63,555 nt of DNA from Flavobacteriales bacterium (GTDB taxonomy: Bacteria > Bacteroidota > Bacteroidia > Flavobacteriales_D > Sanyastnellaceae). Within the stretch, counting starts at the first letter, position 1; every line of letters begins with the position of its first letter. The notes beneath the pieces were generated by a model. That model saw only the letters and a list, made by a program, of their open reading frames with translations, was not told the origin of the DNA and made no database searches. Location of the stretch: contig JADFAK010000088.1 in assembly GCA_015665315.1 (NCBI GenBank), forward strand, positions 1 to 63,555, written 5' to 3'. This document shows positions 1 through 63,555 of this stretch, one piece after another. The position numbers and the translations under genes are program-made.

Positions 1-760
1 CGTCGCGTTCACTGTCGATGTCCCCTATTTTTAGATCGATCAATTCAGCTCTTCGCAGCCCAGCGGCGTACAGCAGTTGCATAATGCACAGGTGCTTGAT
101 GTTGGATGCGCGCGCAAGCATTGACTTTACCTCATTCACGCTCAATACTTCGGGGAGTTTTTCTTTTTTGCGCGGACGTTCAATGTGGTAAAAGCGGGAG
201 GGCATATTGTGGACAACCTCGTAGTAGAATTTTATCGAATTGATCGCTTGGTTAATGTAGCTGTCCGACGATTTATTTTGGTGGAGATGAGTTAGGTACC
301 GACGAATATCATTCTCGTCAAGCGCCATCAAATTGGGCTCGTCTTTGAAGTAGTGCATGAATCGCTCGAAACACGATGTGTAGATCTGCGCAGTTTTCAG
401 ACTGTACTTGCACAACTCCAGCTTCTGGAAATAGTCGTCTGGGCACTTGGGCCATCCATCCTTTCGCTCTTTGTTTCTCAGGTCATCTACGCACAAAGGT
501 TCATTCCCTGCATATACCGGTTTGTTTGGAAAGAAGTACTTGCAGTTGATCCAGGCTACTCCCTTGAAGGTCTTGAAGATAGCATCCAGATGTTGCTTTT
601 TGTTTGTCACTTTCATGAAACCCTCTTCAGTGGCTTCGCTCAACCCGGGCAAGGAGGCTGCCAAGGCACTCAACACTTTGTCGTGTTTGAATTCTATTCC
701 TATGTATTTCTTGCCATCTGTCACAATGTGGCGTAGCGTTATTTGCCGAGAATCATGCAT
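1..760 (-). CDS. Tyrosine recombinase / phage-type integrase, 3' end outside window
   Basis: Site-specific DNA recombinase of the tyrosine integrase family, read by hand on the minus strand from an ATG at 758-760 and still open at base 1, so only about 253 N-terminal residues are present. The N-terminal part (to about residue 115) holds paired Cys and basic residues. It is followed by a SAM-like core-binding domain (about 120-195) with the typical YFKDEPNLMALDENDIRRYL stretch. The catalytic domain then begins, with the box I motif YAAGLRRAELIDLKIGDID containing the first catalytic Arg. Box II (HxxR) and the nucleophilic Tyr lie beyond the left edge and cannot be checked. It is divergently oriented from the zinc-ribbon gene at 873, across a palindrome-rich spacer. 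A mobile-element or Xer-like role cannot be told apart from this fragment. Confidence 0.85.
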   Translation of the reverse strand, partial: MHDSRQITLRHIVTDGKKYIGIEFKHDKVLSALAASLPGLSEATEEGFMKVTNKKQHLDAIFKTFKGVAWINCKYFFPNKPVYAGNEPLCVDDLRNKERKDGWPKCPDDYFQKLELCKYSLKTAQIYTSCFERFMHYFKDEPNLMALDENDIRRYLTHLHQNKSSDSYINQAINSIKFYYEVVHNMPSRFYHIERPRKKEKLPEVLSVNEVKSMLARASNIKHLCIMQLLYAAGLRRAELIDLKIGDIDSERD

Positions 761-821
761 CTACAAAGTTTTTGTGCGAAAACAAAGTCATTTGCCGGCA
801 TGAGGCAAGTCTATCCGTAGA

Positions 822-860
822 TTTAAACGTTTAGTAGACGTTTAGCAGACGGTTATAAAG
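822..860. repeat. AT-rich palindromic direct repeats beside the integrase gene
   Basis: The spacer between integrase and zinc-ribbon genes contains the palindrome TAAACGTTTA followed by two near-identical 11-bp units, TTTAGTAGACG and TTTAGCAGACG. A related cluster in the opposite sense lies at 1304-1337. They could be recombinase arm sites, an operator or a remnant att region; the sequence alone does not decide. Confidence 0.5.
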
Positions 861-872
861 TCATCTTGTCGA

Positions 873-1247
873 ATGGAAGAAAGAAAGTGCCTTAATTGTC
901 AAGAAGTTTTGGAAGGGAGAGCCGATAAGAAATTTTGCACGCGTTATTGCAGGTCCTATTTCCACAATCAACTGGCTAAAAGCAAGGTGGATCGTCGATT
1001 CAAAGAAGTCGATGAACAATTGAGATTAAACCGCCGAATCCTGAAAAAGTACAATCGATCGGGAAAGTCCGTTGTGCGACAAGAAGAATTATTTGCCGAA
1101 GGCTTTAATCCACAAATATTCACAGGTTATTGGAAAAACCAGCAAGGAAATACGTATTTGTTCTGCTATGAATTTGGTTTTATGAACACGAGAGAAAACG
1201 ATAAACCCAAATACGTTTTGATAGTATGGCAGTCCTACATGGCCTAA
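873..1247 (+). CDS. Small zinc-ribbon protein of unknown function (DUF2116-like)
   Basis: A 124-residue soluble protein. Cys6, Cys9, Cys22 and Cys26 form a CxxC...CxxxC zinc-ribbon in the segment running from KCLNC to FCTRYCRS, which resembles the short zinc-ribbon proteins widespread in Bacteroidota. A basic helical stretch (about 28-75) follows, and then a beta-rich C-terminus with aromatic residues (FTGYWKNQQGNTYLFCYEFGF). There is no signal peptide or membrane segment. It stands alone between the divergent integrase and a convergent DUF5686 gene, flanked on both sides by TAAACGTTTA-type palindromes. A DNA- or RNA-binding role is possible but is inference. Confidence 0.6.
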   Translation: MEERKCLNCQEVLEGRADKKFCTRYCRSYFHNQLAKSKVDRRFKEVDEQLRLNRRILKKYNRSGKSVVRQEELFAEGFNPQIFTGYWKNQQGNTYLFCYEFGFMNTRENDKPKYVLIVWQSYMA

Positions 1248-1303
1248 TTACCCCCAATATATCCCTCAGTTCCATAGATGCCTGCACCTTATCCATTTAT
1301 TAA

Positions 1304-1337
1304 ACGACTATAAACGTTTATAAACGTATAATCAACG
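1304..1337. repeat. Second palindromic repeat cluster, inverted relative to 822-860
   Basis: Three roughly 10-bp units (TAAACGACTA, TAAACGTTTA, TAAACGTATA) include the 12-bp perfect palindrome ATAAACGTTTAT. Read on the minus strand, the cluster resembles the one at 822-860, so the zinc-ribbon gene sits between two inverted copies. Confidence 0.5.
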
Positions 1338-1396
1338 CCTCATGTCGCCAGGAAATAGATCTTTGCAGTAGGGCTTGAGGGGCAGGGGCGATTTTC

Positions 1397-1480
1397 ACCA
1401 TGAACCATGAACCATGAACCATGAACCATGAACCATGAACCATGAACCATGAACCATGAACCATGAACCATGAGCCATTA
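1397..1480. repeat. 7-bp microsatellite, ACCATGA x 11 plus a degenerate unit
   Basis: Eleven perfect tandem copies of ACCATGA occupy 1397-1473, followed by the variant GCCATTA. Because 7 is not a multiple of 3, all frames remain open on the minus strand and create a spurious reading frame with a seven-residue period (WFMVHGS) that overlaps the end of the DUF5686 gene. The array lies about 65 bp downstream of that gene's stop. It is a typical substrate for slipped-strand length change. Confidence 0.95.
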
Positions 1481-1544
1481 ACCAATTCCGATTCCCCGTG
1501 CGCGATCAATAATTTCCCTTTCCCGATTTCAATTCCCCATCCAA

Positions 1545-4106
1545 TCAATACTCCCACTTCTTCGTAAACGTATTGAAGAAGTTAAAGCCAATCTTACATG
1601 TGTAATTCGTACTGCTAAACGAATTGTCCGAAGTAACCGCATACACACTTATCCGGAAGAGCTGCTTCTTGATGCGTATCGCCTTCTCCAATCCCAAATA
1701 GGCCTCGAAATGGGCGAAGTCACTGTCGGGGATAAGGAGGGTGCCGGCGCCGGTGGCCAGACTTAACTTCAGATGCCGTATAAGTGGAACTTTATTCAAC
1801 AAAGCTCCATCGAAGTGGTGAATGTAGTTGGCGCTAAAATATTCGTTGGGTGTGCTCATGGTCGGACCGAGCAACTGGAAGGAGTTTACGGGGTCTGAGA
1901 AGAAGTAGCGATCCGATCCACGGAAGTATTTCCATTCTAGGACACGCAGATTATTCTTATTGAGAAAACTGCCGGCCACCACTTGCCATTTTGAGTAACC
2001 AAATTGCCCCAAATTCCAGTGGTCGTGCATGCTTATTTCGAAGTAGTCGAAGTTGACTTCGCTGTTGAACAGACCGGGAATTCCTTTTCGGTAAATGGCG
2101 TTGATCTCAGGGTAATCTGAGCCGATAATCATCTTCTCTCGGCCGCGTTGCACGAATTTTTGTTTGAAGCGGTATTTCAACTCGAGCTTGATCTCGCTTT
2201 TGACGTAAGGATCGAAAACTAGAGGTGTGTTGAGCTCGCCAAACAAGTCGTTGGACCACTGCGTAATATCATTGGCGTTCAGCGGTGATTGGTGTGTGTA
2301 CTCGAAGGTTAACTCAGCGAATAGTCCGTTGACGATCTCCATGCGCTGGGCTATGCTGGCCATGCGGGTTTTGGCGTAGTTGGACCGACTGAAGGTCTGC
2401 TCGATCGAGGCGTAGTTGTTAATTAAATCGTAGGTCTCACCCGCTCGGATGAAGGTGCGGACAAATTTTTCAGGGTAGTAAGTGAGTCCGACGCCCAACT
2501 TTCCTTTCACGTCCTTGTTTCGAAAACCGTAGTCGATGAATCCTTCGGTTTCGAGCAAGTAGTCGTTCTTGAATTCCTTGTTGAAATAGCCGGGGAGTTT
2601 GTGTCTATAACCACCAATTCCAAAAGGGTTGATCTGACTCAAAACGCCTTCCAAATAAAACTCAGTTCCCTTCTTGCTATTCTTTCTTCCAAATCCCACC
2701 AGCGGCGTCCACCAATCGATAATATTAAAGGCCGAATCCAACTTGTCGTAATACTCGTCGCTCGCATAATAGGCCGAAATACTATCGCTTTCCGAGATAA
2801 ATTTCAACTCAGTTTCTTTGAGTACCAAGGGTCGGCGCTCGGCCCAAAAGCTGGAGTCACGGTCAAAGGCATCGGCGGTATATTCCTTGATTTCGGCATT
2901 GAAAAAACCACGGGCTAGGTCTGGTGTGAAATTGTAATTGTTGTGATCGACTCGGGTGTTTCCCAAGATGTCGTGTCTGCCGTCCTTGATCGTATAGGTA
3001 AGCTCTCTACGCACAGGTACCACTTGGTCGTTTTCATTGTGCATGTAGTTCTGGATCACCCGAAATTCCTTGCAAAAAATCAGTACGTCGGGATTGATAG
3101 ATAGATCGACGGTAACCACGGCCCACGTCGAATCTTCCACAAATATTTTTCCCTTGAACAGCGCCCCCGACTTGAACAGTGGATTCACCTCAATTTCATA
3201 CACACGCTTACCATCTTCCACAAAAGAACCCAAGTAATCGAAGCGATAACTGAGTCCGCCATTCGAAGCAAGCGGCGAGAGGAGCGGCTTTTGACTCACG
3301 GCCGGAAATTCAACTAGATTCTGGTAAAAATTCAAGTCGGCCTTGGAGAAATCTTCGAATAGAATGTACGGATTGTCGCTCTTGTGCGTAACGGGGGCAA
3401 TGCTCGTTTTCCCAAATTCCATCCCCGATCCCATGTGCACCGATCTCCCAGGTTCCCCTTCGCCCGGCCTCTCGGCATAATCGTGATGCGCCGATACAAT
3501 TTCCTTGTACCTATCTGGCGCGCGAAAGTATGTGGTACTTACCGTTTCAATCAGGTTGAGCTTCTCTTTCTTGAAATATCCCTGGATCGATTTATCCTTG
3601 GTCTCGAGCGAGTCGGCCTCTTCCAAGTCCTTTTTACTCGGTCGCATCAACTCTTTTTCGAGGGATGTTTTGAGGTAGGTTTCGCAGGAATATTCCGAGA
3701 CACGATCCAAGTAATATTTGCGCTTGTCGCGGACATTCTCCATGATTTCCTTCGCCATGTCCTTTGTGTTGGCAACCACTTCGGCGGCAAAAAGGGTGTT
3801 GGTCTCCAAGGAAAGCGATAGGTCCATGCGGATCGGTTCTTTGGGCAGGATGGTGACTTCAAATTCCTGGTTGACGTACCCAATAAAGCTGAAAACGACG
3901 GTGTGCTTCCCCGATTCGAGTTCTAGGAAATAATAGCCTTTCTGGTCGGCCGAAACACCGCGCGTAGAATTTTTGACATACACGCTGGCGTAGGCGAGGG
4001 GAAGTCCTTTTTCATCGGTCAATTTGCCATGCACGTACTGCCCAGAAGCCATCGTCGCAACGATAAGTAGGATAAAAAGGCAGGTGTGTCTCAACAATTG
4101 TTGCAT
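1545..4106 (-). CDS. DUF5686 protein with N-terminal carboxypeptidase-regulatory-like domain
   Basis: An 853-residue predicted outer-membrane protein. Residues 1-22 are a signal peptide ending MASGQ. Residues about 24-105 form a carboxypeptidase-regulatory-like beta-sandwich (GKLTDEKGLPLAYASVYVK, then GYYFLELESGKHTVVFSFIG), as also seen in TonB receptors. The rest matches the DUF5686 family: a charged middle region and a C-terminal half of alternating strands ending in an aromatic-rich tail (KIGFNFFNTFTKKWEY), consistent with a beta-barrel. Length fits the family. The family is associated with the Bacteroidota envelope but has no firm biochemical role. It is separated by 115 bp from yggS upstream on the same strand, so it may be transcribed on its own. 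Confidence 0.85.
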   Translation of the reverse strand: MQQLLRHTCLFILLIVATMASGQYVHGKLTDEKGLPLAYASVYVKNSTRGVSADQKGYYFLELESGKHTVVFSFIGYVNQEFEVTILPKEPIRMDLSLSLETNTLFAAEVVANTKDMAKEIMENVRDKRKYYLDRVSEYSCETYLKTSLEKELMRPSKKDLEEADSLETKDKSIQGYFKKEKLNLIETVSTTYFRAPDRYKEIVSAHHDYAERPGEGEPGRSVHMGSGMEFGKTSIAPVTHKSDNPYILFEDFSKADLNFYQNLVEFPAVSQKPLLSPLASNGGLSYRFDYLGSFVEDGKRVYEIEVNPLFKSGALFKGKIFVEDSTWAVVTVDLSINPDVLIFCKEFRVIQNYMHNENDQVVPVRRELTYTIKDGRHDILGNTRVDHNNYNFTPDLARGFFNAEIKEYTADAFDRDSSFWAERRPLVLKETELKFISESDSISAYYASDEYYDKLDSAFNIIDWWTPLVGFGRKNSKKGTEFYLEGVLSQINPFGIGGYRHKLPGYFNKEFKNDYLLETEGFIDYGFRNKDVKGKLGVGLTYYPEKFVRTFIRAGETYDLINNYASIEQTFSRSNYAKTRMASIAQRMEIVNGLFAELTFEYTHQSPLNANDITQWSNDLFGELNTPLVFDPYVKSEIKLELKYRFKQKFVQRGREKMIIGSDYPEINAIYRKGIPGLFNSEVNFDYFEISMHDHWNLGQFGYSKWQVVAGSFLNKNNLRVLEWKYFRGSDRYFFSDPVNSFQLLGPTMSTPNEYFSANYIHHFDGALLNKVPLIRHLKLSLATGAGTLLIPDSDFAHFEAYLGLEKAIRIKKQLFRISVYAVTSDNSFSSTNYTCKIGFNFFNTFTKKWEY

Positions 4107-4221
4107 GCTTCTTACTGGCCGGTTCTAGGCTTTTTATTTGGTTGGCGCTACGCGCAAATGCGCTTCCTGGTTCAAAGAACAGGACGATTACGGCTTCACC
4201 AAAGTTACAACTGTCGTACGA

Positions 4222-4887
4222 TTAGCGCTTTCCGAATATCGAACTGCCCAATCGAATCATATTGCTCCCTTGTTGAATGGCCAATCCGTAGTCGCCGCTC
4301 ATGCCCATCGAAATGATATCAAAGGAGTCCTCATCCTTGAAAAATTCGGCTTTTAATCGGTCGCTGATTGATTTAAGTGATCCCAATTCCTTGAGGATGA
4401 GATCATCATCTTCGGTAAATGTAGCCATACCCATGACTCCCCGCACACGGATGTTCTGCATTTGCGCGTAGTCGCTAGATTTTAATAATGCCTGGGCCTC
4501 ACTTTCACTCAAACCAAATTTCGTAGACTCGGAAGCAATGTGAAACTGCAACAGGCAGTCAATAACACGGTTGTGCTTGGCGGCTTGCTGGTTGATTTCG
4601 TGAAGTAATTTGAGGCTGTCTACACCGTGAACCAAGGACACAAAAGAGGCCATGTATTTCACCTTGTTGCTCTGCAAGTGACCGATCATGTGCCACTCGA
4701 TATCCTTTGGAAGGGCCTCATGCTTGTCGCACATTTCCTGCACTCTATTCTCGCCAAAAATTCGCTGACCGGCATCGTAGGCTTCCTGGATGGCGCTGAT
4801 AGGTTTGGTCTTCGAAACCGCTACCAAGGTGACATGTTCAGGAAGTTTTTTGCGCAGATTTTCGAGCTTGTTGGAAATGCTGTTCAT
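4222..4887 (-). CDS. yggS: YggS-type PLP homeostasis protein
   Basis: A 221-residue member of the YggS/PROSC pyridoxal-phosphate-binding family. These are fold-type III TIM barrels without known catalysis that buffer PLP and affect amino-acid and keto-acid metabolism. Visible motifs: the PLP-lysine segment LVAVSKTKP (Lys26), GENRVQE, WHMIGHLQSNKVKYM, and the C-terminal phosphate-binding part SMGMSGDYGLAIQQGSNMIR followed by LGSSIFG. Length is normal. It starts 9 bp after the DUF1015 gene and is the last gene of the serC-serA-DUF1015-yggS cluster. That context fits a supporting role for the PLP-dependent SerC encoded first. Confidence 0.95.
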   Translation of the reverse strand: MNSISNKLENLRKKLPEHVTLVAVSKTKPISAIQEAYDAGQRIFGENRVQEMCDKHEALPKDIEWHMIGHLQSNKVKYMASFVSLVHGVDSLKLLHEINQQAAKHNRVIDCLLQFHIASESTKFGLSESEAQALLKSSDYAQMQNIRVRGVMGMATFTEDDDLILKELGSLKSISDRLKAEFFKDEDSFDIISMGMSGDYGLAIQQGSNMIRLGSSIFGKR

Positions 4888-4896
4888 GGGATGCGT

Positions 4897-6120
4897 TTAA
4901 TTGTCCAATTCGTAAATCAAAACACCGCTGCGTAATTTTGGTTCGATCCAAGTCGTTTTTGGAGGCATGATATTTCCTGTGTCGGCGACTTCTTTGAGCT
5001 GATCGAATTCAACAGGGTACAAAGCAAAAGCCACTTCAAACATGCCCGAGTCCACAGCGTCTGAAAGTGCATGAAGTCCTTTTGTCCCATCCAGAAAAGA
5101 GATCCTTTCGTCGGTTTTTAAATCACTGATATCCAGCAAGGGACGCAAAACTTGGTCGGTCAATACAGAAGAGTCCAAGCGGCCTACAACGGAGTCGACT
5201 ACAAATTCTGGTTTTACTTCCAGGCTATACCAGGCGCCATCCAAGTACATGCTGAAATTACCACGATGCGCGGGTTGGTGAATTCGTCCAGTTTTTTCGA
5301 CTTCAAAGGATTCGGAAATTCGGGATAAAAATTCACTTTTACTCATGCCGTTCAATGAGTTCACGAGGCGATTGAAGTCATATATCTTGAGCTGACTTTG
5401 CGGTAGTAAAAGAGACATGAATTGATCCCAAGGTCCTCGTTTTCCATCTTTGTGCTTTGCCAATAAGGCGGAAGAGGCACTTCTGTGGTGTCCATCGGCG
5501 ATATAAACGGCATTCACCGCGGCCATTTCGTTCGTGATGAGGGCTACTTGCTCAGGTTCATTCACCACCCACATTTCGTGAAGTACCATATCGGTAGTGG
5601 TAAACTCGTATTCAGGTCGTTCAAGTGTGATCCTGTCTATGGCTAAGTTTAAGCTATCTCGGTCCTCATACGCCAGCAAGACAGGCTCGGCATTGAAACC
5701 AGTGCGCTGTAAATATTCTACAAAGAGCTTTTCCCTTGACGTGATGGTTTGCTCATGAATTTTCACGTGGCCCTGCGTATAGTCATCAACTGCGACACCT
5801 GCAACGAGGCCCGTGAATATGGCCATGCCTTTTGTTTGCCGATATATATAAAATGATTCTTTTTCTTCTTGCCGTAGGAAACCCATTTCTTTGAAGTAGG
5901 TATATCCTTCTTTCACCAAATCGAACCGTGCGTCTCGGGACAGCGTTTTGCGCTGACCTTCATGGAGCTCGGGCTTGATCACGTGCAAGAAAGTATAGGG
6001 GTTGTAGTTCAGTCGCGCCTCCAACTCATTTTGGGAATAAGTAAGATAGGAGCGAGAACCAACCAAGCCCACTTTGTCTCGAGCAGGGCGAACGGCTTTG
6101 AAAGGTGAGATTTGAGCCAT
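4897..6120 (-). CDS. DUF1015 family protein in serine-biosynthesis cluster
   Basis: A 407-residue cytosolic protein that begins MAQISPFKAVRPARDKVGLV, the characteristic N-terminus of DUF1015. It contains the family signature around AVYIADGHHRSASSALLAKH (His-His followed by a basic residue) and the NYNPYTFLHVIKPE segment. No transmembrane segment or signal peptide is seen. It starts only 4 bp after the serA stop and ends 9 bp before yggS, so cotranscription is very likely. The HHR-type signature recalls ParB/Srx-like nucleotide-binding folds, and a serine-related enzymatic role is plausible, but the biochemical function of this bacterial family is not established to my knowledge. Confidence 0.85.
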   Translation of the reverse strand: MAQISPFKAVRPARDKVGLVGSRSYLTYSQNELEARLNYNPYTFLHVIKPELHEGQRKTLSRDARFDLVKEGYTYFKEMGFLRQEEKESFYIYRQTKGMAIFTGLVAGVAVDDYTQGHVKIHEQTITSREKLFVEYLQRTGFNAEPVLLAYEDRDSLNLAIDRITLERPEYEFTTTDMVLHEMWVVNEPEQVALITNEMAAVNAVYIADGHHRSASSALLAKHKDGKRGPWDQFMSLLLPQSQLKIYDFNRLVNSLNGMSKSEFLSRISESFEVEKTGRIHQPAHRGNFSMYLDGAWYSLEVKPEFVVDSVVGRLDSSVLTDQVLRPLLDISDLKTDERISFLDGTKGLHALSDAVDSGMFEVAFALYPVEFDQLKEVADTGNIMPPKTTWIEPKLRSGVLIYELDN

Positions 6121-6124
6121 CGGC

Positions 6125-7087
6125 TTAGGCTTTTACGCCCATAACACGGATGATATTCTCAGCCAATTCAGTTCCAATACGATCTTGTGCCTCCAAAGTA
6201 GCTGCGCCAATATGCGGAGAAACACCTATGCCGTCGTGGTTAAGCAGGTTTTGCTTTGGAGTAGGTTCGTTTTCAAACACATCCAAAGCAGCGTAACGCA
6301 CTTGTCCTGACTCAAGGGCGGCAAGCAAGGCATCCTCATCAATAACACCACCTCGCGCAGCATTGATCAATAGTACACCTTGTTTCATTTGAGCCAACTC
6401 TTTACTTCCAATAACGGCCGAGCCATCATTTTGCTTGGGCACGTGAATACTGATGCAATCACATGTTTTAATCAATTCCGAGAGTTCAACGTATGGAACG
6501 TTAACTTTCAAGGAGTGACCGGCGATATTCAATTCAATTGGATCGAAGTCGGCATGTAAATCGTTGGCTACAACATCCATCCCACATCCCAGGGCATAGG
6601 CAGCTGTGCTTCTTCCAATGCGTCCGAAACCAATGATGCCCAATTTTTTTCCTCGCAGCTCAATTCCTTTTCCGAACTTCTTCTTGAGGTTTTTAAACCC
6701 AGCGCCATCGGCACCAAACATTCTGCGGTTGGCATCGTGTAAACCACGTGCTCCGGCAAATAAATGTCCCATGACCATCTCTGCCACACTCTGTGACGAA
6801 GCTGCTGGCGTGTTAAATACATCAATGCCTTTCTCTCGACCATAGGCCACGTCGATATTGTCCATTCCGACGCCACCGCGGCCAACGAATTTCAAGTTCG
6901 GACAAGCGTCCATCATGTCGGCACGCACTTGGGTAGCGCTTCGCACCAGGATACCGCAATAGCCTCCGTCATTAAAGCCCTGGATCAATTGATCTTGTGG
7001 GATATGGTTGGTGTCTACTGTGAAACCGGCTGCTTCAAGAGCTTTGATTCCGGATTGGCTAATGCCATCGTTCGCAAGTACTTTCAT
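6125..7087 (-). CDS. serA: D-3-phosphoglycerate dehydrogenase, short form
   Basis: A 320-residue NAD-dependent D-2-hydroxyacid dehydrogenase. In this operon it is the first committed enzyme of serine synthesis (3-phosphoglycerate to 3-phosphohydroxypyruvate). Motifs: substrate-site Arg-Ser in GILVRSATQV, GRGGVGMDNIDV, the NAD fold GIIGFGRIGRS, catalytic Arg in LLINAARGGVIDEDAL, and catalytic His in GVSPHIGAATLEAQDR. It lacks the C-terminal ACT regulatory domain of longer SerA proteins, so serine feedback through ACT is not expected. It starts 21 bp after serC and 4 bp before DUF1015. A different D-hydroxyacid substrate is possible, but the serC neighbour makes SerA by far the likeliest. Confidence 0.93.
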   Translation of the reverse strand: MKVLANDGISQSGIKALEAAGFTVDTNHIPQDQLIQGFNDGGYCGILVRSATQVRADMMDACPNLKFVGRGGVGMDNIDVAYGREKGIDVFNTPAASSQSVAEMVMGHLFAGARGLHDANRRMFGADGAGFKNLKKKFGKGIELRGKKLGIIGFGRIGRSTAAYALGCGMDVVANDLHADFDPIELNIAGHSLKVNVPYVELSELIKTCDCISIHVPKQNDGSAVIGSKELAQMKQGVLLINAARGGVIDEDALLAALESGQVRYAALDVFENEPTPKQNLLNHDGIGVSPHIGAATLEAQDRIGTELAENIIRVMGVKA

Positions 7088-7108
7088 GATAGATTTGAAT
7101 CGTTTTGT

Positions 7109-8188
7109 TTATGCGTGTTTTGCTGCCAATTGGCGCATTACTTCTACTAGTTTTTCTACACTTTTCAATGGTAGAGCATTGTACATGCTCGCGCGGTATC
7201 CGCCAACTGAACGGTGCCCTTTGATGCCGCTTATTCCAGCTGCTTGCCACATGGCGTTGAATTCATCGGCTAGCGACTCATCTTTTAGACGGAAAGTGGC
7301 ATTCATCGTTGACCGACTGTCCACTTGTGCGTGTCCTTCAAAGAGCGGGTTGCTGTCAATTTCGGCATAGATCGCTGCTGCTTTTGCATCGTTAATCTTC
7401 TCCATGGCTTCAACACCTCCCAAATTCTTCAACCATCGAAGCATCAACATGCTTGTGTAAATGGCGAAAACTGGAGGAGTATTCAACATCGAATCCTTAT
7501 CGATGTGATTTTGAAGATTCAAGTATTTAGGGATGGTATTTCCTGATTTGCCGAGCAAGTCGTTGTTCACAATATAGACTACAGTTCCTGCAGGCCCCAT
7601 GTTCTTTTGTGCTCCAGCATAGATCATAGCGTAATCGCTTACGTTGATTTTCTTGCTGAAAATGTCCGAACTCATATCACAGATAATCGGAACACTCGAC
7701 GTAGGCAACGATTTGTGCTGCGTACCGAAGATGGTGTTATTAGATGTGTAGTGCAGGTAAGCAGCATCCGAAGGAACCTTGTATTCCGAAGGAATGTGGT
7801 CGTAGTTGCTATCTGCCGATGAGGCAATAACATCAACGTTTCCAAGCAATTTGGCTTCAGCAATGGCACCTTTTGCCCACGTACCAGTATTGAAGTATGC
7901 TGCCTTTCCACCTTGCGGGAGGAAATTATAAGCCGTCGTTAAAAAGCCTAACGAAGCACCGCCTTGTAAGAATAAAACACTGTAATTATCAGGAACTCCC
8001 AAAAGCTCTTTTACCAAGCCTCGAGCTTCTTCCATAATAGCAACAAACTCTTTGCTTCGATGTGAAATCTCGATCAGCGAAAGACCAATGTTGTCCAATT
8101 CAGTTACTGCTTTTGCCGCTTGAGCCAATACTTCTTGAGGTAGAATGCATGGTCCGGCTGAAAAATTGTGGATTTGTTTGTCCGACAT
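7109..8188 (-). CDS. serC: Phosphoserine aminotransferase
   Basis: A 359-residue PLP-dependent class V aminotransferase that converts 3-phosphohydroxypyruvate plus glutamate to phosphoserine; it also serves PLP synthesis in some bacteria. Features: N-terminal HNFSAGPCILPQEVL, LLGVPDNYSVLFLQGGAS, the PLP-lysine motif YAGAQKNMGPAG, and the C-terminal GIKGHRSVGGYRASMYNA. Length is typical. It is the first gene of the minus-strand serine cluster. Upstream on the minus strand a -7-like GAATTTTG (one mismatch to TAnnTTTG) lies in the 106-bp gap after the DUF4476 gene. No riboswitch was recognised. Confidence 0.97.
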   Translation of the reverse strand: MSDKQIHNFSAGPCILPQEVLAQAAKAVTELDNIGLSLIEISHRSKEFVAIMEEARGLVKELLGVPDNYSVLFLQGGASLGFLTTAYNFLPQGGKAAYFNTGTWAKGAIAEAKLLGNVDVIASSADSNYDHIPSEYKVPSDAAYLHYTSNNTIFGTQHKSLPTSSVPIICDMSSDIFSKKINVSDYAMIYAGAQKNMGPAGTVVYIVNNDLLGKSGNTIPKYLNLQNHIDKDSMLNTPPVFAIYTSMLMLRWLKNLGGVEAMEKINDAKAAAIYAEIDSNPLFEGHAQVDSRSTMNATFRLKDESLADEFNAMWQAAGISGIKGHRSVGGYRASMYNALPLKSVEKLVEVMRQLAAKHA

Positions 8189-8270
8189 GAGCTGTTTTTT
8201 TTGCCCCGCAAAATTCCGAATATTTTTTGTCTTTATAGGTGGTACTTGTCACCATTCGGAAAATTAATTT

Positions 8271-8290
8271 GCCCATTTCGCGGAAAGGGC
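8271..8290 (-). terminator. Weak hairpin after the DUF4476 gene
   Basis: On the minus strand, immediately after the stop at 8295, GCCC-TTTC pairs with GAAAT-GGGC around a CGC loop (one bulge), followed by the AT-rich AAATTAATTTT. This may terminate the DUF4476 transcript before the serC promoter. The U-tract is imperfect. Confidence 0.35.
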
Positions 8291-8294
8291 GACT

Positions 8295-8972
8295 TTAATT
8301 CCCTTTTGCCAAGTCGGAGAGGGCTTGCAGACTGGTTTTCAGCACGAAACTGGATTTTAATGCCGACCAGTTTTTATCAAAATCGGCCACTTGAGTTCGG
8401 GCCGAGCTAATTATCGCAAGCTTGCGGTCTTCGAATTCAAAGTAGGTGAGGAGCACACCTAATTGAGCGGTGGTGATTTGATGTCCCTTGATGTAGGCTG
8501 TGACTGCCTTTTGCTTTTCAGATTCGAAGAACTCTTTGCCCAACTTGTTGAGTAGATTTTGAAACCCCGGATCTACTTTTTGAATCGGAGGTATGCTATC
8601 GACAAGAGAATCGGTCACATTGATAAGCTCTTCTTCTGCGATTATACTGGGTGAAAGCGAGGTGCGCGAGGATTCCAATAGAACCAAGGAGCCTTTGACT
8701 CGACGCAGATCGTATACGGTTAACATTTCTTCCTCGGGTTCAATCGTCGACGACAAGGTGAGGCCCGTGGAATCTAATTGGGCTATCTCGATCGATATGG
8801 AGGAATTTTGAGAAGTGAATTCGTAGGAAATCAAGGCCGAATCCGCGAGTATTTTTCCATCAACTTGTAAATAGAATGGAATGGACTCCGTCGAAAGAAT
8901 ACGGCATTCACGCATTTGCGCTTGCGCGTAAACCGAAAAAAGCAGAAAAGTAACTAGCGATAGGCCTCTCAT
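8295..8972 (-). CDS. Secreted DUF4476-domain protein
   Basis: A 225-residue protein with an N-terminal signal peptide (MRGLSLVTFLLFSVYAQAQ). A beta-rich middle region follows, and then a C-terminal helical DUF4476-like domain (about 140-223). The domain shows the family pattern: FFESEKQKAV, then ITTAQLGVLLTYFEFEDRKL, then a closing hydrophobic helix. DUF4476 proteins are periplasmic or secreted, mostly in Bacteroidota and Myxococcota, and have no established function. It is on the same strand as the flippase gene, with 94 bp between them and no shared theme. It probably has its own promoter. Confidence 0.75.
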   Translation of the reverse strand: MRGLSLVTFLLFSVYAQAQMRECRILSTESIPFYLQVDGKILADSALISYEFTSQNSSISIEIAQLDSTGLTLSSTIEPEEEMLTVYDLRRVKGSLVLLESSRTSLSPSIIAEEELINVTDSLVDSIPPIQKVDPGFQNLLNKLGKEFFESEKQKAVTAYIKGHQITTAQLGVLLTYFEFEDRKLAIISSARTQVADFDKNWSALKSSFVLKTSLQALSDLAKGN

Positions 8973-9066
8973 AAACAGGATGCGAATTTACTAATGCAAA
9001 TAGAAAAGATCGTGCCAAATTGATCACTATGTCTGAAATCAATCAAAGTTGTCGGCTTGACCCGCT

Positions 9067-10608
9067 CTAGCGACGCTTTTTCGCATTCATTTTTTTGTGG
9101 ACCGTCCTTAGAATGGGGGCATTTGGGTACTTGCCCGCAAGCGTTTTTAAGATGTTGTCGCTCCCTTTTCCAAAAATCCAGGGAGATTGTACGGCGATAA
9201 CGAGAATGGCTAGTGCGTTAAAGACTATGCCTATCAATAGGTTTATGACAAAATTCAATTCCGTCATTCCCAAGATCCACTGGGCCAGCAAGGAGGCAAA
9301 CAATACGATGAGCCCGAGGATAAGTCCGGGAACCATTTTGCCCAGCATGGTGCTGAAGTCGGCGTCGATTAAACGCAAACTCAACCAGGTCATGACAATG
9401 AATTGTATTGTGATAGCTCCAACAATGGCCCAAGCTACTCCCGTCAGTCCGCCAGCCAACCCGAAGTAGGTGCCAGCGCAGACCAGAATAAGAAAGAAGA
9501 ATTTGATGAGGCTTGCTCGATAAACGGCTTTGAGGGCACGTACGACGGCATCACTGAGTTTGATCAAGGAGCGAATAGCCACTCCAATGAATAGGATTTG
9601 AACGACTGGAATAGCGCTGAGGTACTGTTTGCCTAAAAAGAGCAATACAATTTCCTCGGTAAAGAAAACCATGAATACGCAGGCAGGAATAATCAGCAAT
9701 GCTATAAAATAGGCTCCTCCGAAGAATGCTTTTTGCAATTTTTGTTTCTCGTCTTGGATCATGGATAATCCACTAAACATGACGCTGTCGGATAGTTTCC
9801 CCAATACGGTAATGGGCAATCCCATGAGCCAGACTGATCGATCGTAGACACCAGTGGCGGCCATTCTAGATTCTCCGCTAGTTCCCGCGCCTACATCAAA
9901 GAATTTGCCGACAATAAGCGTGTCGGCCTTCGTCGCCGCATAGTTGAACATATTGAACAGCGTGCTTCCTGCGCCGTAGCTCATCATTCCTTTGACGTCG
10001 GACCAATTCCATTTTGCCTTGAGGCTCACAGGATGTTGAATCCAAAATGCCACAGTCATAATGAGGTTTTGCGAGAGGAGGGCAAAAACGTAGGCCCAAA
10101 TTTTATAGCCCATCATCGCCAAAGTGATGCCGATAACCAAGTTTCCAATCGTCATGGCGGTGGCCGAAGCGAAGAACAGTTTTTTGAACTGCATTTCCTT
10201 GATGATCAGAGATTTTGGAACAATGGACAGGGCGGAAATAAGAAAGCTCAATCCGATTACTTGCAGCACGGGCGTAAGCGGTGCGTGGTCCCAAAATTTC
10301 CCGGCAACGGGGGCGAGGAAGTAGAGCGAAACAGTGAAGGCAATCCCCAGGAGGAGGGAGATGAAAAAGGCCCCTGTGATTTGAGCGGGTGAGAGATCTT
10401 TGCGCTGAATGAGGGCGGGCCCTATGCCTATTTGCGAGAAAATCTCAATGAAGCCTACCAGCGCGAGGGCAATTCCCATCACACCCATATCGTCCTTGCT
10501 GAGCTGGCGAACCATCACCGCAATGAAAATTAGCTGCAGCGTGATTTGCGTGAGCACGTTGACTGATTGCCAGCCTAAGCTTGATATAAACTTCTTTTTG
10601 ACGTTCAA
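9067..10608 (-). CDS. Oligosaccharide/polysaccharide flippase, MOP superfamily (Wzx-like)
   Basis: A 513-residue integral membrane protein with roughly 12-14 hydrophobic helices. It resembles the Wzx/MurJ-type flippases that move undecaprenyl-linked glycans across the inner membrane for O-antigen, exopolysaccharide or teichuronic-type polymers. N-terminal features are the family-like LGWQSVNVLTQITLQLIFIA and the first-repeat segment DMGVMGIALALVGFIEIFSQ. The C-terminus is basic and cytoplasmic (RTVHKKMNAKKRR). No other polysaccharide genes are adjacent, so it is an isolated locus. Substrate cannot be deduced. Confidence 0.9.
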   Translation of the reverse strand: MNVKKKFISSLGWQSVNVLTQITLQLIFIAVMVRQLSKDDMGVMGIALALVGFIEIFSQIGIGPALIQRKDLSPAQITGAFFISLLLGIAFTVSLYFLAPVAGKFWDHAPLTPVLQVIGLSFLISALSIVPKSLIIKEMQFKKLFFASATAMTIGNLVIGITLAMMGYKIWAYVFALLSQNLIMTVAFWIQHPVSLKAKWNWSDVKGMMSYGAGSTLFNMFNYAATKADTLIVGKFFDVGAGTSGESRMAATGVYDRSVWLMGLPITVLGKLSDSVMFSGLSMIQDEKQKLQKAFFGGAYFIALLIIPACVFMVFFTEEIVLLFLGKQYLSAIPVVQILFIGVAIRSLIKLSDAVVRALKAVYRASLIKFFFLILVCAGTYFGLAGGLTGVAWAIVGAITIQFIVMTWLSLRLIDADFSTMLGKMVPGLILGLIVLFASLLAQWILGMTELNFVINLLIGIVFNALAILVIAVQSPWIFGKGSDNILKTLAGKYPNAPILRTVHKKMNAKKRR

Positions 10609-10702
10609 GTTATCTGTAAAGATGGGAATTTAGGCTTCCTTCCGTTTGCATGCACAGCATTCGCGTGGATTTATCAACTAATCGAAGGTTGACGGCAAGG
10701 AG

Positions 10703-10751
10703 CAAAAAAAAGGTTGGCCTTGCTCATTCTGAAATGTAGCAATGGCCAACC
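10703..10751 (-). terminator. Strong rho-independent terminator downstream of rny
   Basis: On the minus strand the arms GGTTGGCC(A)TTGCT and AGCAAGGCCAACC form a 13-bp stem with one bulged A and a 13-nt loop, followed directly by eight T. It lies 31 bp after the rny stop codon and so ends the coiled-coil/zapA/rny transcript. Confidence 0.93.
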
Positions 10752-10781
10752 AATAGTTCCTTCTCCAATCTTGATGGGTGA

Positions 10782-12320
10782 TTAACGGGCGTAATTGACA
10801 GCTCGCTTTTCACGGATTAGCGTGATTTTCACTTGTCCTGGGTAAGTCATCTCGTTTTGGATACGCTGAGAAATCTCCAGCGACAGCTGATCGGCCTTTT
10901 CATCGCTCACTTTTTCGGCTTCTACCAATACACGTAGCTCACGACCTGCTTGGATGGCAAATGACTTGGTCACTCCAGGGTACTCCAAGGCAATGTTTTC
11001 CAAATCCTGTAGTCGCTTGATATACGATTCAACTACTTCTCTACGGGCACCAGGTCGCGCTCCGGAAATGGCATCACATACCTGAACCAAGGGAGAAATA
11101 AGCGTAGTCATTTCAATCTCGTCGTGGTGAGCTCCTACTGCGTTGCAGATATCTGCATTCTCGCCGTACTTTTCACAGAGCTTCATACCCAAAATTGCGT
11201 GAGGCAATTCATTCTCATCTTCAGGTACTTTACCAATATCGTGCAACAGTCCTGCTCGCTTGGCCAACTTCGGGTCAAGCCCTAGCTCTGCAGCCATGGT
11301 CGAACAAAGATTGGCAACTTCACGGGAGTGTTGCAGGAGGTTTTGTCCGTACGACGAACGGTACTTCATACGACCAACCATGCGCACAAGCGCCGAGTTC
11401 AAGCCGTGAATTCCAAGATCGATACAGGTACGCTTTCCAACTTCCTGAATTTCTTCTTCAATGCTCTTCGTTACTTTGGCTACGATCTCCTCGATACGCG
11501 CTGGGTGAATTCTTCCATCGGTCACCAATTGGTGCAATGCAAGTCGAGCGATTTCTCGTCGGACAGGATCGAAGCATGAAAGGATAATCGCTTCGGGTGT
11601 ATCATCCACTACGATCTCAACGCCCGTCGCCGCTTCCAACGCACGAATGTTACGTCCTTCTCGACCAATGATTCGGCCTTTGATGTCGTCATTCTCAATG
11701 TTAAACACCGAAACCGAGTTCTCAATCGCCTCTTCCGTCGCAATTCGCTGGATAGACTGGATAACAATCTTCTTCGCCTCTTGGTTGGCTTTGAGACGAG
11801 CCTCGTCAACAATAGCCTGTAATTCATGTGCCGAAGATGCGCGTGTTGCCTCTTTCAATTGTTCTGTAAGCTGCTTCTTTGCTTCCTCTGCACTAATTCC
11901 TGAAATCTCCTCCAAAAGAGCGACTGCCTTATGGTGGTTTTTATCGAGTGCCGACTGCTTTTTCTCTAGTACTTCAGTCTGCTTCTCCAAGTTCTTGCGC
12001 ATGTTCTCAAGCTCTTTGTCCTTTCGGTTGGCCTGCTCAACTTTCTTGCTCAAGGTGCTTTGCATTTGGTTCAGCTTGTTTTCTTGCTGACCAATTTTCT
12101 GGTTGCGTTCCTTGGTTTTTGCTTCGTGTTGTTCCTTCATTTCGAGGAACTTCTCCTTGGCTTGCAGAATCTTTTTCTGCTTTAGCGTCTCGGCCTTTTC
12201 TTCGGCGTCTTTGATTAAATCGTTTTTCTTTTTTGTGAGAAGGCTGTTTAATACGAAGTATCCTATACCGACACCCAATACCAAGCCTGCAATCCCCACA
12301 ATAATTGTCATTAATTCCAT
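10782..12320 (-). CDS. rny: Ribonuclease Y
   Basis: A 512-residue membrane-anchored endoribonuclease that initiates mRNA decay. Domain order: an N-terminal transmembrane helix (about 5-27); a long Lys/Glu/Gln-rich coiled coil (about 30-190); a KH RNA-binding domain with [20 protein letters not shown] (about 210-265); and an HD phosphohydrolase domain with the metal-binding pair in AGLLHDIGK and the second His pair in GAHHDEIEM. The C-terminus is the typical [20 protein letters not shown]. It is the last gene of the coiled-coil/zapA/rny series, 72 bp after zapA, and is followed by a clear terminator. Confidence 0.98.
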
Positions 12321-12392
12321 GACGAATAAGTGTTAAATTAATAGCTCATCTCCTCTCTTTTTCAAGAAAGGATGCTCTGAAAGAAGCGGGGA

Positions 12393-12680
12393 TTATGACA
12401 AATGCTTATCCAACTCAGCAACAACCTCCAGCAATGCACTAGAAATCTCCTCTTGGTTGTTGTTATCCTTTTCGCTCGGCTTTTCTTTGACCGTTGCCAA
12501 TTGCAAGGCGGTCATCGCCAGTAGGTCCTGCTTGTCCTTTACTGCATAGTTTTGTTGAAACAGCTTTATGCTATCCTCAATCCGCTTGGCGGCGAGACGC
12601 ACTGATTCTTCTTCCTCCCGATTGATAGTCAGGGGATAAACTCTTCCTGCAATAGTTACTTTAATGGACAGGTCACTCAT
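12393..12680 (-). CDS. zapA: Cell division protein ZapA
   Basis: A 95-residue ZapA-family protein. ZapA binds and cross-links FtsZ filaments at mid-cell. The N-terminal beta-hairpin part (LSIKVTIAGRVYPLTINREE) and the following helix (ESVRLAAKRIEDSIKLFQ) match the family. A C-terminal coiled coil contains DKQDLLAMTALQLA. The gene sits between a small coiled-coil gene (13 bp upstream) and rny (72 bp downstream), an order I recognise from other Bacteroidota genomes. Regulation probably comes from the promoter in front of the coiled-coil gene. Confidence 0.93.
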   Translation of the reverse strand: MSDLSIKVTIAGRVYPLTINREEEESVRLAAKRIEDSIKLFQQNYAVKDKQDLLAMTALQLATVKEKPSEKDNNNQEEISSALLEVVAELDKHLS

Positions 12681-12693
12681 TTAACCAGTACCT

Positions 12694-12984
12694 CTATTTA
12701 TTTAAAAGCGCAATGCACTTGTCAATTTCCTTTACTAATTCATTGATGCGTTTCTTAGCTTCCGTCGACTTTTCTCCGGATTCGCCCAATGATTTAGCCA
12801 TCTTCAGAACGTTGTTCTTGTCCTTCAACTCTTCAAATTGCTTCTGTCGGTCGTCAAGTTTCGACTGCAAGTCTGCATTCTCCTCCTCAAGTTTTTTCAA
12901 CTTGTGGGTCAACTCTATCTTCTGAGTTCCAAGGAGTTCAGCCTTGTTTCTTATGGTCTGTATTATCGACGCAACCTCGCTCAT
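12694..12984 (-). CDS. Small coiled-coil protein cotranscribed with zapA
   Basis: About 96 residues, almost entirely one coiled coil (KIELTHKLKKLEEENADLQS and onward), ending in the conserved-looking INELVKEIDKCIALLNK. I prefer the ATG at 12982-12984 (MSEVASIIQTIRNKAELL) to the longer frame opening at 13068. The sequence between them holds a good -33/-7 promoter pair (13006-13035), which would place transcription start downstream of the earlier codon. Homologues upstream of zapA in other Bacteroidota are also about 95-100 residues. The function is unknown. Position and coiled coil suggest a ZapA or divisome partner analogous to ZapB, which is inference. Confidence 0.8.
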   Translation of the reverse strand: MSEVASIIQTIRNKAELLGTQKIELTHKLKKLEEENADLQSKLDDRQKQFEELKDKNNVLKMAKSLGESGEKSTEAKKRINELVKEIDKCIALLNK

Positions 12985-13005
12985 GTGTGCTGAAAGTAAG
13001 TTCAA

Positions 13006-13035
13006 CAAAGTTAACAAGGTAATCAACCCACACAA
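13006..13035 (-). promoter_or_regulatory. Bacteroidota-type promoter for the coiled-coil/zapA/rny genes
   Basis: Minus strand: TTG at 13035-13033, a 19-nt spacer, then TAACTTTG at 13013-13006, a perfect match to the -7 consensus TAnnTTTG. It lies 21 nt before the preferred start codon and supports that start over the longer frame. Confidence 0.7.
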
Positions 13036-13150
13036 TAGCGAATACTTATTTCCTTTAAACATTGTCACGATTAATATGTGTAAAAAGATCTTTTGACGGG
13101 TTCAATGCAAAACATGAATGCGCCAACTTCGTTATCTGGTGTACACTGCA

Positions 13151-14869
13151 ATGCGAAATAGATTTTTTTCCCTCGTCCTTTTATTCTTCTTGATGGCCCC
13201 AAATATTTGTTGGGCCCAAGATGATTCCATCTCCTGGCACCCGCCGCTGGATATTCCGATTTACTTGTCTGGGAATTTTGGCGAACTGCGAAGAAATCAT
13301 TTCCATTCTGGTCTGGATATGAAGACCGAAGGAAGAGAAGGTTTGCCCATTCGAGCGGCTGAAGAAGGCTTCATTTCAAGGATAAACGTGAGTCCGTATG
13401 GCTATGGATTTGCCCTTTATGTCCAGCATCCCAATGGATATACCACGGTGTACGGTCACATGCAATCTTACAACAAAGAGATCACCGAATTCACCAAAAA
13501 TGCCCAGTATGATCTCGAAAAATTCACGGTCGATTTGTATCCGGGTCCAGGCCAACTTCCGGTGGAAAAAGGTGAGCTTTTAGGGTTGAGTGGGAATTCA
13601 GGCAGCTCGGGCGGACCGCACCTCCATTTCGAAATTCGTGAGACGGAAACCGAATTCCCGGTAAATCCACTTTTGTTCAACCTGGAAGTAAAGGACGATG
13701 TGCCCCCTCAAATCAAAGAGGTGATGATTATTCCTTTGAACGACTCAAGTTGGGTGAACGGCACGGGCGATGCTGCGCGAGAGTCAGTGCGTGGCGGGTC
13801 TGGAAAGTTTAGCCTATCGGCAAATGCTGTTTCGGCCGTCGGTGAGATCGGTTTGGCCATAGATGTCATCGACAAACTAAATGGTTTTCCCAATAAATGT
13901 GGGGTGTATACGATCAAGTTGTACGCCAATGAGGAACTCATCTTCGAGCAAATAATGGACAAGTTGTGCTTCGATACCAAGAGATATATCAACGCTCATA
14001 CGGTCTATCCAGTCAATAAATCACATCGCAAGGATTTCCAGCGCAACTACCTTTTGGCCAACAATGGGCTCGATATTTATGGAGTTATCCGCAATGGAGG
14101 TAAATTGAATGTGGGCGCAGGCGCGCAAATGAATATGCGTTACGAAATAACGGATGTTGCCGGCAATCTGTCGGTTCTGGACTTTATGTTGGTGGGCGAA
14201 TCACCTCCCGCAACGATTTCGGCAAGAAAAGAGAATAAAGGCGAATTGATGCGCTACGATACGGTCAACGCCTTTCGATCGGAACGCTGCACAGTGTATT
14301 TGCCCGAAGGTCGGCTCTATGAAGATTTTTATTTCGAACACACCGAGTCCAAGGGGCCGGCAGAGGCGATTGGATTGGTGCACGCGATTGGCGATACCGA
14401 TGTACCCGTTCACAACGAATTTGTGTTGAAGATTCGCACTGGGGAGATTCCGGTCGACAAACAAGCATTTGCCCTCGTGGCTAGTTACAATCCAAAAAAT
14501 GGAAAACTACGGTCGCAAGGTGGGAAGTACAAAATGGGGTGGATGGAAACGCGGGTGAATAGTTTTGGCAGTTATTGTGTGGTCTATGATTCGATTCCGC
14601 CCGTGATTCGGAATAGTACTTTGCGGACTTCCATGCAGGGGAAATCGTCGTTTTCTGTGACGATTACAGACAACTTGTCGGGCATTGAAAGCTATAGTGC
14701 AACGGTGAATGGCCAATGGATTTTAGGTGTGTACGATCCCAAAAAGGCACGTGTGGTATTTGAATTGGACAAGGCGCGAATTACACCGAGTAAAGATTAC
14801 AAAGCAGTTGTCCGAGTTGCCGATGAGCGGGGCAATGAAGCGGTGTATGAATCTACTTTTACGTGGTGA
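13151..14869 (+). CDS. M23-family (LytM-type) metallopeptidase, secreted
   Basis: A 572-residue predicted periplasmic or outer-envelope peptidoglycan hydrolase. The start at 13151 gives a clean signal peptide (MRNRFFSLVLLFFLMAPNIC, then WAQD); an in-frame ATG at 13118 would add 11 residues. The M23 zinc site is complete near the N-terminus: HFHSGLDMK (His and Asp ligands), VYGHMQSY, and GPHLHFEIRE (HxH). A loop with a long insertion lies between them. The last 370 residues are beta-rich repeats without a recognised catalytic motif, perhaps FN3- or Ig-like. It is divergent from the zapA cluster and exactly abuts the convergent DUF5916 gene at 14870. Endopeptidase activity is expected since the ligands are intact. 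Confidence 0.9.
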   Translation: MRNRFFSLVLLFFLMAPNICWAQDDSISWHPPLDIPIYLSGNFGELRRNHFHSGLDMKTEGREGLPIRAAEEGFISRINVSPYGYGFALYVQHPNGYTTVYGHMQSYNKEITEFTKNAQYDLEKFTVDLYPGPGQLPVEKGELLGLSGNSGSSGGPHLHFEIRETETEFPVNPLLFNLEVKDDVPPQIKEVMIIPLNDSSWVNGTGDAARESVRGGSGKFSLSANAVSAVGEIGLAIDVIDKLNGFPNKCGVYTIKLYANEELIFEQIMDKLCFDTKRYINAHTVYPVNKSHRKDFQRNYLLANNGLDIYGVIRNGGKLNVGAGAQMNMRYEITDVAGNLSVLDFMLVGESPPATISARKENKGELMRYDTVNAFRSERCTVYLPEGRLYEDFYFEHTESKGPAEAIGLVHAIGDTDVPVHNEFVLKIRTGEIPVDKQAFALVASYNPKNGKLRSQGGKYKMGWMETRVNSFGSYCVVYDSIPPVIRNSTLRTSMQGKSSFSVTITDNLSGIESYSATVNGQWILGVYDPKKARVVFELDKARITPSKDYKAVVRVADERGNEAVYESTFTW

Positions 14870-17353
14870 TTAATTGCGCACTTTGTTGGTACGGCCTTTC
14901 TTGGTCAGACTGTAATAATCAATAAAGTAGAGGGCTTTGATCGAGAAGCTATTGACCTGAGGCTGATCCAAGGTACGCTCGAAATCTCTTCCCCAGTTTT
15001 CAGGAATCGACTCAGAGAAATCTAGAATGGAGTTTTTCCAAACGACACTAAGCTGACTGCCCGGAGCAAATACCCATGTATAAACCATGTCGATATTGAA
15101 GGCGTTGAAGCTTTTGTCGTATTCGGAATTTCCCTGGTCATCAATGGCATTGAACTCGGTGTCGTACAGGTAGCCGTCTTCTCCTAGCAAGTGGAATTTC
15201 TTGATGTCGACCGTGCTCCAATAATGGCGCAAGCGGAAAGTTAATCCCATGCGGTTGGTAAAAATGTAGTTGGCTGAGAGCACGTTGGTGATCGTGTTTA
15301 CGTCACGCGAACTGAACACAATATCGCCGTCTTCGAGGTTCTCGGTATCGTCGGCATGCAGTGCCCACCCTTGGTCGTTAAATCGATCGCCCATGCTCCA
15401 CACGTAAGTAAACATGAGTTTGTCGCTGGCACGGAAACGCGGAGCAATCCGGTAATAGGTCGAGTACATGCCCGGTCGGAGACGCTTACCGGCATCTACG
15501 TTGACATCGATCGCAAATCGCTTTCGGTAGTCCGTTGAAAACCACAACGTTCCGCCGTAATTCTCAGGAATGATAAAATCCCTTCCGTCGACTCGAGGCT
15601 CGAAGTAATCGTGCCCTTCGCTTGGGTTTACTTCAAAGTTGGCTCCGAAGGTGAAGAATTGGCGCGTGTTGACGCCCACATTTCCATCTATTCCCCATCC
15701 TGTGTAAACCGCAGGATCTTGCAAGCCGCCATACCAAATATTCAGGTTACTCCACAAGTTGTTGAAGGCACCAAACGGCTCGTAAATATTGTATGAAAGC
15801 CACCCGTAACCAACCATTTCATTGGCATTATAAAGAAAGCCGAGATCGTTGGGGTCGTAATACTTGCTTTCGACCGATCCACCTATTCCGCCAATGAGTT
15901 GTCCGCTGGTCTTGCTAAGGTCCAAGGAATAGGCGTACCCATCATCCGAAACATTGTCGCCCCAGTTGAATTTTTTGCTGTACTTGGCATTTCCTGAGAT
16001 TTCAAATTTGTTTCCCTTGTCTCGGACACTAAATTCGGCGGCCGTTACATTGGCGTCATATGTTGAGCCATTCCGGAGAACATTGGTATTGATCAAAGTC
16101 ACATAGGAGTTGTTCTTCAAGTTTTGGTCCAAGGTGATAATGTTGTAGTTGGTGAGCGGCGACACGTGTACCTCTCGCTCATCCCCCGTTATCGTATCCC
16201 GGATGGTAGCATACTCATTCCCCGTTACTCCATTGAAGATGCCAATTCCCAGTCCGCTCTTCGTCCTACCAGAGATCTTTGTCGCGTTGAGCAGTTGAGA
16301 AGCACTCGGATTGGCCGTGACGACTTCGTTGCTGTCCAGGTTGTCCCACGCTTTGTCGTAGTTGATCGGAATACCGCCCACACGCCGGGAGTAGAAAATA
16401 TCGGCTTTATTGAAGAGCTCGGTCCCTTCGGTAAAAAAGGCCCGGTTCTCATTGAAACGCACTTCAAAAGGGGAGAGGTTGAGGACTTGGTTGTCGCTTT
16501 GCACTTGTCCGAAATCGGGAATCAAAGTCATGTCCAAAGTAAACGCGTCACTCAAGCCAATTTTCACATCCATTCCGGCATTGTAGGACAAAGATGTAGA
16601 ACTTTCCCCATTGGCTCCTTTGGCAATTTCGGCGTAACCAGAGGCATAAGGGTAGAAGAAAATTCTGGCCGGAGGAGCTATGTTTTCGAGTCCGTTAAGC
16701 TGACCGCTTTGATTGATAAAACCTTGCTGGGCTGGATCAACGTGTTGCCAAAAGCTTTGTTCGCGATGACGTCTGATGGTCCGCATAAAATTAATATCCC
16801 ACGACTGAATCTCTTTTTTCGGGAATCTCAAAGCGCTATACGGGATTTTCATTTCGGCGACCCAGCCGGTTTCGGTAATCTGGGTATTGCATTGCCACAC
16901 TGCGTTCCAATTGGTGTCTTCGCCGAAGGTAGAAACCTGTGCGTCGAATTGCACTCCATCGGGCGTTGTGATAAATTCAAAGCCGTTTATACCATCTTGA
17001 AAGCAGCTAAACCAAAGTCCAAAGAAGTCGGTGTTGTCCAATTGGTCCCTTTCCGACATCTGGTGCAAAATACTGTCGGGGGCGGTGTCGTGCATGATGG
17101 CGCCAATGTATATGGCCTCGTCGTCATAGATAACACGAATTTCTGTTTTTTGCGAAGCCGGACTGCCAGGATGTGGACGGGTTTGGGTGAAGTCGGAGAC
17201 CATTTCTGCCGTCGCCCAAGCGGCGTCATCGAGTACACCATCAATCTTAGGCGTCTCTACAATACGTGTAGCCGTAATGCTTCTCTTAACAACGTCGGTT
17301 GAAAAAGAAACAAGGGGTAAAATAATTAGAAGGAGGGTTAAAGCTCTTCTCAT
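14870..17353 (-). CDS. DUF5916 protein with N-terminal CBM9-like domain
   Basis: An 827-residue predicted outer-membrane protein from the start I prefer, ATG at 17351-17353, which opens a signal peptide (MRRALTLLLIILPLVSFS). A frame continues 47 residues further upstream but is low in complexity and lacks export features. Residues about 25-200 resemble a family 9 carbohydrate-binding fold (PKIDGVLDDAAWATAEMVSD, then EMKIPYSALRFP). The remainder matches DUF5916: NFMRTIRRHREQSFWQH, VRFNENRAFFTEGTELF and IFYSRRVGGIP, followed by alternating strands typical of a beta-barrel. The family is common in Bacteroidota, with no settled function. Upstream, a TAATTTTC -7-like box with TTG 20 nt earlier is a weak promoter candidate. 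Confidence 0.88.
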   Translation of the reverse strand: MRRALTLLLIILPLVSFSTDVVKRSITATRIVETPKIDGVLDDAAWATAEMVSDFTQTRPHPGSPASQKTEIRVIYDDEAIYIGAIMHDTAPDSILHQMSERDQLDNTDFFGLWFSCFQDGINGFEFITTPDGVQFDAQVSTFGEDTNWNAVWQCNTQITETGWVAEMKIPYSALRFPKKEIQSWDINFMRTIRRHREQSFWQHVDPAQQGFINQSGQLNGLENIAPPARIFFYPYASGYAEIAKGANGESSTSLSYNAGMDVKIGLSDAFTLDMTLIPDFGQVQSDNQVLNLSPFEVRFNENRAFFTEGTELFNKADIFYSRRVGGIPINYDKAWDNLDSNEVVTANPSASQLLNATKISGRTKSGLGIGIFNGVTGNEYATIRDTITGDEREVHVSPLTNYNIITLDQNLKNNSYVTLINTNVLRNGSTYDANVTAAEFSVRDKGNKFEISGNAKYSKKFNWGDNVSDDGYAYSLDLSKTSGQLIGGIGGSVESKYYDPNDLGFLYNANEMVGYGWLSYNIYEPFGAFNNLWSNLNIWYGGLQDPAVYTGWGIDGNVGVNTRQFFTFGANFEVNPSEGHDYFEPRVDGRDFIIPENYGGTLWFSTDYRKRFAIDVNVDAGKRLRPGMYSTYYRIAPRFRASDKLMFTYVWSMGDRFNDQGWALHADDTENLEDGDIVFSSRDVNTITNVLSANYIFTNRMGLTFRLRHYWSTVDIKKFHLLGEDGYLYDTEFNAIDDQGNSEYDKSFNAFNIDMVYTWVFAPGSQLSVVWKNSILDFSESIPENWGRDFERTLDQPQVNSFSIKALYFIDYYSLTKKGRTNKVRN

Positions 17354-17482
17354 TGGTCTTGGTGTGGCGGTTGGCCGAAAATTAAAACTATTGCACGGTA
17401 GCTGCAACGACTCGGTGTTAAGGTCTGTTAAGCTATCCCACTTCCGTTTAAAACTTAATAGAGCAAAGAAGGAAACAGTTCT

Positions 17483-17490
17483 TACTTTTG
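17483..17490 (+). promoter_or_regulatory. -7 box (TACTTTTG) before the nuclease/phosphatase-fold gene
   Basis: A perfect TAnnTTTG match lies 20 bp before the ATG at 17510, in the divergent spacer with the DUF5916 gene. No convincing -33 TTG was seen at the usual distance. Confidence 0.4.
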
Positions 17491-17509
17491 GCAAAAATCA
17501 AAATAGGCT

Positions 17510-18544
17510 ATGCGCGTTCTTATTACTTTTCTTACTTGTATGACACTGATTTCTTTCCAGTGCTGCAAATCGAGTAAAAAAACTGCAGATATTTCTGTTC
17601 CCGGATCAATAAATGTCCTCTTTTACAATGTTGAAAACCTGTTCGATATCATCGACGATCCCAATACCTTCGATGAGGATTTTACGCCGACAGGTAAACT
17701 GGCCTGGGATCAGGAAAGATACGACGTAAAGATTCAAAACTTGAGCAAAGTAATGACCATCGATGGCACTTTGATGCCCGATTTAGTGGGTTTGTGCGAA
17801 GTGGAGAATAGGGCAGTTGTTGAAGACTTGATGGCAGCCGCTGCATTCAAAGGGATCAAGTACGATGTGATTCATAAGGACAGTCCGGACGGAAGAGGTA
17901 TTGACGTTGCTCTAGCGTACAATCCGACCAAGCTGAAGGTGGAAGAAGTGGCTTACATTGAATCGAAACTACCCGTGGGCGATCGTCCGAATACACGTTT
18001 AGCCATGCATGCAATCGGCATATCTGGAGGTGATACGATTCACATTTTTGTGAACCATTGGCCGTCTCGCACGGGCGGACAAGAGACTTCGGAGCCGAAC
18101 AGACTTACCGTCGCGCACAACGTGAGGGCAGAAATCGACAAGGTATTGGCGGCCGACCGTGATGCGAAAATTCTCATGATGGGAGATTTCAACGATTATC
18201 CGAACAATCAGAGTTTGAGTTACGTCCTAGACGCCAAAAAAGACGATGCTGGTACGCTCATCAATATGATGTGGGACATGAATAAAATGGGCATCGGCAC
18301 CTATAATTACAAAGGTGACTGGGGAACATTGGATCAGTTCATCGTTTCTCCATCACTCGTTGATCCTGGCACAGGCTACACGGTGAAAAACGACGAAGCC
18401 ATCATCATCAAAGAAGAGTGGATGATGTACACCAACAAGGAAGGAGAGGCCTATCCGAATCGCACCTACGGCGGAAAGAACTACTATGGTGGGTATAGTG
18501 ATCACTTGCCAATTAGGTTGGTTTTGGATTATGTGGGGGAGTAA
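17510..18544 (+). CDS. Exported endonuclease/exonuclease/phosphatase-fold protein
   Basis: A 344-residue member of the EEP (DNase I-like) superfamily. Signature segments: INVLFYNVENLFD (Asn), DLVGLCEVENR (metal-binding Glu), IFVNHWPSR, ILMMGDFNDYP (Asp-x-Asn), and the closing YSDHLPI (catalytic His). The N-terminus is hydrophobic with Cys-Cys at residues 18-19 (LISFQCC), so it may be a lipoprotein; the lipobox is imperfect. Substrate could be nucleic acid or a phosphoester such as an inositol or sphingolipid head group; the sequence does not decide. It is a single gene, divergent from the DUF5916 gene and followed by a tight hairpin at 18560. Confidence 0.88.
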   Translation: MRVLITFLTCMTLISFQCCKSSKKTADISVPGSINVLFYNVENLFDIIDDPNTFDEDFTPTGKLAWDQERYDVKIQNLSKVMTIDGTLMPDLVGLCEVENRAVVEDLMAAAAFKGIKYDVIHKDSPDGRGIDVALAYNPTKLKVEEVAYIESKLPVGDRPNTRLAMHAIGISGGDTIHIFVNHWPSRTGGQETSEPNRLTVAHNVRAEIDKVLAADRDAKILMMGDFNDYPNNQSLSYVLDAKKDDAGTLINMMWDMNKMGIGTYNYKGDWGTLDQFIVSPSLVDPGTGYTVKNDEAIIIKEEWMMYTNKEGEAYPNRTYGGKNYYGGYSDHLPIRLVLDYVGE

Positions 18545-18559
18545 GTTTCTAAGGGATCA

Positions 18560-18579
18560 TGAGCTTTTCTAAAAGCTCA
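18560..18579 (+). terminator. Perfect short hairpin after the EEP gene
   Basis: TGAGCTTTT and AAAAGCTCA form a 9-bp perfect stem with a 2-nt loop, 15 bp after the stop. The T-rich run (TTTTTTAA) only begins about 14 nt later, so termination is plausible but not certain. Confidence 0.45.
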
Positions 18580-18649
18580 ACTAGGATTTATGATTTTTTA
18601 ATATGCCGAGACAGGTGTTTCCGTATCTTTCGAGATAAGATCACACACC

Positions 18650-19609
18650 ATGAAAAAGAAAAGCAATCCCCGAAGAGAATTTCTCAAAAAATCAGTCCTT
18701 GGAGGTATCTCCCTTGCTGCCGTACCTTTGTTAGGTAAGGCCTCATTTCGGGAATTAAATAGCAGGGAGGCAGATTGCAATCCCGCGACCTTGGACTATT
18801 ATGGAGAAGGTCCATTTTATACGATCAATGCGCCAGACTTGGTTGGCAATGTATTGGCTGCTGAAACTGAAGTTGGAACGCGGCTGACAATTTCCGGAAC
18901 GGTAACCAACCTCGACTGTTCCGAGATTATTCCAAATACGGAAATTGATCTTTGGCATGCCGATGATGCTGGAGCTTACGACAATGGAGGATACAATTTG
19001 CGTGGAAAGATCTACTCCGACTCAAATGGTAATTACTCATTTGAAACCATTCTTCCGGGAAAGTATTTGAATGGATCGGCTTACCGACCTAGCCATATTC
19101 ATGTAAAAGTCACCCCTCCTGGATCTCCTACACTTACAACCCAAATATATTTCGAGGGAGATACTGACATCCCTGCCGACGCGGCAGCTTCAATAAACTC
19201 GGGCACTTACGATGCTTCCAACCGGATTGTATCACTGACTACCAATGCCGATGGATCGCTGCAAGGAACATGGGACATTGCTGTTGAAGGCGATGGAATT
19301 AGTGCGATTGAGTCATTGCATACTGAGCGAGGAATGATTTACTCCCTTTCACCGAATCCTTTTGTAGACAAACTCACGATTTACTTTGGATTGTTTCGCG
19401 ACGCTAAAGTTTCCATCCAAATTATGGATGTGAACGGAATGGTAGTTGACCAACTTTCGCAGGGCAGTCTAAAATCGGGCAAGCATACCGTAGTTTGGGA
19501 AGCCCCATCACAGCTGTCTGTTGGGATCTACTGGATTGTTCTCACTGTCAACGAAATGCAAGTGCATAGCGAAAAAGTAATGCGACAAAGTTTTTCGGTC
19601 TATGAATAA
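18650..19609 (+). CDS. Intradiol dioxygenase-like protein with Tat signal and T9SS sorting domain
   Basis: A 319-residue protein related to intradiol (catechol/protocatechuate-type) ring-cleavage dioxygenases. Residues 1-30 carry a twin-arginine motif (NPRREFLKKS) and a hydrophobic stretch, indicating folded export via Tat. The dioxygenase core (about 45-215) keeps candidate non-haem iron ligands: Tyr in DLWHADDAGAY, Tyr in LPGKYLNGS, and both His of YRPSHIHVKV. The last 85 residues (from about SLSPNPFVDKLTIYF) form a T9SS type A sorting domain, so the enzyme should finally reach the cell surface or medium. Flanking genes are unrelated. The substrate is unknown and may not be a simple catechol; secreted members of this superfamily are poorly characterised. 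Confidence 0.85.
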   Translation: MKKKSNPRREFLKKSVLGGISLAAVPLLGKASFRELNSREADCNPATLDYYGEGPFYTINAPDLVGNVLAAETEVGTRLTISGTVTNLDCSEIIPNTEIDLWHADDAGAYDNGGYNLRGKIYSDSNGNYSFETILPGKYLNGSAYRPSHIHVKVTPPGSPTLTTQIYFEGDTDIPADAAASINSGTYDASNRIVSLTTNADGSLQGTWDIAVEGDGISAIESLHTERGMIYSLSPNPFVDKLTIYFGLFRDAKVSIQIMDVNGMVVDQLSQGSLKSGKHTVVWEAPSQLSVGIYWIVLTVNEMQVHSEKVMRQSFSVYE

Positions 19610-19845
19610 GTCTGTAGGCAGTCACGACTTCAATTTTCGTTAGGCATCTTGATCGACTAGTAGAGTTTGGTCAATAAAGTGTGTCAATCAAAAATCACGT
19701 CAATTATTACCAATCAAGACTTTCATCTCCCATCGATTTTAGTAATTTGCGTCAGCAATAAGTGACTTAACACAATCACTTGCGTCACAACCACGAAGCC
19801 TCAACCAATGAGGCCCGTATTTATTTTTTGAAAACTATTTATCAC
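19610..19845. other. Intergenic region with a small inverted repeat
   Basis: No gene is seen. Near the right end, AAGTGA and TCACTT (about 19760-19782) could form a hairpin with a 10-nt loop, about 65 bp before the next start codon. A TAATTTG stretch at about 19742 resembles a -7 box but is one base short of consensus. Confidence 0.4.
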
Positions 19846-20286
19846 ATGCTCGATCAAATTCTTGGCGGACTAAAAGGCAACCTCGGTGATGTCTTGTCGC
19901 AAAATAACTTGTCTGCGGACAAACTCGATGACCTAGTTGGACTAACAGGTGAGTCAATTACAGAAACTGCAGGAAGCGAAGTAGCTTCTGGAAACATGAG
20001 TGGAATCATGGACCTTCTAAAGGGAAATGGCGACACAGGTTCTTCTAACCCAATCGTTTCAAACATCATTACTAGCCTCGTTGGCAAGGTGACTTCTTCG
20101 TTCGGATTGAGCGAAGGTGCAGCTAGCGGAATAGCTTCTTCGGTAATTCCTATGGCTATTAACGCGATTTCTAGTAAATTTAACTCCGAAGGAGGAGACG
20201 AGTCGGCACTTACTTCAATCCTAGGCCTCGGTGGAGGTGATATGATGGGTAAAGCCAAAGACCTTCTCGGCGGATTTTTCAAATAA
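19846..20286 (+). CDS. Small Gly/Ser-rich helical protein (DUF937/YidB-like)
   Basis: 146 residues from the ATG at 19846 (MLDQILGGLKGNLGDVLSQ); a longer frame from 19780 has an unlikely N-terminus. There is no signal peptide. It is built of amphipathic helices rich in Gly, Ser and Leu. These include IMDLLKGNGD, GKVTSSFGLSEGAASGIASS and INAISSKFN, ending in ILGLGGGDMMGKAKDLLGGF. This pattern is seen in DUF937/YidB-type proteins of unknown function. It is followed after 32 bp by the YegP-like gene on the same strand, so the two may be cotranscribed. Confidence 0.6.
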   Translation: MLDQILGGLKGNLGDVLSQNNLSADKLDDLVGLTGESITETAGSEVASGNMSGIMDLLKGNGDTGSSNPIVSNIITSLVGKVTSSFGLSEGAASGIASSVIPMAINAISSKFNSEGGDESALTSILGLGGGDMMGKAKDLLGGFFK

Positions 20287-20318
20287 GAATTTCATTATAG
20301 AATCAAATAAATAAAGCC

Positions 20319-20648
20319 ATGTTCGAAATTTTCAAAAGCGATAAGAGCGGAGATTATTATTTCCGTCTAAAAGCAGGAAACGGTGAGCCAATTCTCTCAA
20401 GCCAAGGCTATTCTTCTAAGTCGGCGTGCGAGAATGGTGTGAAATCCGTTGCAACAAACGCAGGTGACGATGCTCGTTACGAAATAAGTGAGGCCAAAGA
20501 TGGTCGTAAGTTTTTCAACCTCAAAGCTAAAAACGGTCAAGTGATCGCGAAGAGCCAAATGTACAAGTCTGATTCAGGCCTCAAAGGTGGAATCGCTTCT
20601 GTAAAGAAAAATGCACTTAGCGACAAGATCAAAGATCTTAGTGAATAA
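20319..20648 (+). CDS. YegP-like protein, two DUF1508 repeats
   Basis: 109 residues containing two tandem copies of the roughly 50-residue YegP/DUF1508 unit. The first holds YYFRLKAGNGEPILSSQGYS, the second KFFNLKAKNGQVIAKSQMYK; each is followed by a GI(A/V)SV-type helix start. The protein is soluble, with no signal peptide. The fold is known from structures of the family, but the function is not established. The gene is followed by a good terminator at 20672, which marks the end of a probable two-gene unit with the preceding Gly/Ser-rich protein. Confidence 0.92.
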   Translation: MFEIFKSDKSGDYYFRLKAGNGEPILSSQGYSSKSACENGVKSVATNAGDDARYEISEAKDGRKFFNLKAKNGQVIAKSQMYKSDSGLKGGIASVKKNALSDKIKDLSE

Positions 20649-20671
20649 GCTAAATCGCATGACAGTATTGA

Positions 20672-20700
20672 GGGCTGCTTCTTTTGAAGTGGCCCTTTTT
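20672..20700 (+). terminator. Rho-independent terminator after the YegP-like gene
   Basis: GGGCTGCTTC and GAAGTGGCCC pair (with two G-U wobbles) around a TTTT loop, followed by TTTTT. It lies 24 bp after the stop codon. Confidence 0.85.
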
Positions 20701-20704
20701 GTTG

Positions 20705-21330
20705 ATAGAGCAAGAGGAAGATCAAGAGGAAGAGTAAGAGAAAAGAGGAAGAGATAAGTGGTCCTTCGTTGGAATTTAAATTTTCAGTTTGCGTCTCGGA
20801 ATATTTTAGCACAAGGCAAATGACTAAAGACTCGTTCTCATTCTCGTTCTCGTTCTCGCCCTGACTTTGGCGCTCGTTCTGGCCTTCATGTTCTGCATCG
20901 CTTAAACAGAGGAAGAGGAAGAGATAAGAGGAAGAGATAAGTGGTCCTTTGTTTGCATTTGAAATTTTCAGTTTGCGTCTCGGAATTTTTTAGCACAAGG
21001 CAAATGACTAAATACTCCTTCTCATTCTCGTTCTCGTTCTCGCCCTGACTTTGGCGCTCGATCTGGCCTTCATGTTCTGCATAGATTTAAATAGAGGAAG
21101 AGGAAGAGAAAAGAGGAAGAGATAAGTGGTCCTTCGTTGGAATTTAAATTTTCAGTTTGCGTCTCGGAATATTTTAGCACAAGGCAAATGACTAAAAACT
21201 CGTTCTCGCTCTCGCTCTGACTTTGGCTCTCGTTCTCGTTCCCGCACTCGCACTCGCACTCGCACTCGTTCACGTTCTGGCCTTCAAGTTCTCGATAGCT
21301 TCGAATAGAGGAAGAGCAAGAGATAGGTGG
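20705..21330. repeat. Three tandem copies of a ~184-bp purine/pyrimidine-rich repeat
   Basis: A 780-bp stretch without genes. Landmarks recur at a spacing of 183-185 bp: the GTGGTCC motif at 20758, 20941 and 21126. Each is preceded by GAGGAAGAG-type purine runs and followed by a conserved AATTTTCAGTTTGCGTCTCGG segment, TTTAGCACAAGGCAAATGAC, a hexanucleotide (GTTCTC)n array, and CTGGCCTTCA. The third copy has extra CACTCG hexamers (about 21240-21268). Reading frames across it encode simple Glu/Asn/Ser/Cys repeats and are not genes. A partial copy in reverse orientation occurs at about 31590-31650. Confidence 0.9.
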
Positions 21331-21431
21331 CTTTTTTCCTTGTTGAAACTAAAGCCGTTCAAGAGGGGGGACTTATCTCTTCCTCTTGAAACTTCCTCTT
21401 ATCTCTGCGAAGCGCAAGCGAAGCCCAAGTC

Positions 21432-22223
21432 CTAATCGACTAAAACATAAGAATCACGAATGCGTTCGACAATTGATTTTCGTCTTTTAGCTAGAAGTTG
21501 GTAAAAAGGAAAAATCTTCCACTTATCTACGAGACCCAAAAGTCTTCCTTTGATGCTTGTCGCTTCTATGTAGTCAATAGAAGACTTGAATTCGGCGGTG
21601 TGAACGATAGAAGGTGCAGCACAACGCACCCGATGAATCACTCCGTTTTCGACAAAATGTCCCCAAGCGTCGGCCGTTGCGCGAACCGTGCTGGTGTAAT
21701 GGGCAAATTTCTGTGCGCTTGCCTTAGTCAGCATGTAGGCCGCTGCGGTGGTGGGAGCATTGGGTTTTACGGATTCATAGAGGCCGTACCCATCAAATCT
21801 TTTGCTCCCCGATTTTCGCAATTCACAAGGCTCGAAGCTCACAAAGTGCAATAGCACCACTTCACCATCTCGGATTTCCTTGGAAAGTTCCTCGACTTGA
21901 GCCACAAGTTGAGGAGATAAAATAGTGTCATCCTCAAGAAAGAGAGCTACTTCATGTTGTGATTGTGAGAATTCCCCGTAAGCTTTGCTGTGCGATAGGG
22001 CACAGGCGATAGCACCGGGAGATAACCACGACGGACTCCGCTTCACAGCTGCTGCGTCTGATCTTTCCTCAATCTCTTTTGCCGACATCTCACGGGCGTC
22101 AACTGCTTTTATAAAGGTCGCTTCGATGTTGTACTTCGCCAATTGGGCTTCCATGAAACGCTTGCGCCTTGTTTCTCGGGCGAGGTTGATAATGTAAATA
22201 GGTATGGTCGTAGAATTGCTCAT
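21432..22223 (-). CDS. Glycosyltransferase family 25 protein
   Basis: A 263-residue soluble or peripheral glycosyltransferase of the GT25 (LgtB/Lex2B-like) type, which decorates LPS or other glycans with sugar from a nucleotide donor. Motifs: N-terminal IPIYIINLARETRRKRFMEA, LSPGAIACALSHSKAYGEF, and the DxD-like LFLEDDTILS. The ATG at 22221-22223 overlaps the TGA of the upstream sulfotransferase-like gene (ATGA), so the two are translationally coupled. A GTG two codons earlier is possible. The C-terminus is basic. The donor and acceptor sugars cannot be deduced. Confidence 0.88.
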   Translation of the reverse strand: MSNSTTIPIYIINLARETRRKRFMEAQLAKYNIEATFIKAVDAREMSAKEIEERSDAAAVKRSPSWLSPGAIACALSHSKAYGEFSQSQHEVALFLEDDTILSPQLVAQVEELSKEIRDGEVVLLHFVSFEPCELRKSGSKRFDGYGLYESVKPNAPTTAAAYMLTKASAQKFAHYTSTVRATADAWGHFVENGVIHRVRCAAPSIVHTAEFKSSIDYIEATSIKGRLLGLVDKWKIFPFYQLLAKRRKSIVERIRDSYVLVD

Positions 22224-23143
22224 GACCACAATTGCTGGGTGTCTGGAATGTGACCAAAAATCTTCGTTGAAAGTTCAATGAGCTCTTGGTCTTGGAATAT
22301 TGCTCGATATACTTCTTCGTGCGCAACGTTTTTCCAACGTTCTAGGACTTTTAAACTTGTTCCCGCTCCATCTTTGTCCTGTGCTTCAAACGAACTGCCA
22401 CCTCCGTGTTCTGGGACTTTGTCGAGTACCCCTGCTTTGTAAGTCAGACCCATTTGCGCAGCTAAATCTTTTCTATAATCCTCATCCCCAAACCACTGAT
22501 TGTAATTGATGTTGACACGGTTTCGGTGTGGGGGCGAACTGCTTTTCAAAAAGTCCTTGGCGACTTCCTTCCACAGTCCAACAATACGGTCGCGGTAATC
22601 CTGGTCGGTGCGAAAAGCTTCTCCCTGTGGGTCCTTCCACACGTAGCGACTGGCAAACAAATTGAAAGGATCTCGAATGAGTAGAAGATCAGTCTGCCTG
22701 GCGCTGGGCCCTGCCAACTTTACCTCTTGATCGACCATAGTAATAAAAATGCTACTTGGCGTTTTATCCTCGTACGTGTGCAATAGATATCGTGTGTTGC
22801 CTACTCCCTTTTCGAAGGTGCGTATCGGAGCTTTGAGCAATGGCGTGTCAAGAGGGAGGTCGTTGCAGAAAAAGCAGTGCCCTTCCATCAAACTGATGAC
22901 CCATTGCAGAATAGCGTGGTTGCCTGTGCGGCGCATGCCTACAACTCGAAATTCGTGTTTTTGCGGATTGTCGATGAATTTCTGGAGCAAGGCATCGTAA
23001 TAGCGTGCAGCCACCCACCATTTTATAGGTCGGATTACGGGGTTGGAATTACTGAAATCGCGCAGACTTTTCACTAGAGCGAAAATAGGCTTTCTAGTTA
23101 AGTTTACCCGTGGTTGAGGCATGAAGTAGTAGGAAATAGGCAC
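22220..23143 (-). CDS. Sulfotransferase-fold protein coupled to GT25
   Basis: 307 residues. FRVVGMRRTGNHAILQWV resembles the 5'-phosphosulfate-binding loop of PAPS-dependent sulfotransferases (in place of the usual GxxKxGTT). DLLLIRDPFNLFASRY resembles the 3'-phosphate-binding Arg/Ser motif. The fold therefore suggests transfer of a sulfuryl group from PAPS to a glycan or other acceptor, but activity is not assured since the first loop is atypical. No signal peptide is obvious; an alternative ATG lies at 23122. It overlaps the GT25 gene by 4 bp, which suggests both enzymes modify the same surface molecule. Confidence 0.7.
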   Translation of the reverse strand: MPISYYFMPQPRVNLTRKPIFALVKSLRDFSNSNPVIRPIKWWVAARYYDALLQKFIDNPQKHEFRVVGMRRTGNHAILQWVISLMEGHCFFCNDLPLDTPLLKAPIRTFEKGVGNTRYLLHTYEDKTPSSIFITMVDQEVKLAGPSARQTDLLLIRDPFNLFASRYVWKDPQGEAFRTDQDYRDRIVGLWKEVAKDFLKSSSPPHRNRVNINYNQWFGDEDYRKDLAAQMGLTYKAGVLDKVPEHGGGSSFEAQDKDGAGTSLKVLERWKNVAHEEVYRAIFQDQELIELSTKIFGHIPDTQQLWS

Positions 23144-23182
23144 ATCTTGACCGATCTCATCCCATTAAGCAAGCTAGTTTTA

Positions 23183-23190
23183 TACATTTG
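23183..23190 (+). promoter_or_regulatory. -7 box (TACATTTG) before pepD
   Basis: A perfect TAnnTTTG match 59 bp before the pepD ATG, in the spacer with the divergent sulfotransferase-like gene. No -33 element was found at the usual spacing. Confidence 0.4.
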
Positions 23191-23248
23191 CACCCCTGCC
23201 ATTTGGCCGCAGGCTTAATTTTGATAATCAATACCAATACATTCAACC

Positions 23249-24709
23249 ATGAGTGAACAAGTAAGAAACCTAGAACCAAAAGCATTGTGGAACCACTTTG
23301 CCGATCTCAACGCAGTCCCTCGTCCGTCAAAAAAGGAAGAGCGCGTCATCGAATTTGCCAAGTCATTCGGAGAGTCCTTGGGTTTTGAAACCATGGTCGA
23401 TGGCGTTGGAAACGTGATCATCAAAAAACCTGCAACTCCAGGAATGGAAGATCGTGTAACGGTTGTGCTCCAGAGTCACTTGGACATGGTTCACCAAAAG
23501 AACAACGACACCGTATTTGATTTTGACAAAGAGGGAATCCGCATGATTGTGGATGGCGACTGGGTGAAAGCAGATGGTACTACACTTGGATCGGATAACG
23601 GAATCGGAGTAGCCGCAATCATGGCCTTGCTCGCTTCAACCGATATTCCCCACCCAGCTTTGGAAGCTCTTTTTACGATCGACGAAGAGACGGGAATGAC
23701 AGGAGCTGCCGGACTTGTTGGCGGATTGCTAGATGCGAAGATCATGTTGAATCTAGATACTGAAGACGACGACGAGTTAACGATTGGCTGTGCGGGCGGA
23801 ATCGATGTGACGGCAACGATTGCATACAAAGAAGAAGCTACTCCTGCGAATTCTGTGGGTCTAAGCTTGAAAGTAAACGGACTTTCTGGAGGTCATTCTG
23901 GAATGGACATCAACAAGGGACTGGGCAATGCCAACAAATTGATGAACCGTATTTTGTACAAAGCCATAGATCGTTTCGGCGTGCGTATTCATTCAATCGA
24001 CGGAGGAAGTCTAAGAAATGCAATTCCACGTGAATCAGTGGCGATTATTACTGTGCCTTCGGCAAATAAGTCGGCTTTTGACGAATATGTATGCGAACTG
24101 GCCGGTGCCCTCAACAACGAACACGGAACAACTGATCCTAATTTGAAAGTTGAACTAGTAACGGTAGACACTCCTGCGACAGTAGCCGATGCCGATTTCC
24201 AACGAGGATTAATCAATGCCGTGTATGCTTGTCCGAATGGTATCTACCGAATGAGTCCTGATATTGCAGGCTTGGTGCAAACTTCCAACAATGTTGCTCG
24301 TGTTGAAGTGAAAGGGGGCAAGGCAACAGTGATGTGTTTGACACGTAGTTCGGTGGAAACGGAGAAAATTGACCTAGCCCACGCCATTGAAGGATGCTTC
24401 AATCAAATAGGTGCTACAGTAGTGTTGGACGGAGATTATCCAGGATGGCAACCACTTCCTGGTTCGGACATTGTCAAGTTGATGAGCGCCTTGTACGAGG
24501 AGCGATTCAATGAGCCAGCCAATGTGAACGCCTGTCATGCCGGATTGGAATGTGGTATTCTAGGAACGCACTATCCGGAAATGGAAATGATTTCTTTCGG
24601 ACCAAATATTCGAGGTGCACACTCTCCAGATGAGAAGTGTCAAATAAGTTCAGTTCAGAAATTCTGGGGATTCTTGTTGGAGACTTTGGTGCGCATTCCA
24701 AAGGCTTAA
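23249..24709 (+). CDS. pepD: Aminoacyl-histidine dipeptidase (M20 family)
   Basis: A 486-residue cytosolic di-zinc peptidase that cleaves Xaa-His dipeptides such as carnosine. M20C features: N-terminal KALWNHFADLNAVPRPSKKE, metal ligands in VLQSHLDMVHQKN (His), GTTLGSDNGIGVAA (Asp), FTIDEETGMTGA (catalytic and metal Glu) and MLNLDTEDDDEL, the lid-domain GLSGGHSGMDI, and the C-terminal CHAGLECGILG His. Length and order are those of PepD. It is a single gene, convergent with the DUF2279 gene, with only 9 bp between the stops. Confidence 0.97.
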   Translation: MSEQVRNLEPKALWNHFADLNAVPRPSKKEERVIEFAKSFGESLGFETMVDGVGNVIIKKPATPGMEDRVTVVLQSHLDMVHQKNNDTVFDFDKEGIRMIVDGDWVKADGTTLGSDNGIGVAAIMALLASTDIPHPALEALFTIDEETGMTGAAGLVGGLLDAKIMLNLDTEDDDELTIGCAGGIDVTATIAYKEEATPANSVGLSLKVNGLSGGHSGMDINKGLGNANKLMNRILYKAIDRFGVRIHSIDGGSLRNAIPRESVAIITVPSANKSAFDEYVCELAGALNNEHGTTDPNLKVELVTVDTPATVADADFQRGLINAVYACPNGIYRMSPDIAGLVQTSNNVARVEVKGGKATVMCLTRSSVETEKIDLAHAIEGCFNQIGATVVLDGDYPGWQPLPGSDIVKLMSALYEERFNEPANVNACHAGLECGILGTHYPEMEMISFGPNIRGAHSPDEKCQISSVQKFWGFLLETLVRIPKA

Positions 24710-24718
24710 AATTACTTC

Positions 24719-25672
24719 TTAGAAATAGAACGGATGGAAAGTAAACTGTCCGTTATCGTCAACTTCCAACGTGGGAGATGGGATTTTTATGAACCCGATT
24801 ACGCCAAAGACTGTTTTAAGAAACTTGGATTTGACGGGGATTCGCGTGAGATCGATGTCCAATGACAAGAGGTATTGTCGGCGGCGATCAAAATTCACAT
24901 CGGGGTGAAGAGCTACGATTTCCGCGGGATTATCGTGCCCTCCTATCATCCCTTCACCGCTATAACCGAAGGCAATGTTTACCCAACCAGGGAATGCATT
25001 TGCCTTGTGCATAAAGCTTTTTAAATTCAATGATGCCCAGTAGGACTGACCGTTGTAATCTTTGAGGAGCTTGCTGGAGAAGCTATCCCCGAGGAGGTCG
25101 GGACGGTATTGGGCGTAGTTGGATGGGGTGGACGAGAATTTGAGTTTTATACGCTGCTCGCCCCATGCTAAATCTTGGGAAATGAAGATGGCCGAGCCCA
25201 GAACATTGGAACCTGCGTCGCCCCAACTGAAGCCCCATCCACGCGAGAACCCATCCATTACTTCTATGCCCGTTTGATAGAATAAGCCGGTCAATCCACC
25301 TACCCATCGCGACGTACGTTTATCGGTGCCAGCCCAGCGCAACGCATCGCAACTTATCATGCCCAAATGGTAAGCAGTCATGGTATGTCCGACCTTATCC
25401 ATCTGCAGCCATTCCCCGTTATCATTGAATGTGTGGAATTTTCCAGTGTTGAAATCATTGTACCAAGCCATGTAAAGTCCTGCGTAAGAACCAACTCCTG
25501 TAAAAATTCCCGAACCAATGAGCACTGGTTTACGTAGAGGGTGTTGAGTAGCAATTGAATCTGGACCCAGCGAGCCTTGTCCGATCAAATTTGATTGTAG
25601 GACGATGCACAGACTTGCTGTCAGCATAATTCTGAAACCTGATTTCCAGTAGGTTAGGGAGAAGGGATCCAT
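24719..25672 (-). CDS. DUF2279 family membrane-associated protein
   Basis: 317 residues. An N-terminal hydrophobic segment (about 14-33, LTASLCIVLQSNLIGQG) looks like a signal peptide; an in-frame ATG at residue 16 would shorten the n-region. The family-like core contains MAWYNDFNTGKFHTFNDNGE, MDKVGHTMTAYHLG and WGFSWGDAGSNVLGSA, followed by a beta-rich half typical of an outer-membrane or periplasmic protein. DUF2279 (related to YfiM) has no assigned function. It is divergent from the first hybrid kinase gene, with 80 bp between them. Confidence 0.85.
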   Translation of the reverse strand: MDPFSLTYWKSGFRIMLTASLCIVLQSNLIGQGSLGPDSIATQHPLRKPVLIGSGIFTGVGSYAGLYMAWYNDFNTGKFHTFNDNGEWLQMDKVGHTMTAYHLGMISCDALRWAGTDKRTSRWVGGLTGLFYQTGIEVMDGFSRGWGFSWGDAGSNVLGSAIFISQDLAWGEQRIKLKFSSTPSNYAQYRPDLLGDSFSSKLLKDYNGQSYWASLNLKSFMHKANAFPGWVNIAFGYSGEGMIGGHDNPAEIVALHPDVNFDRRRQYLLSLDIDLTRIPVKSKFLKTVFGVIGFIKIPSPTLEVDDNGQFTFHPFYF

Positions 25673-25752
25673 GTATATTCGTCAGATACAATTTGCACTT
25701 GCAGGCGAAGTTACGTGAATCGTAGCCATTTACCTGTGAATACCCGATCAGA

Positions 25753-27840
25753 ATGAATGCAATGTTATCTCGTACTACGAATTCCAGGAATGGCATCCGA
25801 TTTTATCGTTTGATGGCCTTGATTGGCATTTGTACTTCTATTTTTTACGGTCTGGTTTTTCTCGTGATATACTCAGAGGGAAATGAGATGATATGGGATC
25901 GTGTGGTGGTTCTTTTCATTTGCGTTGTAGGTTACCTCATGACTTTTTCGAAGAAAATAGATCCTCGAATAATTTATACCTATTCCTACTGTCTCTTCTA
26001 TGTTTTTACGGCTCAAGTCGTCTTTTCGGCAGCTCAAAACTCCTTTCAGTTCACGTATTTGGTTGCGCTCATCCTGGTGATGCAGGCCCTTTCGATTTCA
26101 TTTAGAAAAATTGGACAAGCGGCTGCTTATTTGACCTATGTATGCCTTGCAAGCGGCGGTTTTCTGCTTTTCTATCCATCGACACAAGTGAGTGGGTTTT
26201 TTGTCTTTATGACATTGATAACCAGTTCTTTGTTGCTCATGATTACCGTTCGAATAAAAGGGAGGTTTCAGCGCAATTTTAAAATTCACGAAGAATTGCT
26301 CACGACCATTGTATCTAAGACGGAGTACGCCTTGTTTTTGACGGATTTTGAGGGTGATATCTTCGATATAAACTCGCGATGTGAAGATCTTTTTGGTTAT
26401 ACGAAGGATGAATTCATTGGAAAGAATTTCAGTTTTTTACGAGACAAGGCACTTACTGAAGAAGAGGATCAGGAAGGCGTAAAAGCGATGCTTGAGAACA
26501 AGTTTTGGAACTCCGAATTTGAAATGCGACACAAAGATGGAAGCCTTTTTATAGGCTATGTGAGTGTAGGATGGATTAAGAAGTTTGAGCGAGAGTATCT
26601 CATCTACCGTGTGAAGGATGTAACACTGGAAAAAGAAAGAGAAAACGAATTGATTGAAGCGAGAGATCGAGCGGAGGAAGCTGTGAAAATGAAATCACAA
26701 TTCTTGGCCACCATGAGTCACGAAATTCGAACGCCTATGAATGGGGTGATAGGAATGACGGCGCTTTTGGCGAGGACAAAATTGAATGAGCAACAATCCA
26801 ATTTTGTAGACACGATTAAAAAGAGCGGGGAAAACCTACTGGTAATTATCAACGATATCCTGGATTTCTCCAAGATTGAGTCGGGCAAGATTGAATTGGA
26901 CACGCATGCATTCGATCTCAAGGAAATGCTCGTGGACATTTTGGATTTATTGGGTCCTATTGCTAAGTCTAAATCACTCGATATCGCGTTGAAGGTGAGT
27001 CCGAATGTGCCAGACACAGTCGTGACCGACAGCACTAGACTAAAACAAGTATTAATAAACTTGCTCAACAACGCCATCAAGTTCACCCCGAAAGGCAATG
27101 TGAGGGTAACAGTCGATGCGAAAACGGATCAAACTGGTCGGTCAACGCTGGAATTTGCCGTGATAGATACGGGTATCGGCATCCCGCAGGATAAAATGGA
27201 CACACTTTTCGATTCCTTCACACAGGTGGATTCCAGTACCACAAGAGAATATGGAGGCACGGGGTTAGGATTGAGTATTTGCAAGGAACTTGTGGAGCTC
27301 ATGGGCGGAGAAATAGTTGTGAGCAGTAATGGGGCGGAGGGTTCGACATTTGAATTCAATGTGGAATATCAAGAAGCTGGAGACGAACTTAAAAAGGTGG
27401 TGAATTCCCAAGAATTGTTGGATGCTCGTTTGGCGTCCGTGAATTTGGGAGCGCGAAAAATATTGATTGCAGAGGATAACCTTGTCAACCAACAAGTAGC
27501 ATTAATGATGCTCAAAGGATTTGGTGGAAGCGCCGATGTGGCAGGGAATGGTGCAGAGGCCGTGGCCAAATGTGCAGACCAAGAGTATGACCTCATCCTT
27601 ATGGATATCCAAATGCCCGAGATGGATGGTATTGAAGCCACAGAGCATTTGAATCATGCGATGGGAGATAAGCGTCCTTATATTATAGCCTTGACGGCAA
27701 ATGCGATGCAGTCGGATAAGGAAAGGTGCTTGTCGGCAGGAATGAACGGATTCCTCTCAAAGCCAATAATATTGAATGACTTCAAACAAGCACTAATCGA
27801 CGCATTTACTGAAAAAGTTGATATTCAAACAGGTGACTGA
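25753..27840 (+). CDS. Membrane hybrid sensor histidine kinase with PAS and receiver domains
   Basis: 695 residues. About six hydrophobic helices (17-165) form an integral membrane sensor. A PAS domain follows (about 183-292, with FEGDIFDINSRCEDLFGYTK). Next are the kinase core with H-box MSHEIRTPMNGVIGM (His323), N-box LINLLNNAIKF, G-boxes DTGIGIP and GGTGLGLSICKELVE, and finally a receiver domain (about 571-690) with AEDN acidic pair, LILMDIQMPEMDG (phospho-Asp) and FLSKPI (Lys). All catalytic motifs are intact. No DNA-binding output or separate regulator is encoded nearby. It is followed after 75 bp by a second hybrid kinase, so the two may share a signalling pathway. The stimulus is unknown. 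Confidence 0.95.
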   Translation: MNAMLSRTTNSRNGIRFYRLMALIGICTSIFYGLVFLVIYSEGNEMIWDRVVVLFICVVGYLMTFSKKIDPRIIYTYSYCLFYVFTAQVVFSAAQNSFQFTYLVALILVMQALSISFRKIGQAAAYLTYVCLASGGFLLFYPSTQVSGFFVFMTLITSSLLLMITVRIKGRFQRNFKIHEELLTTIVSKTEYALFLTDFEGDIFDINSRCEDLFGYTKDEFIGKNFSFLRDKALTEEEDQEGVKAMLENKFWNSEFEMRHKDGSLFIGYVSVGWIKKFEREYLIYRVKDVTLEKERENELIEARDRAEEAVKMKSQFLATMSHEIRTPMNGVIGMTALLARTKLNEQQSNFVDTIKKSGENLLVIINDILDFSKIESGKIELDTHAFDLKEMLVDILDLLGPIAKSKSLDIALKVSPNVPDTVVTDSTRLKQVLINLLNNAIKFTPKGNVRVTVDAKTDQTGRSTLEFAVIDTGIGIPQDKMDTLFDSFTQVDSSTTREYGGTGLGLSICKELVELMGGEIVVSSNGAEGSTFEFNVEYQEAGDELKKVVNSQELLDARLASVNLGARKILIAEDNLVNQQVALMMLKGFGGSADVAGNGAEAVAKCADQEYDLILMDIQMPEMDGIEATEHLNHAMGDKRPYIIALTANAMQSDKERCLSAGMNGFLSKPIILNDFKQALIDAFTEKVDIQTGD

Positions 27841-27884
27841 TTCGTTTTACTTGCGTCTTAAGTAGAGATCACCTTTGTGTTCCG

Positions 27885-27892
27885 TAAATTTG
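27885..27892 (+). promoter_or_regulatory. -7 box (TAAATTTG) before the second hybrid kinase
   Basis: A perfect TAnnTTTG match 23 bp before the ATG at 27916. This suggests the second kinase gene can be transcribed separately. A clear -33 TTG was not seen at 19-23 bp. Confidence 0.45.
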
Positions 27893-27915
27893 CGGACTGA
27901 AGTTATATTATCAGC

Positions 27916-30120
27916 ATGGCTGAACGCTTAAATCTGTCCAAATATTACATTCTTTTCTTGTCCACCGTAATCGCTCTGATTATCGTGTCACAAGTGATAA
28001 TTCACTTTTCCCTCAAAGAACAACAGCACGATAGTACGAAGGTAAATATCGCGACAAGGCAGACGGAGCTTCTAACTTCAATTGCACTTAAATCGAAAGA
28101 AATTCAGGACGGTGAATACACCGATTTTCGAAATACCGCCAAAGACCTTGAAATCCTCTATCAGAAGTGGAAAGATTCTCATCGTGGTTTGGTGAATGGC
28201 AGCGTGGCCTATCAGTTGTCGGGTGAGAATTCGACGGTAGTGGAGAACTTGTTTTCCGACCTCACCCCGGAATTCGTAAAGCTCTCCAAAAGCATTGAGA
28301 AAATCATGCAAGCTGGTCAGGGGGAAGATATTTCTGAATCGGTAAATACGATCTTGAACGGTGATGATGAGTACCTCAGCATCATGAAAAAGATCTCCTA
28401 CCAATACGTGATCGAAAGTGAAGCCCGCGTGGCGAATGCTAGAATGATTGGTTGGATATTGACCGGACTTACGGTTTTGGCTCTGTTGTTCAGTTTTGCA
28501 TTATTCATTCGGCCCATGTTTCGTCGATTGAGTTCACAAAATGAAGAGTTGATTTCCCTCAACCGAGATTTGGAGAAGACGAGCAAAGTGAAAGGCGAGT
28601 TTTTGGCCAATATGAGCCATGAGATTCGCACGCCTTTGAATGGCATCATTGGCATGTCGGGCCTACTCAACAAAACCAAGTTAGAAGACGAGCAAAAAGA
28701 ATACGTACAGTCGATTCGTAAGTCGGGTGAAAACCTATTGGTGATTGTTTCCGATATCCTTGATTTCTCGAAAATCGAGGCAGGCAAAATGGAACTGGAT
28801 CCTCAGTATTTTGAATTGAATCAGTGCATTGACGAGGTGGTAGACTTGCTCAAACCATCAAGCATCGAGAAGAAGATCGAGTTGATGTATTACATCGAGC
28901 CTGAAGTTCCCTCGCACATAACACTCGACTCATTCCGACTGAAACAGGTATTGATCAATCTGCTGAACAATGCGATCAAGTTTACAGAACAGGGAGAAGT
29001 GGTGCTACAGGTGGGAGTCGTGGATTTCGATCAAGGATTGATGCAGTTGAAATTCTCGATTCGAGACACTGGAATTGGCATTGAGTCGGAACAAGTAGGC
29101 TTGCTCTTCAAATCATTTAGCCAGATCGATTCTTCAAACACAAGGAGATACCAAGGAACAGGATTGGGGCTGGCGATTTGCAAGAACATCGTCAATCTGA
29201 TGGGAGGAAAGATCTGGGTCGATAGTCAATTGGGCAAGGGATCGGATTTTCAATTCACAGTAATATGCGAAGCGGCAAGCTCTGCACCAGAAGATTCTAT
29301 TAATGTACAATTGGTCAAAGGGCTCAAAGCATTGGTTGTAGACGACAATACGACGAACCTGAAGATCTTGGTAAAGCAGCTCGCGAATTGGGGAATTCAG
29401 GCAACCCCTTTCAACGACCCGGATTTGGTGATGGACTTGATTAGCAATTTGCGCAAGTTCGACCTTTGCGTGCTCGACATGCAAATGCCTGGCATCGATG
29501 GAAAAGAGCTTACCAAGAAAATACGTGAGCACTATCCTGATACGGAGCTGCCCATAATCGTCCTATCTTCGGTAGGTAAGTCACTCCTCGGAGATGACGA
29601 AGGACTGTACTCTGCATACCTTACCAAGCCAGTGAAACAAAAGCACTTGCTCACGACGATTTACAAAGTGATGGGATTGAGTGAGCAGACACAAGCGGTG
29701 GGTGCGATCAAATCGGGAACACATATTGGTAATTTCGGATCCAACGACTTGCGGATTCTCATTGCAGAAGACAACGAGATTAATCAAGCGGTGACAGCAA
29801 AGACACTTGAAATGCTTGGCTACAAGTCGGAACGCGCTTTCAATGGCAACGAAGTACTGGACAAAATCAATGCGCGCGATTTCGATCTTATTTTGATGGA
29901 CGTGCATATGCCTGAATTGGATGGATTGCAAACCACCAAGAAGATTCGCTCCATGTTCCACAAAGAAGAATCACCTGTTATCATCGGATTATCGGGCGTT
30001 GAGGGCGAAGAGGAAAAGAAGAAATGCCTGAAAATGGGCATGGACGATTTCCTAGCCAAGCCACTTGATATGGATGAATTGGCGGGTAGGTTGTCGCATT
30101 GGTTTCCTTCGAATCAGTAG
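27916..30120 (+). CDS. Hybrid histidine kinase with two receiver domains
   Basis: 734 residues. Two transmembrane helices (about 10-32 and 178-198) bracket a helical extracytoplasmic sensor resembling the PilJ/type IV pilus chemoreceptor N-terminal domain (RQTELLTSIALKSKEIQDGE). The kinase core has MSHEIRTPLNGIIGM (His235), LINLLNNAIKF, DTGIGIE and GTGLGLAICKNIV. The first receiver (about 475-595) has VVDDN, CVLDMQMPGIDG and YLTKPVK. The second (about 615-732) has IAEDNEINQ, LILMDVHMPELDG and FLAKPLD. Both phospho-acceptor Asp residues are present. There is no histidine phosphotransfer domain or output domain. It lies downstream of another hybrid kinase on the same strand. The stimulus is unknown. 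Confidence 0.95.
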   Translation: MAERLNLSKYYILFLSTVIALIIVSQVIIHFSLKEQQHDSTKVNIATRQTELLTSIALKSKEIQDGEYTDFRNTAKDLEILYQKWKDSHRGLVNGSVAYQLSGENSTVVENLFSDLTPEFVKLSKSIEKIMQAGQGEDISESVNTILNGDDEYLSIMKKISYQYVIESEARVANARMIGWILTGLTVLALLFSFALFIRPMFRRLSSQNEELISLNRDLEKTSKVKGEFLANMSHEIRTPLNGIIGMSGLLNKTKLEDEQKEYVQSIRKSGENLLVIVSDILDFSKIEAGKMELDPQYFELNQCIDEVVDLLKPSSIEKKIELMYYIEPEVPSHITLDSFRLKQVLINLLNNAIKFTEQGEVVLQVGVVDFDQGLMQLKFSIRDTGIGIESEQVGLLFKSFSQIDSSNTRRYQGTGLGLAICKNIVNLMGGKIWVDSQLGKGSDFQFTVICEAASSAPEDSINVQLVKGLKALVVDDNTTNLKILVKQLANWGIQATPFNDPDLVMDLISNLRKFDLCVLDMQMPGIDGKELTKKIREHYPDTELPIIVLSSVGKSLLGDDEGLYSAYLTKPVKQKHLLTTIYKVMGLSEQTQAVGAIKSGTHIGNFGSNDLRILIAEDNEINQAVTAKTLEMLGYKSERAFNGNEVLDKINARDFDLILMDVHMPELDGLQTTKKIRSMFHKEESPVIIGLSGVEGEEEKKKCLKMGMDDFLAKPLDMDELAGRLSHWFPSNQ

Positions 30121-30175
30121 TTTGTTTCTACAATAGAGGATTTTCTGAACCCCCGATTTATGTTACAGGTAGAAG

Positions 30176-30360
30176 CTAAATGCTCAGGATTTCTTGGAGT
30201 ATAAGAATCATTTTTTCATGCTTCTCGGTATTTCCATTTTTAAATTTGTTTAGATTTTGAAGTTTCCATTTAATACTTGGGAAACGTGATAAATCGTGTA
30301 TTTCCCAATTCGGTTGCAACCGATGAAATCCCATTAAAAACTCTTTGTCCTCCACGGTAA
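30176..30360 (-). pseudogene. C-terminal remnant of an AbiEii-type toxin gene
   Basis: A minus-strand open stretch of about 60 residues ends at a TAG at 30176-30178. It includes TVEDKEFLMGFHRLQPNWEI, then a Leu-Pro-like SIKWKLQNLNKFK and a His-containing tail KHEKMILILQEILS. This pattern (Trp-Lys-Leu, then Asn-x-x-Lys, Lys-His) is that of the C-terminal end of nucleotidyltransferase AbiEii/AbiGii toxins. It lies on the same strand and downstream of the AbiEii N-terminal fragment at 31902-32216. The roughly 120 middle residues are missing and 1.5 kb of repeats and unrelated DNA lie between. The homology is judged by eye and should be confirmed. Confidence 0.6.
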
Positions 30361-31567
30361 GACGAGAATTTGTCCCGTAGGGACTATATATGGGTAGAAC
30401 AAAAATGAGTTAGGAGATTCCACCGTGCCGTTAGGTGCGGGATTTTTGACGCCTGGCGCACGGACAAAAACTAAAATGAAGGCGAATATGGCCAATTCAA
30501 ATTCACGCAGTTATTGCAGTTGAGAATTGGCAAAGTTTGATTTCAAACTTCTGGAAAGATCGGATGTATTTGTTCAAAGAAATGAAGTGATTTATTCCGT
30601 ACCTGACGGCACGGGGGCTGCACGAGGGCGGCATTTGCTACCGATATTTTGTCCCTACGGGACAGGCGGTAAGTCGAAAAAGCAATCTTGGTCAACATTC
30701 TCAATTGGCAGCTCGCGTTTATAGTCAGAATTGCCGCATCTACAAAACTTCCACGCGATCATGACGGGATGAAAACCATGATTCTCGATATTCGGCCACG
30801 TTCTAATCGGTAAGACAAGAATTTGTCCCGTAGGGACTATATATCGGTAGAACAATAACCAGTTAAGAGATTCCACCGTGCCGTTAGGTACGGGATTTTT
30901 CACGACCGGCTCACGGATGAAAGTTAACATGAAGAAGAATATGGCCAATTCAAATTCACGCAGTTATTGCAGTTGAGAATTGGCAAAGTCTGATTTCAAA
31001 CTTCTGGAAAGATCGGATGTATTTGTTCAAAGAAATGAAGTGATTTATTCCGTACCTGACGGCACGGGGCTGCACGAGGGCGGCATTTGCTACCGATATT
31101 TTGTCCCTACGGGACAGGCGGCAGGTCGAAAAAGCAATCTTAGTCAATATTCTCAATTGGCGGCTCGCGTTTACCGTCAGAATTGCTGCATCTACAAAAC
31201 TTCCACGCGATTATGAAGGGATGAAAACCATGATTCTCGATATTCGGCCACGTTCTAATCGGTAAGACAAGAATTTGTCCCGTAGGGACTATATATCGGT
31301 AGAACAAAATGAGTTAGGAGATTCCACCGTGCCGTTAGGTACGGGATTTTTCACGCCTGGCGCACGGATGAAAGTTAATATGAAGGAGAATATGGCCAAT
31401 TCAGATTCACGCAGTTATTGCAGTTGAGAATTGGCAAAGTCTGATTTCAAACTTCTGGAAAGATCGGATGTATTTGTTCAAAGAAATGAAGTGATTTATT
31501 CCGTACCTAACGGCACGGGGGCTGCACGAGGGCGGCATTTGCTACCGATATATAGTCCCTACGGGAC
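30356..31567. repeat. Tandem array: three ~292-bp inverted-end elements separated by two 160-bp spacers
   Basis: The array has a period of 452-453 bp; the GGTAAGAC landmark occurs at 30356, 30809 and 31261. Elements run 30371-30663, 30824-31115 and 31276-31567. Each begins with TGTCCCGTAGGGAC and ends with its reverse complement, and internally carries ACCGTGCCGTTAGGTACGG near the left and CCGTACCTGACGGCACGG near the right. Roughly 70-80 bp of imperfect terminal inverted repeat therefore enclose a core with further hairpins (GCCAATTC/GAATTGGC, AAGTTTG/CAAACTT). The spacers 30664-30823 and 31116-31275 are about 90 percent alike. Short reading frames across the array are not conserved between copies. 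The structure resembles REP/MITE-type non-autonomous elements. Confidence 0.92.
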
Positions 31568-31589
31568 ATACTTTGGTTGTGAAAAGAAA

Positions 31590-31652
31590 TCTCTTTCTCT
31601 TTCTTTTCCTCTGTTTAAAGCAGAACTTGAAGGCCAGAGCGAGAGCGAGTCT
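31590..31652 (-). repeat. Inverted partial copy of the 21-kb dispersed repeat
   Basis: Read on the minus strand, this segment (CGCTCTGGCCTTCAAGTTCT, then GCTTTAAACAGAGGAAA and purine-rich AGAAAGAGAAAGAG) matches the right-hand part of the repeats at 20705-21330. The match shows that family is dispersed, not only tandem. Confidence 0.75.
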
Positions 31653-31901
31653 TGAGAAATTCGGTTGTTCACATGGTTTTTTCTTGCTCATGCAGTTTCT
31701 CGTCAGGGATATTCACAAATAGCTAGCTTCTCAGTGCATGAAGCGTTAAACCTACTCCGAAACCAGGCCAACTGGATTTGCTGTTCAAGTTGCTTGTTAT
31801 CAGGATTTTATCCAGTAGATCTCGGGAAGCAGGAGGAAGGTAAATTGAGAGGACGAACCGACTGTTCGCCGTGTTGGTTTCTGGTGACATATTGCGCATA
31901 G
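31653..31901. other. Unassigned sequence between repeat array and toxin fragment
   Basis: About 250 bp with no recognisable gene. Minus-strand frames of 60-65 residues exist but do not resemble the missing middle of an AbiEii toxin. This stretch therefore probably replaced toxin sequence and is not a simple frameshift within it. Confidence 0.5.
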
Positions 31902-32216
31902 TCATGTTCCGTTTTGATTTCGAATGATAAGCTTAGCAGACTCAACTTTGTGTTCGACTGAGCAGTTAGGAATAAGACCTTCAAGTTGTGTTTTAATGCG
32001 GTCAAGTGCCAATCGAATGCCTTGAAAAGAAGATTCCCGATTTGATATGGGAACGTATGTCAAATCAATATCAACTGAAAGTCTCGGGAGATTTCGAATG
32101 AATAGGTTGATTGCCGTTCCACCATGAAGCGCAAAACATGTTTCTTTAGCGACCTCAGGTAATACAGTCAATAACAGATCAACTTGTGCTCGATAGCCTT
32201 GATCAATCATAGGCAT
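31902..32216 (-). pseudogene. Truncated AbiEii toxin, N-terminal nucleotidyltransferase half only
   Basis: 104 residues from ATG at 32214-32216 (MPMIDQGYRAQVDLLLTVLP); a second ATG lies at 32208-32210. It shows the AbiEii nucleotidyltransferase start: ETCFALHGGTAINLFIRNLP followed by RLSVDIDLTYVP, i.e. the GGTA(I/L) motif and the DID/DLT catalytic acidic residues. It then breaks off at a TGA (31902-31904) right after KLIIRNQNGT. Family members are about 280-300 residues, so most of the second half is gone; a likely C-terminal remnant lies at 30176-30360. The start codon overlaps the end of the antitoxin gene by 8-14 bp, the usual abiE arrangement. Loss of the kinase-like/helical half should make the toxin inactive. 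Confidence 0.85.
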
Positions 32217-32973
32217 CAAGTTCTTTTGGAACCGTGATGTTGAATTCTGGAATAAATACTCCTCCTTTGACAATACTTCTCTTGCCAGTGCCCAGATCAA
32301 TTTTGGAAAGATCCAATCGCGACGACCATTGATGGTTTGCTTTGGCCGCCATGTACAAAAACAGTCGTTTTACCCTGATGGATGAACAGTTTATAAGCAA
32401 TTCTTGGACGTGCGCGGGTTGAAGATTGTTCAAGTTTTCGAGGAGCTGAAAGCACTCCAATAAACTAATTTGTTGAGGAGCCATATACAGGCATTCCAAG
32501 ATTGCTCTTGGTCTTGTGGATATTAAGATAGGCATGCCTTCATGCATGATTTGAGTAAGGCCCAAATTGGGTTTGATAAATGACGTACTCATATAGGTCA
32601 ATTCTACCTTCCAATTGTAATTTTTGTACCATGTAGGAAGTTGTTCTTTTGGCCCGCCCATTAGTGTTTTTGCTGTCGATGAGAACCGCAAGTAGTGGCT
32701 ATTTCCTGAAAGCTCAAGAGCCGTGAGCGCGGCTGGATGAATAGAAGATTGGGATTGGGTCTGCAATGCATATACTCCCCCAAGATAATTCACCTTATCT
32801 CCTTTTCGTATCAGAGCACCCTGACCTATCGATTCAAACCACTTACTTGACCTATACTTGGCTTGAAGAGAATAACTATAGCCTAGCTTCTTCAACCAGC
32901 TTGTGAGCACAATAGCTCCTGAAGGATGAGAGGCCAGTAGTGAGTTTAGTTTGGATGGTATAATTGCACTCAT
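32203..32973 (-). CDS. abiEi: AbiEi-type antitoxin of a type IV toxin-antitoxin system
   Basis: A 256-residue antitoxin and transcriptional repressor. The N-terminal winged-helix region is IVLTSWLKKLGYSYSLQAKY. The following segments IGQGALIRKGDKVNYLGGVY, GMPILISTRPRAILECLYMA and the C-terminal VFIPEFNITVPKEL are typical of AbiEi_3_N-containing antitoxins. Known AbiEi proteins neutralise AbiEii without forming a stable complex and repress their own operon by binding inverted repeats. An ATTAT-agcc-ATAAT repeat lies directly upstream here. The gene is full length and undamaged, while its partner toxin is truncated, so it is now an orphan antitoxin. Confidence 0.92.
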   Translation of the reverse strand: MSAIIPSKLNSLLASHPSGAIVLTSWLKKLGYSYSLQAKYRSSKWFESIGQGALIRKGDKVNYLGGVYALQTQSQSSIHPAALTALELSGNSHYLRFSSTAKTLMGGPKEQLPTWYKNYNWKVELTYMSTSFIKPNLGLTQIMHEGMPILISTRPRAILECLYMAPQQISLLECFQLLENLNNLQPAHVQELLINCSSIRVKRLFLYMAAKANHQWSSRLDLSKIDLGTGKRSIVKGGVFIPEFNITVPKELDAYD

Positions 32974-32979
32974 AGTGTA

Positions 32980-32993
32980 ATTATAGCCATAAT
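32980..32993 (-). promoter_or_regulatory. Inverted repeat upstream of abiEi, candidate operator
   Basis: ATTAT and ATAAT separated by 4 bp lie 7 bp before the antitoxin start, in a very AT-rich stretch. This position fits autorepression by AbiEi, known for the family, but binding here is inference. Confidence 0.35.
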
Positions 32994-33323
32994 AGTAAAC
33001 TATTCCAACGTTTGCATGAGTTTTTTCGCATGTTTGATTAGATTATATATCGAGTTGATAGTAACTTTCGACAAAACACCTAGAGCTAGTATGGTTTATA
33101 ATGGAGGTGATACCTAAACTAAGGGTGTTGTTATTGCGAAAATTATAAACCAGTTGTACGTGCTGATGTTACACGTTATCAACTCGGTTTCATTGCCATG
33201 TTGAGACTGATTTCGCCAAAGCTAGTCAGTAAACGTGGCTAAACGAGCAAAGCCATAAGCAGAAGAATGAAAATAGTAATGGTCGCCGAACCACGTCGTC
33301 GGACTAGGTCTTTGGCAGATCCC
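32994..33323. repeat. Gene-free region with a ~136-bp nested inverted repeat (33051-33186)
   Basis: The outer arms CGAGTTGATA (33051-33060) and TATCAACTCG (33177-33186) are exact inverses, extended by GTAAC/GTTAC. Inner arms TGGTTTATAAT (about 33091-33101) and ATTATAAACCA (about 33141-33151) are also exact inverses. The whole could form a long cruciform or structured RNA, or be a small non-autonomous element. The remaining sequence to 33323 shows no gene. Confidence 0.7.
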
Positions 33324-34958
33324 TTAGTTTTTCCTCACCCGCTTCAAATCCAACATATTTATCGCATTGGTCTGCAAGCCGCTGACTTCATGTCGCACGA
33401 AGTGTGACACTTGGTCGTAGAATAAGGGGATTATAGGGGCGTGCGCCATTACGATGCTGTCCATGCGGGCGTACATATCGGCGCGCTCGAATTCGTTGGT
33501 GGTCTGTCGGGCTTGGACAAAGAGAGAGTCGAATTCGGCAGAGGCGAAGTGGGTGTAGTTGGGGCCTTGCGGACAAAAGTTTTCGCTGTAGAAGAGGCCT
33601 AAGAAATTTTCTGCATCGGCATAATCGGCGAGCCAGGACTTGCGGAAGGCGATGACCTTGCTCTTGGAGACGTACTCACGTTGGGTTGAGGTGGGGAGAA
33701 TGTCAATGGCAATCTTGATCCCCAATTTTCCGTAGGCATGCTGCATGTATTCACACAAGTCGACGTAGTCGGCTGTGGTCGACAGACTGATTTCTTGCAG
33801 ACCGGCTCCATTCTCATACCCAGCTTCTTTCAGCAGGGCAGCCGCTTTTTCGGGGTTGTAGGAGTAGCCGTAATCCCGTGCTTCATCGTAGCCAGGCAAG
33901 CCTTTCGGAATAAACCCGTGGGTGGCAGGAAAAACGCTGTTGTTACGAAGGAACTTGACCATTTCTGCGCGATCCAGTCCGTAGTTGAGCGCTTGGCGGA
34001 TTCGTACATCGTGCAGCGGATGGCTTGCGCTCAACGCTAGTGAGTCGTCGACCAAGATTCCTATGTAGTCTGTCTTGATGAAGGGAGTCCTTTGAAAGCG
34101 GAGCTTATCTCTGAAGCTAGGGTCCAGATCACCATTGGGTGTGAGTAGCTCGTCTTTGAAGGCCGGATGTATACCGCTCATGAAGTCGTACTGTCCTTTG
34201 AGCAGACCGAGGTATTCGCTACTCATGTCTTTGACGAAGTCTATGCGAACTGCGTCGAGGTAGGGAAGAGGCATTTGCGCTCCGTCGCTATCCCAAAAGC
34301 CTAAATTCTTGTGGAAGATTAAGGACACGTTTTCGATCCAAAATGCTTTCCTGAATGGTCCTGTTCCTATGGGGTTGCTTCGGAAATCTCGCCCGTAATG
34401 TTCGATGGCTTCATGGGGAACAACATTGCAATACTGCATGCTCAACATACTGAGGAAGGGAGGAAATGTTGTCTTGAGGCGTATACGAAATGTGTTGTCG
34501 TTGATGGCCACAAATCCGCTGTCATTCGTGAAATCTACTTGGGTAAACACCCACTGACCGGGACTAGCCACCTCGGGATCCATGATTCGATTGAAGCTGT
34601 ACACAAAATCATGCGCCGTTACACGTCTGGTGCTGTCGGGTCCGAATAGAATATCAGTGTGGAAATAGACGTCGTCGCGCAGATGAAAAGTATAGTCTTT
34701 ACCGCCATTCGTAATGTCCCAACTAGTGGCAATCAAAGGAATAACTTGCAAATTGGAGTCCAATTCGACCAGTCCGTCAAAAAGCTGATTGACCGCCCAC
34801 ATGCTTTCTAGTCCGCGAGCAAAAGCAGGATCGAGCGAACTAATCCCGGCGTTTTCGTTGTAGCGGAAAACCGATGAATCATCACTTTGTTGGGAGCCGC
34901 ATGCCGACAAGACAGTCAGCAAAGGAAAAAATAGATATAGCAAAAAGCCCGAATGCAT
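33324..34958 (-). CDS. Extracytoplasmic peptide-binding lipoprotein (ABC transporter SBP family 5)
   Basis: A 544-residue solute-binding protein of the OppA/DppA type. The N-terminus MHSGFLLYLFFPLLTVLSAC is a lipoprotein signal with Cys20 as acylation site. Family features include SSLDPAFARGLESMWAVNQL, LFDGLVELDS, YTFHLRDDVYFH, SNPIGTGPFR, and the C-terminal HAPIIPLFYDQ. It presumably binds oligopeptides for uptake, but no Opp permease or ATPase genes are adjacent. The first codons are encoded inside a terminator-like hairpin, and a -7 box lies 7 bp before the ATG, which suggests a leaderless mRNA (see separate entries). Confidence 0.92.
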   Translation of the reverse strand: MHSGFLLYLFFPLLTVLSACGSQQSDDSSVFRYNENAGISSLDPAFARGLESMWAVNQLFDGLVELDSNLQVIPLIATSWDITNGGKDYTFHLRDDVYFHTDILFGPDSTRRVTAHDFVYSFNRIMDPEVASPGQWVFTQVDFTNDSGFVAINDNTFRIRLKTTFPPFLSMLSMQYCNVVPHEAIEHYGRDFRSNPIGTGPFRKAFWIENVSLIFHKNLGFWDSDGAQMPLPYLDAVRIDFVKDMSSEYLGLLKGQYDFMSGIHPAFKDELLTPNGDLDPSFRDKLRFQRTPFIKTDYIGILVDDSLALSASHPLHDVRIRQALNYGLDRAEMVKFLRNNSVFPATHGFIPKGLPGYDEARDYGYSYNPEKAAALLKEAGYENGAGLQEISLSTTADYVDLCEYMQHAYGKLGIKIAIDILPTSTQREYVSKSKVIAFRKSWLADYADAENFLGLFYSENFCPQGPNYTHFASAEFDSLFVQARQTTNEFERADMYARMDSIVMAHAPIIPLFYDQVSHFVRHEVSGLQTNAINMLDLKRVRKN

Positions 34959-34965
34959 TCGGGCT
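34946..34965 (-). terminator. Terminator hairpin overlapping the start codon of the SBP gene
   Basis: The 20-bp perfect palindrome AGCCCGAATGCATTCGGGCT is followed on the minus strand by TTTTTG, a good intrinsic terminator for the MORN-like gene that ends at 34991. The loop contains the ATG of the downstream lipoprotein gene. Confidence 0.8.
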
Positions 34966-34973
34966 CAAATTTA
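34966..34973 (-). promoter_or_regulatory. -7 box (TAAATTTG) next to the SBP start codon
   Basis: A perfect TAnnTTTG match on the minus strand, seven bases before the ATG. If used, transcription would start within about 0-4 nt of the ATG, and such transcripts would lack the left arm of the overlapping terminator hairpin. No good -33 TTG was seen. Confidence 0.45.
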
Positions 34974-34990
34974 GTCTAAAGTGGGGGATA

Positions 34991-35416
34991 TTATTTACCC
35001 GCCATGACGTCTCGTAGAAAATCGGCGCTTTCGGGTTTGTAGTAGCGTTCTGGACGCTCACTCCCGCGAACCGTGAATCTCTTCCAGGCTCCTACTTTAA
35101 TTCCGTGTTCGTAATATCCTTCGGATTCAACTTGTCCGTTTTCGTAGTAAAAGATGAAATGTCCATGCTCCGTCATTTCCTCACCCATTGGAACCATGGT
35201 GCCCATCATACGAAGGGAACCTTTCATATCCTTGACAGTCGCAATAAACTCGCCCTTGTCGGTAGGCTCGTAAACCCGTGTGTAGTAGGCCGACTTCTTG
35301 TCGGTAAGTTTGAAGAGCTGACTTAAGTATTCAACTTCAGTAGGCGCTTGAGAAAATCCCTGCATTGCGAAGAAAGAGGCAAAAAGGAAGAAAGACGTTA
35401 TTTTTTTCAATGTCAT
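34991..35416 (-). CDS. Small secreted MORN-repeat-like protein
   Basis: 141 residues with a signal peptide (MTLKKITSFFLFASFFAMQGFSQ, cleavage after FSQ). The C-terminal half contains the MORN-variant/YwqK-like hairpin units FIFYYENGQVESEGYYEHGI and KVGAWKRFTVRG, as found in many small Bacteroidota envelope proteins annotated as YwqK-family. The function is unknown. It is divergent from the TonB receptor gene and is followed by the terminator at 34946. Confidence 0.75.
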   Translation of the reverse strand: MTLKKITSFFLFASFFAMQGFSQAPTEVEYLSQLFKLTDKKSAYYTRVYEPTDKGEFIATVKDMKGSLRMMGTMVPMGEEMTEHGHFIFYYENGQVESEGYYEHGIKVGAWKRFTVRGSERPERYYKPESADFLRDVMAGK

Positions 35417-35504
35417 AAGTATAGGTTTGACAGTATTCCTTTACGCAAACTGTTACAAAATGTTAGCTTTTTAACATTCCTTCAATCTGACCGATTACGC
35501 TTAT

Positions 35505-35512
35505 TACCTTTG
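35505..35512 (+). promoter_or_regulatory. -7 box (TACCTTTG) before the TonB-dependent receptor gene
   Basis: A perfect TAnnTTTG match 41 bp before the ATG at 35553, in the 136-bp divergent spacer. No convincing -33 element at standard spacing. Confidence 0.45.
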
Positions 35513-35552
35513 TTGGCGAACCATTGCCGTGTTTTAACGGTTCTAAGCAGGT

Positions 35553-37967
35553 ATGAGAATTGCGCTTTGGCTTACAATAGCCCTACTTTCAGTCTTACAA
35601 ATCGACGCACAAACCAAGTATACGGTGAGTGGCTACGTGCGTGCTGGTCTGACAGGTGAGGATATCTTGGGGGCCAACATCTATACCAAAGATTTCAGCG
35701 TTGGTACTTCAACGAATGTTTACGGCTTTTATTCGATCACCTTGCCTGAAGGCGAGTACGAATTGGTGTTTTCCTACGTGGGCTTCGAATCGAAAACATC
35801 GATACTAAAACTCTCGAGTGACCTGTCCTTAAATGTGGAATTGGAGCCAAAGACCATTGTTACTCAACAAGCAGTGGTCGTGGGGGAAAAGAGCAATAAT
35901 TTGGATGACGCCGATATGGGGCGAGTAGAGTTAGACATGGAACAGGTTAAAACCTTGCCTGCTCTTTTGGGCGAGGTCGACGTTTTGAAGACCATTCAGC
36001 TTTTGCCCGGAATTCAGTCGGCGGGAGAAGGAAACTCAGGTTTCTACGTGCGCGGCGGGGGGCCAGACCAAAACTTGATTCTTGTCGATAACGCGGTGGT
36101 ATACAATCCGTCCCACCTTTTTGGCTTCTTTTCTGTCTTCAATGCCGATGCCGTCAAGAACATTGATATTATCAAGGGGGGAATGCCCGCGTCCTATGGG
36201 GGCCGACTGTCTTCGGTGTTGGATATTTCGCTCAACGAAGGCAACAACAAACGTTTTGGTGCGAAAGGAGGAATTGGACTGATCTCTTCGCGGCTTACCT
36301 TGGAAGGTCCGATTGTCAAGGACAAGAGTTCCTTTATTGTATCGGCTAGGCGGACCTACATTGACGTATTGCTCAAACCTTTTATCGACCGTAGCGAAGA
36401 TTATTCGGGGAGTTCTTACTATTTCTATGATCTGAATGCCAAGGTGAACTACCGGTTTTCGGACAAGGACCAGCTTTTTGTGAGTGGGTATTTCGGTCGA
36501 GATCAGTTTGGATTTGCCGACAATGAAGCGGGATTTGCGGCTGAGATTCCGTGGGGAAACGCGATTGCTTCAATGCGCTGGAATCATCTTTTTGGACCAA
36601 AGTTATTCATGAACACTACAGTGACTTTTAGTGATTATAAGTTCAAGTTTGGCATGGATTACGGCGATTTTAGCTTTGCGTTGAGGTCTGGCGTTCAGGA
36701 TTGGAGCGGGAAGGTGATGCTGAATTATTATCCGAACAATAGGCATGAAATCAAGGCAGGAGTGGACTATACTTATCACGCATTTACTCCTACAACGGTC
36801 AAACTGAAAACCGGCGACACTGAATTTGACACCGGTGAAGATTACATTCTCTATTCCCATGAAGTCGCCTTTTTTGTTTCCGAGGACTTCGATCTCACCG
36901 AACGTTTCAAGATCAATGCAGGAGTACGAGCGACCTATTTCGCCCACGTTGGTCCCTACACGAAATTCACGCCCAGCGGTGAGGGGGATTTCGGAGCTTT
37001 GAATGGTCCGACCGAAGAGACATTTGCCAACGGCGAGAAAGTTGGAGACTATTTCAAACCGGAGCCTCGACTAGCACTGCGGTATAGCCTCAACAAGAAG
37101 TCATCGGTGAAAGCGAGCTATACGCACAACTACCAATATTTACATTTGGCCTCATTGGCTGGATCCTCTTTGCCCACCGATGTATGGGTTCCAAGCACCG
37201 ATCGCACGGCTCCGCAATTCGGCATTCAATACGCACTGGGTTACTTTCGTGACTTCAAGCAGGGCATGTTTGAAACCTCGGTGGAAGTCTATTACAAGGA
37301 CATGAAGAACTTGGTGGAATACAAGGAAGGCACCCTGTTGGAGGATCAAGTCAACGACAACCTCGACAATCATTTTACATACGGAAAGGGATATTCATAC
37401 GGGGTGGAGCTCTTCATCAACAAACGCTTGGGTGATTTCACGGGGTGGGTTGGTTATACCTGGAGTCGGACCATGCGCCAGTTTGACGATATCAATGAAG
37501 GAGTGGAGTTTCCGGCGAAATTTGACCGAACGCATGATTTGTCGGTTGTATTGGCCTACGCTCTCAAAGAAAAATGGGTGTTCACGACGACCTTCGTTTA
37601 TGGAACTGGAAACGCCATTACCTTGCCTGTGGAAAGGTACTTTATTGAAGGACGCTTGGTCGATGTCTACGGTCCACGCAATAGTTTCCGGATGGATGCC
37701 TATCACCGACTCGACGTGGGAATTACCTACAATGTTTCGGAATTTAAGCTGGTCAAAGACAAAATTAACGGCGGGAAGATCAAGAAGAAGCGTATGTTTG
37801 ATTCGAGTTTTACCCTGTCGGTCTACAATGTTTACAACCGTAAAAATCCCTATTTTATATTCTTTAGTAATGACGGAGATTTGCAGAGCGGTGAAATTGA
37901 GGTCGTGGCCAAGCAAGTTAGTTTGTTCCCCATCCTCCCATCGATAACCTGGAATTTCGAATTTTAG
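35553..37967 (+). CDS. TonB-dependent receptor with carboxypeptidase-regulatory-like domain
   Basis: An 804-residue outer-membrane receptor. It has a signal peptide (MRIALWLTIALLSVLQIDAQ), then a regulatory-like beta-sandwich (about 25-105; GEDILGANIYTK, YELVFSYVGFES). The plug domain (about 120-240) contains DVLKTIQLLPGIQS, FYVRGGGPDQNLILVDNAV and YGGRLSSVLDISL. A beta-barrel follows, ending in the aromatic terminal strand LPSITWNFEF. The overall architecture fits siderophore-, vitamin- or peptide-type receptors of Bacteroidota. No SusD partner is adjacent, so a SusCD glycan system is unlikely. The ABC exporter gene starts 3 bp after its stop, so the two are probably cotranscribed. Confidence 0.95.
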   Translation: MRIALWLTIALLSVLQIDAQTKYTVSGYVRAGLTGEDILGANIYTKDFSVGTSTNVYGFYSITLPEGEYELVFSYVGFESKTSILKLSSDLSLNVELEPKTIVTQQAVVVGEKSNNLDDADMGRVELDMEQVKTLPALLGEVDVLKTIQLLPGIQSAGEGNSGFYVRGGGPDQNLILVDNAVVYNPSHLFGFFSVFNADAVKNIDIIKGGMPASYGGRLSSVLDISLNEGNNKRFGAKGGIGLISSRLTLEGPIVKDKSSFIVSARRTYIDVLLKPFIDRSEDYSGSSYYFYDLNAKVNYRFSDKDQLFVSGYFGRDQFGFADNEAGFAAEIPWGNAIASMRWNHLFGPKLFMNTTVTFSDYKFKFGMDYGDFSFALRSGVQDWSGKVMLNYYPNNRHEIKAGVDYTYHAFTPTTVKLKTGDTEFDTGEDYILYSHEVAFFVSEDFDLTERFKINAGVRATYFAHVGPYTKFTPSGEGDFGALNGPTEETFANGEKVGDYFKPEPRLALRYSLNKKSSVKASYTHNYQYLHLASLAGSSLPTDVWVPSTDRTAPQFGIQYALGYFRDFKQGMFETSVEVYYKDMKNLVEYKEGTLLEDQVNDNLDNHFTYGKGYSYGVELFINKRLGDFTGWVGYTWSRTMRQFDDINEGVEFPAKFDRTHDLSVVLAYALKEKWVFTTTFVYGTGNAITLPVERYFIEGRLVDVYGPRNSFRMDAYHRLDVGITYNVSEFKLVKDKINGGKIKKKRMFDSSFTLSVYNVYNRKNPYFIFFSNDGDLQSGEIEVVAKQVSLFPILPSITWNFEF

Positions 37968-37970
37968 CAC

Positions 37971-39899
37971 ATGAAATCACTTCAATACCTCAATAAATAC
38001 TTTTGGAAGTACAAAGGTCGGCTCTTGTTAGGGCTAGCTTTTATTGTTGCTTCCAACTTCTTTGGGGTGTATTCGGTATTGATGGTGCGCGACGTAGTAA
38101 ACCTCCTGAGCGGGGCCAATAAAGACTACCTAGAGCCCATTGATAAAGCAATAGAAGCCAATGCCGATGAACCAGGTAATCCTGCCATCGACAAGGATGC
38201 CTTTTTCAATGATGTGACGATGGATACCCCTGATATTCTGGTTCTTATTTCAGATTTTACTGGAACCAAATTGGACAGTCTGTTTCACATCAATACCCAT
38301 GCTGAATTTCTTCAGGCCCTGGTACTTATCGCCATGCTGCTGGCTGTTTTATATATCGTCTTATACATAATCAAGGGCTTGTTTTTATTTCTCACGAGGC
38401 AAACGATTATTGTCATGAGTCGCTTGATAGAGTATGACCTCAAGAATGAGATTTACGACCAATACCAGAATTTGGACCTCGCTTTTTACAAGAAGAATAA
38501 GACCGGCGACCTCATGAATCGGATCTCCGAAGACGTCAACAATGTACGTATGTACTTAGGGCCAGCGGTTATGTATACCTTGAACTTGGTGGTTCTCGTC
38601 GTGCTGGTAGTGAGCTTCATGGTAACGATTGATGTCGAACTTACGCTGTGGGCCTTGCTTCCTCTTCCACTGATGTCTGTGGCTATTTACTTGGTGAGCA
38701 ACAATATCAATCGCAAGAGTGAGAGCAAACAAAAACAGCAATCTAAGTTGTCGACCATCGTGCAAGAATCGATGAGTGGAATTCGTGTGTTGAAAGCCTA
38801 CAATCGCGAAAAGGCACAAAAGGATTACTTCAAGGAGGAAAGTGATTTCTACAAGTTCAAGACCTTGCAATTGATTAAAATTGAGGCGCTCTTTATGCCT
38901 ATTATCGTGTTGCTTGTGGGCTTGTCTACGATTCTTACGATCTATATTGGCGGACTCAAAGTCATCAACAACGAAATTGAAATTGGCGATATTTTCAGCT
39001 TTGTTTTCTTTGTCAATATGCTCACTTGGCCATTCGCGTCTGTGGGTTGGGTAACATCTTTGGTGCAGCGCGCGGAGGCTTCTCAAACGCGAATCAATGA
39101 GTTCTTGAACACCAGGCCAGAGATTGTCAATACGAGCACAGAAACTCCGGAGATCAAAGGTGATATCGAATTTAGACGGGTCGATTTCGTTTATCCTACC
39201 AGCGGTATCAAGGCGCTAAAAAATGTTTCCTTCAAGGTGAAGGCCGGACAAACCTTGGCGATTATTGGTCGGACAGGTAGTGGAAAGTCTACACTGGCCA
39301 ATTTACTTTGTCGTATGTACGATGTCACCGATGGCAAAATTCTCATCGATGGCAAGGAGCTGAAAAACCTGAATTTGGACCACTTGCGCTCGAATATTGG
39401 ATACGTGCCTCAGGACGTTTTTCTCTTTTCCGATAGCATCAAGAACAACATTGGTTTTGGGGTCGACAATGCCACCGATGAGCAGATTATTCAGGCGGCC
39501 AAAGATTCTGATATCCACGGGAATATTATCGAGTTTGAAAAGAGCTACGACACGATTTTGGGGGAGCGGGGAATCAATGTTTCAGGCGGACAAAAACAGC
39601 GAATTTCGATTGCGAGGGCTTTGGCCAAAGATCCGAGGTTGTTGATTTTCGACGATTGTTTGTCGGCCGTAGACACCGAAACGGAAGAGCATATCCTCAC
39701 CGCATTGAAGCGCATTATGCATGATCGTACCTCGATCATTGTGAGTCACCGCGTTTCGTCGATCAAGCATGCCGATCAGATAATCGTGTTGGAAGACGGG
39801 CGCTTGGTTGAGCAAGGGGGGCACGAAGAACTGCTGGCTTTGAAAGGCCATTACTCCGATTTATACAACCGTCAGCTCTTGGAAGAGGCCGCGGTGTAG
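37971..39899 (+). CDS. ABC exporter, fused permease and ATPase (MsbA-like)
   Basis: A 642-residue half-transporter expected to work as a homodimer in the inner membrane. The N-terminal permease has about six helices, with an unusually large acidic insertion between the first two (about 45-105, NKDYLEPIDKAIEANADEPG). The C-terminal ATPase has Walker A GRTGSGKST, Q-loop YVPQDVFLFSD, signature VSGGQKQRISIARAL, Walker B LLIFDDCLSAVD and switch His in IVSHRVSS. Note DDC where Glu usually follows the Walker B Asp: Asp is in place of the catalytic Glu, a common variant in heterodimeric or degenerate sites. It directly follows the TonB receptor. Substrate is unknown; lipid, glycan or peptide are possible. 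Confidence 0.93.
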   Translation: MKSLQYLNKYFWKYKGRLLLGLAFIVASNFFGVYSVLMVRDVVNLLSGANKDYLEPIDKAIEANADEPGNPAIDKDAFFNDVTMDTPDILVLISDFTGTKLDSLFHINTHAEFLQALVLIAMLLAVLYIVLYIIKGLFLFLTRQTIIVMSRLIEYDLKNEIYDQYQNLDLAFYKKNKTGDLMNRISEDVNNVRMYLGPAVMYTLNLVVLVVLVVSFMVTIDVELTLWALLPLPLMSVAIYLVSNNINRKSESKQKQQSKLSTIVQESMSGIRVLKAYNREKAQKDYFKEESDFYKFKTLQLIKIEALFMPIIVLLVGLSTILTIYIGGLKVINNEIEIGDIFSFVFFVNMLTWPFASVGWVTSLVQRAEASQTRINEFLNTRPEIVNTSTETPEIKGDIEFRRVDFVYPTSGIKALKNVSFKVKAGQTLAIIGRTGSGKSTLANLLCRMYDVTDGKILIDGKELKNLNLDHLRSNIGYVPQDVFLFSDSIKNNIGFGVDNATDEQIIQAAKDSDIHGNIIEFEKSYDTILGERGINVSGGQKQRISIARALAKDPRLLIFDDCLSAVDTETEEHILTALKRIMHDRTSIIVSHRVSSIKHADQIIVLEDGRLVEQGGHEELLALKGHYSDLYNRQLLEEAAV

Positions 39900-39905
39900 T
39901 CGAAC

Positions 39906-42900
39906 TTACTTTTTCATCAAGGGAACAGACCACGATTGCTCGCCCATCTGGACATGTACAACATAGGTGCCGCGCGCGAGGTTTTCCAAGTTGGGGATGT
40001 CCTCAGAATTTACGAGAATCACTTGTCCGTTCGGAATGGAGCTTCCTCTTACATCGTGGCCAATTTGTTTGCCCAGTACGTCGAAAAGTCGGAGCGTATA
40101 ACTTCCTTTTAGGCTTTGGTTTAGCGCAAGCGCAAATGATTCTTCGAATGGATTCGGCCAAACATTCACGTCGCTGGATTGAAGCTCGTTTACGTTGGTA
40201 ATAATCTGTTCATACTCCTCACCTGGCGAACCAAAAATAAACTCCTGACTTACCCAGTTTTCACCCAATTCATTGGCCAGTGCAACATCGATCAGTTCGA
40301 TTGACTTGTCGTCTTGCACATTTACTGGCCACGGCGACACAATGTCCATAGGAACCAAGTCGGTCATCTCTTCGAGCGGATTGGTAATGAAAACATCCTC
40401 TCCATTTTGTGAGATTCCAAAATCCATATCGCCATACACTTCGATGGATGTGCCATAAAACGATTGGAAGCCTTCGGTATTGGCGCACACTACTTGATAG
40501 GTGTCGGCATCAATTGTAGCACCTTCTGGAAATTCAAAGCAACTGTTTCCCGCGCATAGATGCCATCCTGCTAGGTTGAGCTGATTGTCCGATGGGTTGT
40601 AAATTTCCACCCAATCCCCAAAATCATTTGCGCTTGTCGCTGAGTACATAATCTCCGTAATTATGGGAGAAGTAGGGGAGCCTGTAGAAGTGAAGAAAGC
40701 TGTCAAACTATCCGCTTCGGTGATGTCGATGAAAATCTCGTCGGTGAATGCTTCGCCGCCTTCCCATTCCCAGTGATCGAATACGTATCCGAAGTTCGGA
40801 ATAGCTTTTAGTCGTACATCAAGTTCTTCGAAATAGCGCCCGTCCCAAGGGAAATCGTGGACCGAAATGGTGTTCACTTCCATAAAACCTGCGGCGGCCG
40901 GAAAGGTATTCAGGTCAATCGTAATAATCTCACCCAGACCAAATTGATCGGTGAAATGCTGGCGCATGAATTCTGGACGATCGGTGATAAAAGTGTACAT
41001 ATATTCCAGTTCGTTCTCCCAAGAAGTGAGCGAGCCACCCCATTGATCGGTTTGCGCGGGAATATCTAAATGAATTTGATCTTGGTAGTCGATCAGCTTG
41101 GCGGCGACTGTTTCTTCTCTTAAATAGCTATTCAGCAAATCTGCAGCACGCGTACTGAGATCATCCACGAATTGTTCGTTTTCGACCATGCTCTGAAACA
41201 CGCCCGTTTCAACTACGCTTGTCCAACCTCCCCAATTTGAAAGTGAAAAGGAAAGTGCGTTCCAATCGGGAAATCCATGTGGGTAAGACGGGTAAAAACA
41301 GCCAATACCCCAATCGAGATCCCAAATAATCCAGCGCCACACATCCTCCTCGTAGGCACGCCAGAATTTCATGTTGTTGCTCAACCAATCTTGGTTTATG
41401 CCGTAGATCTCGGTACACTGGTAGTCGATGAAGTTGCGCAGATCGATCTCTGCGGCGTAGGTGTCAAATGCTTCGTCGTCACTCAAGTCTACATCGATGG
41501 CGAGGTCTTCCATGGCGTTCCAGTCGTCCCAATTTCCCGACCATTGTGTACGCGTATTCGGGGCAGTTGCCGAACGTTCTAGAAAGTCGACTTCCGTCTC
41601 GTCGTAGCCATAAAGCGACTCCAACCAATTGTTGTCTTGACGTTCTCGGAGGTTGTACAAGCCCCAATATTCACCGTTGATGTACACACAAACGGGCTTC
41701 CAATGCGAGGTGGCATAGGCTGGGTCCATGTCTTGCATGAGACTCGTAATCAATGCATCTCGCACTCCCGATCCATTTATTTCAACTCCGTCGTTTCCGG
41801 CATTTCGCAAGATGAGTCGCTTGTACTCGTCGAATGGTCGATTGTCAAAGAAGGGATATTTCAATTGCGTCTCGCCATATTCACCTCGGGCGTAAAGTCG
41901 TAAACTCTTTTGATCTCTGTAGTCAGGGGCATGGATTTTCATGCCTAGCGTTTGGTCGATGACCGATTCTCCTTCGTGGATATAAGCGAAATTCACGACG
42001 ATCTCCTGTCCGTTATTCGGATTCGAATCGATGCCTCCCGATCCACCAAAATCTTCCGGATCGCAGCTTATGGAGATAATGTCATTGGAGCACTCGGCCT
42101 CAAAAAGGTAAGCTGCAGTTGCTGTGAGCGAAGGCAGATAGTCGGGATGAAAAGCGCGCACCTTGATGTTGGTGTTCTCGATAAGGTAGATCTCGGAGCT
42201 ATATAAGTCGGACGTCTCATTCGGAGTCGTGCCGTCCAGTGTATAGCGAAGCTCAACTCCAGCAATGGGGTGGTTGATTGCTGTTTCTATCGACGGGTTA
42301 AAAGTTACTTGGCCCGGTACAGAGAATAGGGGCTTGTCCAAAGTCCCGAGAAAGAAATCCGTTGAATTCTCCAATCCTGGGGTGGGTTGGTTGAAGCTTA
42401 CGACTTCTGACAAACTATTGAGTCCGATTGAATTGTCTTGCCAGCCGAAAGTATAGTTCACAAAATGGACCAATTCTTCACCTGGAGAAGAAAGGTAGAC
42501 TGTTTCGCCTGATTGAGAAAGTTCAAAATCGACATGTGTTGAACCATCCCCCACTTCTTTGTCGGCCCACACCACCAAATAGCCAAAAGCAGGAATAATC
42601 AATTCGTCGTCGACGGCGATGAACTGGTGTTTGAGTAAATCTCCTCCATTGTCGGAAATGTACCAGTTGGCCAAATTGATTTCTTCGGCCGTTGTATTGG
42701 CAATTTCGATCCAATCGTCAAACTCGCCAGATTCGTCTACGTATGTCGAACTGTTCGATGCCTGAATTTCATTGATGACGAGATCTTGGCCAAAAAGTGG
42801 AGACGAAGCCAATAAGGCTAGGGCAGCTATCAATCCTAGTGTGAAGTAACATTTGCCGAAGGCTGAAAAAAACACATCCAATACATCTTTGAGTGAAAAG

Positions 42901-42941
42901 AGGGAAGTGTTCGAAGAGAAGTGAGCGTAATTTTCAGGCAT
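39906..42941 (-). CDS. Lamin-tail/CotH-type surface protein with T9SS sorting domain
   Basis: About 1011 residues from the ATG at 42941 (MPENYAHFSSNTSLF). A frame opening at 43037 is disfavoured because its first codons are the terminator hairpin of the preceding gene. The signal peptide is around YFTLGLIAALALLASSPLFG. Domain order: lamin-tail domain (LVINEIQASNSS, WIEIANTT); a chitobiase-like C-terminal domain (LRYTLDGTTPNET); a CotH kinase-like region with LRNAGND, NLRERQDNNWLE and WIIWDLDWGIG; a second lamin-tail domain (ITEIMYSATS, WVEIYNPSDNQ); and a T9SS type A tail (VWPNPFEESFALAL). CotH relatives in spores are protein kinases; activity here is unproven. Convergent with the ABC exporter. 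Confidence 0.88.
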   Translation of the reverse strand: MPENYAHFSSNTSLFSLKDVLDVFFSAFGKCYFTLGLIAALALLASSPLFGQDLVINEIQASNSSTYVDESGEFDDWIEIANTTAEEINLANWYISDNGGDLLKHQFIAVDDELIIPAFGYLVVWADKEVGDGSTHVDFELSQSGETVYLSSPGEELVHFVNYTFGWQDNSIGLNSLSEVVSFNQPTPGLENSTDFFLGTLDKPLFSVPGQVTFNPSIETAINHPIAGVELRYTLDGTTPNETSDLYSSEIYLIENTNIKVRAFHPDYLPSLTATAAYLFEAECSNDIISISCDPEDFGGSGGIDSNPNNGQEIVVNFAYIHEGESVIDQTLGMKIHAPDYRDQKSLRLYARGEYGETQLKYPFFDNRPFDEYKRLILRNAGNDGVEINGSGVRDALITSLMQDMDPAYATSHWKPVCVYINGEYWGLYNLRERQDNNWLESLYGYDETEVDFLERSATAPNTRTQWSGNWDDWNAMEDLAIDVDLSDDEAFDTYAAEIDLRNFIDYQCTEIYGINQDWLSNNMKFWRAYEEDVWRWIIWDLDWGIGCFYPSYPHGFPDWNALSFSLSNWGGWTSVVETGVFQSMVENEQFVDDLSTRAADLLNSYLREETVAAKLIDYQDQIHLDIPAQTDQWGGSLTSWENELEYMYTFITDRPEFMRQHFTDQFGLGEIITIDLNTFPAAAGFMEVNTISVHDFPWDGRYFEELDVRLKAIPNFGYVFDHWEWEGGEAFTDEIFIDITEADSLTAFFTSTGSPTSPIITEIMYSATSANDFGDWVEIYNPSDNQLNLAGWHLCAGNSCFEFPEGATIDADTYQVVCANTEGFQSFYGTSIEVYGDMDFGISQNGEDVFITNPLEEMTDLVPMDIVSPWPVNVQDDKSIELIDVALANELGENWVSQEFIFGSPGEEYEQIITNVNELQSSDVNVWPNPFEESFALALNQSLKGSYTLRLFDVLGKQIGHDVRGSSIPNGQVILVNSEDIPNLENLARGTYVVHVQMGEQSWSVPLMKK

Positions 42942-43007
42942 CAAATGGGTTTCAGTTTTACAAGTCTCAAAGGTAAGTAGGTCGGCGTGAAAATCGGAAT
43001 AGGCAGA

Positions 43008-43042
43008 CAAAAAAAAGCGGATGGGTTGATATCCCATCCGCT
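43008..43042 (-). terminator. Strong terminator after the choice-of-anchor-B gene
   Basis: On the minus strand AGCGGATGGG and CCCATCCGCT form a perfect 10-bp stem with a 7-nt loop, followed by eight T. It lies 22 bp after the stop at 43065 and overlaps the first codons of the longest frame of the next gene. Confidence 0.95.
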
Positions 43043-43064
43043 CAGTATTTTCAATAATTGTTTC

Positions 43065-45785
43065 TTACGGACAAAATTGACCAAAGAGGCCAAGGAAGAC
43101 CAACAAGTCTGGTGTAGTGACAACTCCGTCGCCGTTGAGGTCGGTTGTACAAGCAGAAAGACAGCCAAATTCACCTAAGAATAACAACAAGTCTGGCGTG
43201 CTTATAATGCCGTCATTGTTGAAATCACCCAAACATGAGCCAGGTAATTCTTCGCTTGGATCAATTGTTCCGTTGCAGTTGTTGTCGATTCCCATCATCG
43301 TGCCAGGAGCACCGGGGTATTTCGTTCCATCGGCATCATCACAATCGGTGTTGTCCAGAACAAAACCAGCCATTGGGGCGCATAGTGAAACGCTGTTGGC
43401 AATGTCTCCGAATCCATCTGAATCCGTATCGGCATAGTAAGTTGTTGGAAAGGCACATGATCCACTATCGATCGTAGCGTTCGAATCGTAATTACAAGCT
43501 GTGGTGATCATACAGCCTTGGCAGCTAATGTATTCACAAGAGCCGTCGTCGATGGTCGCCGTTGAGTCGAAGTTACACGCAGCTGAATCGATGCAACCGG
43601 CACAACTCAAGAATTCACAACTTCCATCATCACATAGTGCGGATGCATTGTAGTTGCACGCAGAAGCGTTGGTACATCCATCAGGAAGAGCACAACTGCC
43701 GTCGTCAATCGTCGCTGTTGAATCGTAGTTGCACGCCGTAGAATTGGTACAACCGCTGCATGAAATGAATTCACAAGAACCATCATCACATCCCGCTGCA
43801 GCATCGTAGTTGCAGGCAGTCGAATCATTGCAACCAGGGAAGGTACATGATCCGTCATCAACTGTTGCCGTAGAGTCGTAGTTGCAAGCCGATGTGTCCA
43901 TACAGCCCTGAATACCGACAGGCAGACAAATATTATGTGTGACACTTGAACCGTAGTTGGCGGCCCCCATAACAGCAAGTACGTTTCCAAACGCGTCGGT
44001 TACAGTATAGTTTCCGTCAATGGCGCATCCCGAAGCAATTCCAGAAAGTCCATCTCCAAAGCTGTCATACATGGTGAAGTCGTAACATCCTGCGGTCAGA
44101 CAAAGCAATTCGTTGTAAGTTGTTTGGTTGCCATAGGCCGAACTTGGTCCTGCAGCAACAACGTTTCCGAGAGCATCTTGGATGTCCCAGCTAACTTCAC
44201 TTCCCCAACAATCGGTCAGAATTTCGATATCGATATCATAACAAGGATAGATACATGATCCATCGTCGATTGTAGCAGCTGAATTGTAGTTTGATGCTGC
44301 TGGATCGGTGCAACCCAATACATCATTGGTACAATCATAAACGGTGAGCGTAATGGTATCTGAATAATCGAAGTAAGTTCCTGTTCCTGAAACAACGATA
44401 TCAAAAACTCCACCAGCAGCCGGAAAGTTGCTCAATGTGAGAGTATACGAACCTGGTCCCACGCCATTTGCTGAGAAGGTTGCAGTAGCACCTGCAGGAA
44501 GTCCCGATTCGACGGCCAATGTTACGGGGCCTTCAAAGCCTACCATGACATCAACATCAATCACGGCATCGTCGGTGTGGCAAACGAATGCATTGGCAAT
44601 CGATGCATCCACGAATCGTGGCTTCAAAAGGAATAGTCCGCCTTCAATATGACTCACAGCAACTACACCTGAAGGGAAGTATGGATAGTTACTCCATGAT
44701 CCGTTAAATGCTGCGGAATTGCTTGAAGGATAAACGTCGAAAGAGGCAACCTCACTCAAGTTGGCATTGGCTACGTCCGTGATGTCCAAAATTCGCAAAC
44801 CAGCACGATAGTTACTTTGGTAGCAGAGGTTTCCATCTGTATACAAGTTGTGGTCAATGGCTGCTAGAGCTGAAACATAAGAACCAATGAGGACTGGAGC
44901 ATCAAGGTCTTGAACGTCCCAAATGTATGTCGTGGTGTTTGATACCGTTCCATTGTTTTCATCGAGCTCATCTCCAAGCAAGAAATATTTTTGATCAGGA
45001 GTAAGCCATCCTTGGTGAGAATAACTGGCGCCCGCGTATCCTGAAATACTTATCGTTTGAGCATCGGTAGGATCGGTTACGTTGGCAATAGTAAGTGCAT
45101 CTTCGTTGCTGTTAAAAGCAATTTCCTGACCGGCGTATGTGGCATCCGGACCCGTATAAATCACCACTTGAGCATCGTGCGTATATCCGTCCAAAGCATA
45201 GTCTCCAGCAAATGTTGGAGAAAGGGGGTTGCTGATATTAATAATGTGCAGACCACCACTCGAAAGGTTTGAACCTACCACATAGGCACGTCCAGTTGCT
45301 TCGTTGATGGCAATGTTGTGTGCATGTCCAAACAAGCCATAAAATGCATCGTTGGTAAACGTCTCTGGCGGAGCTGCGACATTTCTCAATCGAGTAAGAT
45401 CGAATACTTGCATTCCGTGACTTCCTGCCTCAGAAACGATAAAAGCGTGATTGTTGTACACCTTGACATCTCGCCATAACGAGTTGCCTGTTTGTGTTGG
45501 GAGGTATCCCAAGTAGAAAGGGTTTACTGGATCAGTGATATCAATAAAGGCGGTTCCGTTTTCCATTCCTAGCATGACATATTCTTTGTTGTCAAGCGGA
45601 TCGGTCCATCCCCAGATATCATTCATTTCTGGACTCCCAGGGAAATCTGAGGCGGGCATGACCGACATTAAATCCACATTCTCACAGGGGAAAATTCCGG
45701 CAAATCCTGCCTCACAAGGGGTTTGAGCTACGGACGCGAAAGAAAGTAGTATTGCGCATACCAGAGCTAGATTACGAAAACGCAT
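43065..45785 (-). CDS. Choice-of-anchor-B protein with GCTD repeats, MopE-like motif and dockerin-like C-terminus
   Basis: 906 residues, secreted (signal peptide MRFRNLALVCAILLSFASVA). Residues about 40-395 form a propeller-like choice-of-anchor-B domain (YVMLGMENGTAFIDITDPVN, then GHAHNIAINEATGRAYVVGS). A beta-sandwich follows, then seven Cys-rich units of the form GC-x-D-x-x-A-x-N-Y-(D/N)-...-DDGSC (about 495-790), with a CWGSEVSW/SFGDGLSG module between units one and two. Next is a copper-binding MopE-like acidic motif (DSDGFGDIANS, TDCDDADGTKYPGAPG, GIDNNCNG). The end is two EF-hand-like repeats (GDFNNDGIISTPDLLLFLGE and DLNGDGVVTTPDLLVFLGLF). It has no T9SS tail, so the dockerin-like pair may act in anchoring. 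Export route and partner are unknown. Confidence 0.85.
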   Translation of the reverse strand: MRFRNLALVCAILLSFASVAQTPCEAGFAGIFPCENVDLMSVMPASDFPGSPEMNDIWGWTDPLDNKEYVMLGMENGTAFIDITDPVNPFYLGYLPTQTGNSLWRDVKVYNNHAFIVSEAGSHGMQVFDLTRLRNVAAPPETFTNDAFYGLFGHAHNIAINEATGRAYVVGSNLSSGGLHIINISNPLSPTFAGDYALDGYTHDAQVVIYTGPDATYAGQEIAFNSNEDALTIANVTDPTDAQTISISGYAGASYSHQGWLTPDQKYFLLGDELDENNGTVSNTTTYIWDVQDLDAPVLIGSYVSALAAIDHNLYTDGNLCYQSNYRAGLRILDITDVANANLSEVASFDVYPSSNSAAFNGSWSNYPYFPSGVVAVSHIEGGLFLLKPRFVDASIANAFVCHTDDAVIDVDVMVGFEGPVTLAVESGLPAGATATFSANGVGPGSYTLTLSNFPAAGGVFDIVVSGTGTYFDYSDTITLTVYDCTNDVLGCTDPAASNYNSAATIDDGSCIYPCYDIDIEILTDCWGSEVSWDIQDALGNVVAAGPSSAYGNQTTYNELLCLTAGCYDFTMYDSFGDGLSGIASGCAIDGNYTVTDAFGNVLAVMGAANYGSSVTHNICLPVGIQGCMDTSACNYDSTATVDDGSCTFPGCNDSTACNYDAAAGCDDGSCEFISCSGCTNSTACNYDSTATIDDGSCALPDGCTNASACNYNASALCDDGSCEFLSCAGCIDSAACNFDSTATIDDGSCEYISCQGCMITTACNYDSNATIDSGSCAFPTTYYADTDSDGFGDIANSVSLCAPMAGFVLDNTDCDDADGTKYPGAPGTMMGIDNNCNGTIDPSEELPGSCLGDFNNDGIISTPDLLLFLGEFGCLSACTTDLNGDGVVTTPDLLVFLGLFGQFCP

Positions 45786-45898
45786 AGTTTGGTTATTTGG
45801 TTAATAAGGAGCCTAAAGATACGATTTTAAGCCGATATGATTATACCTTTTGCCTTCCGTACTTAGGTGGAATGGGAATTAGTCGAACAAAAACGGGT

Positions 45899-45906
45899 TA
45901 TTTTTG
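45899..45906 (+). promoter_or_regulatory. -7 box (TATTTTTG) before the TIGR01777 gene
   Basis: A perfect TAnnTTTG match 61 bp upstream of the ATG at 45967, in the divergent spacer. It lies in a T-rich stretch, so chance is possible. Confidence 0.35.
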
Positions 45907-45966
45907 TTTTAGTTTAGGCGCGAAATGCTTCCAATTTTTGGATGACCTAGCTTTAAGGAATCAAGT

Positions 45967-46881
45967 ATGAAAAGAATATTGTTGGCAGGTGGTACAGGAC
46001 AAGTTGGACAAGCGATTGTCAAGGAAGCAAGCTCGAAAGGGATTGTGTGTCACGTGCTTACACGAAATAATAACAAAGAGGATTCCGACTTGGTCCGATA
46101 TTTTTCTTGGAATCCAGCAGAAGGAATAATTGACCAGGCTTGTCTGCGTGAAGTCGATGTCCTCATAAACTTAGCCGGCATGTCCATTGACGTTAGGTGG
46201 ACTGAGGAGAACAAGAAAAAACTCATCAAGAGCCGTGTTGAGAGTACCCAATGTCTTGGAGAAGCCATGACATCACATACCAATCAAATCAAGACCGTTG
46301 TGAATGCCAGTGCGATTGGGGTGTATTTTCCTTCCTTCGATCTTCTCCATGAAGGCAGTCCGCGCTCGGCTTCTTTTTTAGGCCGTATGGCACAAGCGTG
46401 GGAGAGAAGCACAGAATTTTATCCACCTACTGCCCATATTGTATGTGTGCGCATCGGTTTGGTGCTTGGGGCTACATCTAAAATTTTTGAAAAGATCAGG
46501 CCTACGGCCAAATGGGGAATTGGAGCCGTTCTTGGCACAACAGACCAATATGTGTCATGGATACACGAAGTTGATCTCGCACGTGCAATTTTACACTTAG
46601 GTGATAAAAAGAATCCTGAACGCGAATACAATACGGTGTCGCCGAACCCCGTAAAAGCACCGCTATTCTACAAAGCAATCCACCGCGTTTTCGCCGAGCC
46701 TAAACTCATGCTCAAGGTTCCGGCGGGGTTGATTCGATTGGTTTTCAAGGAAAAAAGCGAGCTCCTACTCAGCTCTCACAGGGTTTCACCTGCACTTCTG
46801 GCTCAAGATTTTGAATTCGAATATCCAACTATCGAATCGGCCGTGGAGGAAATTTCGAAACACGCCGACAAGGTTAAGTAA
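45967..46881 (+). CDS. TIGR01777-type NAD(P)-dependent epimerase/oxidoreductase (YfcH-like)
   Basis: A 304-residue atypical short-chain dehydrogenase. The N-terminal Rossmann motif is LAGGTGQVGQAIV, followed by the family-typical VDVLINLAGMSIDVRWTEEN and the segment RVESTQCLGEAM. In place of a usual YxxxK site it has ASAIGVYFPSFD; the rest is VCVRIGLVLG and YVSWIHEVDLARAI. The C-terminal DUF1731-type end is VKAPLFYKAIHRVF, then PAGLIRLVF. The substrate is unknown; the E. coli relative YfcH is likewise unassigned. It is cytosolic. 155 bp separate it from the CoA-transferase gene. Confidence 0.92.
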   Translation: MKRILLAGGTGQVGQAIVKEASSKGIVCHVLTRNNNKEDSDLVRYFSWNPAEGIIDQACLREVDVLINLAGMSIDVRWTEENKKKLIKSRVESTQCLGEAMTSHTNQIKTVVNASAIGVYFPSFDLLHEGSPRSASFLGRMAQAWERSTEFYPPTAHIVCVRIGLVLGATSKIFEKIRPTAKWGIGAVLGTTDQYVSWIHEVDLARAILHLGDKKNPEREYNTVSPNPVKAPLFYKAIHRVFAEPKLMLKVPAGLIRLVFKEKSELLLSSHRVSPALLAQDFEFEYPTIESAVEEISKHADKVK

Positions 46882-47036
46882 GACCGTAACAAGTTGGTGA
46901 GGTGGAGGGAGAAATCCTCCAACGGATCCTCGTTTTGAGATGCTCCTTCGGGTGTGCACATCCTGTTGGGTAAGATCAACTATAGACATGAGTTTTGTCT
47001 GCGTACGTATTCAAACTTTCCCTCATATTTGTGCTT

Positions 47037-48113
47037 ATGAATCAAATTCTGAAGGGTACACAAGTACTGGAGTTGAGCAGCGTTCTCGCTGGTCCTTCAG
47101 TAGGCATGTTCTTGGCCGAACTCGGGGCCGAAGTGATTAAGATAGAGTCGCCTAGTGGAGATGTGACGCGCACATGGAAGCTTGGTTCGGAAGATGAGAC
47201 GAGTACGATTTCTGCCTACTTTTCCAGTATAAACTATCGGAAGACGTACTTGCACAAGGACTTGAAAGATCCGAAAGAGTTGAGGGATGTTCAGCAACTT
47301 GCTCAGGCATCAGATATTGTCCTCTCCAATTTTCGAGGAAGTCGGGGTAATCGTTTTGGACTGGATTACGCGACCTTGAGCCAGGAGAATAAAGACCTTA
47401 TTTATTGCGAGCTTCACGGTTTTCCGGATGACCACGATCGAGCGGCCTATGATTTGGTTTTACAAGCCGAGACAGGATGGATGAGCATGAACGGGACTCC
47501 AGAATCTGGTCCACTTAAAATGCCCGTTGCTCTGATGGACGTGCTCGCGGCCCACCACATGAAACAAGCCATTCTTATCGCACTCTTCCATAGAGAACGA
47601 ACAGGAGCGGGCGCTTGGATCAAATGTTCGCTTCAAGAATCTTCGCTCAGCAATCTGGCTAACCAATCATCGAACTACTTAATGGCTGGTGCAGTGGCCG
47701 AATTGCGCGGTTCCTTGCATCCCAATATTGCTCCTTATGGAGAGACTTTTACATGCTCCTGTGGGAAAGCTATTGTCCTGGCCGTCGGCAGCGATCACCA
47801 GTTTCAAACGATGTGTCAGCTCATTGGTGCACCTGAATTGAATGCGGATGACCGATTTCACTCGAACCAGGATCGCCTGGTACATCGTGCGGACATGTTC
47901 GCAGCCTTGAAGCCATTCTTTGGAAAGCTCGAACGAACTGAATTGCTGGCCAAATTTCACGATCACGGGGTACCAGCTGGAGCGGTCCTCGACATGCGTG
48001 ATGCCTTGAATACCCCTGCAGCACAGCGCTTGATTCGGGAAGAAGTCATTGACGGACAAGCGACGAAGCGATTGACTTCTTTGCCATTTGATTTTACCTC
48101 GTCCATCGGATAA
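47037..48113 (+). CDS. CaiB/BaiF-type (family III) CoA transferase
   Basis: 358 residues from the ATG at 47037 (MNQILKGTQVLELSSVLAGP). An in-frame ATG at 46995 would add 14 residues unlike the family's start. Features: SVLAGPSVGMFLAELGAEVI, the R-rich FRGSRGNRFGLDYATLSQEN, YCELHGFPDD, and the catalytic Asp region PVALMDVLAAHHMKQAIL. The protein is somewhat shorter than the usual 390-410 residues. Family III enzymes move CoA between carboxylic acids through an aspartyl-CoA thioester. The acyl substrate cannot be deduced. It is followed 10 bp later by a class III sirtuin gene. Confidence 0.9.
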   Translation: MNQILKGTQVLELSSVLAGPSVGMFLAELGAEVIKIESPSGDVTRTWKLGSEDETSTISAYFSSINYRKTYLHKDLKDPKELRDVQQLAQASDIVLSNFRGSRGNRFGLDYATLSQENKDLIYCELHGFPDDHDRAAYDLVLQAETGWMSMNGTPESGPLKMPVALMDVLAAHHMKQAILIALFHRERTGAGAWIKCSLQESSLSNLANQSSNYLMAGAVAELRGSLHPNIAPYGETFTCSCGKAIVLAVGSDHQFQTMCQLIGAPELNADDRFHSNQDRLVHRADMFAALKPFFGKLERTELLAKFHDHGVPAGAVLDMRDALNTPAAQRLIREEVIDGQATKRLTSLPFDFTSSIG

Positions 48114-48123
48114 ACAGACCTAG

Positions 48124-48810
48124 ATGAAGAAATTAGTTGTTTTGACAGGAGCCGGCATGAGCGCGGAAAGTGGAATCCCCACATTTCGGGGAGCCGATGG
48201 ATTGTGGGAAGGCCATCGCATTGAGGATGTAGCCTCGCCCAATGGGTGGGTAGCCGACCAAGACTTGGTCCTCCATTTCTACAACCTACGGCGGAAAAAT
48301 ATCATGAAAGCCGAACCCAATAAAGGACACCAAATTCTTGCCGAACTTGACGAATACTACGACCTTCATATCATCACGCAGAATATCGACGACTTGCATG
48401 AGAGAGCAGGCTCAAAAAAGGTACTGCACTTGCACGGCGAAATCAGAAAGAGTAGGAGTACGCTAGATCCGAATTTGGTCTATAACATCGAAGGATGGGA
48501 ACTGCGTCGAGGAGATAAATGTGAAAGAGGGTCTCAACTCCGACCGCACATCGTGTGGTTTGGTGAAGCCGTTCCCATGATCGAACCTGCCGCAGAAATT
48601 TGTCAGCAAGCAGATGCAATTGTCGTCGTAGGCACGTCCATGGTTGTATATCCAGCCGCTAGTTTAATTCACTTTGCACCAACTGAAATCCCGAAGTTCA
48701 TCATCGATCCGAACATCCCTCATGTGAGTGGAATAAGTAATCTTACTCCCATTCCTATGGGGGCTAGCGATGGCTTAGCTGCCCTTCGAGAGATGCTGGG
48801 AAAGAGGTAA
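48124..48810 (+). CDS. cobB: Class III sirtuin, NAD-dependent protein deacylase lacking the zinc finger
   Basis: A 228-residue Sir2-family lysine deacylase. Motifs: VLTGAGMSAESGIPTFRGAD, catalytic HLHGE (His), TQNIDDLHERAG, VVVGTSMVVYPAA. The FYNLRRKN segment has the Tyr-x-x-Arg pair that marks class III enzymes preferring succinyl, malonyl or glutaryl groups. The four zinc Cys of typical sirtuins are absent; the insert reads STLDPNLVYNIEGWELRRGD and contains a single Cys, as in other Bacteroidota homologues I recognise. It follows the CoA transferase after 10 bp, suggesting a link between CoA thioester pools and acyl-lysine removal (inference). Convergent with the beta-helix gene. Confidence 0.92.
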   Translation: MKKLVVLTGAGMSAESGIPTFRGADGLWEGHRIEDVASPNGWVADQDLVLHFYNLRRKNIMKAEPNKGHQILAELDEYYDLHIITQNIDDLHERAGSKKVLHLHGEIRKSRSTLDPNLVYNIEGWELRRGDKCERGSQLRPHIVWFGEAVPMIEPAAEICQQADAIVVVGTSMVVYPAASLIHFAPTEIPKFIIDPNIPHVSGISNLTPIPMGASDGLAALREMLGKR

Positions 48811-48814
48811 ATCT

Positions 48815-50806
48815 TTATTCCGTAAACGTTGACGATTCCTGCCCAGGGACTAATCCGAAGGTGCCTTGGCAATCGGCTCCGTAGAACATCAAAAAGGTAA
48901 GGATATCGAGAATGTCCGTAGCACCATCCGAGTTTACGTCAGCTGAACAATTATTGGTACCGTCGTCTATACACCCATAGTCCCCTAAGAAGGCCAATAG
49001 ATCCAAGATGTCGATGACGCAATCATTGTTCTGATCCAAGATGCTAAATTGGTCGGTCACCACATAGATATCCTGCTGCTGCGTCACACCATAGGCCCCA
49101 TTGCTGTCTTTCGCTCGGAGGTAGATAGTGTGCTGACCAGGAGGAACCCCCGTAAGTTCAAATTGGACATCAGAATCAAAAAGATCTTCAGCTCCAGATA
49201 ATAAGATAGGATTTCCTTCACCATAGCCTGGATCAACATCTACGAAGTATTCAAATGCCGACAAGGTTGGTAGTTCCTCTTGGTCTTCTAGGACAAGCAT
49301 GGGCGTCACATAAGTCGTGCCTTCCACACCAAATTCATCTTTGGCTCGAACACTTAGGTAGTACAATCCAGGGGCATAACCGCTTAAGTCATACGTAATC
49401 GTGAAAAAGCCTAGATCACTTCCTCCATCTTGATTATCCAAGATATTCGCTGTCGCAAAGTCGGCACTTCCTGCTACATCTGAAATGACGTAAGAAATCG
49501 AGGCCAATGACGGTAGTGGCGGGATTGGATCTACTACAAAGGTTGTTTCTTCCGTTCCACTCCATAGTCCGCTTTGAGTTCTAACTCGAAATCCAATAAC
49601 ATGAGCGCCAGTCAATGTTGTCGCAATATTGGCTCCAAAGAATCCATCAACGGTGTTTCCAGGAGTTAAGGTCACAGGTACCCCTCCCCCAAATCCTGGG
49701 TCGTTATCTACAAAATACTCGCCCTCAATTATGATATCCGTTCCTGAATCGATCACCGCCGAGTAAGTTACGGGTAAGAGATAGGAGAATTCAGTGTTTT
49801 CGGCGATGAATAGGTTTGTGACGAAAGGGAAGTCACTTTGGCCAGAAAGTCCATATCCTCCGAAATTGAACGGGCCAATATTCGTACCATCGTCAGCTAC
49901 ACCGTCGGCAAAAGAACCTGGGTATGTCTCATATTGTCCGTCCAGGGTAACATTTCCAGCAAATAATAAACTTGGATCTATTTCTGTCTGCACATTGGAG
50001 CCCAGCAAGATTTGCATTTGGTCATTCGGATTTCCTTCCGCATCAAAATCAGTGGCTACGGGCGCTCCCGTGACAAAAATATCGTTGTTGAAATTGCACA
50101 AGTCGAAGTCCTCAAATGTCAGGTCGACGAAGATGCAGTTGTGGAATAGGGAGGCCTCCGCAACGACAAATCCATTGGCCATCACGTTGTGATTGAAGTC
50201 TGTTCCAGACGATAAATTTTGAAATACTACGTATTGTCCTGGCGCTTGTGGAGACTCATGAGCAATAATGTTAAAGCTCACATTTCCATTGTTACTGTTG
50301 TTCAGCAAAAGCGGGATGTCTGCTGGGTTGGGCGAACTGATCAGATTTTGCTCGATGTCATAGCCCAGAACATTGTTCAACTCCAGCTGTGAGATGAAGT
50401 TGTGATCTATTTGCGCGAAGTCGCTATTCACTTGTAAATCATTGATCGAGAGTCCACGTAAAGTCGTGCCGGCCGCTCCGGGTCCTAAGTTTATAGTTGA
50501 GCAAAGTGCCTCGTCGACAACGTTGTAACCTGGCTTGTTATCGGCAATGAGGTATCCTGGTCCGAAAACGACGAGTGGAATATCGATTGTGGCTGAATAA
50601 GTCGCGAAGAAGGTCTCCGAAATAAACTGAGAATTGGCTTCTAGGTAAATGGTATCCCCGTCAAAAGCTGCGTCCACGGCAGACTGAAAATCTTGGTAGA
50701 GGGCAGTTGTGTTGGGATGAATATTCACGCGATGTATAGCGCTCCAACTCGTTGAGGAAATCAACAAGCCGACTACTAGCAGAAAAGTATATTTATACAT
50801 ATTCAT
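48815..50806 (-). CDS. Secreted beta-helix-type protein with dockerin-like C-terminus
   Basis: 663 residues with a signal peptide (MNMYKYTFLLVVGLLISSTS). Residues about 25-240 show the N/D/I-rich ladder pattern of a right-handed beta-helix (LQVNSDFAQIDHNFISQLEL, VSFNIIAHESPQ). Three or four similar Ig-like units with FVDNDPGFGGGVPVTL and FVDVDPGYGEGNPILL follow. The end is a pair of EF-hand-like units, DQNNDCVIDILDLLAFLGDY and DVNSDGATDILDILTFLMFY, as in the protein at 43065. It has no T9SS tail. A glycan-active or adhesive role is possible; no catalytic residues are recognised. It is adjacent to the similar but shorter gene at 50825, 18 bp away on the same strand. Confidence 0.75.
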   Translation of the reverse strand: MNMYKYTFLLVVGLLISSTSWSAIHRVNIHPNTTALYQDFQSAVDAAFDGDTIYLEANSQFISETFFATYSATIDIPLVVFGPGYLIADNKPGYNVVDEALCSTINLGPGAAGTTLRGLSINDLQVNSDFAQIDHNFISQLELNNVLGYDIEQNLISSPNPADIPLLLNNSNNGNVSFNIIAHESPQAPGQYVVFQNLSSGTDFNHNVMANGFVVAEASLFHNCIFVDLTFEDFDLCNFNNDIFVTGAPVATDFDAEGNPNDQMQILLGSNVQTEIDPSLLFAGNVTLDGQYETYPGSFADGVADDGTNIGPFNFGGYGLSGQSDFPFVTNLFIAENTEFSYLLPVTYSAVIDSGTDIIIEGEYFVDNDPGFGGGVPVTLTPGNTVDGFFGANIATTLTGAHVIGFRVRTQSGLWSGTEETTFVVDPIPPLPSLASISYVISDVAGSADFATANILDNQDGGSDLGFFTITYDLSGYAPGLYYLSVRAKDEFGVEGTTYVTPMLVLEDQEELPTLSAFEYFVDVDPGYGEGNPILLSGAEDLFDSDVQFELTGVPPGQHTIYLRAKDSNGAYGVTQQQDIYVVTDQFSILDQNNDCVIDILDLLAFLGDYGCIDDGTNNCSADVNSDGATDILDILTFLMFYGADCQGTFGLVPGQESSTFTE

Positions 50807-50824
50807 GGCTTTGTGATTTGCTTG

Positions 50825-51886
50825 TTACCTGCGGGATTTTCCCTTGACGACGGCTGTGGATCCGCCACTTTGAGTGCCTTGGACACTACCGTTGTATTTG
50901 GCAATAGAAGGTAGTTTAGGCATTCCAGAAAGTACATAGGTCGTCACTCCACTATACATACCAATGTCGTTTCCATCGGCTCCTGCGTTGGTGGCCGGAT
51001 TTCCTGTGTTGGGATCGGTGTTCCATGCGTTCAATTGATACTTTCCATCACGACTTACACCATCCATCAAGGTGAAGCAATAGACCGAATCCGGTTCGTG
51101 CTCAGGATCACCTCCATAATTGCTGTTCGCTGCTCCGCCCCAGGCCGTTAAAAAAGTTGAACGTGCTAAATTGAAACTCACTGTCAAACTTGTTGATGCG
51201 GGCATAATCTCGCTGTCTTCAAAGTAGTTGTTCTGAACTACGGCATTGTGAAACAGGTTGTCTGGCTCACCGAAGAACAAGTTGTTCAATATGACTCCTG
51301 AACCAGTGGTAACACGAACATTGTGCGTGCCAGCCGCATTCGTATTGTTCATGAAGTTGTTCTTGATGATGAAATTCGTCGCGTTGGCGATATCGACCAA
51401 GGCACCGGCATTCGAACCTTCAATAAAATTTTGAGAAATGAATGGAGTAATTATGGGCCCCGTAGTTCCCAATCCCAAATGCGATGTGATGTTGCAACGA
51501 GTTAAGCGAACGTTGTTGGCTTCTACCAAGACTGTCTCAATTTCAATTCCAGAAACCAAAACTAAATCGGCTGTAATGGTCAATTGATCGATCTTTGCCG
51601 TCCGCAAATCGGCCTGCGTACAGTCATTGTCACCCAAAAAGTATCCAGTGCCAAAGATGCGTACCATTACGTCTACAGTAATATTACCGCCATCGTAGGG
51701 TATCAAAGAATGCTCAAGAATAATTGAGTCGCCTATCGCTACGTGATTTGCCAATACATCGGCAAGCGAACTGTGAACTATTATTTCGTCTGCTATGCCA
51801 AGATTGTTGTTTACACGAACTTGTGTTGCTAGTCCAACTAGCGGGCAGAAGAAAATGAGAAACAGAATTGTTGAAGTGGATCTCAT
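50825..51886 (-). CDS. Secreted beta-helix-type protein, short relative of the 48815 gene
   Basis: 353 residues with a signal peptide (MRSTSTILFLIFFCPLVGLA). The segment IVHSSLADVLANHVAIGDSI, the line VRIFGTGYFLGDN and the ladder ITSHLGLGTTGPIITPFISQ parallel the N-terminal third of the next gene downstream (YQDFQSAVDAAFDGDTIYLE, VVFGPGYLIADN), so the two are likely paralogues. It lacks both the Ig-like repeats and the dockerin-like tail and ends in a basic, Gly/Ser-rich KGKSRR. No catalytic residues are recognised. It is the first of the two-gene unit; the 158-bp gap to the adenylate cyclase gene probably carries the promoter. Confidence 0.65.
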   Translation of the reverse strand: MRSTSTILFLIFFCPLVGLATQVRVNNNLGIADEIIVHSSLADVLANHVAIGDSIILEHSLIPYDGGNITVDVMVRIFGTGYFLGDNDCTQADLRTAKIDQLTITADLVLVSGIEIETVLVEANNVRLTRCNITSHLGLGTTGPIITPFISQNFIEGSNAGALVDIANATNFIIKNNFMNNTNAAGTHNVRVTTGSGVILNNLFFGEPDNLFHNAVVQNNYFEDSEIMPASTSLTVSFNLARSTFLTAWGGAANSNYGGDPEHEPDSVYCFTLMDGVSRDGKYQLNAWNTDPNTGNPATNAGADGNDIGMYSGVTTYVLSGMPKLPSIAKYNGSVQGTQSGGSTAVVKGKSRR

Positions 51887-52045
51887 GATTATTTGATTAA
51901 GATTATGAACAGTAAAGTTAAGGAATTTAGATGGCCTTGTCTCAATTCGCCGATGTGAATGATTATTTGGTCAAGAAATCAGAGAGTTTGGTCGAATCGA
52001 TTAGAATTCGGTAGCCTCGTGCGGAAAGATGGTCATGAAAACCTC

Positions 52046-55000
52046 CTATTTGGATGCATTTGGCTTTATGCCAGAGACAAAAAACATGTGCATAAGCCCT
52101 TTTCCCTTGGCTTCAATTTCTCCACGTTCTTCGATGAGAAAGTCGTTTTTGACGAGGTCATAGCACGCTTTGGAGATGTTCAATTTTCCGGCAGAACCAC
52201 TCGATTCCATGCGCGAGGCAATGTTGACGGTGTCGCCCCAAATATCGTAGGCAAACTTCTTTTGTCCCACCACTCCGGCGACAAGTGGACCGCTATGAAT
52301 ACCAATGCGTATAGGCCAAGCGGAATGTCCGTCTTTTGCACGTTGAGCATTTATTTCTCGGGTGATTTCCAACATTTCTAGGCCGAAAAGCACCATGTTC
52401 TTAGCATGATCTGGGTTGGCGGCTGGAATGCCTGAGGCGCACATGTAGGAATCTCCTATGGTCTTGATTTTCTCTATGCCGTACTTCGCTGAGGCTTGGT
52501 CGAATGCTTCGAAGAATCGGTGCAGACTTTCAACCAATCGTTTCGCATCAGTCTCTTCAGTTAGTCTTGTAAATCCTTTGAAATCACTGAATAATACGGT
52601 CGCGGCGTCGTAATTTCGTGCTTCGGCATTGCCTTTTTCTTTTAACTCGTCGGCGGTTGCTGCCGGTAAGATATTTAGCAACAGGTCATCCGATTTTTTC
52701 TTCTCATAGCGCAATTCTTCCGTACGCTTGAGTACCGTATTCTCCAGTTTGATGTTCTCTTTTTCGAGCCGCTTCAATCGCAGTCGGAATGCACTCAAAA
52801 CAACCACAGCCACCAAAAGAATGAAGCCGATAATAAATCCCTTCGTTTTCCATACTGGCAACATGATCTGAAAATCATAGGTCGTCGGTTCGCTTACTTT
52901 TCCATAGGCGTTCTTCGCCTGAATCCCGAAGGAATAGGTGCCCGGAGGTAAGAAATTAAAAGCCTCCCGCTGCTCAGCTCCTTGGGCAATGCTTCTCCAC
53001 GGACCCCAATCTTCATCCTGTCCAATAAGTCGGGTCCGAAATTCCACGTGGTCGCTTTGGCACCATTCGACTACATTGAAGTCGAAGGTTATATCGTTTT
53101 CGTCGTAAGACATCACCAAGCCTTGTGGTAAATCGGTCCAAGCTTCAAACCCCGTCAAGTGCCGATAGCCGGGGAATAATGAACGCAAGAAGGAGGCTTC
53201 AGTAGTGAATTTCATGCTGTCGGCCGAATGGCTACCAATAATTTGGTCGTGCAAAGAAATGCTTGTGAGTTGGGTGATTGGCGGACTCAAGTCTTCGAGA
53301 TCGGCAGCTGGGTTGTAGCTCGACAGGAATCCACCAGAGCACCACCAAATGCGTTGTTGGTCGTCTTCAACTACATTGTTCATGGAAATCCCCGTGACCA
53401 CCATTCCACTGCTTTCGTCGTAAATCCGCACTTGAAGATTTGACATGTCGGCACCAAATTCGAGTGAGCTGCGATCGATGGAACAAATACCATGCAGCGT
53501 ACCCAACCACAGTTTCTCGTCGTTCACATGAAGTGCTCGAATCGAGTTGGAAATAAGGCCCTCTCGTACCGTGAGCTTGATGGTTTTTAAGCTTGGCGCT
53601 CCGCGCAAATGATCCAATAACTCCTTCCTGTCATAAATCGCCAATCCATGGTTGGTGGAGCCGACGTAAATATGACTCCCTACATTTTTAATGGTGAAGA
53701 CATCGTTTCCAATATTGCCGTTGCTCACGTCAAAGACCAGTGGTGAACCATTTGCCTGCAAGGCTTGAGCAGTTAAAATCAACACACCGTGATTCGACGT
53801 GGCCATCCATAAATTTCCATCCTCATCAAATTCAATTTCCCAGATATGCGCGTTTTTTTGTTCGCCCAAGGGCAGGTAGTAAGTCGAGTCATTGTGAAAT
53901 TTCCGCAATCCGTGAAATCCTCCGGCATAGATCTCTTGGTTTAAGCCTTCGGCAAATGAAAAAACGTCGCGCTGAACGGTACTTGCTTCGCCGTCAACGA
54001 TTGCCGTCGCTTTCTCATGTTGTATTCTGAATACGCCATCGTCACTCGCTGCGATCCAGATATTTTGCTGACTGTCTTCAAAAATGTCGTGGACGTCGAC
54101 AAGCCCAGAGGAAGGATCTTCGAACGGTTCTATCTTGCCATTTGGAAAAATTCGGTCGATGCCTCCTCCTGAATAACCAATCAAGAGCGAGTTGTCGGCT
54201 AGTCGGCATACAGCCCAAGGTTTGTCATTTTGCAGACCGTTCTTTGAGCTATAGTTGTCAAAAGCTTGTAGTCCAATCTTTCCAATACCCTCGCCAAAAG
54301 TGCCAAACCAAACGTTGTCATCGCTGTCGGAGATAAGTGTGATAATTCGGTTTCCGGGTAGTCCGTTCTCCTGGGTATAGTGCGTCGACATGTCCTTGTT
54401 AATCGCAATAATCCCGTTCCGATTGGTTGCGGCGAAGATCGAGCCATTGGAAACTTCGACGATGTCCCATACTGCATAATTCTCCAGAGCGACAATAGAC
54501 TCAATCGTTCCAAACTTTGTGTCTATGCGCTGCATGTTTCGAAAGCCCACCCACACGTCCTGGTTGGCCAAACAAGCCATGGTACGCGCGCTATGTTGAG
54601 GCAGGGCATTGAAGATCTCGTGCGGATAGAAGGATTGGTTGTCGTAAATGACGATGCCTTCCTGCGGTGAGCCCATCCAAATTTCACCCTTGTCCAGTTC
54701 GACAAATGAAGTGATGTCGCGGAACGATTCAGGGATGTATGAACTTAGGTCAATGAATTTTTCGTCGATGATTACGCCGGCACCGTGGTTATGTGTCCCC
54801 ACCCAAATCCGGCCTTTTGAATCACAGAATAGCTTCCAAACCAATACGCCATCGGTAGCTTTTAACTGCTTGGCTAAATCATAGTGAACGAAGTCTTTTC
54901 CGTTGAATTTGAGGAGGGAAGTGCCCCATCCTCCGAACCACATATTTCCTTGAGAGTCCATGGTGATCGACTCAATCTTGGACTCAAATCCAGCGATATG

Positions 55001-55327
55001 AATCGAATGTAATTCGTGCTGGTTGTACCGGACAATCAAGCCTCCCTTGCCACCTATCCAGATATTACCGGCGCGGTCTTCGCACATGCCAAAGACGTCC
55101 AAAGCGACGAGGTTTTGGTCTTGACCGAGGTATTCGATATTGGCTATGCGATCGGCTTTGCGAAAAAGGCCGGATGTGGGAGTCGTTTCCCAGTGTACTT
55201 CATGAATTGTGTCGCCGACAAGTGCATGGCCTCCTGAAAGGGCCGACGATGATCCGCTTTGGCCCAACGAGGCTAGCACGAGGGTTAGGGACAATAGGAG
55301 TGATATGGTGTGTAAGGCCAAGCGCAA
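52046..55327 (-). CDS. Receptor adenylate cyclase with two-component-type propeller sensor
   Basis: 1093 residues. It has a signal peptide (MRLALHTISLLLSLTLVLAS). A large periplasmic part follows, made of Reg_prop beta-propeller repeats (for example AGNIWIGGKGGLIVRYNQHE, GRIWVGTHNHGAG, DDNVWFGTFGEGIGK, GNLWMATSNHGVL). Then come a Y_Y_Y domain (FNFLPPGTYSFGIQAKNAYG), one transmembrane helix (GFIIGFILLVAVVVLSAF), a coiled coil, and a class III cyclase domain. The cyclase keeps both metal Asp residues (LFSDFKGFT, IGDSYM), the adenine-specifying Lys (EKIKTIGD) and Asp (AYDIWGD), and the transition-state Asn/Arg (VNIASRM). Propeller-Y_Y_Y sensors normally feed histidine kinases. Here they control cAMP synthesis. 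The ligand, by analogy perhaps a glycan, is unknown. Confidence 0.93.
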   Translation of the reverse strand: MRLALHTISLLLSLTLVLASLGQSGSSSALSGGHALVGDTIHEVHWETTPTSGLFRKADRIANIEYLGQDQNLVALDVFGMCEDRAGNIWIGGKGGLIVRYNQHELHSIHIAGFESKIESITMDSQGNMWFGGWGTSLLKFNGKDFVHYDLAKQLKATDGVLVWKLFCDSKGRIWVGTHNHGAGVIIDEKFIDLSSYIPESFRDITSFVELDKGEIWMGSPQEGIVIYDNQSFYPHEIFNALPQHSARTMACLANQDVWVGFRNMQRIDTKFGTIESIVALENYAVWDIVEVSNGSIFAATNRNGIIAINKDMSTHYTQENGLPGNRIITLISDSDDNVWFGTFGEGIGKIGLQAFDNYSSKNGLQNDKPWAVCRLADNSLLIGYSGGGIDRIFPNGKIEPFEDPSSGLVDVHDIFEDSQQNIWIAASDDGVFRIQHEKATAIVDGEASTVQRDVFSFAEGLNQEIYAGGFHGLRKFHNDSTYYLPLGEQKNAHIWEIEFDEDGNLWMATSNHGVLILTAQALQANGSPLVFDVSNGNIGNDVFTIKNVGSHIYVGSTNHGLAIYDRKELLDHLRGAPSLKTIKLTVREGLISNSIRALHVNDEKLWLGTLHGICSIDRSSLEFGADMSNLQVRIYDESSGMVVTGISMNNVVEDDQQRIWWCSGGFLSSYNPAADLEDLSPPITQLTSISLHDQIIGSHSADSMKFTTEASFLRSLFPGYRHLTGFEAWTDLPQGLVMSYDENDITFDFNVVEWCQSDHVEFRTRLIGQDEDWGPWRSIAQGAEQREAFNFLPPGTYSFGIQAKNAYGKVSEPTTYDFQIMLPVWKTKGFIIGFILLVAVVVLSAFRLRLKRLEKENIKLENTVLKRTEELRYEKKKSDDLLLNILPAATADELKEKGNAEARNYDAATVLFSDFKGFTRLTEETDAKRLVESLHRFFEAFDQASAKYGIEKIKTIGDSYMCASGIPAANPDHAKNMVLFGLEMLEITREINAQRAKDGHSAWPIRIGIHSGPLVAGVVGQKKFAYDIWGDTVNIASRMESSGSAGKLNISKACYDLVKNDFLIEERGEIEAKGKGLMHMFFVSGIKPNASK

Positions 55328-55373
55328 GTAATCGCTAAAATAGGGAATAGTAGACCTCTTTTTGACCTAGAAA

Positions 55374-56003
55374 TTATTTTTCTGAAACTGGCCCGGCGAG
55401 TGATACGTGTTTTTTGTCGACTTGAATTTCGCCAGCTTCGATGCGGCGTACAACTTCCTCGATGATCATTTCATCCCCTTCGGCATCGTATTCGTTTTTT
55501 AGGTTGTGGCCAAAAAGTCGAGCCAAGCCCTGCCACATCCACGCTGAGAAGTTACCTTTGAGTTCCTGAATAAGCTCGTAGCTGGTGTCTCCTGTTTCTC
55601 GGTCGATTAACTTGATGAGGATCATTCCCTCGCTTATTGTTAAATCGGTGAGCTCACCCTCGAACTGCGACATGAGTTCCTTTTCAGCTTTTTTCAGAAA
55701 CTTCTTGCGCTCCTTTTCATTCTCGATCTTTTTAAGCTGTTCATCGTATTGAGCCATGAGCTGACCAGCGGCTTCGGCGTAGGGATAAGCCTTGATGATT
55801 TTGGGTTCCAGTCGGTTGTAGCGTTTTTGGAACTTCTTATTCCAAGTAATAGATTGCGAAACTACGGCATCACCCAACATGACTACAGGAATGGTATCTC
55901 CATTTTCTATGATAGCATCACAGATAACATGGTCTTTCCCGTCTTGAGCCGAAGAACTCAAGCTTAACAGAAGAAGTGATATGAAGAAAAAGTAATATTT
56001 CAT
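55374..56003 (-). CDS. Exported DUF4294 protein
   Basis: 209 residues from the ATG at 56003 (MKYYFFFISLLLLSLSSSAQ, signal peptide); a frame continues 20 residues upstream without export features. The mature part matches DUF4294 of Bacteroidota: AYPYAEAAGQLMAQYDEQLK, a Lys/Glu-rich helix, and ISEGMILIKLIDRETGDTSY leading to GNFSAWMWQGLARLFGHNLK. The family has no assigned activity. It lies between accC (75 bp upstream) and the adenylate cyclase (46 bp downstream), all on the minus strand. Confidence 0.88.
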   Translation of the reverse strand: MKYYFFFISLLLLSLSSSAQDGKDHVICDAIIENGDTIPVVMLGDAVVSQSITWNKKFQKRYNRLEPKIIKAYPYAEAAGQLMAQYDEQLKKIENEKERKKFLKKAEKELMSQFEGELTDLTISEGMILIKLIDRETGDTSYELIQELKGNFSAWMWQGLARLFGHNLKNEYDAEGDEMIIEEVVRRIEAGEIQVDKKHVSLAGPVSEK

Positions 56004-56078
56004 TCCATTTGTACAACGCACGTATACGCAAGAATCGTACGCGGGTTTTCGAAAGGTACTCAAGAATGTGGTTTTTTA

Positions 56079-57560
56079 CTAAAGAGTCAGCCTATTCCGT
56101 CTCCACTGACTGACATTTTCTGTTTTATTAACTTCCTTTTTCAAGGTCGTCACCATTTTTTCATGAGTCATAGCGCTTAGAATAGCTGCCAGTTCTTCAC
56201 TCGAATTGTCGACCGGTAGTTTCCCGTCGAAATATAAACTCACAAATCGCGTGTCGAATTTACCCGATCGAAAAGCTTCATGGTTGATGGCAAATTTGCA
56301 AAATGGCAAAGTCGTCTTGATACCAGTGATCGTGTAGTCGTTGATAGCTTTGATCATGCGGTCGATTGCTGCGGTTCGCGTGCCAGCGTGCACAATCAAC
56401 TTGCTGATCATCGGATCGTAGTATATAGGTATAGTCATACCTTCATCAAACCCATCATCGACACGGACACCTTCTCCTTGAGGTCTTACGTATTCTTCCA
56501 GCGTTCCGATATCGGGCAGGAAGTTGTTCTCAGGATCCTCAGCATACACTCTCACTTCCAGCGCATGGCCGTTGATTTTTATGTCGTCTTGGGTGAATTT
56601 CAGTTTCTCCCCGCGCGCTACATTGATTTGCTCTCGCACCAAGTCGATTCCCGTGATCATCTCTGAAACAGGATGTTCTACTTGCAAGCGTGTGTTCATT
56701 TCGAGGAAGTAGTAGCTTAAATCTTCGTCCACGAGGAACTCGACTGTTCCAGCTCCCACATAGTCACATGCACGTGCGACGTCAATGGCGCTCTGGCCCA
56801 TTTTCTGACGTTGCTCTTCGGAAAGAACGGAAGACGGAGCTTCTTCGACTACTTTTTGGTGCCGACGTTGAATCGAACAGTCTCTTTCGCAGAGGTGAAC
56901 GATATTGCCATGTTTGTCGGCCAGCACTTGAATTTCAATATGCCTTGGAGCAGCTACGTACTTCTCAATAAAAACCGATCCATCACCAAAAGCCGATTCG
57001 GCCTCCGAAATAGCTCGTTTCATTTGATCGATAAACTCCTCCCGACTATTAACCACGCGCATTCCTTTTCCTCCGCCACCAGCGCTGGCCTTGATGAGAA
57101 TCGGAAATCCAATTTCTTCGGCCGTATTCATGGCTTCGTCAAGATCAGTAATTGCTTCGTCGGTTCCAGGAACCATGGGGATGTTGTACGCTTTAACAGC
57201 AGCTTTTGCCTCAAGTTTGCTACCCATCATGCGGATTGCCTTAGGAGCAGGTCCGATAAAACTGATTCCAGCAGCTTCTGTAGCAATGGCAAAATCGGCA
57301 TTCTCAGAAAGAAAGCCATAGCCAGGATGAATACCTTCAACACCAAGTTCTTTGGCGATTTCCAGTATTTTGTCTCCTAGTAGGTATGATTGAGATGAGG
57401 GGGGAGGTCCAATGCAGACTGCCTCGTCGGCAAATTTTACAAATGGCGCGTTTCTATCTGCCTCTGAAAAGACTGCCACTGTGGCAATATTCATTTCTTT
57501 AGCTGTACGCATAATACGCAACGCAATTTCTCCTCTATTAGCAACCAATATTTTCTTCAT
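56079..57560 (-). CDS. accC: Biotin carboxylase subunit of an acyl-CoA carboxylase
   Basis: 493 residues from the ATG at 57560 (MKKILVANRGEIALRIMRTA). It carboxylates biotin with bicarbonate and ATP for acetyl- or propionyl-CoA carboxylase. ATP-grasp features: IGPAPKAIRMMGSKLEAK, KASAGGGGKGMRVV, LCERDCSIQRRHQKVVEEAP and EMNTRLQVEHPVSEMITG (catalytic Glu, Arg). Compared with E. coli AccC it has about 40 extra C-terminal residues ending VSQWRRNRL, as in carboxylase subunits of other Bacteroidota. No biotin carrier or carboxyltransferase gene is adjacent, so those partners are elsewhere. It is transcribed away from the SRP RNA terminator region. Confidence 0.95.
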   Translation of the reverse strand: MKKILVANRGEIALRIMRTAKEMNIATVAVFSEADRNAPFVKFADEAVCIGPPPSSQSYLLGDKILEIAKELGVEGIHPGYGFLSENADFAIATEAAGISFIGPAPKAIRMMGSKLEAKAAVKAYNIPMVPGTDEAITDLDEAMNTAEEIGFPILIKASAGGGGKGMRVVNSREEFIDQMKRAISEAESAFGDGSVFIEKYVAAPRHIEIQVLADKHGNIVHLCERDCSIQRRHQKVVEEAPSSVLSEEQRQKMGQSAIDVARACDYVGAGTVEFLVDEDLSYYFLEMNTRLQVEHPVSEMITGIDLVREQINVARGEKLKFTQDDIKINGHALEVRVYAEDPENNFLPDIGTLEEYVRPQGEGVRVDDGFDEGMTIPIYYDPMISKLIVHAGTRTAAIDRMIKAINDYTITGIKTTLPFCKFAINHEAFRSGKFDTRFVSLYFDGKLPVDNSSEELAAILSAMTHEKMVTTLKKEVNKTENVSQWRRNRLTL

Positions 57561-57635
57561 GCAGAATAATTTGGGCAAAAATAGGGAAATGAAAGAAAGT
57601 TTGCTTGAGGGATTTTTCCGAGAGAAAAAGGGGAA

Positions 57636-57739
57636 AAAGAGGGCAAGCTACTCATATCGCACCGCTACAACTACTTACCCTTGCTGTCTTCCGACCCTGG
57701 GGGAGTTCAGTAGGAGCTGATCGTATAAGACTTGCCCGC
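57636..57739 (-). ncRNA. ffs: Signal recognition particle RNA, small bacterial type
   Basis: Minus-strand RNA of about 100 nt. The ends pair through GGGCAAG near the 5' side (57737-57731) and GCTTGCCC near the 3' side (57648-57641), followed by a T-run. The apical part contains the SRP domain IV-like CCCAGGGTCGGAAGACAGCA and AGGGTAAG. This asymmetric-loop motif is diagnostic of 4.5S/SRP RNA that binds Ffh. A promoter with TACCTTTG lies directly upstream. Ends are approximate. Confidence 0.88.
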
Positions 57740-57741
57740 CG

Positions 57742-57773
57742 CAAAGGTAAGTTGATATTCGGATTTTTACCAA
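57742..57773 (-). promoter_or_regulatory. Promoter of the SRP RNA gene
   Basis: Minus strand: TTG at 57773-57771, a 21-nt spacer and TACCTTTG at 57749-57742, matching the Bacteroidota -33/-7 consensus. The predicted start is a few bases further down, at the 5' arm of the RNA. It is divergent from the DUF4199 promoter. Confidence 0.75.
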
Positions 57774-57786
57774 CCGAATGAACGAT

Positions 57787-57794
57787 TATATTTG
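57787..57794 (+). promoter_or_regulatory. -7 box (TATATTTG) before the DUF4199 gene
   Basis: A perfect TAnnTTTG match 22 bp before the ATG at 57816. It shares the short divergent spacer with the SRP RNA promoter. The upstream TTTTT at about 57764-57768 is only a weak -33 candidate. Confidence 0.5.
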
Positions 57795-57815
57795 TCCTAA
57801 CATTAAAACAAGGAT

Positions 57816-58328
57816 ATGAACAAGTCAGCAATTCAATTTGGCCTACTCTCAGGGCTGGTATTAAGTGTGATCAATGCATTGATCTATTTCATTAACTATG
57901 AATTACTTGCAAATTTTTTACTGGGCATTTCCTTGCTCGTTCTTATAATTGCATTGATAGTTATTGGTGCTGTTCGCATCCGAAAAGAATTTGGTCCATT
58001 TGACCTCAAACAAGCTTTTATCACCACTTTTCTTATCTGCATTGGCTTAATTGTAGTGACTACCTTGTATGAAATTGTTCTATTCACCTTCATTGATCCG
58101 ACGTTTGGGGAAACCATGGCTGAGATAATAACGACCACTACAGAGGAGTGGATGTCCAAGTTCAATACTCCACAAGAAATTATGGAGGAAGAACTCCCTA
58201 ATGTATATGCCGATGCGATTGAGCGTTACAGCATGGCCGGAGCTTTGAAAGGTCTGTGGACTGGAGCCCTAATCTCGGCTGTCTTTTCTATCATTGTCGC
58301 ACTAATCATCCGTTCTAAGAAGGACTAA
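57816..58328 (+). CDS. DUF4199 family membrane protein
   Basis: 170 residues with four hydrophobic helices (about 7-27, 31-52, 66-92, 140-163). The pattern matches DUF4199, an inner-membrane family of Bacteroidota. Between the third and fourth helices is a charged loop (MSKFNTPQEIMEEELPNVYA) that faces one side. The function is unknown. It is followed 14 bp later by the GT2 gene. DUF4199 and GT2 neighbours occur in other genomes as far as I recall, which suggests a role connected with lipid-linked sugar transfer (inference). Confidence 0.85.
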   Translation: MNKSAIQFGLLSGLVLSVINALIYFINYELLANFLLGISLLVLIIALIVIGAVRIRKEFGPFDLKQAFITTFLICIGLIVVTTLYEIVLFTFIDPTFGETMAEIITTTTEEWMSKFNTPQEIMEEELPNVYADAIERYSMAGALKGLWTGALISAVFSIIVALIIRSKKD

Positions 58329-58342
58329 AGTCTACTGTGTCT

Positions 58343-59290
58343 ATGGATATTTCCATTGTAATACCTCTTTTTAACGAGGAGGAATCTTTGAATGAATTGC
58401 ACGAGTGGATTGTGAAAGTTGCCCAACGCGAAGGACTATCTTACGAGGTCGTTTTTGTTGATGACGGCAGTTCTGATAAGTCATGGGAGGTGGTTCAAGC
58501 GCTACGCGCAAATGACCCTTGTGTGCGTGGAATCCGCTTTCGTCGCAACTACGGCAAGTCGGCCGCGCTTCATTCAGGCTTCCAACTATGTGAAGGAGAT
58601 ATCGTAATTACGATGGATGCCGACCTCCAGGATTCACCTGAGGAGATTCCTGAGATGGTCAAAATGATCCGTACACTCGGATTTGACTTGGTGTCAGGTT
58701 GGAAAAAAAAGCGCTATGATCCAATCAGCAAGACTATTCCTACCAAGTTGTACAATTGGGCTACACGAAGGATGACAGGCATTCGATTGCATGATTTTAA
58801 TTGCGGACTCAAAGCATACCGACTGGATGTCGTCAAGAGTATTGAAGTCTACGGTGAGATGCATCGCTACATTCCCGTCATCGCCAAGCGCGAAGGATTT
58901 GTGAAAATAGGCGAGAAGACAGTTCAGCATCAGGCTAGGAAGTATGGGACAACCAAATTTGGAATGGAACGCTTCGTAAATGGCTTTCTTGACCTACTCA
59001 CCATCACCTTCATATCGAAGTTCGGAAAGAAACCGATGCACCTTTTTGGAACCTTGGGGATGGTGATGTTTATGCTCGGATTAGCTTCCTTTCTCTGGAT
59101 AGGTGGTTCCAAGTTATACTGGTTGTGGAAGGATGTTCCCGCGAAGAACATTGCTGAGCAATCGACTTTCTTTATTGCGCTCACGGCTATGATTTTGGGA
59201 ACATTGTTGTTCTTGGCTGGATTTTTAGGTGAATTGATTTCAGCCAATAATCCATCTCGCAACAAGTACAAGATCAAGGAAGAAATTTAG
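58343..59290 (+). CDS. Family 2 glycosyltransferase, polyprenyl-phosphate type (DPM1/ArnC-like)
   Basis: 315 residues from the ATG at 58343; a GTG two codons earlier is possible. The N-terminal catalytic domain has VIPLFNEEESLNELHEWI, FVDDGSSDKSWEV, RRNYGKSAALHSGF, the DxD-type MDADLQDSPEEI, and HDFNCGLKAYR. Two C-terminal helices (about 230-253, 268-292) anchor it in the inner membrane. This is the architecture of enzymes that move a sugar from a nucleotide onto undecaprenyl phosphate. It is likely cotranscribed with DUF4199. The last four bases overlap the convergent T9SS gene's stop. Confidence 0.92.
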   Translation: MDISIVIPLFNEEESLNELHEWIVKVAQREGLSYEVVFVDDGSSDKSWEVVQALRANDPCVRGIRFRRNYGKSAALHSGFQLCEGDIVITMDADLQDSPEEIPEMVKMIRTLGFDLVSGWKKKRYDPISKTIPTKLYNWATRRMTGIRLHDFNCGLKAYRLDVVKSIEVYGEMHRYIPVIAKREGFVKIGEKTVQHQARKYGTTKFGMERFVNGFLDLLTITFISKFGKKPMHLFGTLGMVMFMLGLASFLWIGGSKLYWLWKDVPAKNIAEQSTFFIALTAMILGTLLFLAGFLGELISANNPSRNKYKIKEEI

Positions 59291-62250
59291 AGTTTTATGA
59301 ACTGTTTGGACTGCCTGCCAAAAGGGGAGTCGACAGACAGATAATATACACCTGCCGAATTTTCGTGCATCGGTAATGCGATATGTGGGTTGGCTATTTC
59401 GGCGTCATAGATGGCGTCGATTACCATTCTTCCCAGCGAATTATAAACCCGAATATGGTATCGAACTCCGGCCCTGAGATGCTGCAGGTCGAAGTCCAAT
59501 TGCGTGCCGGCCGTTTGGTCGATATTGCCGATGAAATCAGTATCAAAATCTTCCGAGTCGTTGAATTCAAAGGACTCAAAAATACAGTTACCATCGGAAA
59601 TCGTCGCGAATGGATTGTAGTTAGTAGCCATTGGATCCATACACCCGTCTACAGGACATGAGGCATTCACGGCAATTATATCCATTGTAGAATAACCTGT
59701 CTCGAGCGTTCCGGAACCAATTAAATCTCCCCCGAACACGATTTCGTATTCTGAGCCATTCCAACCATCTCCAAATTGATCGGTGAGATGAAGCATATAA
59801 CAGCCGTCGGCCAAGCACATGTCTTCGACCCAGGTAGTATTGTCGTTGTAGGAGGAGCCTTGGTAAAGAACGTCTTCTGCCATGTCGGTGAAAGACCAAC
59901 CAATCTCATTCCCGAAATAAGCTACATGCATGTTCAATTCAACGAGGTTTTCAGTGCAGTCTAGCAGTTCACAGGAACCATCGTCGACAGTAGCTTCGGG
60001 ATTGTAATTCAAGGCTGACTCGTCTGTACACCCAGGTATACAAGCGTAAATTTGCACGGCGGTCAAAGAAACCAAGTTAGGGGCGTAAACAGCCACATTC
60101 GTTAAGTTATCGGCCGGAGCTGTGAACGGAACAAACCAAGAGATACCGGAAATAATGTTGTCAGGAAGGTCGTAAATCCATTCGTCAAGCGAGTTGTCGG
60201 CGTTTGTAATGTGGATTGATTCGAGCGGACAATAACCTGAAGTTGTACTATTTATCTCAAATCCTTGGATCAATGTATCATTGGTCAGTTCGCAGATCCA
60301 GGATATGGCAATCTCTTCAATCGAACAGGGATCGTACAAGCATGAGTTATCGTCACATTCCGCCATGCTGTCGTAGTTGCTTGCAAATGGATCTGTGCAT
60401 CCGATCATTTGACCGCAGGTTGAAGCATAAAAAATCGCATTGTAAACAGAGTTGCCCATGCTTACTTCCAGCATGTGTCCAGAGCAAGTAAGCAGCTCTT
60501 CGTCGAGAATTAAAACCGTCTCTCCATTCGCAGGAAGCGCGACGTCATCCGATGTCAGTGTCCATTCTACTTCCAGCGTTTCCAATTCGGAAATGGTGAT
60601 TTCCCAGTCGTCGCAGTATCCGGAATAGGTGGGGGTTACAAACAGACCAGGCTGCCAGAACTGACCATCTTCATCCCACAAACACCAACTGACGGCAAGA
60701 TCATCTAAAAAGCAGGGCTCGTACTGACATGAACCGTCCTCTACAGTTGCGAGTATGTCAAAATTTATCGCTTCGGGGTCGGTACAACCTGGAGGTTCTG
60801 GGCCTTCAAAAGTTGCGCCTATCCATTCGAAAGTACTACCATCTTCGCGCACTACGTGCAAATTTAATTGTCCAGATAGTTGTCCGTCGGTGGTGACCTG
60901 ACCTAAGAGGATTTTGCCATCGGCATTGGCTATCGTATTAGCAGCTCCCTCTTCACTAATCCAGCCTCCTTGTTGCAAGTTGAAAAGCGCCGATTGAAAA
61001 CCAAATGAAGTCTGAAAAGTGTTGGAAGGTTCTACATCGTAGTGAAATACGGGTGTCCCTGGATCGGTGCTGGTTTCACGACCTATGGTGATGAAGCTAT
61101 CGTATTGAATATTTGGGGATTCATCGAACAGACTGGGGTCAAGGTCTCCTCCTTCGATCCCACCATCGTTGGTGTTCCAGAAGTCGCCAGTGCTCTCAAT
61201 TTGGACGGGGTCGATATTGTATAAACTATAGACCTGTGTAATGGCATCTGCTGCGCCATCCATATGGGCCCAAATACGATAAGTTGAAAAATTCGATGGA
61301 TAATTCTCTACTGTGGAATCGTCATCGTAGTAGGCCTCCACTTCCAAATAGTAGTCGCCATAAACGCAATCTTCACTCCATTGACCGTTGTCTGAAGTAT
61401 AATTCAATGCTAGGGGATCGGTGCAACTTGCAAACTCATCCGTGCGAAAAATCACATCGACAAAGGAGAAGGTTGACAATGGATCAATGGCCGGTTTGAC
61501 ATTGAAACTCAGTCGGCCTTCCAAAGCCGCTGACGTAGTTATCTGGGCAATAAGAACACGGTGATCTTCCCCGAGAAATCCGTTTTCGAAATCGGGAATG
61601 GTGATCCATATGCCAGATTCGAATTCAAGATCGGCTGTTCCGTCCAAAAAAGACCAATGGAAGGCCTCGTTGGGTGTTCCGGCATCGGCAAGGAAGTATC
61701 CCGGGTCGAGGTTGTTTTCCATACCTATAGTTAGGAAGGAGTCATAAGCCAAAGCTGGCTGAGATTCGAAAATGAAGGGCCCAATATCGAGTGCAGTAAT
61801 CCCTCCTTCACTGTGATTCCAGAATTCTCCTGTTCCATTGGTGGTGATATAGCCCGTTGAGGTCGTTAATTGGTCGGAAAAGACACTTTGTAGTAAGTCC
61901 AGGGAATCTTCACCGTACACATATATTCTGTAAGTGTGATAGCCTTCGGGGTAGCCTGGTACCGTTCCATCATAAGCGTAGTATCGTTCGATTTCTATGC
62001 CGTAGTTTCCGAAGAGGCAGGCGTCGCCGGGGTCCATTTGCGCAAGCGGATTGAAATTGGCGGCCGTGGTGTCGAGGCATCCAAGTATGTATTCACAAGT
62101 GCCGTCGTCGTCTGTCGCGTTTGAATCGAAATTGATGGCAATGGAATCGGTACATCCAAATATTTGGCCGCAGGCTTGATCGCCAAAGCACAATAGCAGC
62201 ACAATGGACAATAGGAATGGAACCAATATTTGGTTTAGTAATTCACGCAC
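59287..62250 (-). CDS. Large GCTD-repeat surface protein with T9SS sorting domain
   Basis: About 987 residues from a GTG at 62250, chosen because it opens a signal peptide (VRELLNQILVPFLLSIVLLL). The longer frame from 62367 starts inside the upstream terminator. It contains about seven Cys-rich units such as GCTDSIAINFDSNATDDDG, GCTDPEAINF and GCTDESALNYNPEATVDDGS. Between them are two similar 130-residue domains that begin YGIEIERYYAYDGTVPG and YYLEVEAYYDDDSTVEN. There is also one GNEIGWSF/QFGDGWNG module. The last 80 residues (LDFDLQHLRAGVRYHIRVYN to the end) form a T9SS type A sorting domain. No enzymatic motif is seen. The start codon is uncertain. Confidence 0.78.
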   Translation of the reverse strand: MRELLNQILVPFLLSIVLLLCFGDQACGQIFGCTDSIAINFDSNATDDDGTCEYILGCLDTTAANFNPLAQMDPGDACLFGNYGIEIERYYAYDGTVPGYPEGYHTYRIYVYGEDSLDLLQSVFSDQLTTSTGYITTNGTGEFWNHSEGGITALDIGPFIFESQPALAYDSFLTIGMENNLDPGYFLADAGTPNEAFHWSFLDGTADLEFESGIWITIPDFENGFLGEDHRVLIAQITTSAALEGRLSFNVKPAIDPLSTFSFVDVIFRTDEFASCTDPLALNYTSDNGQWSEDCVYGDYYLEVEAYYDDDSTVENYPSNFSTYRIWAHMDGAADAITQVYSLYNIDPVQIESTGDFWNTNDGGIEGGDLDPSLFDESPNIQYDSFITIGRETSTDPGTPVFHYDVEPSNTFQTSFGFQSALFNLQQGGWISEEGAANTIANADGKILLGQVTTDGQLSGQLNLHVVREDGSTFEWIGATFEGPEPPGCTDPEAINFDILATVEDGSCQYEPCFLDDLAVSWCLWDEDGQFWQPGLFVTPTYSGYCDDWEITISELETLEVEWTLTSDDVALPANGETVLILDEELLTCSGHMLEVSMGNSVYNAIFYASTCGQMIGCTDPFASNYDSMAECDDNSCLYDPCSIEEIAISWICELTNDTLIQGFEINSTTSGYCPLESIHITNADNSLDEWIYDLPDNIISGISWFVPFTAPADNLTNVAVYAPNLVSLTAVQIYACIPGCTDESALNYNPEATVDDGSCELLDCTENLVELNMHVAYFGNEIGWSFTDMAEDVLYQGSSYNDNTTWVEDMCLADGCYMLHLTDQFGDGWNGSEYEIVFGGDLIGSGTLETGYSTMDIIAVNASCPVDGCMDPMATNYNPFATISDGNCIFESFEFNDSEDFDTDFIGNIDQTAGTQLDFDLQHLRAGVRYHIRVYNSLGRMVIDAIYDAEIANPHIALPMHENSAGVYYLSVDSPFGRQSKQFIKL

Positions 62251-62310
62251 AATGAGATAAGGCCCTTTATAATGAACACGAATAAATGATGGAAACCCTT
62301 GGGTAAGAAA

Positions 62311-62380
62311 CAAAAAAACTGCCCCGAATGTGCAAACAAAGGAGAGAATTATCTCCAGTGCTCGCACCTTCGGGGCAGTG
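62311..62380 (-). terminator. Branched terminator after the right-edge T9SS gene
   Basis: On the minus strand ACTGCCCCGAA..GTGC pairs with GCAC.TTCGGGGCAGT, followed by seven T. An inner GGAGATAATTCTCTCC hairpin sits in the loop. It begins about 21 bp after the stop at 62401. Confidence 0.92.
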
Positions 62381-62400
62381 AGTTTAATAATATGGTATTA

Positions 62401-63555
62401 TCAGTCTACCTTAATAAACTGAGTAGTTTCCATTTGAGCACCATTTACAACTTGCAAGAAGTAGATTCCACTTTCAAGTGACTGGAGATCTAATTCATGC
62501 GTCATAGACACATTTGCCGAAGGCTGAACCATATCAACAATCAACTTCCCAGTAAGGTCGAAGATTCTCATGGTCACAGATGCCTCGATGTCAACGTGAT
62601 CTATTTTCACAGTTGCCGATGATACGACAGGATTAGGATTCACAGCCACTAACAAAGAAGGAGTGAATCCAGCTGAATTGTTCAAGTTCAAACCAGGGTT
62701 GTTTCCAGGTCCGTACAAGCAGCTACCATCGTTCACATCAGCCCATGGTTCAAAGTTGAACGCAGTAGGATCAGTGCAGCCATCGATTGGGCAATCGCTG
62801 TTGATCGAAAGAATGTCGAATTGCATAGAGCCATACATCAACGTACCGTCTCCTACCAATCCATCCTCGCCATACATCATGTAGAATGCACCGTTCCATC
62901 CGTCACCGAATGCGTCGAACATCGTGAATGTATAACAATCATCTTCCAAGCAAAGCTCAACGTAGGTGTCACCCGTCGTATAGTCACCGCCCTCGGCCAC
63001 GATGTCACCGCCGCTGTTGGCCAATGTCCAAGACACTTCGTTGGCGAAGATCTCGGTATGAATCCAAAGTGTTACCGCATTGGCCTCACATGGACCTTCG
63101 TACTCACATGAGTCATCCGAACAACCTGCAGTTGAATCGTAGTTGATTGCATTTGGATCCATGCAACCAGGGTAGGTGCATGATTGATCGTCGGCATTGG
63201 CATTCGAATCGTAGTTACAAGCCTCAGCATCGGTACAACCATAAACTTGGTCGTTGCAACCATCGGCATTGATTCCGAATGAAGCCTCAGCAGGGGCAGT
63301 TCCGAAAGCAAGAGCTACACCATTGTAAGAAACAGTCCACTCAACTTCAGTATCGAATGTTCCACCACCAACGAAAATATTGTAACAACCATCGGCCAAG
63401 CAGAGAATGTGTGTCTCTTCAGATCCAGTTTCCATGGTTCCTTCCGCTACAATGTTTCCACCGGCATCAACAACCATATAATAAGCACCGTTCCATCCGT
63501 CGCCGAATGAATCGTACATATCGATCACAACTTCGTTCAAGTCGCAGTCTTGCTC
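62401..63555 (-). CDS. GCTD-repeat surface protein with T9SS sorting domain, 5' end outside window
   Basis: The C-terminal 384 residues of a secreted protein, still open at the right edge. It has two copies of a module with YDSFGDGWNGAYYMVVDAGG and FDAFGDGWNGAFYMMYGEDG, each preceded by a strand ending EVEWTV or EVSWTL. It has three Cys-rich units (GCTDAEACNYDSNANADDQS, CMDPNAINYDSTAGCSDDS and GCTDPTAFNFEPWADVNDGS). A T9SS type A tail follows, from about FTPSLLVAVNPNPVVSSATV to the end (TTQFIKVD). It is a close relative of the neighbour at 59287 and is followed by a strong terminator. The function is unknown; a cell-surface or adhesive role is inference. Confidence 0.85.
   Translation of the reverse strand, partial: EQDCDLNEVVIDMYDSFGDGWNGAYYMVVDAGGNIVAEGTMETGSEETHILCLADGCYNIFVGGGTFDTEVEWTVSYNGVALAFGTAPAEASFGINADGCNDQVYGCTDAEACNYDSNANADDQSCTYPGCMDPNAINYDSTAGCSDDSCEYEGPCEANAVTLWIHTEIFANEVSWTLANSGGDIVAEGGDYTTGDTYVELCLEDDCYTFTMFDAFGDGWNGAFYMMYGEDGLVGDGTLMYGSMQFDILSINSDCPIDGCTDPTAFNFEPWADVNDGSCLYGPGNNPGLNLNNSAGFTPSLLVAVNPNPVVSSATVKIDHVDIEASVTMRIFDLTGKLIVDMVQPSANVSMTHELDLQSLESGIYFLQVVNGAQMETTQFIKVD

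Follow-up and report, generated by a model that had tools for sequence, protein, structure and literature searches.

By its sequence, the EF-hand pair that ends two proteins in the window (the whole stretch of DNA analysed, 63,555 nucleotides) is a GC-type dockerin, a domain already catalogued in NCBIfam. The kind of domain is thus known, because it matches the NCBIfam model NF041540 and the Pfam family PF00404 and its predicted fold is that of a dockerin. What is new is the massive use of dockerin tails within one T9SS-bearing family, the existence of single-unit "half" tails, the joint gain or loss of the outer cysteines, the occurrence of protein cores bearing either tail, and the smaller number of T9SS tails where dockerin tails abound. 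In Bacteroidota genomes, surface and secreted proteins are usually recognised by their T9SS tails. If our reading is correct, a second, calcium-based tail would, in some members of the family, serve as much as half of the exported proteins that have a tail, and secretome predictions for such genomes would overlook much of the surface. The function of a catalogued domain also becomes testable, since the family holds both tail-rich and nearly tail-free genera.

The two window proteins and the identity of their tails

The draft genome from which the window comes has 4.6 Mb in 219 contigs and is 99% complete; the window is its contig 15. Protein 1 (43065..45785, minus strand, 906 aa) comprises a signal peptide recognised heuristically, a choice-of-anchor B core (TIGR04312, E 3.7e-151, residues 23-388), GCTDxxACNY-type repeats, a MopE-type metal motif (PF11617, residues 814-842) and a C-terminal GC-type dockerin tail. 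The choice-of-anchor name refers to cores with differing terminal anchors; the closest named records to this one came from Flavobacteriales metagenome assemblies, part of them labelled Crocinitomicaceae or Cryomorphaceae. The tail (43068..43238, minus strand, residues 850-906) was found with E 3.7e-26 by the tail profile A1, which was built from 26 tails of this genome and includes this tail as one of its rows. It contains two D-x-N-x-D-G-x6-D loops at a spacing of 28 residues, each followed by L-L-x-F-L, and both are predicted from sequence to be calcium loops (D854-D865, 43191..43226, and D882-D893, 43107..43142, both on the minus strand).

Protein 2 (48815..50806, minus strand, 663 aa) also has a heuristically recognised signal peptide and a C-terminal dockerin tail. 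By inspection, its N-terminal part is beta-helix-like and Fn3-like repeats are present; a Pfam scan of the whole protein gave nothing over cut-off. The same pair of loops is found at a spacing of 32 residues (predicted calcium loops D591-D602, 49001..49036, and D623-D634, 48905..48940, minus strand). Its tail (48866..49039, minus strand, residues 590-647) was recognised with a leave-out profile, composed of 24 other tails of the genome with both window tails excluded, and protein 2 is slightly off the terminal rule described below because 16 more residues come after this tail. With this profile the tails of proteins 1 and 2 scored 82.4 bits (with the match extending through the final residue) and 47.1 bits, respectively, against a maximum of 13.1 bits among 2000 shuffled tails, so that the paired EF-hand units reported at both C-termini by the first-pass annotation were recovered well clear of the control. 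None of the 752 reading-frame segments of the window (at least 40 residues) matched it at E 0.1 beyond these two proteins.

The two proteins had also been described as lacking the T9SS tails with which their secreted neighbours end. The first part was borne out: neither matched TIGR04183 at E <= 1, and the NCBIfam scan gave no row at E <= 1 for TIGR04131 (T9SS type B), a model that we presume to be in the library. The second part was true of some neighbours only. With the TIGR04183 cut-off at 23 bits, the CotH/LTD protein at 39906..43037 (minus strand, 25.9 bits; PF08757, PF00932) has a type A tail and the protein at 62401-63540 (44.3 bits) a T9SS end, whereas the protein at 59287-62367 fell just under the cut-off (21.7 bits) and that at 50825-51886 had no match.

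The resemblance to dockerins suggested by the first-pass annotation was borne out both by sequence models and by the predicted fold. NF041540 ("GC-type dockerin domain-anchored protein", dockerin_GC), which we take to be founded on members from outside Bacteroidota, matched 61 of the 61 two-unit tails scanned at E <= 1. Its cut-off of 29 bits was passed by the protein 1 tail alone (36.3 bits), while the full-length protein 1 was unreported at E <= 1; the tail of protein 2 reached 19.6 bits and two tails of a single unit 19.7 and 21.6 bits, all under it. In a search of the genome, all 14 of the best-scored of 76 candidates exceeded the cut-off, and 13 of 66 full-length tail ORFs matched at E <= 1e-3. 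The dockerin type I family PF00404 matched 53 of the 61 two-unit tails at E <= 0.1; against its gathering score of 22.9, the protein 1 tail scored 25.0 bits alone and 15.7 bits within the full protein, and protein 2 scored 18.0 and 14.7 bits, respectively. In the AF2 model (pLDDT 93.5), the protein 1 tail has the dockerin fold: the best Foldseek match was 2y3n_B (TM 0.87 and 0.85, rmsd 1.1), rows 1-26 of the 38 returned were all dockerin or cohesin-dockerin entries, and VIA-align, among the families that it lists, superposed the model on 2y3n_B with Z 10.1 and rmsd 1.2 over 57 aligned residues.

The nearest solved structure is thus a Bacteroides cellulosolvens dockerin, and the two D-x-N-x-D-G-x6-D loops and two helices are shared with PF00404 and cellulosomal dockerins. 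Unlike these, the tails described here mostly have four cysteines when they consist of two units, lie nearly always at the extreme C-terminus and sometimes consist of a single unit, and the genome has no cohesin over cut-off. Dockerins with roles beyond cellulose degradation have been proposed before, namely in the planctosome of a Planctomycete, which, according to the accessible part of the report (PMC6461901), encodes cohesins as well, in contrast to the genome studied here. The phrase "GC-type dockerin" occurs in none of the papers in the library searched, and the accessible parts of PMC6461901, PMC10202324 and PMC11557425 make no mention of the dockerin tail.

Dockerin tails across the genome

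Profile A1 gave 77 matches in the genome at E <= 1, of which 76 at E <= 9e-5; these 76 fall in 75 ORFs, a count that includes fragments and copies (the C101 pair, both halves of a C55 copy split by a frameshift, and one gene end cut by the end of a contig). The A1 consensus reads CxGDFNxDGxxNxxDLLxFLGxFGCxxDCxxDLNGDGxVNxxDLLxFLGxFGxxC, where D6, D17, D34 and D38 are invariant and D10 and D45 are conserved in at least 90% of the tails; the two putative calcium-type loops have Asp at positions 1, 5 and 12, as in PF00404. This uniform consensus stands at the end of dozens of proteins that have nothing else in common (66 sequences aligned).

NF041540 is described as a C-terminal domain of exported proteins, and the tails of this genome behave accordingly. 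The distance from tail to stop was at most 6 residues in 71 of the 74 stop-bearing ORFs and at most 2 in 68 of them; the three exceptions are window protein 2, one frameshifted half, and C81, whose second unit is degenerate. One internal unit was found, in ORF C17, which bears a terminal unit as well. Of the 63 ORFs that start inside the fetched stretch, a simple rule assigned a signal peptide to 59, compared with 2 of 14 control genes of cytosolic type; among the four ORFs missed, three have by eye what looks like a signal peptide and one is a frameshifted half. In 4 of the 63 the signal peptide is lipobox-like. According to the Pfam scan of 66 of the 75 ORFs, the cargo includes peptidases of extracellular type (M36, M43, M12B and S8), and no glycoside hydrolase occurs among the 25 commonest families, with 22 rarer families falling outside this comparison. 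The largest cargo protein has 3372 aa.

The tail occurs in three forms. Parsing of 75 matches, with one that has two distant units left aside, gave 46 double and 28 single tails, the latter including the two C55 halves and C81. In the double tails a cysteine was present both before unit 1 and after unit 2 in 33 cases, at neither place in 10 and at one place in 3, so the outer cysteines are present or absent in pairs (Fisher p 1.7e-7, paralogues counted separately); the stretch between the units has exactly two cysteines in 41 of the 46. The co-occurrence of the outer cysteines, together with the two between the units, suggests that a disulfide clasp may join the two ends of a double tail and that a second small loop may be closed within it.

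Dockerin and T9SS tails on proteins and across genomes

The C-terminal domains of T9SS substrates form more than one family according to the accessible part of a review (PMC10202324). The dockerin tail has in common with types A, B and C that it is terminal, modular and common to many unrelated exported cargoes; it differs from type A in its predicted helical EF-hand fold, type A being Ig-like (PMC10202324, same part). The genome has at least 150 T9SS tails by TIGR04183 (the best 150 of 303 candidates), and none of these 150 places overlaps a dockerin-tail ORF. When the 75 tail ORFs were searched with our own T9 profile, the best 15 rows were all internal, with no terminal T9SS match among them. 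ORF C88, which reached E 2.3e-9 as a whole protein, has internal partial matches only (best domain 7e-5, residues 320-360). Three choice_anch_B ORFs also gave an apparent combination of T9SS and dockerin tails, with T9 domains of E 0.003-0.05.

The comparison was extended to the fetched loci L155-L297, nearly all from relatives (L286 is from this genome), in which ORFs with a stop were counted. All 90 distinct dockerin-tail ORFs have the tail within 10 residues of the end and none has a T9SS match, and 28 other ORFs end in a T9SS tail. Candidates for true double-tailed ORFs were accordingly rejected. Internal placement of the motif in relatives, or its combination with T9SS tails, had been named as findings that would speak against the idea of the first-pass annotation; the motif was terminal almost throughout, and no ORF with both tails was seen either in the genome or in the fetched loci. 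The absence of double-tailed ORFs would also be expected if each tail merely requires the C-terminus.

The two tails do occur on the same kinds of core. In this genome, the window choice-of-anchor protein has a dockerin tail and its paralogue (C25:8119-9213 with C25:9277-9498) a T9SS tail. ORF C5:11102 is an M36 metallopeptidase core with a dockerin tail, and it matches the model for "T9SS-dependent M36" with E 1.7e-238 (794 bits, cut-off 885). Among 113 choice_anch_B ORFs, some of them genes fetched twice, the dockerin tail occurs in 61 and a T9SS match in 12 (nine of these strong, with E <= 3.3e-9, and three marginal); 35 have neither, and 5 are stop-less. A third tail is common to many of the 35, and two examples of it matched no NCBIfam model at E <= 1.

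Dockerin tails are a feature of the family to which the window belongs. The tail profile matched 111 of its 114 genomes at E <= 1e-3, with 0-2 weak matches per genome in genera g3 and g6, 4-14 in g8-g12, 8-27 in g2, and from 19 to at least 57 in the remaining genera. At the level of the order, 137 of 399 genomes matched at E <= 1e-6, comprising 109 of the 114 family members and 28 of the 285 other genomes; these 28 have 1-4 matches each, mostly weak (best E 1.7e-21, in G145). Among 395 sampled Bacteroidota genomes, NF041540, a less sensitive model than our own tail profile, had matches at E <= 1e-4 in 3, of which two belong to the same family.

T9SS tails were present in all 18 family genomes examined, and many dockerin tails go with fewer T9SS tails across genomes. 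At similar genome size, T9SS tails number 85-97 in six g3/g6 genomes and 42-73 in seven genomes of g17, g18, g20 and g21. Per Mb, the numbers of the two tails are inversely related (rho -0.66 for 15 genomes and -0.71 for 8 genera, as a raw rank correlation that ignores phylogeny and leaves out G030, G046 and G047, whose totals are lower bounds). The T9SS number for G038 and the dockerin numbers for tail-rich genomes are likewise minimum values. Summed per Mb, the two tails amount to 34-52 per genus, and in two g20 genomes the density per Mb is at least about 23 for dockerin tails and about 23 for those of T9SS type A.

Candidate partners and function of the tail

The first-pass annotation had seen no cohesin in the window, and this holds for the whole genome: no Pfam cohesin (PF00963) was found over cut-off, the better of two weak matches scoring 20.9 against 24.1 bits (L031, set aside since by eye it sits amid Ig-like repeats). 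A Pfam cohesin over cut-off is present in 5 of the 114 family genomes, by eye unrelated to tail counts, a model from which divergent cohesins may escape. One of these five, G042, encodes a protein with four cohesin-like repeats and a dockerin tail of its own; a profile of the repeats had no match in the other 113 genomes. With Pfam cohesins in 5 and G042-type repeats in 1 of 114 genomes, cohesin was rejected as the common partner. PorP/SprF was rejected as a dedicated carrier: it occurs in all 114 genomes, at 1-18 matches per genome, and by eye these counts bear no relation to those of the tails. Comparison of 20 dockerin loci with 20 T9SS loci gave no convincing recurrent neighbour gene (ABC ATPase 4 vs 3, response regulator 4 vs 1, sensor with beta-propeller 4 vs 2, transporter-like family 2 vs 1).

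The role proposed in the first-pass annotation, that of docking to a partner or of serving as another kind of sorting signal, is nevertheless the best-supported reading of these sequences, although the partner itself was not found. In the form that we favour with moderate confidence, the GC-type dockerin is a docking or sorting tail that replaces the T9SS C-terminal domain on Sec-exported proteins and is held by a common acceptor in the envelope other than a Pfam cohesin. The cargo would first be exported by Sec; the C-terminal module of about 57 residues, clasped by disulfides, would then fold and take up calcium outside the cytoplasm and, thus loaded, would dock to a common outer-envelope acceptor, presumably displaying the cargo at the surface. 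Such an acceptor, distinct from Pfam-type cohesins, would be missing from g3 and g6. This hypothesis is supported by the terminal position, the signal peptides found by the simple rule, the dockerin-like predicted fold, the absence of T9SS type A tails from the same ORFs, and the cores shared between the two tails; the inverse relation of the two tails across genomes and the paired outer cysteines also speak for it. Against it stand the lack of an acceptor among the candidates, the 28 single-unit tails, unlike the classical two-hand dockerin, the whole-protein T9 score of C88, internal though its matches are, and the four lipobox-like ORFs, whose products would be anchored without the tail; the inverse relation itself is a raw one that ignores phylogeny and includes minimum counts.

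An alternative to which we assign a low but appreciable probability is that the tail represents a further class of T9SS signal, its fold being read by the T9SS like the CTDs of types A, B and C so that the system both exports and anchors the cargo. The use of T9SS tails elsewhere by M36, choice_anch_B and SprB-repeat cargo, the T9SS tails in every family genome examined, and the existence of several CTD families (PMC10202324, accessible part) agree with this. However, the six genomes from two genera of the same family that are rich in T9SS tails have 0-2 weak dockerin matches, and the T9SS alone therefore does not entail the dockerin tail, because these genomes are nearly free of it. The rarity of matches to the less sensitive NF041540 in sampled Bacteroidota (3 of 395, two in this family) and PorP/SprF numbers that, by eye, do not track tail numbers also argue against it. 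The unit might instead be a stable calcium cap that protects and rigidifies the C-terminus, with no part in sorting or docking. EF-hand caps may serve structure alone, and no acceptor was found; yet one consensus on dozens of unrelated proteins, its substitution for a known sorting tail on identical cores, and the retention of hydrophobic helix positions in single-unit tails make this account improbable.

It is still less probable that the tail is a periplasmic retention signal docking to a scaffold in that compartment. The periplasm would suit disulfides and calcium equally well, and the tail ORFs showed no recognisable T9SS tail, but repeat proteins of up to 3372 aa, peptidases of extracellular type (M36, M43, M12B, S8) and cores that have T9SS tails elsewhere are hardly the cargo to be expected of it. 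The least probable account, and one that we strongly disfavour, is a classical cellulosome-like cohesin-dockerin complex: the predicted fold is that of a dockerin and the G042 protein resembles an adaptor scaffoldin, but Pfam cohesins over cut-off are absent from this genome and from 109 of the 114 in the family, repeats like those of G042 occur in one, and the Pfam scan of 66 of the 75 tail ORFs gave no glycoside hydrolase in its 25 most frequent families.

A broader version of the docking-tail hypothesis is more tentative, and we hold it to be somewhat less likely than not to be correct in full. Two parallel codes for surface display would operate throughout the family, one based on T9SS tails and the other on a calcium-dependent dockerin tail with a non-cohesin acceptor; cargo would have been swapped between them in evolution, and half-dockerins would be complemented in trans, either by the acceptor or by one another. 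For the single unit, the predicted structure has a loop and a single helix (pLDDT 89.4, pTM 0.48), whose hydrophobic positions are conserved without a second helix for packing, and we infer from this model that the helix must pack against another element. Both flanking cysteines are retained in 26 of the 28 single units.

Proteins combining cohesin-like and dockerin-like parts

A single protein in the genome of one relative, G042, was found to carry four cohesin-like repeats together with a GC-type dockerin tail (L275, G042:C45, ~54.7-56.3 kb), an arrangement that may be likened to that of an adaptor scaffoldin. When the family genomes were searched with a profile of these repeats, matches were obtained in 1 of 114, namely G042 itself. 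In a second relative, G014 (L276, G014:C40), a cohesin-like domain precedes a dockerin-like pair that lies internally and is of a different type (WPGDLNHDGVVSVADILPIG...); judged by eye, this pair does not appear to be GC-type.

A third tail on choice-of-anchor B cores

Choice-of-anchor B cores, which elsewhere bear dockerin or T9SS tails, also recurrently carry a third C-terminal tail of ~40 residues, with the rough consensus LVK..D..GRE......F.LY.DGS.EK.F at the ORF ends (L180, L184, L186, L192, L205, L212, L214-L217, L224, L234, L235 and L241). Two examples scanned against the NCBIfam models gave no match at E <= 1.

Surroundings and copies of the dockerin tail

A response regulator was present near dockerin-tail genes at 4 of 20 loci, compared with 1 of 20 T9SS loci, and a beta-propeller sensor at 4 of 20 compared with 2 of 20 (both near dockerin-tail genes at L317, L320, L324 and L327); this excess may be due to chance. 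In the window, the N-terminal part of 50825-51886 looks similar by eye to that of the dockerin-tailed protein 48815-50806, and the tail families searched gave no match to 50825-51886. Elsewhere in the same genome (G000), two very small ORFs of 98-101 aa consist of a signal peptide, a dockerin pair and hardly anything else (L082:969-1271 and 2311-2604; C5, ~34.6-36.2 kb), each a short way upstream of a gene bearing the full tail. Gene ends with the dockerin tail are also duplicated at two places, C101 (L074, 13676 and 12067) and C55 (L095, 20337 and 23193-23361), the second copy on C55 containing a frameshift.
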